In this document: positions 1 to 24,935 of the stretch, piece by piece
How positions within the stretch are numbered: the first letter of the stretch is position 1
Layout: each line of letters starts with the position of its first letter
Source of the DNA: Pseudomonadota bacterium
GTDB lineage: Bacteria; Pseudomonadota; Gammaproteobacteria; Burkholderiales; Burkholderiaceae_C
NCBI GenBank assembly: GCA_018241985.1
Contig: JAFECV010000001.1
Span: 1-24,935 of the forward strand
Length of the DNA stretch: 24,935 bases
Reading direction: 5' to 3'
Program-made: the position numbers and the translations under genes
Notes under the pieces: model-generated
The model's input: only the letters and a program-made list of their open reading frames with translations
What the model was told of the DNA's origin: nothing
Databases searched by the model: none

Positions 1-521
1 AGCGCCGCGGCGATATCGGACAGACGCTTGCCCGAGGCGATCATCACCAACGTCTGGAGCTCGCGATCCGAGAGTTTTTCGTGCGGCTGCTCCGGCGCCG
101 GCTGGGTGAGGTTTTCGACCAGCATCTGCGCCATCTCGGGCGTGACGTACTTGCGTCCCTGCGCCACCATGCGCACCGCAGTGACGAGCTGGTCAGCCTC
201 CCCGCTCTTGTTGACGTAACCATAGGCGCCGGCGCGCATCGCGCGCAGCGCGTACTGGTCTTCCGGATACATCGACAGCACCAGAACCCGAACTCGCGAG
301 CCTTCCTCCTTCAGCGCATTCAACACGTCCAGGCCGCTGCGGCCGGGCAGGTTGATGTCGAGCAGGAGCACGTCGCATTCCTTGCCTTCGCGCAGCAGCG
401 CGCGCAGCGTGCCGTAGTCCCCGGCTTCACCGACCACCTCCACGTCCGGCGCATCGGTCAGCGTATCTCGGATGCCGCGACGGATCAGTGCATGGTCGTC
501 GCACAGAATGACCTTGATCAC
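1..521 (-). CDS. NarL/FixJ-family response regulator (3'-truncated by window edge)
   Basis: This DNA-binding response regulator is presumably phosphorylated by the kinase encoded just upstream. Translation from the GTG at 521 begins VIKVILCDDHALIRRG, with the receiver acidic pair DD at residues 8-9. The phosphoacceptor Asp lies in LLLDINLPGRSG and the conserved Lys in YVNKSGEADQL. A linker leads into the start of a LuxR-type helix-turn-helix, where KLSDRELQTLVMIASGK matches the usual LS.RE..VL..IA.GK signature. The protein runs off the left edge before the recognition helix, so only about 173 of an expected ~210 residues are visible. The GTG shares its first base with the kinase TAG stop (TAGTG), which suggests translational coupling. 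The family call is secure. The target genes are unknown. Confidence 0.9.
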   Translation of the reverse strand, partial: MIKVILCDDHALIRRGIRDTLTDAPDVEVVGEAGDYGTLRALLREGKECDVLLLDINLPGRSGLDVLNALKEEGSRVRVLVLSMYPEDQYALRAMRAGAYGYVNKSGEADQLVTAVRMVAQGRKYVTPEMAQMLVENLTQPAPEQPHEKLSDRELQTLVMIASGKRLSDIAAA

Positions 522-1711
522 TACACGTTCCCCCACGCCGTCGGGTCGTTGAGTTGGGTGTCGGCAGGCGGGCGCGATGCCTCGAAGGTCTGGTTTCTGC
601 CGCCCGGCCGCAGCGGGACCGACAGGATCAGCGTGGTACCGCCTGCCCCGCTGGTGAGGTCGATCCAGCCGCCCACCATGTTGGCGCGCTCATGGAGGCC
701 ACGGATGCCGTAGGAGCGATCCTTGGCGAGATCCTGCTGGCTCAGGCCCCGCCCGTTGTCGCTGACCTCCAGCGACAACACACCGCGCGCGGCCGTCAGG
801 CCCACCTCGACCCGGCTGGCCTGGGCATGCTTGCTGACATTAGTAAGCGCCTCCTGTGCGGTACGGTACGCCGTAAGGGCCACGCCGGCCGGCCAGCGCT
901 GCGTATCGACCACGCCGAAGCTGGAAAAGTGGGTGGCGATCCCGTTGCGCTTTTCGAAACGCTGGGTCATCCACTGCAGGGCTGCAACCAATCCCTGCTC
1001 GAGGATCGCGGGCCGCAGGTTGTGCATGATGCGCTGGCTGGCCTCGATGGCCTGGGTCACCGTCTCGAGAGCCTGCAGGGCGCGCTCGGCCACGACTGGA
1101 ATGTTCGCGTGGCGGGCGATCCAGGCCAGGTCGAATTTGACGGCCGTGAGCGAGCCGCCGACATCGTCGTGGATCTCGCGCGCGATCGCCACGCGCTCGG
1201 CCTCGACGTTGATTTGCAGGTGATGGGCCAGTTCGCGCAGGCGTTGCTGGGAGCGAGCCAGTTCCTCGTCGGCGTGACGGCGCGCACGCTGCGTCTCGGC
1301 GGCTTCGATCGCCCGCAGCAGGGCAGGCACCAGACGGTCTAGGTTGCTCTTGAGCAGGCAGTCGCTCGCGCCATTGCGCATGGCTGCCACGGCCTCGTCC
1401 TCGCCGATCTCGTTCGAAATCAGGATGAAGGGAATCAGCTTGCCGCTGGCCTTGAGCAGTTCCAGCGCCTGCATGCCCGAGAAACCCGGGAGAACGTAGT
1501 CGGACAGCACCACGTCCCAGTCCTGGGCCAGCGCGCGCAGAAAGGCCGCTTTTGATTCCAGCCGCAGCGCCTGTGCTTCGACGCGGCCGTGCCGCAGGTG
1601 GGCGAGCGTCAACCGGTGGTCGATCTGCGAGTGCTCGAGGTGCAGCACCCGGAGGTGGCGCGTAGCGCCTGACAGTACAGGGAGGCTGCGGTGTGGTGGC
1701 ATCTGGATCAT
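521..1711 (-). CDS. Receiver-HisKA_3 hybrid sensor histidine kinase
   Basis: This is a cytoplasmic two-component kinase of 396 residues from the chosen ATG. An N-terminal receiver domain (about 20-135) has the phosphoacceptor Asp near 71 in VVLSDYVLPGFSG and Lys near 121. A helical linker leads to the HisKA_3 dimerisation helix, with the phospho-His near 181 in REIHDDVGGSLTAVK. A GHKL ATPase follows, with its N box at AQEALTNVSKHA and DNGRG near 318-322. There is no membrane segment or periplasmic sensor, so input probably comes through the receiver. The receiver acidic pocket is unusual, with EH where DD is common. An in-frame ATG at 1789 would add 26 residues. The ATG at 1711 is preferred because AAGGGG precedes it and the extension is not conserved-looking. 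It overlaps the response-regulator start by one base and diverges from the che cluster. Confidence 0.87.
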   Translation of the reverse strand: MIQMPPHRSLPVLSGATRHLRVLHLEHSQIDHRLTLAHLRHGRVEAQALRLESKAAFLRALAQDWDVVLSDYVLPGFSGMQALELLKASGKLIPFILISNEIGEDEAVAAMRNGASDCLLKSNLDRLVPALLRAIEAAETQRARRHADEELARSQQRLRELAHHLQINVEAERVAIAREIHDDVGGSLTAVKFDLAWIARHANIPVVAERALQALETVTQAIEASQRIMHNLRPAILEQGLVAALQWMTQRFEKRNGIATHFSSFGVVDTQRWPAGVALTAYRTAQEALTNVSKHAQASRVEVGLTAARGVLSLEVSDNGRGLSQQDLAKDRSYGIRGLHERANMVGGWIDLTSGAGGTTLILSVPLRPGGRNQTFEASRPPADTQLNDPTAWGNV

Positions 1712-1847
1712 TGCCCCTTCATGCCTTGGCGAGCCGTCATGCCGGTCACTGCCCCGGATCGCCCGCGGCCTGCCGCCATCGTCAACCATCCGTGACTGGC
1801 CGTCCTTGAACGGCGGAACAGCATCCCTTCTTCCAGATTGATCGACC

Positions 1848-1874
1848 TTAGTCGCGGTTGCGGGATGCCGAAAA
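1848..1874 (+). promoter_or_regulatory. Possible sigma-28 promoter for the chemotaxis cluster
   Basis: The sequence GCCGAAAA at 1867-1874 matches 7 of 8 positions of the flagellar sigma-28 -10 element GCCGATAA. The TTAG 15 bases upstream matches only 2 of 4 positions of the usual TAAA/TCAA -35. It lies about 90 bases before the first che gene, in the spacer diverging from the histidine kinase. The better matches at 11363-11389 and 11461-11488 raise its plausibility, but the -35 is weak. Confidence 0.35.
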
Positions 1875-1961
1875 TTTTAGCAGCGCTGCGGTGCAGGCGG
1901 CCTGGCTGGCGACCTGGCCGGATGTCCGGGTTGGGTGTCGAGCGCGCATTCTGGAACAACG

Positions 1962-2402
1962 ATGCTGACAGACGACGGTTCTCCTGACGACCCTGGCGGC
2001 GGCTTGCAGTTGCCGATGGCCGACGAGTTGAGAGATCAGTTGATCTCGACCTCCAGCGACCTGGGAAAGCTGCGGCGGTTGCTGGCACACACGAGTGCCA
2101 TGCTGCTCGAGCACTTTGAAGGCGCGTCCGGCGAGCTCAAACGACTGGCGACAACCGAGGCCAGTCCGACGGCGAGGGCGCTGAATCACCTGGATCAGGC
2201 CATCGAGGCGCTGCAGTTCGAGGATCTGGCGGCTCAATTGATCAGCCACACGGATCGACGCCTGCGCTACTGCGCCAACCGGTTTGCTCGCACGGCGCTG
2301 GGCGACGACGAAATTACCAGGATGCATATCAAGGCGATGCCGCCAGATGCGGGTCCCGTGATGCAGGACGAGGTGGGCGCCGGCTCGATCGAGCTGTTCT
2401 GA
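1962..2402 (+). CDS. Small CheZ-like chemotaxis protein (DxxxQ helical hairpin, ELF tail)
   Basis: This 146-residue soluble protein of no assigned family opens the chemotaxis cluster. It is predicted to form two long helices (about 22-62 and 70-110) with no membrane segment. The second helix carries LQFEDLAAQLI, which aligns by eye with the CheZ phosphatase helix seen downstream in this window (QDFHDLTGQVV). The D88-xxx-Q92 spacing is the one used by CheZ to dephosphorylate CheY. A disordered stretch then ends in GSIELF, nearly the same as the CheD terminus GSVELF. The next gene is a cheY, so a role as a dedicated CheY phosphatase or binding partner is plausible but inferred. The start is uncertain: an in-frame GTG at 1935 would add 9 residues, but the ATG at 1962 has GGAA a few bases upstream. 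Confidence 0.7.
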   Translation: MLTDDGSPDDPGGGLQLPMADELRDQLISTSSDLGKLRRLLAHTSAMLLEHFEGASGELKRLATTEASPTARALNHLDQAIEALQFEDLAAQLISHTDRRLRYCANRFARTALGDDEITRMHIKAMPPDAGPVMQDEVGAGSIELF

Positions 2403-2476
2403 CAGCTGCCAGCCATCAAGAATCCTGCCGAACCGTCGATATTGCAAAGGACGCTCACAGAACCTCCCAGCAAACC

Positions 2477-2839
2477 ATGTATTCGATTCTCACCGCGGAT
2501 GACTCTGCGTCCATGCGCCGGATGGTCAGTTTTACCCTCGAGAGAGCCGGCTACATCGTGACCGAGGCGGTGGATGGGCAGGACGCATGGGAAAAGGCCG
2601 CCGGTCGTGGATTCGACCTCGTGCTCACGGATCAGAACATGCCGCGCATGGACGGTATCAGCCTGATTCGCAAGCTGCGCGAGCGCCCGCAGTTCAGGTC
2701 CACCCCGATCCTGATATTGACCACCGAGTCGAGCGATCAGATGAAGCAGGCCGGCCGCAGCGCCGGCGCGACCGGCTGGCTGGTCAAGCCCTTCGATCCG
2801 ATGAAGCTGGTCGAAGTCATCCGGAAAGTGATCGGTTGA
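2477..2839 (+). CDS. cheY: CheY-type response regulator, copy 1 (cheA-linked)
   Basis: This is a 120-residue stand-alone receiver domain with no output domain. The acidic pair is D8-D9, the phosphoacceptor is D52 in LVLTDQNMPRMDG, the switch Thr is at 82 and the conserved Lys is 104 in WLVKPF. It differs from the second CheY at 13416: a Trp sits where motor-type CheY has Tyr106, and the alpha4 region is shorter. It lies between the CheZ-like gene and cheA, the usual place for a cheA-linked CheY. It could be a motor regulator, or a phosphate sink that competes for CheA phosphoryl groups. No strong ribosome-binding site precedes the ATG. Confidence 0.9.
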   Translation: MYSILTADDSASMRRMVSFTLERAGYIVTEAVDGQDAWEKAAGRGFDLVLTDQNMPRMDGISLIRKLRERPQFRSTPILILTTESSDQMKQAGRSAGATGWLVKPFDPMKLVEVIRKVIG

Positions 2840-2894
2840 CGACGGGCTTCCGGCGGGGAACCCGACAGCACAGCATCGAGCGCAGGAGACCGTG

Positions 2895-4919
2895 ATGGCC
2901 GAGATGAGCACCGAAGCCGGCAGTCCCTGCGCCGGCATCGACCTGAGTCAGTTCCATCAGGTTTTCTTCGAGGAGGCGGGCGAGAACCTCGAGCGCCTGG
3001 AGCAGTTGCTGCTCGGGCTCGACATGGCCGCGCCCGACGACGAGGAACTGAACGCCATCTTTCGCGGCGCGCACTCCATCAAGGGTGGCGCGGCGACCTT
3101 CGGGTTCGCGGAGATGGCCGAGCTCACGCATCATATGGAGACGCTGCTGGACAAGCTGCGTCGCCACGAGCTCGCCCCGACCGCGGAGATGGTCGACGTG
3201 CTGCTGGCCTCGGGCGATGCACTGAAGACCCAGTTGGCGGGCCGCCAGGGGGCCAGCGAAGAACGGGCCGACACGGCCGGGCTGTTGGCTCGCATCGGCG
3301 AGCTGGTTGCGGGCGAGAGGCCTGCGAATGCCGGTCCCGAACCGGAGCCCAAGGTCGATGGCGGCGCGGCCGCCGAGCATGGCAGTTCCGGCAAACGCGT
3401 GCTCGAACTGACGATAGGCCCGCTGGAGAACCCGGCGCCGGCCGACAGCGTGGTCGAGTTGTTCAAGGAAATCACCGATCTAGGCAGCATCGAGGCGGTA
3501 GGCGGCGGTTCGGCACAGCACGGCCTGCATTGCTTCAAGGTCGTCACGGCCAGCACCGACACCGAACTGCTCGACCTCTTCAGTTTCCACGTCGGACGCG
3601 AGCAGGTGAAATTTCTGCCCTGGGGCGGGGAGCCTGTCGCGCCGGGTTACGGCTTCTTCGACGGCACACCCGGCGCACCGACCGCCGTTGCGACCGGAGC
3701 CGCGACGCCCGACACGGCCAGCGCGAAGGCCGAGCCCAAGGCGGTGGCCTCGCTCGAGGCGACCACGCTGCGCGTTTCGGTCGAAAAAGTCGACCAGCTC
3801 ATCAACCTGATGGGCGAACTCGTGATCACCCAGGCCATGCTGGCACAGACCGGCGCCGGCGCGGGCACCGCCGGGCATCAGAAGCTCGCCGTCGGGCTGG
3901 CGGACCTGGAACGCAACACGCGTGACCTGCAGGCGGCCGTGATGGCGATCCGCATGATCCCGATGTCGGTCGTGTTCAGTCGCTTTCCGCGCATGCTGCG
4001 CGATCTGGCCGGCAAGCTCGGCAAGAGGGTCGAGCTCATCACCGAGGGCGAATCGACTGAGCTCGACAAGGGCATGATCGAGAAGATCACCGACCCATTG
4101 ATGCACCTGGTGCGCAACAGCTGCGACCACGGCATCGAGACGCCCGAGGAGCGGCGTGCGAAGGGCAAGCCCGAGGCCGGCACGATCATGCTCGCCGCCT
4201 CGCACCAGGGCGGCAGCATCGTCATCGAGGTGCGCGACGACGGGCGCGGCCTGAGCCGCGACAAGCTGCTGAAGAAGGCGTGCGAGAAGGGCATCGAGAC
4301 GCCCGACATGCCGAGAGACGCCGAGGTCTGGGCTTTGATTTTTGCCCCCGGCTTCTCGACCGCCGACGTGGTGACCGACGTCTCGGGTCGCGGCGTCGGC
4401 ATGGATGTCGTGAAAAAGAACATCACCGCACTCGGCGGGACGGTGGAGATCGATTCGACCGAAGGTCGCGGCATGAGCGTGAAGGTGCGCTTGCCGTTGA
4501 CGCTGGCCATTATGGAAAGCATCTCGGTGGGCGTCGGTGCAGAGCGCTACATCCTGCCGCTGTCGTCAGTGATCGAATCCTTCCAGCCCACGGCCGAACG
4601 CGTCAAGACGGTAGGCGGCGATGCCCGTCTGGTGCGCGTGCGGGACGAATACCTGCCGGTGATCGAGCTGCAGCAGGTGTTCGAGGTGCCTCGCCTCGGC
4701 GACCCGCCGGCTCAGCCGGTGATGGTGGTGATAGAGGCCGAGGGCGTCCGCGCCGCGCTGCTGGTCGACGAGATCCTCGGGCAGCAGCAGGTGGTGGTGA
4801 AGAACCTTGAGGCGAACTTCCGCCGCGTCGATCATGTGGCCGGCGCCACCATCATGGGCGATGGCCGCGTTGCGCTGATCCTCGACGTCGGCGCTTTGAT
4901 GCGGCGCCAGCGTCACTGA
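2895..4919 (+). CDS. cheA: Chemotaxis histidine kinase CheA
   Basis: This is the central chemotaxis kinase (674 aa). It autophosphorylates in response to receptor state and passes phosphate to CheY and CheB. The domains in order are: an HPt domain (about 15-125) with the phospho-His H60 in GAHSIKGGAATFGF; a middle P2-like regulator-binding domain (about 167-243); a dimerisation domain (about 290-360, beginning TLRVSVEKVDQLINLMGELV); a GHKL ATPase (about 395-535) with N box HLVRNSCDHG, DDGRG at 448-452 and GRGVGMD at 498-504; and a C-terminal CheW-like domain (about 540-674). No extra receiver is fused. The ATG at 2895 is preferred over the adjoining GTG at 2892 because AGGAG lies six bases upstream. 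The length is normal for the family. Confidence 0.97.
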   Translation: MAEMSTEAGSPCAGIDLSQFHQVFFEEAGENLERLEQLLLGLDMAAPDDEELNAIFRGAHSIKGGAATFGFAEMAELTHHMETLLDKLRRHELAPTAEMVDVLLASGDALKTQLAGRQGASEERADTAGLLARIGELVAGERPANAGPEPEPKVDGGAAAEHGSSGKRVLELTIGPLENPAPADSVVELFKEITDLGSIEAVGGGSAQHGLHCFKVVTASTDTELLDLFSFHVGREQVKFLPWGGEPVAPGYGFFDGTPGAPTAVATGAATPDTASAKAEPKAVASLEATTLRVSVEKVDQLINLMGELVITQAMLAQTGAGAGTAGHQKLAVGLADLERNTRDLQAAVMAIRMIPMSVVFSRFPRMLRDLAGKLGKRVELITEGESTELDKGMIEKITDPLMHLVRNSCDHGIETPEERRAKGKPEAGTIMLAASHQGGSIVIEVRDDGRGLSRDKLLKKACEKGIETPDMPRDAEVWALIFAPGFSTADVVTDVSGRGVGMDVVKKNITALGGTVEIDSTEGRGMSVKVRLPLTLAIMESISVGVGAERYILPLSSVIESFQPTAERVKTVGGDARLVRVRDEYLPVIELQQVFEVPRLGDPPAQPVMVVIEAEGVRAALLVDEILGQQQVVVKNLEANFRRVDHVAGATIMGDGRVALILDVGALMRRQRH

Positions 4920-4931
4920 AGGGAGCGCGGC

Positions 4932-5798
4932 TTGATCCAAGCATCCAGTGCCCTGCGCGTCGAAGCGAAGGAGGAGGGCTTCAGCTTCAGCGAACACGAC
5001 TTCGAGCGCGTGCGCACGTTGATCTATCGCCAGGCCGGCATCTCGCTCAATCCCGGCAAGCAGAGCATGGTGTACAGCCGCCTCGCGCGGCGCCTGCGCC
5101 ACACCGGGGCGACCGATTTCCGCAGCTACCTGGATCGCCTGGAGGCCGAGCCCGCGGGAGGCGGCGAATGGCAGGAATTCGTCAACGCGCTGACGACCAA
5201 CCTGACCTCGTTCTGGCGCGAATCCCACCATTTCCCCATCCTCGCCGAGCATGTCGCGAGCCGGGCGCGCGAGCGGCCGGTCGCCCTGTGGTGTTGCGCC
5301 GCCTCGACCGGCGAAGAGCCCTACACGATGGCCATCACCGCGATGCAGGCCTGCGCCAGCCGCACGCCGCCGGTGACCATCCTGGCGACCGACATCGACA
5401 CCGCGGTGCTCGACAAGGCGCAGACCGGCATCTATGGCGAGGAGGCGGTTGCGCGTGTCGCCCGTGGCGCGCTCAAGGAGCATTTCCTGCGCGGCCGCGG
5501 CCCCAACAAGGGGCTGGTGCGCATGCGCCCCGAGGTCCAGGCGCTGGTGCGCTTCCGTCGGCTCAATCTGCTGGACGAGCGATGGCCGATCGACACTCGT
5601 TTCGACGCGATCTTCTGTCGCAACGTGATGATCTATTTCGACAAGCAGACGCAGTACCGCGTGCTGCACGCCCTGGCCGCGCGCTTGGCGCCCGATGGCC
5701 TGCTGTTTGCAGGTCATTCAGAAAACTTCACGCAAGCGCGCGACCTGTTCGAGCTGCAGGGCCGCACGGTCTACCGGTTGGCAGCGGGTCGGCGCTGA
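4932..5798 (+). CDS. cheR: Chemoreceptor glutamate methyltransferase CheR
   Basis: CheR uses SAM to methylate Glu side chains of chemoreceptors during adaptation. It has 288 residues. The all-helical N-terminal CheR domain spans about 15-100, with the basic helix MVYSRLARRLR. The SAM fold follows, with ASTGEEPYTMAI (about 124-135), an acidic LATDID at 151-156 and FDAIFCRNVMIYFD at 224-237. The start is TTG, supported by AAGGGAG six bases upstream and by no better in-frame start nearby. It begins 12 bases after the cheA stop, so the two genes are co-transcribed. The receptor encoded two genes downstream ends in an NWETF-like pentapeptide that could tether this enzyme. Confidence 0.95.
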   Translation: MIQASSALRVEAKEEGFSFSEHDFERVRTLIYRQAGISLNPGKQSMVYSRLARRLRHTGATDFRSYLDRLEAEPAGGGEWQEFVNALTTNLTSFWRESHHFPILAEHVASRARERPVALWCCAASTGEEPYTMAITAMQACASRTPPVTILATDIDTAVLDKAQTGIYGEEAVARVARGALKEHFLRGRGPNKGLVRMRPEVQALVRFRRLNLLDERWPIDTRFDAIFCRNVMIYFDKQTQYRVLHALAARLAPDGLLFAGHSENFTQARDLFELQGRTVYRLAAGRR

Positions 5799-5861
5799 AG
5801 CTTCGCTCCCACCGACGAGGAACAAGCGTCACGCGCCCTGCCCTTTCCGGTGATCGAAACC

Positions 5862-5889
5862 TCAAGAATGCGCCACTTCTTTCCGAATA
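5862..5889 (+). promoter_or_regulatory. Possible weak sigma-28-like promoter before cheW
   Basis: The 145-base gap between cheR and cheW is the longest inside the che cluster. It contains TCAAG followed by 15 bases and TCCGAATA, the same TCAAG-N15 spacing as the motA motif. The -10 part matches only about 5 of 8 positions of GCCGATAA. It may be an internal promoter for cheW, the receptor, cheD and cheB, or a chance match. Confidence 0.25.
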
Positions 5890-5943
5890 CGTAAGGCGTG
5901 CCCGCGACTTCGGCACGTAGACGCTACCAACCGAGAGACATGC

Positions 5944-6456
5944 ATGGATAGCTCCACTCCCATCCCGGCCGCCGCCGCTGCCGGTGCGACGCAGCCCAAG
6001 CCCGAAACGAGCGAATTTCTGTCTTTCCGCGTTGGTGCCGAGGAATACGGCATCGACATACTCAAGGTGCAGGAGATCCGCGGCTACGAGAGGCCCACCC
6101 GTATGGCGAACGTGCCCGAGTTCGTCAAAGGCGTCGTCAACCTGCGCGGCATCATCGTGCCGATCATCGACCTGCGCATCAAGTTCGCGCTCGACTCGGT
6201 GGTCTATGACGATTTCACCGTCGTGATCATCCTCAACGTGTCCGGCCGCGTGCTGGGTATCGTGGTGGACAGCGTGTCCGACGTGACCACGCTGACGCCG
6301 GAGCAGATCAAGCCGGCGCCGGACTTCTCGACGCACGACGACACCAGTCTCGTCATCGGACTGGGCACGCTCGACGAAAGGATGCTGATCCTGATGGACA
6401 TCGAGAAGCTCTTTGCCGCCAACGGACTCGGCCTGTCGACCACCTCCATCCACTGA
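5944..6456 (+). CDS. cheW: Chemotaxis coupling protein CheW
   Basis: CheW bridges chemoreceptors and the CheA kinase in the signalling array. It has 170 residues, with an Ala/Pro-rich N-terminal tail of about 22 residues followed by one CheW domain. Typical signatures are [20 protein letters not shown], the loop [27 protein letters not shown] and a VVDSVSDV strand. It is preceded by a 145-base gap that may hold an internal promoter and is followed 53 bases later by the receptor gene. The Shine-Dalgarno sequence before the ATG is weak (GAGAGA). Confidence 0.96.
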
Positions 6457-6509
6457 ACCTGCGCGCTCGGCCCGACCTCTTCTTTCTTCTCATCCAACAG
6501 GAGATCCAC

Positions 6510-8933
6510 ATGGCCCGCACTGCGACTGGCGTCAACCGCGCCCCCAAGACCCCCGCGAAAGCCAAACCCGCACCCGCCGCGAAGCCGCGCGGCGCAGCCG
6601 AACCCCAGGCTCAGCTGGCCGCGATACGCGGCGCGCTGGCCGTGCTCGAACTGGGCCCCGACCTGACGGTGCTCGACGCCAACGAGAACTTCTGCCGCCT
6701 GCTGGGGTACTCGTTGGAGGAGATCAAGGGCCGTCCGCACAGCATGTTCCTCGAACCCACCCAAGTCGCCAGCGCCGATCATTACCAGTTGTGGGAGAGG
6801 CTGCGCGGCGGCGCCAGCGAGGTCGCCCTGCAGCGCCGCGTGGGCAAGGGAAATACGGAACTGTGGCTCAACGTCGTCTGCGTGCCGGTGCCGGGCGCCG
6901 ACGGTCGGCCGGCCAAGTTCGTCGAGCTGTGCAGCGACGCGAGCCGCGAGCACGCTGCGCTGGAAGAGGTCAGGGCCGAGCTGAAGGTCCGCACCGACAT
7001 CATGAACGTGACCAGCATCGTCTCGGAGGCCGACCTCAAGGGCGACATCGTCTCGTTCAACGACAAGTACGTCGAGATCTCCAGGTACACCCGGCAGGAG
7101 TTGCTCGGCAGCCCGCACAGCATCACGCGCCATCCCGACATGCCGAAGGAAGCCTTCAAGGAGATGTGGTCGACGATCGGCCGCGGCGGCATTTTCCGAG
7201 GCGTGATCAAGAATCGCACCAAGGACGGCAACCCCTACTACGTCGACGCGGTGATCGCCCCCATCCTCGGCAAGAAGGGCAAGCCACGCAAGTACTTGGG
7301 CGTGCGCTACGACATCACGGCCGCCGAGATCGAGCGCCAGAATATGAAGGGCATCCTCGACGCGCTGAGCCGCTCGCAGGCGATCATCGAATTCAAGCTC
7401 GACGGCACCATCCTCACCGCCAACGACAACTTTTGCCGCACCATGGGTTACTCCCTGGACGAACTCCGGGGCAAGCACCACAGCATATTTGTCGAACCGG
7501 CAATCGTGACCAGCCCCGAATACCGCGCGTTCTGGGACAAACTCGGCCGCGGTGAGTTCGACGCGGGCCAGTACAAGCGCCTGGGCAAGGGCGGTCAGGA
7601 GGTCTGGCTGCGCGCCTCCTACAACCCTGTGTGCGACGAGATGGGCCGGCCGTTCAAGGTCGTCAAATGCGCCAGCGACGTGAGCGACGGGGTTCGGACT
7701 TCGCTGGCCATGAAGCAGACCGTCGAGCAGACGCAGCAACTCGTCGCGGCCGCCGTGGGCGGCGACCTCACGGGCCGACTGGACCTGACCGGAAAGGGCG
7801 GAGAGCTGAGGAAGCTCGCCGAGGGCATCAACGCGCTGATGGATACCACCGCCACCGGCATCGACGAGGTGGTTCGCATGCTCGGCGCGCTGGCCGGCGG
7901 CGACCTGACACAGCGCATCAGCAAGGAGTTCCACGGTAGCTTCGGCCGCATGAAGGATGACGCCAACGCGACGGCCGAGAAGCTGACCGAAGCCCTGTCG
8001 CGCATCAACGAGTCGACCGAGACGATCAACACCGCCGCCGCCGAGATCGCCAGCGGCAACGCCGACCTGTCGCAGCGCACCGAGGAGCAGGCCTCCAGCC
8101 TCGAGGAAACCGCTTCCAGCATGGAGCAGCTCACCTCGACGGTGAAGCAGAACGCCGACAATGCGCGCCAGGCCAATCAGCTCGCGGCCACCGCCTCCGA
8201 GGTGGCGCTGAAGGGCGGCCAAGTGGTGTCGCAGGTGGTCACCACGATGTCCTCGATCAACGACAGCTCGAAGAAGATCGTCGACATCATCAGCGTGATC
8301 GACGGCATCGCCTTCCAGACCAACATCCTGGCGCTCAATGCTGCGGTCGAGGCGGCACGTGCGGGCGAGCAGGGGCGCGGCTTCGCGGTGGTGGCCTCCG
8401 AGGTGCGCAACCTGGCACAGCGCAGCGCAGCGGCGGCCAAGGAGATCAAGGCGCTGATCGGCGACTCGGTGGAGAAAGTCGATGCCGGCTCCAAGTTGGT
8501 CGAGGCAGCGGGCAAGACGATGGACGACATTGTTTCCTCGGTCAGGCGCGTGACCGACATCATGGGTGAGATCACTTCCGCCTCGCGGGAGCAGTCGGCC
8601 GGCATCGAGCAGGTTCACCAGGCAATCACGCAGATGGACCAGGTGACGCAGCAGAACGCGGCGCTGGTCGAGGAGGCGGCCGCCGCATCGGAATCGATGC
8701 GCGAGCAGGCCTCCAATCTGCGCGAGGCCGTACACAGCTTCAGGCTGACTGACGGCGCGGCGCCGCCGGCCTGGGACGGCGTCGAGCGCCGCGGCCCGAA
8801 CCGCGCCACGAATGTCTCGCGCATCGCGCCGAGCAAAGTGCCGGCGCGGGTTGCCGCCGGGCCTGCCGTAGCGCGTAGGGCCGAAGCCGCGACCGGCACC
8901 GATGGTCCCGACGACGGCTGGGAGCAGTTCTGA
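6510..8933 (+). CDS. Soluble triple-PAS methyl-accepting chemotaxis protein with Aer-like PAS and tether pentapeptide
   Basis: This 807-residue chemoreceptor has no membrane-spanning segment, so it should be cytoplasmic. After an Ala/Lys/Pro-rich start come three PAS domains. PAS1 (about 40-150) and PAS3 (about 285-395) resemble each other ([18 protein letters not shown] versus [18 protein letters not shown]). PAS2 (about 160-275) has [14 protein letters not shown] and [16 protein letters not shown], typical of the FAD-binding PAS of Aer. A HAMP-like stretch (about 405-500) leads to the coiled-coil signalling domain, with the hairpin tip near 598-620 ([20 protein letters not shown]). Methylation-type EE/QQ helices flank the tip. 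The C terminus, DDGWEQF, resembles the NWETF tether for CheR and CheB. AGGAG precedes the ATG by six bases. Redox or oxygen sensing is inferred from PAS2. Confidence 0.93.
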
Positions 8934-8947
8934 CCGCCCTCGCTGCC

Positions 8948-9610
8948 GTGATCTCGCGGCCGGCTTCGGCCGCCGCGGGCGGCACCGGTCCTGGCGCCGA
9001 TGCAAGGGCGCAACTGCAGCGGCTCAAGGCGGGGTCACGCCGCAGCGGCGAGGCCTCCTTCTTCTGGTATGAGGCGCAGTTCAGGCGCGTGGCCGTCAAG
9101 GTGTTGCCAGGGGAGTACGCGGTGCATGGCGAGGATCTCGTGATCGCCACCGTGCTGGGTTCCTGCATCGCCTGTTGCCTGTGGGACCGCGAGGCGCGCG
9201 TCGGCGGCATGAACCACTTCATGCTACCGGGTGGCGCTGGTGATGGCGCACGCTATGGGGCCTTTGCGATGGAACTGCTGATCAACGAGTTGCTGAAACT
9301 GGGCGCCAGGCGTGGGGCGCTGGAAGCCAAGCTGTTCGGCGGTGGCCGCGTGCTGGCCGGCATGGCCAGCTTCGATGTCGGCGAGCGCAACACGCAATTC
9401 GCCTTCGATTACCTGCGCACCGAGCGCGTCCCGGTCGTCAGCCACGACGTGCTCGATGTGCACCCGCGCAAGCTGGTCTTCCTGCCTCTCACCGGCAAGG
9501 CCCTGGTCAAGCGCCTCGCATCGAGCCGGCTGCTCACACTGGCCGAGCGGGCGCGGGCGGCGGCCACACCGGCCAGCACCGGCGCCGAAGGTTCGGTGGA
9601 ATTGTTCTAG
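8948..9610 (+). CDS. cheD: Chemoreceptor glutamine deamidase CheD
   Basis: CheD deamidates Gln residues on chemoreceptors, and in some species it binds CheY phosphatases. It has 220 residues. The CheD fold begins near 46 ([13 protein letters not shown]), with the catalytic Cys73 in LGSCIA and His90 in GGMNHFMLP, 17 residues apart as in characterised CheD. FGGGRVL and a C-terminal strand about PRKLVFLP follow. The disordered tail ends GSVELF, echoing GSIELF of the small CheZ-like protein. The start is GTG with no clear Shine-Dalgarno sequence. It lies 14 bases after the receptor stop and 8 bases before cheB, so translation is probably coupled. Confidence 0.94.
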
Positions 9611-9618
9611 GCCGTCGC

Positions 9619-10725
9619 ATGAACACCGAGGAGGCGGGAGTGACGCAAGCAACGCGCGTGCTGGTGATCGACGATTCCGCGCTGGTGCGCAGCCTGCTTG
9701 CCGAGATCATCAACCACCAGCCGGACATGGTGTGCGTCGGTGCCGCCGCCGACCCGTTGATCGCCCGCGAGATGATTCGCGCGCTGAACCCGGACGTACT
9801 GACGCTCGATGTCGAGATGCCGCGCATGGACGGCCTCGACTTCCTGTCCAAGCTGATGCGGCTGCGGCCGATGCCGGTCGTGATGGTGTCCACGCTGACC
9901 GAGCGCGGCGCCGAGGCGACGCTGCGCGCTCTCGAACTGGGCGCCGTCGACTTCGTCGCCAAGCCCAGGATAGGCATTGCCGATGGGTTGCAGCGCTTGA
10001 CCGAGGACATTACCGACAGGCTACGCATCGCTGCCAGGGCGCAGGTGAGGAAACCGGCTGCGTACGCACAGGCTGCTGCAGACGCCGGCAGGCCCGGTGG
10101 CGCACCCGCGACCATGGACCGGCTGTCGACCGAGAAGATCGTCTTCATCGGCGCCTCCACCGGCGGCACCGAGGCAACGCGCGAGGTGCTGTGCGCCCTG
10201 CCGCCGTACTTCCCGGCGGTCATGATCACGCAACACATGCCGCCCGGCTTCACCAAGAGCTACGCGGCACGGTTGGATGGACTGTGCCGCATCCGCGTGA
10301 AGGAGGCCGACGACGGCGAACGCGTGCTGCCGGGCCATGCCTACATCGCGCCAGGGGGGCAGCACCTGAGTGTGGCGCGATCGGGCGCCAACTACATCGC
10401 TCGGGTCCAGGCTGGCGAGCCGGTGAATCGCCATATGCCCAGCGTGGAGGTGCTGTTCAAGTCGGCTGCCCGCGCGGTCGGTCCCAATGCGTTGGCGATG
10501 ATGCTCACCGGCATGGGTGCCGACGGCGCGAAGGCGATGCGTGATCTGCGGAATGCAGGCGCCTATTGCGTGGCCCAGGACGAGGCCAGTTGCGTCGTGT
10601 TCGGCATGCCGCGCGAGGCGATCGCCGCCGGCGCGGTTCACGAGGTGCTGCCGCTCGCCGCGATCGCGCCGCATCTGATCGAGCGACTGCGCAGCAGCGC
10701 AGCGGTCTCATTCAATCGCATCTGA
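9619..10725 (+). CDS. cheB: Chemotaxis methylesterase/deamidase CheB
   Basis: CheB removes methyl groups from receptors when phosphorylated by CheA, opposing CheR. It has 368 residues. The N-terminal receiver has D18-D19, phosphoacceptor D64 in [12 protein letters not shown] and K115. A linker leads to the C-terminal methylesterase with its Ser-His-Asp triad: S180 in GASTGGT, H206 in TQHMPPGFT and D302 in GMGADG. It is the last gene of the rightward che block. A spacer of about 100 bases separates it from a convergent gene, with no convincing terminator in it. Confidence 0.96.
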
Positions 10726-10826
10726 GCGACTGGCACCTGGCAGGTTTCCAGGGAGCTTTGACATCGGTCACCCGACCTTCCGGCGGCAGCCGATCTCGCG
10801 ATGGGGGCCAGAGTCGCACACGGGCG

Positions 10827-11282
10827 TCAGTAGTAGACGTTGACGGCGACGGTGTCGGAGTGGTTGTTCGGTGAGACTCGGGCCGGCTTGGCGGACATCA
10901 CCCGGGGCCTGACGGCGATCTCTTGTGCCGTGCCGTTGCCGATTCCGGTCAGGCCGTTGCCGGTGCTTGCGGTCGAGACACCGTTGCTGCCGCGACCCGG
11001 CAGCGTCCCGAGGTTTTCCCGATTTGGACTGCTCACGGACTGCAGCGCGACGTGGTAGGGGGTTTCGTTCGAGCAGGTCACTTGGATCGCGCCGCCGCCG
11101 TCGACCGCCGAGGCAGCATCCATGGCGCCCAGCGAGGCGTTCGAGACCGTGCCCGCCGCCACGGCGCAACTCCGGGTGATCGTCACCATGACCCGGAATT
11201 CCGCCGTGGCAGTACCAGCCATGGCTGCATACACGCTGGCGGTGACGACACAGGCAACGGCCAGGGGCTTGGTGAAAATCAT
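10827..11282 (-). CDS. Secreted spore-coat-U (SCPU) domain protein, orphan
   Basis: This is a 151-residue exported protein. A signal peptide (about 1-27, MIFTKPLAVACVVTASVYAA, cleavage likely after TATA) is followed by an SCPU beta-sandwich. Typical marks are the Cys pair C39/C70, an early TITRSCAVAAG strand, GAIQVTCSNETPYHVAL and the terminal strand SDTVAVNVYY. Such domains form subunits of Csu-like chaperone-usher pili, but no chaperone or usher is encoded nearby, so it is an orphan. It interrupts the chemotaxis/motility block on the opposite strand. Its upstream region has a good sigma-28 motif (see 11363-11389), which hints at co-expression with flagella. Its role is unknown: adhesin, flagellum-associated surface protein or stray pilin are all possible. 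Confidence 0.82.
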   Translation of the reverse strand: MIFTKPLAVACVVTASVYAAMAGTATAEFRVMVTITRSCAVAAGTVSNASLGAMDAASAVDGGGAIQVTCSNETPYHVALQSVSSPNRENLGTLPGRGSNGVSTASTGNGLTGIGNGTAQEIAVRPRVMSAKPARVSPNNHSDTVAVNVYY

Positions 11283-11362
11283 TCGAGGTTCCAGCGAGTT
11301 GCCTTCGACTTGAGGTGGGCGATCGATAGAACTTCGATCGCTTTCTTTCGTCTGCAGGTCTC

Positions 11363-11389
11363 TTTTCGGCGGTTTCCGCCAGATCTTGA
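11363..11389 (-). promoter_or_regulatory. Sigma-28-type flagellar promoter for the SCPU gene
   Basis: Read on the minus strand, TCAA (11389-11386) is followed by 15 bases and then GCCGAAAA (11370-11363). The classical flagellar sigma-28 pattern is TAAA-N15-GCCGATAA, so this matches 3 of 4 and 7 of 8 positions at exact spacing. The start codon lies about 80 bases downstream. The motif sits in the 272-base spacer shared with motA, which otherwise contains only the motA promoter motif. Confidence 0.55.
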
Positions 11390-11460
11390 GTCAGCGGAAC
11401 CGTCGTCGACAGTGGCCGTCATGGAGGCAGAGCGCGATCGCTGCTCCAGTGCATGCAAGT

Positions 11461-11488
11461 TCAAGTCTCGGCGCAAGCCTGCCGATAA
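11461..11488 (+). promoter_or_regulatory. Sigma-28-type flagellar promoter for motAB-cheYZ
   Basis: GCCGATAA at 11481-11488 matches the flagellar sigma-28 -10 element perfectly. TCAAGTCT at 11461-11468 resembles the -35 TAAAGTTT at 6 of 8 positions, with a spacer one base longer than the enteric optimum. The start of motA is 66 bases downstream. Late-class control of motor and cheY/cheZ genes by sigma-28 is common, which supports the assignment. Confidence 0.65.
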
Positions 11489-11554
11489 GGTCTGCATCCG
11501 TGTCGCGGTTCTGCTCGGCCTGCCGCTTCCTGCCGGGTCAACAAAAGAAAAGCA

Positions 11555-12418
11555 ATGTTCGTCATCATCGGTTTCGTCGTCGCGCTGGGCTGCGTTTTCG
11601 GCATGTTCATCGCCCACGGCGGCAACATCGCAGTGGTGCTGCACGCGCTGCCGTTCGAGATGACCACGATCATGGGAGCGGCCATTGGCGCCTTCGTGGC
11701 AACCAATCAGCCCAAGGTGTTGAAAGCGACTGCAGCGGGTCTGGCATCGTGCTTCAAGGGTTCCAAGTACAGCAAGGCGCGCTATCTGGAACTGATGGCA
11801 CTGCTCTACGAGATCCTGCAGAAGGCGCGCAAGGAGGGGTTGCTCTCGATCGAGAAGGACGTGGATCAGCCGCAGGACTCGCCGCTGTTCAAGAAATACC
11901 AGACCGTCGGCAGCGACCACCACGTGATCGAGTTCATTACCGATTACCTGCGCATGATGGTTTCGGGCAATCTCAACGCGCACGAGATCGAAAGCCTGAT
12001 GGACAGTGAAATCGACACCCACCACCACGAGGCCAATGCGCCGGCAGCCGCGCTGCAGCGCCTTGCCGGCGGCCTGCCGGCTTTCGGCATCGTCGCCGCC
12101 GTGCTGGGCGTGGTCAACACCATGGGCTCGGTGGGGCAACCCCCGGCGGTCCTGGGCGCCATGATCGGCTCTGCCCTGGTGGGCACCTTTCTGGGAATTC
12201 TGCTGTCCTACGGCATCTTCGAGCCGTTGGCCGGATTGCTGGAGCAGAAGATCAGCGAAGGCACGAAGGAACTGCAGTGCATCAAGACCACGCTGCTCGC
12301 CTCGATGCAGGGCTATGCACCACAGATCGCGGTCGAGTTTGGCCGCAAGGTGCTGTTTTCGACCGAGCGCCCGAGTTTCAACGAGCTGGAAGATCACGTG
12401 AAGGGCAGGAAGCAATGA
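11555..12418 (+). CDS. motA: Flagellar motor stator protein MotA
   Basis: MotA is the ring-forming subunit of the proton-driven stator in the inner membrane. It has 287 residues. The N-terminal membrane helices lie in FVIIGFVVALGCVFGMFIA and the following hydrophobic stretch. A large cytoplasmic loop has the charged torque-generating region (RYLELMALLYEILQKARKEG). The second helix pair includes LPAFGIVAAVLGVV, with the functional Pro, and FEPLAGLLEQK. The C terminus has the family signature GYAPQIAVEFGRKVLFSTERPSF. It is followed 27 bases later by motB. The Shine-Dalgarno sequence before the ATG is weak (A-rich AAAAGAAAAG). Confidence 0.97.
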   Translation: MFVIIGFVVALGCVFGMFIAHGGNIAVVLHALPFEMTTIMGAAIGAFVATNQPKVLKATAAGLASCFKGSKYSKARYLELMALLYEILQKARKEGLLSIEKDVDQPQDSPLFKKYQTVGSDHHVIEFITDYLRMMVSGNLNAHEIESLMDSEIDTHHHEANAPAAALQRLAGGLPAFGIVAAVLGVVNTMGSVGQPPAVLGAMIGSALVGTFLGILLSYGIFEPLAGLLEQKISEGTKELQCIKTTLLASMQGYAPQIAVEFGRKVLFSTERPSFNELEDHVKGRKQ

Positions 12419-12445
12419 CGGCGGCGCGCAGTCTGGAGGACGATC

Positions 12446-13372
12446 GTGGCCGGTGATGCGAAGAAGCTTCAACCCATCATCGTCAAGCGCATCAAGAAGG
12501 CCGAGCATGCCTATCATGGTGGCGCGTGGAAGATCGCCTATGCCGACTTCGTGACGGCGATGATGGCCTTCTTTCTGCTGATGTGGCTGCTGGGCTCGAC
12601 GACTGAGGGCGATCGCAGGGGCATCCAGGACTACTTCAACAGCCCGCTGCGGGTCAGCATGGCCGGCGGCAGCGGCGCAGGCGATGCCACGTCCATCATC
12701 AAGGGCGGCGGCTCTGATCTGACCAAGGCGTCCGGCCAGGTGAAGCGCGCCGCCAATGCGTCGAAGGGCAGCAAACCCAACGATCCGAATGAAATGCACA
12801 GGCTGCAGGCCGCGGCCGAGGCCGAGCGACTGCGGGCGCTGAAGTCCAAGGTCGAGGTGATGCTGGCAAACGATGCGCGGCTGAAGGATTTCCGCTCGCA
12901 GATCCGGCTGGACATGACACGAGACGGTCTGCGCATACAGATCGTCGACCATCAGCAACGGCCGATGTTCGACAGCGGCTCGGCGGTCGTCAAGCCCTAC
13001 ATGCGCGACCTGCTTCGCGCCATTGGCGGCATGCTTGCCGACGTGCCCAACAAACTGACGCTGGAGGGGCATACCGATGCCCAGGCTTACAGTGGCGGCG
13101 TGCGCGGCTATAGCAACTGGGAGCTATCGGCCGATCGCGCCAACGCTTCACGCCGGGAACTCGTCGCAGGTGGCTTGCACGACGAGAAGGTGCTGCGTGT
13201 GCAGGGGCTGGCTGCCAGCCAGCCCTTCGATTCCAACGATCCGGATGCTCCGGTCAACCGACGCATCAGCATCATCGTGATGAATCGCGATGCGGAGGAG
13301 CGCTTTTTCGACAAGCTGCCGGAGGTCGATGCCGCCTCGAACATCTCAAGTCTTGCGCCGGACCGTCGATAA
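12446..13372 (+). CDS. motB: Flagellar motor stator protein MotB
   Basis: MotB is the peptidoglycan-anchored stator subunit. It has 308 residues. A short cytoplasmic tail with [18 protein letters not shown] precedes a single membrane helix (about 36-53). D34 in YADF is the proton-carrying Asp. A flexible Gly/Ser/Ala-rich plug and linker region follows. The OmpA-like peptidoglycan-binding domain (about 160-290) has [15 protein letters not shown] and [16 protein letters not shown]. The start is GTG, chosen because GGAGGA lies five bases upstream. It ends 43 bases before the second cheY, within the same operon. Confidence 0.96.
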
Positions 13373-13415
13373 AGTCGCTGATTCCGTTCTATTGCCACTT
13401 TGCCAGGTTCTTGCG

Positions 13416-13805
13416 ATGAATGCCGCCGATCTGAGGTTCCTGATCGTCGATGACTTTTCCACGATGCGTCGCATCGTCCGCGGTCTGCTCAAGGAAATGG
13501 GTTGCAACAACGCGGAAGAGGCCGAAGACGGCGCCGCGGCACTCAACATGCTGAAGGCCGGGAAGTTCGATTTCGTCGTCAGCGACATCAACATGCCCAA
13601 CATGAACGGTTTGGAACTGCTCAAGCGGGTGAAGGCCGATACCGATCTGAAGCACCTACCGGTCCTGGTGGTCACCGCCGAGGCGCGCAAGGAGGACATC
13701 GTGCTGGCGGCCCAGTCCGGCGCTGCCGGCTATATCGTCAAGCCTTTCACGAAGGCGACGCTGGAGGAAAAGGTCCAGAAGATCATGCAGAAGATCACCG
13801 CATGA
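13416..13805 (+). CDS. cheY: Motor-type chemotaxis regulator CheY, copy 2
   Basis: This 129-residue receiver has key residues at the same numbers as E. coli CheY: D12-D13, phosphoacceptor D57 ([12 protein letters not shown]), T87, Y106 and K109. The N-terminal [16 protein letters not shown] is the classic motor-binding CheY signature. It is therefore the likely switch regulator that binds FliM. It lies in the motAB operon directly before cheZ. Its TGA stop overlaps a possible ATG of cheZ (ATGA). Confidence 0.97.
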
Positions 13806-13813
13806 GGACCGAC

Positions 13814-14446
13814 ATGAAGAGGGACCAACTCCACGGCATCGGACCCCCGGCACCGGCTCAGGCCTCGCCTGAGATCTTCCAGCAGATCGGCCTCATCACG
13901 CGCCAGCTGCACGACGCACTGCAGCAGCTCGGGGTCATGCCCAGGCTGCAACTGGCAGCCGAGGGTCTTCCCGATGCGCGCAGCCGGCTGAACTACATCG
14001 CCAGCAAGACGGCGGCTGCCGTCGACCGGGTGCTGAACCTTGTCGATGCGGCCAAGGCCGAGCATCGGGAGATGGCCGACGAGACGCGCCGCATGACGCA
14101 GGTCATCGTCGCCGATCCGGTGCGTGCGGTGGCCTCGGGCTCGGTGATGAATTTCATCGGCGACGTGGAGCGGCGCGCCAGTCGCATCGATGCCCACCTT
14201 ACCGACATCATGCTGGCGCAGGACTTCCACGACCTAACCGGCCAGGTGGTCGCCAAGGTCGTGTTGCTGGCCATTGAACTGGAAGACAGCCTCGTCAAGC
14301 TGCTGGTGCAGGGCGCGCCGCCCGAACAGGCGCAAAAGGTGGAAAGCGCCCACCTCGCCGGCCCGGTGATCGACCCCGAGGGCCGCAGCGATGTGGTCAC
14401 CAGCCAGGGCGAGGTCGACGATCTGCTGGCCAGCCTCGGGTTCTGA
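13814..14446 (+). CDS. cheZ: CheY-P phosphatase CheZ
   Basis: CheZ dephosphorylates CheY-P to terminate the motor signal. It has 210 residues, the normal family length. It is mostly long helices forming a hairpin, with the phosphatase signature AQDFHDLTGQVV, including Asp and Gln in DxxxQ spacing. A linker follows, then the C-terminal CheY-docking helix VDDLLASLGF. The ATG at 13814 is preferred because GAGGA lies five bases upstream. An in-frame ATG at 13802 overlaps the cheY stop and would add four residues. A GC-rich inverted repeat immediately follows the stop. Confidence 0.96.
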   Translation: MKRDQLHGIGPPAPAQASPEIFQQIGLITRQLHDALQQLGVMPRLQLAAEGLPDARSRLNYIASKTAAAVDRVLNLVDAAKAEHREMADETRRMTQVIVADPVRAVASGSVMNFIGDVERRASRIDAHLTDIMLAQDFHDLTGQVVAKVVLLAIELEDSLVKLLVQGAPPEQAQKVESAHLAGPVIDPEGRSDVVTSQGEVDDLLASLGF

Positions 14447-14469
14447 ACCGCCCGCGGCTCCGCGGCGGT
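14447..14469 (+). terminator. GC-rich hairpin after cheZ (weak terminator candidate)
   Basis: ACCGC and CGCGG pair with CCGCG and GCGGT, with one unpaired C, directly after the cheZ stop. No T-run follows (GAAAAACTG), so this is at best a weak or Rho-assisted stop, or a simple 3' stabilising hairpin. Confidence 0.25.
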
Positions 14470-14554
14470 GAAAAACTGCCGACTTCCCCTGCTTATCCAC
14501 GGATGCGCCGGCCCTGCGCCAGGAAGAATCACCGGCACAGCGTGATCCCTTTCG

Positions 14555-15592
14555 ATGGCCGACTCTTCCTCTCAGGACAAGAACCTACCCGCGTCGCAGC
14601 GCAAGCAGCGCAAGGCGCGTGAAGAGGGCCAGGTTGTCCGCTCGCGCGACCTCGCGCACTTCGCCGTGATGGCGGCAGGTGGGGGGGCTATCGCTTCGAC
14701 GGCTCCGTGGGTCACGAACTGGCTGAAGGCCGGGCTCGCGGCAGCGCTGCGCTTCGACGCACACACACTGTCGTCCCCCACCAGCATGGGCGAGCGCCTT
14801 GCGGCCGGTGCGGCGCAGCTGCTGTGGATCGTGCTGCCACTCGGACTGCTGATGATCGCCGTGGCCGTTGCCGGCAGTCTGCTCGCCGGTGGCTGGGTGT
14901 GGTCGATCCGCGCCATGGCACCGCAGTTTTCACGGATCAATCCGCTGGCAGGCCTGCCGCGCATGCTGTCGCTGCGCCAGTTCGGTGATGCAGGCAAGAG
15001 TTGCCTGCTTGCGACCGTGCTGCTCGTGATCGGCGCAATCTGTCTTCGATCCAGACTCGGCACCTTCAGCGCCATGCTGGGCGTACCGTTGCCAGCGGCT
15101 TTCGGTGCAGTAGGCCAGGAGTTGGTCGCCGGCGCGAGCCTGATCGTGCTCGCCCTCGGGCTGTTTGCCGCCGTCGACGTGCCGCTGCCCTACACCGCGA
15201 GGTCGCGCCACGGGCGCCTGATGCGCCTGCTGCTCGACGAAGTGGAGCAGATGCCGACGCTGCCGCTCAGCCTGCCGCACCCGGCCGACCCGCGCCTGCA
15301 GGCCATCTGCACGGCGCTCGCGCGCTCACCCGATGACGCGTCGACCGCGAGCGACTGGGCGCGGCGGCTGGGCGTGCACACCAAGACCCTGCACCGCCTG
15401 TTCCTGCGCGAAACCGGCATGAGCTTCGGCCAGTGGCGCCAGCAGGCGCGCCTGCTCGCCGCGCTCGAACAGCTCGCCGGCGGCGCGCGCGTGATCGACG
15501 TGGCGCTGGCGCTCGGCTACAGCAGCCCCACCGCGTTTGCGACGATGTTCAGGCGACAGTTCGGCGTGGCGCCGAGCCGGTTTTTCAGGTGA
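14555..15592 (+). CDS. FlhB(N-terminal)-AraC(C-terminal) in-frame chimera
   Basis: Residues 1 to about 210 are FlhB, the flagellar type III export gate component. The N-terminal KAREEGQVVRSRDLAH motif is followed by four membrane helices (about 36-58, 84-113, 149-164, 186-207) and PQFSRINPLAGLPRMLS. The cytoplasmic FlhB domain, with its NPTH autocleavage site, should come next. Instead the frame continues, from about 15179-15195, into an AraC-family regulator: SRHGRLMRLLLDEVEQMP, then a complete double helix-turn-helix domain (about 250-345) ending GYSSPTAFATMFRRQFGVAPSRFFR. The AraC cupin sensor domain is missing. Both parents are thus broken at one junction. The product could not support flagellar export. 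It might act as a membrane-anchored DNA-binding protein, or the join may be a deletion scar or an assembly chimera. No clear ribosome-binding site precedes the ATG. Confidence 0.85.
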   Translation: MADSSSQDKNLPASQRKQRKAREEGQVVRSRDLAHFAVMAAGGGAIASTAPWVTNWLKAGLAAALRFDAHTLSSPTSMGERLAAGAAQLLWIVLPLGLLMIAVAVAGSLLAGGWVWSIRAMAPQFSRINPLAGLPRMLSLRQFGDAGKSCLLATVLLVIGAICLRSRLGTFSAMLGVPLPAAFGAVGQELVAGASLIVLALGLFAAVDVPLPYTARSRHGRLMRLLLDEVEQMPTLPLSLPHPADPRLQAICTALARSPDDASTASDWARRLGVHTKTLHRLFLRETGMSFGQWRQQARLLAALEQLAGGARVIDVALALGYSSPTAFATMFRRQFGVAPSRFFR

Positions 15593-15642
15593 TGGGCGAT
15601 CGCCGAGATCGAGAACTTGATCGGATTACAACTGTCCGTCGC

Positions 15643-15665
15643 TGCTCGTTGCGTAATGACGAGCA
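15643..15665. terminator. Inverted repeat between convergent chimera and htpG
   Basis: TGCTCGT and ACGAGCA form a perfect 7-bp stem with a 9-base loop, 51 bases after the chimera stop and 22 bases beyond the htpG stop. There is no T-run on either strand, so terminator function for the convergent genes is only a possibility. Confidence 0.3.
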
Positions 15666-15686
15666 ACCGGCGTAGCCAAGTCCCCG

Positions 15687-17642
15687 TCACACCAGCAGCG
15701 CATTCACCCGCTTCACATACGCCGCCGGATCGTCCGGCAGCCCGCCCTCGGCGAGCAGCGCCTGATCGAACAGGATATGCGCGAGGTCGTCGAAGCGGTC
15801 TGACACATCGCCGTCGGCGGCGAGGCGCTTGACCAGCGGGTGCTCGGGGTTGACTTCGAGCACGGGCCGCGTGGTCGGCACGGTCTGGCCGGCTTGCTTG
15901 AGCATGCGCGCGAGCTGCGTGCTCATGCCGTGCTCCTGCACCACGAGGCAGGCCGGGCTGTCGACGAGGCGGCTGGTCACGCGCACGTCCTCGGCCTTGT
16001 CCTTCAGCGCTTCCTTCAGCTTCGCGAGCACCGGCTTGAAGGTTTCGGCCGCTTCTTCGGCCGCCTTCTTCTCGGCCTCGTCCTGCAGCTTGCCGAGGTC
16101 CACCGCGCCCTTCGCGACCGACTGCAGCGGCGTGCCGTCGAACGCGTGCAGGTGCGACAGCGCCCATTCGTCGACGCGGTCGGTCATCAGCAGCACCTCG
16201 ATGCCCTTCTTTCGGAAGACTTCGAGCTGCGGGCTGTTCCTGGCAGCGGCCAGCGTGTCGGCGGTGATGTAGTAGATCGCCTCCTGGCCCTCCTTCATCC
16301 GCGCCTTGTAGTCGGCCAGGCTCACCACAGCGGTGTCGCTGCTGGTCGACGCGTAGCGCAGCAGTTTGGCGAGCCGCTCGCGGTTCGCGAAGTCCTCGCC
16401 CAGGCCTTCCTTCAGCACTGCGCCGAATTCGGCGTAGAAGCGGTCGTACTTGCCGGCTTCCTGCTTCGCCTCGTCGCTCGCGTCGTCGGCGGGCTTGTCG
16501 TTCTGCGCCAGCTCTTCGAGCAGGCCGAGCACGCGCCGGGTGTTGCCGTCGCGGATCGCGCGCACGTCGCGGCTTTCCTGCAGCAGCTCGCGGCTCACGT
16601 TCAGCGGCAGGTCGCCCGAGTCGACCACGCCGCGCACGAAGCGCAGGTAGAGCGGCAGCAGCGCCTCGGCGTCGTCCATGATGAACACGCGCTTCACGTA
16701 CAGCTTCAGTCCGGTCGGCTTGTCGCGGTTGTACAGGTCCATCGGCGCCTTCGCCGGGATGTAGAGCAGCTGCGTGTACTCGGTCGCGCCCTCGACCCGG
16801 TTGTGCGTCCAGGCGAGCGGCGGCTCGCTGTCGTGGCTGAGCTGCTTGTAGAACTCGGCGTACTGCTCGGGCGTGATGTCCTTCTTGGCGCGCGTCCACA
16901 GCGCGCCGCCCTGGTTCACCGCCTCCCACTGGTCGGTGGTCACCATCTCGCCGCCCTTGCCGTCCTCGCCCTCCTTCCACTCCTCCTTCTGCATCAGGAT
17001 CGGCAGGCTGACGTGGTCCGAGTACTTGGCGATGATGCTGCGGATGCGCCAGCCGCCGAGGAACTCGTCAGCGTCCTCGCGCAGGTGCAGGATCACGCTG
17101 GTGCCGCGCTCGGGCCGGGTGAGGGTTTCGACCTCGAACGCGTCGCCGCCGCTGGCGCCGCCGTCGCTGCTCCAGCGCACGCCCTGCTCGGGCGCGAGGC
17201 CCGCGCGACGCGACTCGACCGTGATCCGGTCGGCGACGATGAAGCCGGAATAGAAACCGACGCCGAACTGGCCGATCAGCTGGCCCTGCTCGGACGCCTG
17301 CGCCTTCTGGTCGCCATCCAGCCGGCTCACGAAGTCGCGCGTGCCGCTCTTGGCGATCGTGCCCAGGTGGTCGATCGCCTCCTGCTCGCTCATGCCGATG
17401 CCGTTGTCGGTGATGGTGAGCGTGCGCGCCGCCTTGTCGATGCCGACGCGCACCTCGAGGGTCGGCGCATCGGCCAGCAGCGAAGGATCGGCGAGCGCCT
17501 CGAAGCGCAGCTTGTCGCAGGCGTCGGAGGCGTTCGAGATCAGCTCGCGCAGGAAGATCTCCTTGTTCGAATACAGCGAGTGGGTGACGAGGTGCAGCAG
17601 GCGCGCGACTTCGGCCTGGAACGACAGGGTTTGTTTACTCAT
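15687..17642 (-). CDS. htpG: Molecular chaperone HtpG (bacterial Hsp90)
   Basis: HtpG is an ATP-dependent cytosolic chaperone working with DnaK in client remodelling. It has 651 residues, the usual length being about 630-650. The N-terminal GHKL ATPase has [20 protein letters not shown] (31-50), ITDNGIGM (77-84) and [15 protein letters not shown]. The middle domain has [13 protein letters not shown] and [11 protein letters not shown]. The C-terminal dimerisation domain ends [12 protein letters not shown]. The ATG at 17642 is chosen because the family begins just before [15 protein letters not shown]. An in-frame extension of 49 codons upstream has no similarity and crosses the promoter-hairpin region. 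No heat-shock sigma-32 promoter pattern was found upstream by eye. Confidence 0.97.
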
Positions 17643-17712
17643 GGCAGCTATGGTGCGATGCGGAATGCAATAAAAAGAAATAGGTAAGCGCTGGGTGCGC
17701 AGGCAAAACGAA

Positions 17713-17739
17713 GCGCCCCGCGCAAGGGGAGCGGGGCGC
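17713..17739 (-). repeat. GC-rich perfect hairpin upstream of htpG
   Basis: GCGCCCCGC and GCGGGGCGC form a perfect 9-bp stem with a 9-base loop, about 70 bases upstream of the htpG start. On the minus strand it is followed by TTCGTTTTG, so it looks like an intrinsic terminator pointing toward htpG. It could insulate htpG from upstream transcription, or act in its leader. Confidence 0.45.
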
Positions 17740-17917
17740 CGTTCGCGCACCGCCCGGACGCCAGATCGGGGCGGGCGCTCGCGTTTCAAGCGGGATTATC
17801 CCAGCCTCACGGCGCCCGGCCCCGGCGCAGCGCGCGTCACTTAGACTGTGCGGTTTGCCGACCCAGCAAACCTGCGCCGGCCAGCAACGACGAACCACCG
17901 AAAGAGGGCGAAACAGC

Positions 17918-18847
17918 ATGAGCAGCATTGAGCAGATCAACTTTCACGGCCGGGTCGCGATCGTCACCGGCGCCGGCGGCGGCCTGGGGCGCGAGCACGC
18001 GCTGGCGCTGGCGCGCCGCGGCGCACGGGTGCTGGTGAACGACCTCGGCGGCTCGGTGCATGGCGACGGCTCGTCGACATCGGCGGCGCAGGCGGTGGTC
18101 GACGAAATCCGCGCGGCCGGCGGCGAAGCGGTCGCGAACGGTGCGTCCGTCACCGACTTCGCGGCAGCGCAGGCGATGGTGCGGCAGGCGGTCGACACCT
18201 GGGGCCGCGTCGACGTGCTGGTCAACAACGCCGGCATCCTGCGCGACAAGACCTTCGCGAAGATGGACCTGGTCGACTTTCGGCAGGTCGTGGACGTGCA
18301 CCTGATGGGCGCGGTGCATTGCACCAAGGCCGCATGGCCGCTGATGCTGGCGCAGAACTACGGCCGCGTGGTGTTCACCACCTCGTCCACCGGGCTGTAC
18401 GGCAACTTCGGCCAGACCAACTACGGCGCGGCCAAGCTCGCGCTGGTCGGCCTGATGCAGACGCTCGCGCTCGAAGGCGAGAAGCACGGCATCCGCGTCA
18501 ACTGCCTCGCGCCGACCGCCGCGACCCGGATGACGCAGGACCCGTTCCCCGCCGACATGCTGCACGCGTTCGGCCCGCGCGCGGTGACGCCGGCGATGCT
18601 GGTGCTGGCGTCCGAACAGGCACCGACCCGCACCGTGCTGTGCGCCGGCGCCGGCGGCTTCGAGGCCGCGCACCTGACGCTGACCCAGGGGCTGTACCTC
18701 GGGCTCGGCGACGACGCGCCCGAGCGGCTGCTCGAGCGCCTCGCCGAAGTGACCGACCGCGACGGCGAGCAGGTGCCCGGCAACGGCAACGCGCAGGGCG
18801 CGAACGAGATGGCGCTCGCCGCTGCGGCGCGCAAGGCGGGTGCCTGA
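17918..18847 (+). CDS. SDR-family 3-hydroxyacyl-CoA dehydrogenase-like oxidoreductase
   Basis: This NAD(P)-dependent short-chain dehydrogenase has 309 residues. It has the cofactor motif GAGGGLG (18-24), the following LVNDLGGSVHGDGSS typical of the hydroxyacyl-CoA dehydrogenase module of peroxisomal multifunctional enzyme type 2, and NNAG (103-106). The catalytic Ser is at about 156-157, with Y169 and K173 in NYGAAK. The extra C-terminal region (about 215-309) also fits that subfamily. It probably oxidises 3-hydroxyacyl-CoAs, but the substrate is inferred from the subfamily resemblance. The ATG at 17918 has an AGAGGG Shine-Dalgarno sequence. An in-frame ATG at 17855 lacks support. The gene stands alone, diverging from htpG and converging with the pseudouridine synthase gene. 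Confidence 0.88.
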   Translation: MSSIEQINFHGRVAIVTGAGGGLGREHALALARRGARVLVNDLGGSVHGDGSSTSAAQAVVDEIRAAGGEAVANGASVTDFAAAQAMVRQAVDTWGRVDVLVNNAGILRDKTFAKMDLVDFRQVVDVHLMGAVHCTKAAWPLMLAQNYGRVVFTTSSTGLYGNFGQTNYGAAKLALVGLMQTLALEGEKHGIRVNCLAPTAATRMTQDPFPADMLHAFGPRAVTPAMLVLASEQAPTRTVLCAGAGGFEAAHLTLTQGLYLGLGDDAPERLLERLAEVTDRDGEQVPGNGNAQGANEMALAAAARKAGA

Positions 18848-18877
18848 GCGCTGCTCGAATTCGGCACAGGACTATCG

Positions 18878-18900
18878 CCCTCGCCCCTCTGGGGAGAGGG
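18878..18900. terminator. Likely bidirectional terminator between SDR and pseudouridine synthase genes
   Basis: CCCTC-g-CCCC pairs with GGGG-a-GAGGG across a 3-base loop, giving a strong stem with one mismatch between two convergent genes. No T-run is present. The sequence style resembles short dispersed palindromes in Proteobacteria, so it could also be a REP-like element. Confidence 0.4.
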
Positions 18901-18938
18901 AGCAAATACCGAGGCGCTGCGGCAGGCGCGCGCCCGGA

Positions 18939-19724
18939 TCAGAACCGTTCTTGCGGTCCCAGATAGCGCCACTGCCCCGGCGGCAGCGCCCCCAGCCGCA
19001 CGCCGCCGATGCGGACGCGCTTGAGGCCGACGACGGCCAGGCCGACCTGCTCGCACATGCGCCGGATCTGGCGCTTGCGGCCTTCGCGCAGCACGAAGCG
19101 CAACTGCTCGGGGTTCTGCCATTCGACCTGCGCGGGCTTGAGCGCGCGGCCATCCAGGTGAAGGCCGTGGCGCAGGCGCGTGAGCGCCTCTGGCGGCAGC
19201 GCGGCCTGCACGTTCTGTGCGACCGCGGCGCCGGCGGCGACGTAGTGCACGCGCACCAGGTATTCCTTGTCGATGTCCGAGTCCTCGCCGATCAGTTGGC
19301 GCGCGATGCGGCCGTCCTGCGTCAGCACCAGCAGGCCGGTCGAGTCGATGTCGAGGCGCCCGGCCGGCGCCAGCCCGCGCAGTTGCGACGGCGCGAAGCG
19401 CATCGCGCTCCGGTCCTCGCGCCAGCGCGTGCGCGGGCCCACGAGCGTGACCGCCGGCCGGTGGCCGTCCTCGGCCTGGCCGCTGACGTAGCCGACCGGC
19501 TTGTTCAAAAGCACCGTGACCTGCGACGCCTGGCTGCGGCGCGCGCTGGGGTCGACCTCGATGCGGTCGTCGGCGCGCACCTGCAGGCCCACCGAAGCGA
19601 CCGCGCCGTTGACACGCACCCAGCCGCTCTCGATCCACGCGTCCGCCTCGCGGCGCGAGCACAGGCCGAGTTCGGCGAGCCGCTTGTTGAGCCGCGTGCC
19701 GTCGGAGCGGGTCGCGTCACTCAC
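18939..19724 (-). CDS. 23S rRNA pseudouridine synthase, RsuA/RluB/RluF family
   Basis: This enzyme isomerises a uridine to pseudouridine in ribosomal RNA. It has 261 residues from the chosen start. An N-terminal S4 RNA-binding domain (RLNKRLAELGLCSRREADAW, then VRVNGAVAS) is followed by the synthase domain. The catalytic motif is AGRLDIDSTGLLVLTQDG, with the active Asp in RLD, and REGRKRQIRRMCEQVGLAV is the second conserved block. The overall style is RluF-like, but the target position cannot be set from sequence, so no symbol is given. The start is uncertain. The GTG at 19724 fits the usual short lead before the S4 domain. A GTG at 19808 would add 28 atypical residues, and the AT-rich stretch between the two looks promoter-like. 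Confidence 0.9.
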   Translation of the reverse strand: MSDATRSDGTRLNKRLAELGLCSRREADAWIESGWVRVNGAVASVGLQVRADDRIEVDPSARRSQASQVTVLLNKPVGYVSGQAEDGHRPAVTLVGPRTRWREDRSAMRFAPSQLRGLAPAGRLDIDSTGLLVLTQDGRIARQLIGEDSDIDKEYLVRVHYVAAGAAVAQNVQAALPPEALTRLRHGLHLDGRALKPAQVEWQNPEQLRFVLREGRKRQIRRMCEQVGLAVVGLKRVRIGGVRLGALPPGQWRYLGPQERF

Positions 19725-19862
19725 GTCGTTTGCTACTCTATTGATAGCATACAGCGAAGACTGTGCCTTCGCTTGCGGCCGATTTGATGCTGAAATTCGC
19801 TGCAGCACAGCCGCGCCCGCTCATGCGCGATGGAAGGCAGCGAGGCCGACCAGCGACCCCGC

Positions 19863-20186
19863 CTACACGCCCCAGACGATTTCCTTGCCGGCCTCGGCGC
19901 ATTCCTGCAGCATGTGGATGAACGGCACCGCGCGCTGGCGCAGCGACACCGCATCCTGCGGAGGCGTGGTGTCGTCGGACGGGCCGACGCGCTCCGCCAC
20001 CAGATGGCGGTCCGTCTCGGCCTTCGTGATGGCTGCGTTCAACGCGGCGATCGCCGGCGCCATCTGCTCCACCAGGATGATGCCGCGCGGCCCCGGCGTC
20101 TTGCCGATGATCTCGAGCATGCGGCGACCATCGGGTTCGAGCATGATCAGGTCGCCGGTCGCTCTGGATTTGAACTTGTAGATCAT
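19863..20186 (-). CDS. DUF1840 family protein
   Basis: This small soluble protein of 107 residues matches the DUF1840 pattern: MIYKFKSRATGDLIMLEPDG at the start, LEIIGKTPGPRGII in the middle and a helical C-terminal part ending AGKEIVWGV. The function is unknown. Its ATG overlaps the TGA of cfa (ATGA, 20186-20183), so it is translated from the same message. The pairing suggests a link to membrane lipid state, but nothing in the sequence shows a reaction. There is no signal peptide or membrane helix. Confidence 0.85.
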   Translation of the reverse strand: MIYKFKSRATGDLIMLEPDGRRMLEIIGKTPGPRGIILVEQMAPAIAALNAAITKAETDRHLVAERVGPSDDTTPPQDAVSLRQRAVPFIHMLQECAEAGKEIVWGV

Positions 20187-21451
20187 GGCTGGCGGTAGAT
20201 ATACGCTCGGTTGAACGGGAAGTCCGATTGTGCACCTTTCGGGCCCGCGCCCACGTAGCCGGCATCGGGGTGCGCGACCAGGATCTGATGCAGCGCGACC
20301 CAGCCCTGTTCGAACCCCATCGCGCAGCCCGCCAGGTACAGCCGGTAGGCGCGCAGCACCCGTTCCGCCTGCTCGGCGCTGCCGCCACGCAGCAGCACCT
20401 TGTGCGCTTCGTCCAGATGCCGCTCCAGCCCGTCGGACCAGGCCCACAGCGTGCGCGCATAGTGGGGGCGCAGGTTTTCGGTGTCGACCATCTCGAGGCC
20501 GGCGAGCGCCGCGACCCGCAGCACGTGGCTGATGTGGAACAGCTCGCCGCCGGGGAAGATGTACTTGCCGATGAAGTCGCCCATGCCGGCGCCGAGCTGG
20601 TCGTAGTCGACGCCGCCGGCGGTGATGCCATGGTTCATCGCCAGGCCGCCGGGCTTGAGCAGGCGCCGCACCTTCTCGAAATAGGACGGCAGATTCGCGT
20701 AGCCCACGTGCTCGAACATGCCGACCGACGCGATCCGGTCGAACGGGCGCGATTCGTCGAGGTCGCGGTAGTCGCGCAACTCGATGCGCACCCGGCCCTG
20801 CAGGCCCTTCTGTTCGATCAGGCGCTGCACGTGCGCCCGCTGGTTCTTCGACAGCGTGATCCCGGTCGCGTCGACGCCGTAGTGCTCCGCGGCCCACAGC
20901 AGCAGCCCGCCCCAGCCGGCACCGATATCGAGGAACCGGTCGCCGGGCTTGAGCATCAGCTTGCGGCAGATGTGGTCGAGCTTGGCCTCCTGGGCCTCGG
21001 CCAGCGTCATGTCCGCGTCGCGGAAGTAGGCGCAGGAGTACACGCGCAGCGGATCGAGCCACAGCGCGTAGAAGTCGTCGCTGACGTCGTAGTGGTACTG
21101 GATCTGGCGCGCGTCGCGCTCGCGCGAGTGCGCCCGGCGCGAGCGCAGGCGGTGGATCAGGTCGCGCGGCCAGCGGTTGTCGTGCTCGACCGGGCTGCGC
21201 TGCAGCAGCCGCGCGGCCACGGCCATCAGATCGCGCATGCTGCCTTCGATCTGGACCCTGTTCTCGACATAGGCCTCGGCCAGCGTGCCGATCTTGCCGG
21301 TGGCAAAGGTAGCGACCGTCGACCAGCGGTCGAACGCCAGCGTGACCAGCGATTGCCCGGGGCCTACCGATTGTCCGCCCGGCAGGCGCAGCGATACCGG
21401 AACCGGCAGCCCGGCCAGCTGCGATTCGACCTTGTCGTACAAGCTATGCAT
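20183..21451 (-). CDS. cfa: Cyclopropane-fatty-acyl-phospholipid synthase
   Basis: This enzyme transfers a methylene group from SAM to cis double bonds of membrane phospholipid acyl chains, usually in stationary phase or under acid stress. It has 422 residues. The N-terminal lipid-binding region (about 1-115) is followed by the catalytic methyltransferase: YHYDVSDDFYALWLD, C140 in VYSCAYF, the SAM loop LDIGAGWGGLLLW (174-186), SVGMFEHVGY with the bicarbonate-binding Glu, and KYIFPGGELF. Later, RPHYARTLWAW supplies the active-site Tyr. The length is slightly above E. coli Cfa. Its stop overlaps the start of the DUF1840 gene by four bases. The upstream 80 bases include an AT-rich run next to the ATG. 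Confidence 0.94.
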   Translation of the reverse strand: MHSLYDKVESQLAGLPVPVSLRLPGGQSVGPGQSLVTLAFDRWSTVATFATGKIGTLAEAYVENRVQIEGSMRDLMAVAARLLQRSPVEHDNRWPRDLIHRLRSRRAHSRERDARQIQYHYDVSDDFYALWLDPLRVYSCAYFRDADMTLAEAQEAKLDHICRKLMLKPGDRFLDIGAGWGGLLLWAAEHYGVDATGITLSKNQRAHVQRLIEQKGLQGRVRIELRDYRDLDESRPFDRIASVGMFEHVGYANLPSYFEKVRRLLKPGGLAMNHGITAGGVDYDQLGAGMGDFIGKYIFPGGELFHISHVLRVAALAGLEMVDTENLRPHYARTLWAWSDGLERHLDEAHKVLLRGGSAEQAERVLRAYRLYLAGCAMGFEQGWVALHQILVAHPDAGYVGAGPKGAQSDFPFNRAYIYRQP

Positions 21452-21531
21452 GCGTTTATTTTGTCATTTTGTTGCAAACGGCGGCGGCAGCGCGAGCCGA
21501 TGCCGTTCACAACCGTAGACAACCGCAGGCA

Positions 21532-22140
21532 TCAGGCGCGGTTCGCGAGCAACGGATCGACGACGCGCCGCAGCCGCTCGGCCGTCATCTCGGGCGGATC
21601 GTCGCTCCAGCCGTCGTGAGCCAACCGCCCGGCGCGATCGATCACGAAGCTGACCGGAAGCCGCCAGATACGGCCGTAGACCGGCACCCACGGGCTCGGC
21701 AGCAGGCCGACCGGAAAACTCAGGCTTGCAGCGACCGCACGCACCTGGTTCAGGCTGTCGGCGCCGTCCAGGCTGAACCCGAGCACCTGCAGCCCATCCG
21801 CCGCATGGCGCGCGGCGTATGCCGACAGCAGCGGCAGTTCCTCGCGGCACGGCGCGCACCAAGTCGCCCAGAAGGTCGCGATCACGACCCGGCCGCGCAG
21901 GTCGCCGGTGGCGATGTTGCGGCCATCCAGCGTGTGCAGCACCAGTGGCGGCGCCGGCTCGCCGACCCGCAACCCGTTCGCCCAGGCGCGGGAGGCGATG
22001 CTGGACAGCCCGACCGCCGCGCATGCTGCGCCAGCACCGCGCAGCCAGCCGCGCCGGCGCAGCGCCGGCAGCGCCGCGCCGGCGCCCGCATCGGCGTCCA
22101 TATCCACGCGCTGCGGGCTGCGGGACGACCGAATGCCCAT
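21532..22140 (-). CDS. TlpA-like thioredoxin with twin-arginine-type signal
   Basis: This is an exported thiol-disulfide oxidoreductase of 202 residues. The N-terminal targeting region contains RRRGWL (28-33) followed by a hydrophobic stretch ending SRAWA, resembling a twin-arginine signal. The thioredoxin fold begins GLRVGEPAPPLVL. The redox motif WCAPC is at 94-98 (C95, C98), and the cis-Pro loop is RLPVSFVIDRAG. It probably acts in the periplasm as a reductant, as in TlpA/ResA proteins. The ATG at 22140 is chosen because AGGAG lies six bases upstream. An ATG at 22176 would overlap the preceding gene by 11 bases and has no such site. It is the last gene of a probable operon with the Cys-rich barrel and DUF2946 genes. 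Confidence 0.88.
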   Translation of the reverse strand: MGIRSSRSPQRVDMDADAGAGAALPALRRRGWLRGAGAACAAVGLSSIASRAWANGLRVGEPAPPLVLHTLDGRNIATGDLRGRVVIATFWATWCAPCREELPLLSAYAARHAADGLQVLGFSLDGADSLNQVRAVAASLSFPVGLLPSPWVPVYGRIWRLPVSFVIDRAGRLAHDGWSDDPPEMTAERLRRVVDPLLANRA

Positions 22141-22165
22141 GTCTGACTCCTGTAGGCGCTGAAAC

Positions 22166-23212
22166 TCAGAACGCATGGGTCACCCCGATCGATGCGGCCC
22201 AGCGCGGGAAGAGCTGATAGCCCTCGAGCCGGCTGTACACCGGCACCTGCAGGAACGCGTACAGCTGCGTCTGCGGCGCGATCGCCATCGTCACGCCCGG
22301 GCTCAAGTACGCTGCGGTGCCGGCGGTATTGCGCGTGTCGGCGAGCGCGCCCTGGTCCGCCGCCTTGTGCGTGATGTTGACCTGCAACTGCGGCACGAAG
22401 TTCGGGTCGGCCTCGTAACGCAGCCCGAAGCTCACGGTCGCCAGATTGCCGGGACGGTAGTCCGCGCCCGGCTGATCGAGCCGCTGGCTGACCGCGGCCT
22501 GGAACTGGCCGTTCACGAACGCGTCGAAATTCTGGCTGACCGCTTGGTAGTAGTAGGCGCCGACGATCAGGTCGGTGCTGCCGGTGCCGGCCTGCAGGCT
22601 GGTGTCGAGCAGATTGCCGGGCGCGGGAAGCGCCGCGTTCGGGCCGCTGCCGAACGCAGCCGGGTTGCGCCCCACGCTGCCGGTGCCCGCCGCGTTCGGT
22701 CCGCCGTAATTGCCGGTCGGAAGCTTCACGCCGAGCTGGAAACCGAGGTTGTGCGTGGGCAGCAGACCCTGGTAGCTCGCGATCAACTTGACGTCGCCCA
22801 GTGCGGAGACGGTGGCGCTGCTGATGTCGTCCGGCGTGAGCGGGTTGCCCGAGGACCCGTAGGTCGTATGGCTGCGATCGATGTACGGCACCATGAGCCG
22901 GAAATTCCAGTCCGCGCTGGGCGCGTAGCTCAGCCCCAGCGTGACGTAGCGATTGATGGTGCCATTTTCCACTTCCTGGTCGCCGCCGGCATCGTTGATC
23001 GCGGCGACCTGCGCGGGCGAAATGGCATGCGTTCCGGAGCGCAGCTGGTTCTGGTTGATGTAGTCGTACTGCAGGCTCACGAGCCAGCCGGTGCCGGACG
23101 AATAGCCCATCGCGGCATCGGAGGACAGCGCGCAGCCGCAGGTGGCGCAAGCCCATGCGCCGGCGGGCAAGGCGGCCAGCAGCGAGACAAGGACAAAGGA
23201 ATTCTTTTTCAT
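22166..23212 (-). CDS. Putative outer-membrane beta-barrel with N-terminal CxxCxC motif
   Basis: This is an exported protein of 348 residues. A signal peptide (MKKNSFVLVSLLAALPAGAWA) is followed at once by CATCGCALSSDAAMGYSSG, which gives a CxxCxC cluster at or near the mature N terminus. The rest alternates amphipathic strands rich in Gly, Tyr and Asn (WLVSLQYDYINQNQLRSG, YVTLGLSYAPSADWNFRLMV, LGFQLGVKLPTGNYGG). It ends in a phenylalanine (GVTHAF), as expected of a porin-like barrel. It resembles the loosely named transporter family of outer-membrane barrels. The Cys cluster could bind metal or be kept reduced by the TlpA encoded next. A lipobox is not evident. The substrate is unknown. Confidence 0.8.
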   Translation of the reverse strand: MKKNSFVLVSLLAALPAGAWACATCGCALSSDAAMGYSSGTGWLVSLQYDYINQNQLRSGTHAISPAQVAAINDAGGDQEVENGTINRYVTLGLSYAPSADWNFRLMVPYIDRSHTTYGSSGNPLTPDDISSATVSALGDVKLIASYQGLLPTHNLGFQLGVKLPTGNYGGPNAAGTGSVGRNPAAFGSGPNAALPAPGNLLDTSLQAGTGSTDLIVGAYYYQAVSQNFDAFVNGQFQAAVSQRLDQPGADYRPGNLATVSFGLRYEADPNFVPQLQVNITHKAADQGALADTRNTAGTAAYLSPGVTMAIAPQTQLYAFLQVPVYSRLEGYQLFPRWAASIGVTHAF

Positions 23213-23339
23213 GGGTATCTCTCGGTTCAGGAGCGCGGGATCGCGCCCGCGCAAGGCAATGGGAGAAGCCGCCACGCGGGCGGCCGAGCCGGACCTCCCG
23301 GGCTCGCGCCGGGCGCAGCCGAGAGGCCTGTCGTGCGTG

Positions 23340-23729
23340 TCAGGAGAATGCCGGCGGCGCGCGCGGGTTCTGCGCCACCCAGCCCGAGGCCGGGCGCGGC
23401 GAGAGCGGCACCGCGCCAAGCCACGGCTGCAGGTCCTGCGGGCGCGGGGCCATCGGGACGGTCGCGGGCGCGGGCGCCCAGCCATGGTGGCACAGCACGC
23501 ACAGCGGGCAATCGCCGCCGGATCCGCTGTGCTGCGGTGCGCTCGGCCTATCGGGCCCATTGCCCGCATGGGCCGATCCGTCAGGGTGCGCGGTGCAGAT
23601 CTGCTGCCAGGGCAGGCCGGTCGGCAGCGCCGGGCTCAGGAGCCGGAACGCGGTCGGCGCCAGCGTCAGCCACGCGATAGCCGCGACCGCGAGCCAGCGG
23701 GCCAGCGGATGCGTCATGCGTCTGAACAT
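23340..23729 (-). CDS. DUF2946-like small Cys/His-rich protein
   Basis: This 129-residue protein starts with a membrane or signal segment (WLAVAAIAWLTLAPTAFRLL). It continues with a His/Gly/Pro-rich region and the motif GDCPLCVLCHHG, then a Pro-rich tail. The arrangement, an N-terminal helix followed by a late H...CPLC box, fits DUF2946. From memory, that family is often found near copper-responsive outer-membrane receptors, so metal handling is a guess. The ATG at 23729 sits only six bases after a TACAAT element, so the message would be nearly leaderless. An ATG at 23717 is the alternative start. It is probably the first gene of an operon with the Cys-rich barrel (127-base gap) and TlpA. Confidence 0.7.
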   Translation of the reverse strand: MFRRMTHPLARWLAVAAIAWLTLAPTAFRLLSPALPTGLPWQQICTAHPDGSAHAGNGPDRPSAPQHSGSGGDCPLCVLCHHGWAPAPATVPMAPRPQDLQPWLGAVPLSPRPASGWVAQNPRAPPAFS

Positions 23730-23735
23730 GCGGCG

Positions 23736-23741
23736 ATTGTA
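23736..23741 (-). promoter_or_regulatory. Putative -10 element for the DUF2946-barrel-tlpA operon
   Basis: On the minus strand TACAAT (5 of 6 to TATAAT) lies six bases before the ATG at 23729. No good -35 hexamer is seen 16-18 bases upstream. A TTGACG lies further away, at about 23774-23779, too distant for normal spacing. An activator-dependent promoter is possible. Confidence 0.3.
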
Positions 23742-23788
23742 GGATCAGAGGGACGGTCAGCGGGCGAGCGGAGCGTCAACGAGAAGCA

Positions 23789-23814
23789 AAACGCCCACCA
23801 AGTGGTGGGCGTTT
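23789..23814 (-). terminator. Intrinsic terminator after tRNA-fMet
   Basis: AAACGCCCACCA and TGGTGGGCGTTT form a perfect 12-bp inverted repeat separated by two bases. Read on the minus strand it lies 27 bases beyond the tRNA 3' end and finishes in GCGTTTTG, a typical Rho-independent stop. It could end the whole rpoA-rplQ-tRNA transcript. Confidence 0.75.
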
Positions 23815-23840
23815 GGGAGGCAGCATCAGCTACCGAAAAC

Positions 23841-23917
<77 letters not shown>

Positions 23918-23951
23918 GCAAGATTAAAATTATAGTCGATTGCGGCGTTGT

Positions 23952-24350
23952 TTACATCGCTGTGGGCTCGTCGCCGCCGGTTTCCGCCGGCTCGGGCCGG
24001 TCGAGCAATTCGACCAGCGCCAGCGGTGCGTTGTCGCCGACCCGGAAGCCCATTTTCAGAATGCGGGTGTAGCCGCCCGGCCGGGTCTTGAAGCGGGGGC
24101 CGAGCTCGCCGAACAGCTTCACGACGCTGTCGCGGTCGCGCAGCCGGTTGAACGCGAGACGCTTGTTGGCCACGGTGGGTTCCTTGGCCAGCGTGATCAT
24201 CGGTTCGACAACGCGGCGCAGTTCCTTGGCTTTCGGCAGTGTGGTCTTGATGACCTCGTGCGCGATCAGCGAATTCATCATGTTGCGCAGCATCGCCAGG
24301 CGATGCTCGCTGGTGCGGTTGAGTTTGCGAAGTCCGCTACGGTGACGCAT
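23952..24350 (-). CDS. rplQ: 50S ribosomal protein L17
   Basis: L17 is a large-subunit ribosomal protein near the exit tunnel. It has 132 residues, the normal proteobacterial length, with the invariant start [20 protein letters not shown]. The middle part is [20 protein letters not shown], and [25 protein letters not shown] lies near the end. A short acidic tail ([14 protein letters not shown]) is typical of betaproteobacteria. It follows rpoA after 80 bases, as in the classic alpha operon, with AAGGAAA ahead of the ATG. Confidence 0.98.
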
Positions 24351-24402
24351 GGTGCTTTCCTTTCGTTATGTCATCCCGCGGCCGTGTCAGGTACCGCAGG
24401 GT

Positions 24403-24418
24403 CGGGGCCGCGGCCCCG
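24403..24418. repeat. 16-bp perfect palindrome between rpoA and rplQ
   Basis: CGGGGCCGCGGCCCCG can fold into a 6-bp stem with a four-base loop, just after the rpoA stop. The T-run (GTTTTC) lies on the plus-strand side, so it does not form an intrinsic terminator for rpoA. It may be an RNA-processing or stabilising hairpin in the alpha operon message. Confidence 0.4.
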
Positions 24419-24430
24419 TTTTCACCTTGT

Positions 24431-24935
24431 CTATCGCTTGTCCAGGCCAGCCGGCGGCCAGCTCTCGAGCTTCATGCCCAGCGTCAAGCCGCGCGACGCC
24501 AGCACTTCCTTGATTTCGTTCAGCGACTTGCGGCCCAGGTTCGGCGTCTTCAGCAGTTCGTTCTCGGTGCGCTGGATCAGGTCGCCGATATAGTAGATGT
24601 TCTCGGCCTTCAGGCAGTTCGCGGAACGCACGGTCAGTTCGAGCTCGTCGACCGGGCGCAGCAGGATCGGATCGAACTGCTGCGAACTGCGCGGGGTCGG
24701 CGTGTCGAACGCCGCCAGTTCGCCGCCTTCGAGCTGCGCGAACACCGCGAGTTGCTCGACCAGGATCTTGGCCGACGAGCGCACCGCGTCTTCGGCGCTG
24801 ATCGCGCCGTTGGTCTCGATCTCGACCACCAGCTTGTCCAGGTCGGTGCGCTGCTCCACGCGCGCGCTCTCGACCGTGTAGCTGACCCTTTTTACCGGCG
24901 AGAACGAAGCGTCGAGCACGATGCGGCCGATCGAC
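24431..24935 (-). CDS. rpoA: RNA polymerase alpha subunit (C-terminal part; N terminus outside window)
   Basis: Alpha assembles RNA polymerase and contacts promoters and activators through its C-terminal domain. About 167 residues are visible. The end of the N-terminal domain ([20 protein letters not shown], then [20 protein letters not shown]) leads through a linker to the C-terminal domain. That domain has [20 protein letters not shown], the DNA-contacting region, and [17 protein letters not shown], then [12 protein letters not shown] at the end. The reading frame is open to the right edge, so the start is not in this window. Confidence 0.98.

Follow-up and report, generated by a model that had tools for sequence, protein, structure and literature searches.

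An open reading frame joining FlhB and AraC parts

We analysed a stretch of 24,935 nucleotides (the window). It makes up all of contig C111 in a draft genome that totals 3.13 Mb, is split into 820 contigs and is rated 89.86% complete and 1.12% contaminated. The number of contigs suggests that the draft is a metagenome bin. Positions 14555–15592 on the forward strand form an uninterrupted frame of 345 amino acids, in which residues 1–211 of FlhB lead into the C-terminal half of an AraC regulator, including its complete DNA-binding domain. Pfam searches located Bac_export_2 (FlhB, PF01312) at amino acids 7–215 (profile positions 1–203 of 335, E = 3.6e-39) and HTH_18 at amino acids 268–345 (profile positions 1–79 of 80, E = 2.5e-24). 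The open frame and the two domains bear out the single FlhB-AraC frame that a preliminary description had reported from the sequence, and the gene content that it gave for either side of the ORF agrees with the best NCBIfam matches. In the left block, CheB, MotA, MotB and CheY scored above the curated cut-off, and CheA, CheR, CheW, MCP and CheZ scored below it. At the right end, rpoA is cut off by the end of the contig. The features are as follows.

1..15166: left block with cheA, cheR, cheW, MCP, cheB, motA, motB, cheY, cheZ and the start of flhB (best NCBIfam matches; DNA affinities)
14555..15166, + strand: 5′ part of flhB, residues 1–204 (PF01312; identity to the intact FlhB P0003; GC3 0.79)
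15167..15188, + strand: putative 22-base overlap of the two genes, made up of the codons for AAVDVPL and one further base, where the mis-join probably lies (AAVDVPL in intact P0003 and P0005)
15188..15592, + strand: 3′ part of araC, linker and complete HTH DNA-binding domain (HTH_18; identity to the intact AraC P0005; GC3 0.94)
15684..24935: right block with htpG, SDR, pseudouridine synthase, cyclopropane-fatty-acid-synthase-like, thioredoxin-like, one gene without a match, L17 and rpoA (identity to genome G001; NCBIfam)

Intact FlhB and AraC proteins and the putative overlap at the switch

A protein homologue search with the ORF yielded at least 617 homologues among 7999 scored candidates. 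The preliminary description had proposed looking for the same fusion in relatives; according to precomputed Pfam assignments, the two domains occurred together in 0 of the 119 other entries among the best 120 of the 617 homologues, the one exception being P0002, the window's own prediction. The best other matches were P0003, an intact FlhB of 386 amino acids, and, for the AraC part, P0005, an intact cupin-AraC protein of 268 amino acids. FlhB residues 1–211 were identical to those of P0003 (211/211), with L211 as the last common residue and the first mismatch at 212. From A205 on, the AraC part was identical to P0005 at 135 of 141 positions, and the residue just before A205 differed.

The peptide AAVDVPL is present in both P0003 and P0005, and the switch therefore lies within codons 205–211 (window positions 15167–15187). 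Because FlhB continues with Q and AraC with P, whose codons both start with C, the overlap can be extended by one base. We infer that the sequence common to both genes at the switch can reach about 22 bases (15167–15188). The join reported earlier is thus confirmed, but it is positioned slightly further left than the interval of about 15179–15195 originally given. Its location at the membrane/cytoplasm border of FlhB follows from the fact that both genes encode AAVDVPL there.

The 22-base word at 15167–15188 has one occurrence in the window. DNA of the AraC parent was sought in 80 loci of named genomes, with flanks of up to 6 kb, and 11 family-member loci with short flanks; the best match to the overlap agreed at 18 of the 22 bases. 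In none of these 91 loci did htpG adjoin araC, so they did not reveal the original surroundings of araC. Under a model of independent bases at 65% and 69% GC, chance alone should give two genomes of 3.5 and 4 Mb about 61 shared placements of 21-mers, about 17 of 22-mers and 0.0002 of 31-mers. Since some 17 common 22-mers are expected in this way, overlaps of such a length are nothing unusual between unrelated genomes, and one of them could misdirect an assembly graph at small k. The microhomology suggested for the junction would extend to as many as 22 bases, but it is likely to be an assembly overlap, and recombination is not supported.

Genomic affinities of the two sides

The right block matched G001, a same-genus genome assembled in a single contig, with DNA identities of 87.8% over 15684–19752 and 86.7% over 19863–24935. 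Judged by this identity, it belongs to the draft's genus; the homologues of its cyclopropane synthase bear Burkholderiaceae-type names, such as Rhodoferax, Caenimonas and Ramlibacter. Between the two matches (19753–19862), G001 exceeds the window by about 12 kb, a difference that could reflect a true deletion or insertion, or else a further mis-join. The araC stretch at 15200–15683 falls outside the G001 match. A search of three same-genus genomes, G001, G002 and G004, found no close relative of P0005 (E ≤ 1e-60); such a relative is present in 23 of 299 genomes sampled from the family, one of them the draft. The araC part could therefore belong to the accessory DNA of the right-hand species, or it may come from a third source; its origin leaves the reading of the flhB-araC join unchanged. 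As a separate observation, the tip of another contig of the draft (G000:C399, 9906 bases) carries 113 bases, at 9792–9904, that are 93% identical to the window's htpG at 16153–16265. That contig showed no other similarity to the window and may be a further case of a chimeric tip in this draft.

The left block (1–15180) had its top DNA matches, at 71–78%, in other genera of the family. With seven first-look candidates scored per genome, matches in the six same-genus genomes were weak at most: the best E-values were 1.8e-7 (G001), 3.2e-8 (G002), 9.5e-47 (G003), 4.9e-6 (G004) and 9.6e-5 (G005), and G006 gave no match. A family search in which all candidates were scored detected FlhB in none of the six other genus members. 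These affinities point to a flagellated organism outside the draft's genus as the probable source of the left block. Positions 1–15180 and 15684–24935 accordingly match different genomes, the araC part lying outside the match.

The preliminary description had proposed searching the genome for intact flhB and flhA and for the missing N-terminal half of AraC. FlhB gave one match, ending at profile position 203, which is the incomplete copy of the ORF itself; no intact flhB was found. Matches to P0005 never began before its residue 115, and the missing N-terminal half of AraC was not found. FlhA was represented by profile positions 516–655 of 657 alone (the last ~140 residues), at the very tip of C115, and not by an intact gene. 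FliG and FliP had no match in the draft. Given that the draft is about 90% complete, missing genes count as no more than moderate evidence.

C115 is a separate contig of 4827 bases, on which the end of FlhA is followed by flhF and fliA. It is the expected continuation of cheZ-flhB, the intervening gap being about 2.2 kb by the positions in G013. The assembly of the flagellated organism itself apparently stops within flhB-flhA, a place at which it could readily be extended wrongly. Gene order alone, unsupported by composition, suggests that C115 and the left block come from one organism: the tetranucleotide correlations of C115 were 0.46 with the left block and 0.45 with the right, close to neither. 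The same-genus genome G003, which is 6% contaminated and lacks an FlhB match, contains a 66% match to the fliA part of C115 (G003:C247:23177-23813).

Composition differed between the two sides. Within the ORF, GC3 was 0.79 in the flhB part (161/204 codons) versus 0.94 in the araC part (126/134; Fisher p = 9e-5), the latter value being equal to that of htpG (0.94). Over the genes chosen for comparison, GC3 was 0.852 on the left and 0.903 on the right (p = 3e-9), with overlapping single-gene ranges of 0.79–0.89 and 0.84–0.94, respectively. Overall GC was 65% in the left block, 68–70% in the right block and 64–65% in the stretches of G001 compared. Because the GC3 ranges overlap and the GC of G001 is nearer to that of the left block, the two sides could not be assigned from composition alone. 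We also considered tetranucleotide profiles as deciding evidence. Of 20 other draft contigs, 17 were compared (the three under 2 kb were excluded); 13 were closer to the right block, three to the left and one was tied. This is the expected direction, yet the profiles are too noisy, and they were set aside.

Origin of the fusion and comparison with known systems

The two sides of the join differ in affinity, and both proteins are known in intact form, each with the switch peptide. Taken together, the sequence evidence argues strongly, short of proof, that the FlhB-AraC ORF is an assembly artefact and that its product is very probably not present in any cell. Sequence of a flagellated bacterium running into flhB would have been joined to sequence of another bacterium starting inside araC, at up to 22 bases common to both genes and encoding AAVDVPL in the same frame in both. 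We infer both the base identity of the true parents over this overlap and the joining by the assembler at this site. A contig-joining artefact, one of three options raised in the preliminary description, fits the differing affinities and the likely nature of the microhomology as an assembly overlap. Preservation of the frame across the join, at about one chance in three, was counted against it.

A real rearrangement appears very improbable. The right-hand organism would have gained a flagellar fragment by horizontal transfer, and microhomology recombination inside araC would have created a joint gene without flagellar function. The open frame agrees with such an event, and the ~22-base overlap would suit microhomology recombination too, but FlhB was detected in none of the six other genus members, FliG and FliP have no match in the draft, and the continuation of the flagellar genes begins at the very end of another, short contig. 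Moreover, the join is absent, the window's own entry aside, from the best 120 of the 617 homologues, and the FlhB part is unchanged from intact FlhB. The proposal that a flagellar export gate was lost by rearrangement is not supported.

Even less credible is the proposed membrane-tethered transcription factor, in which FlhB membrane helices would anchor the AraC DNA-binding domain: it could draw on the uninterrupted frame and the complete HTH_18 domain in it, but the architecture is missing from the 119 other entries mentioned above, both halves have hardly changed relative to intact proteins that occur separately, and the affinities of the two sides lie with different genomes. A narrow literature search, which is no proof of absence, found nothing on an FlhB-AraC fusion with membrane-bound transcription. 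A true fusion, with a flagellar fragment transferred into araC and the regulator anchored in the membrane by the export-gate helices of FlhB, would be an unusual membrane-anchored regulator, and we regard it as highly unlikely; most likely, the FlhB-AraC fusion is an artefact and not a new protein. An overlap that arises by chance and spans roughly one k-mer can thus yield, in an assembly, a fusion protein that is plausible in its frame and its domain border. The flagellar and chemotaxis genes of the draft (window 1–15166) are probably not attributable to its species.

Compared with FlhB of the flagellar export gate (PF01312), the ORF has the membrane part, identical over residues 1–211, but lacks the cytoplasmic domain with the NPTH motif that P0003 has; NPTH, the autocleavage motif of the FlhB cytoplasmic domain, is absent from the ORF, whose sequence past residue 211 is that of AraC. 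Compared with AraC-family regulators with a cupin N-domain, it has the linker and the full HTH_18 DNA-binding domain, but not the cupin N-terminal domain present in P0005. DNA-binding domains anchored by membrane helices are known from regulators of the ToxR/CadC type. Inter-genome chimeric contigs of metagenome assemblies differ from the present case in that the join of the ORF keeps the reading frame and falls at a domain border, but they resemble it in the abrupt change of affinity, here at a putative short common sequence, within a fragmented draft.
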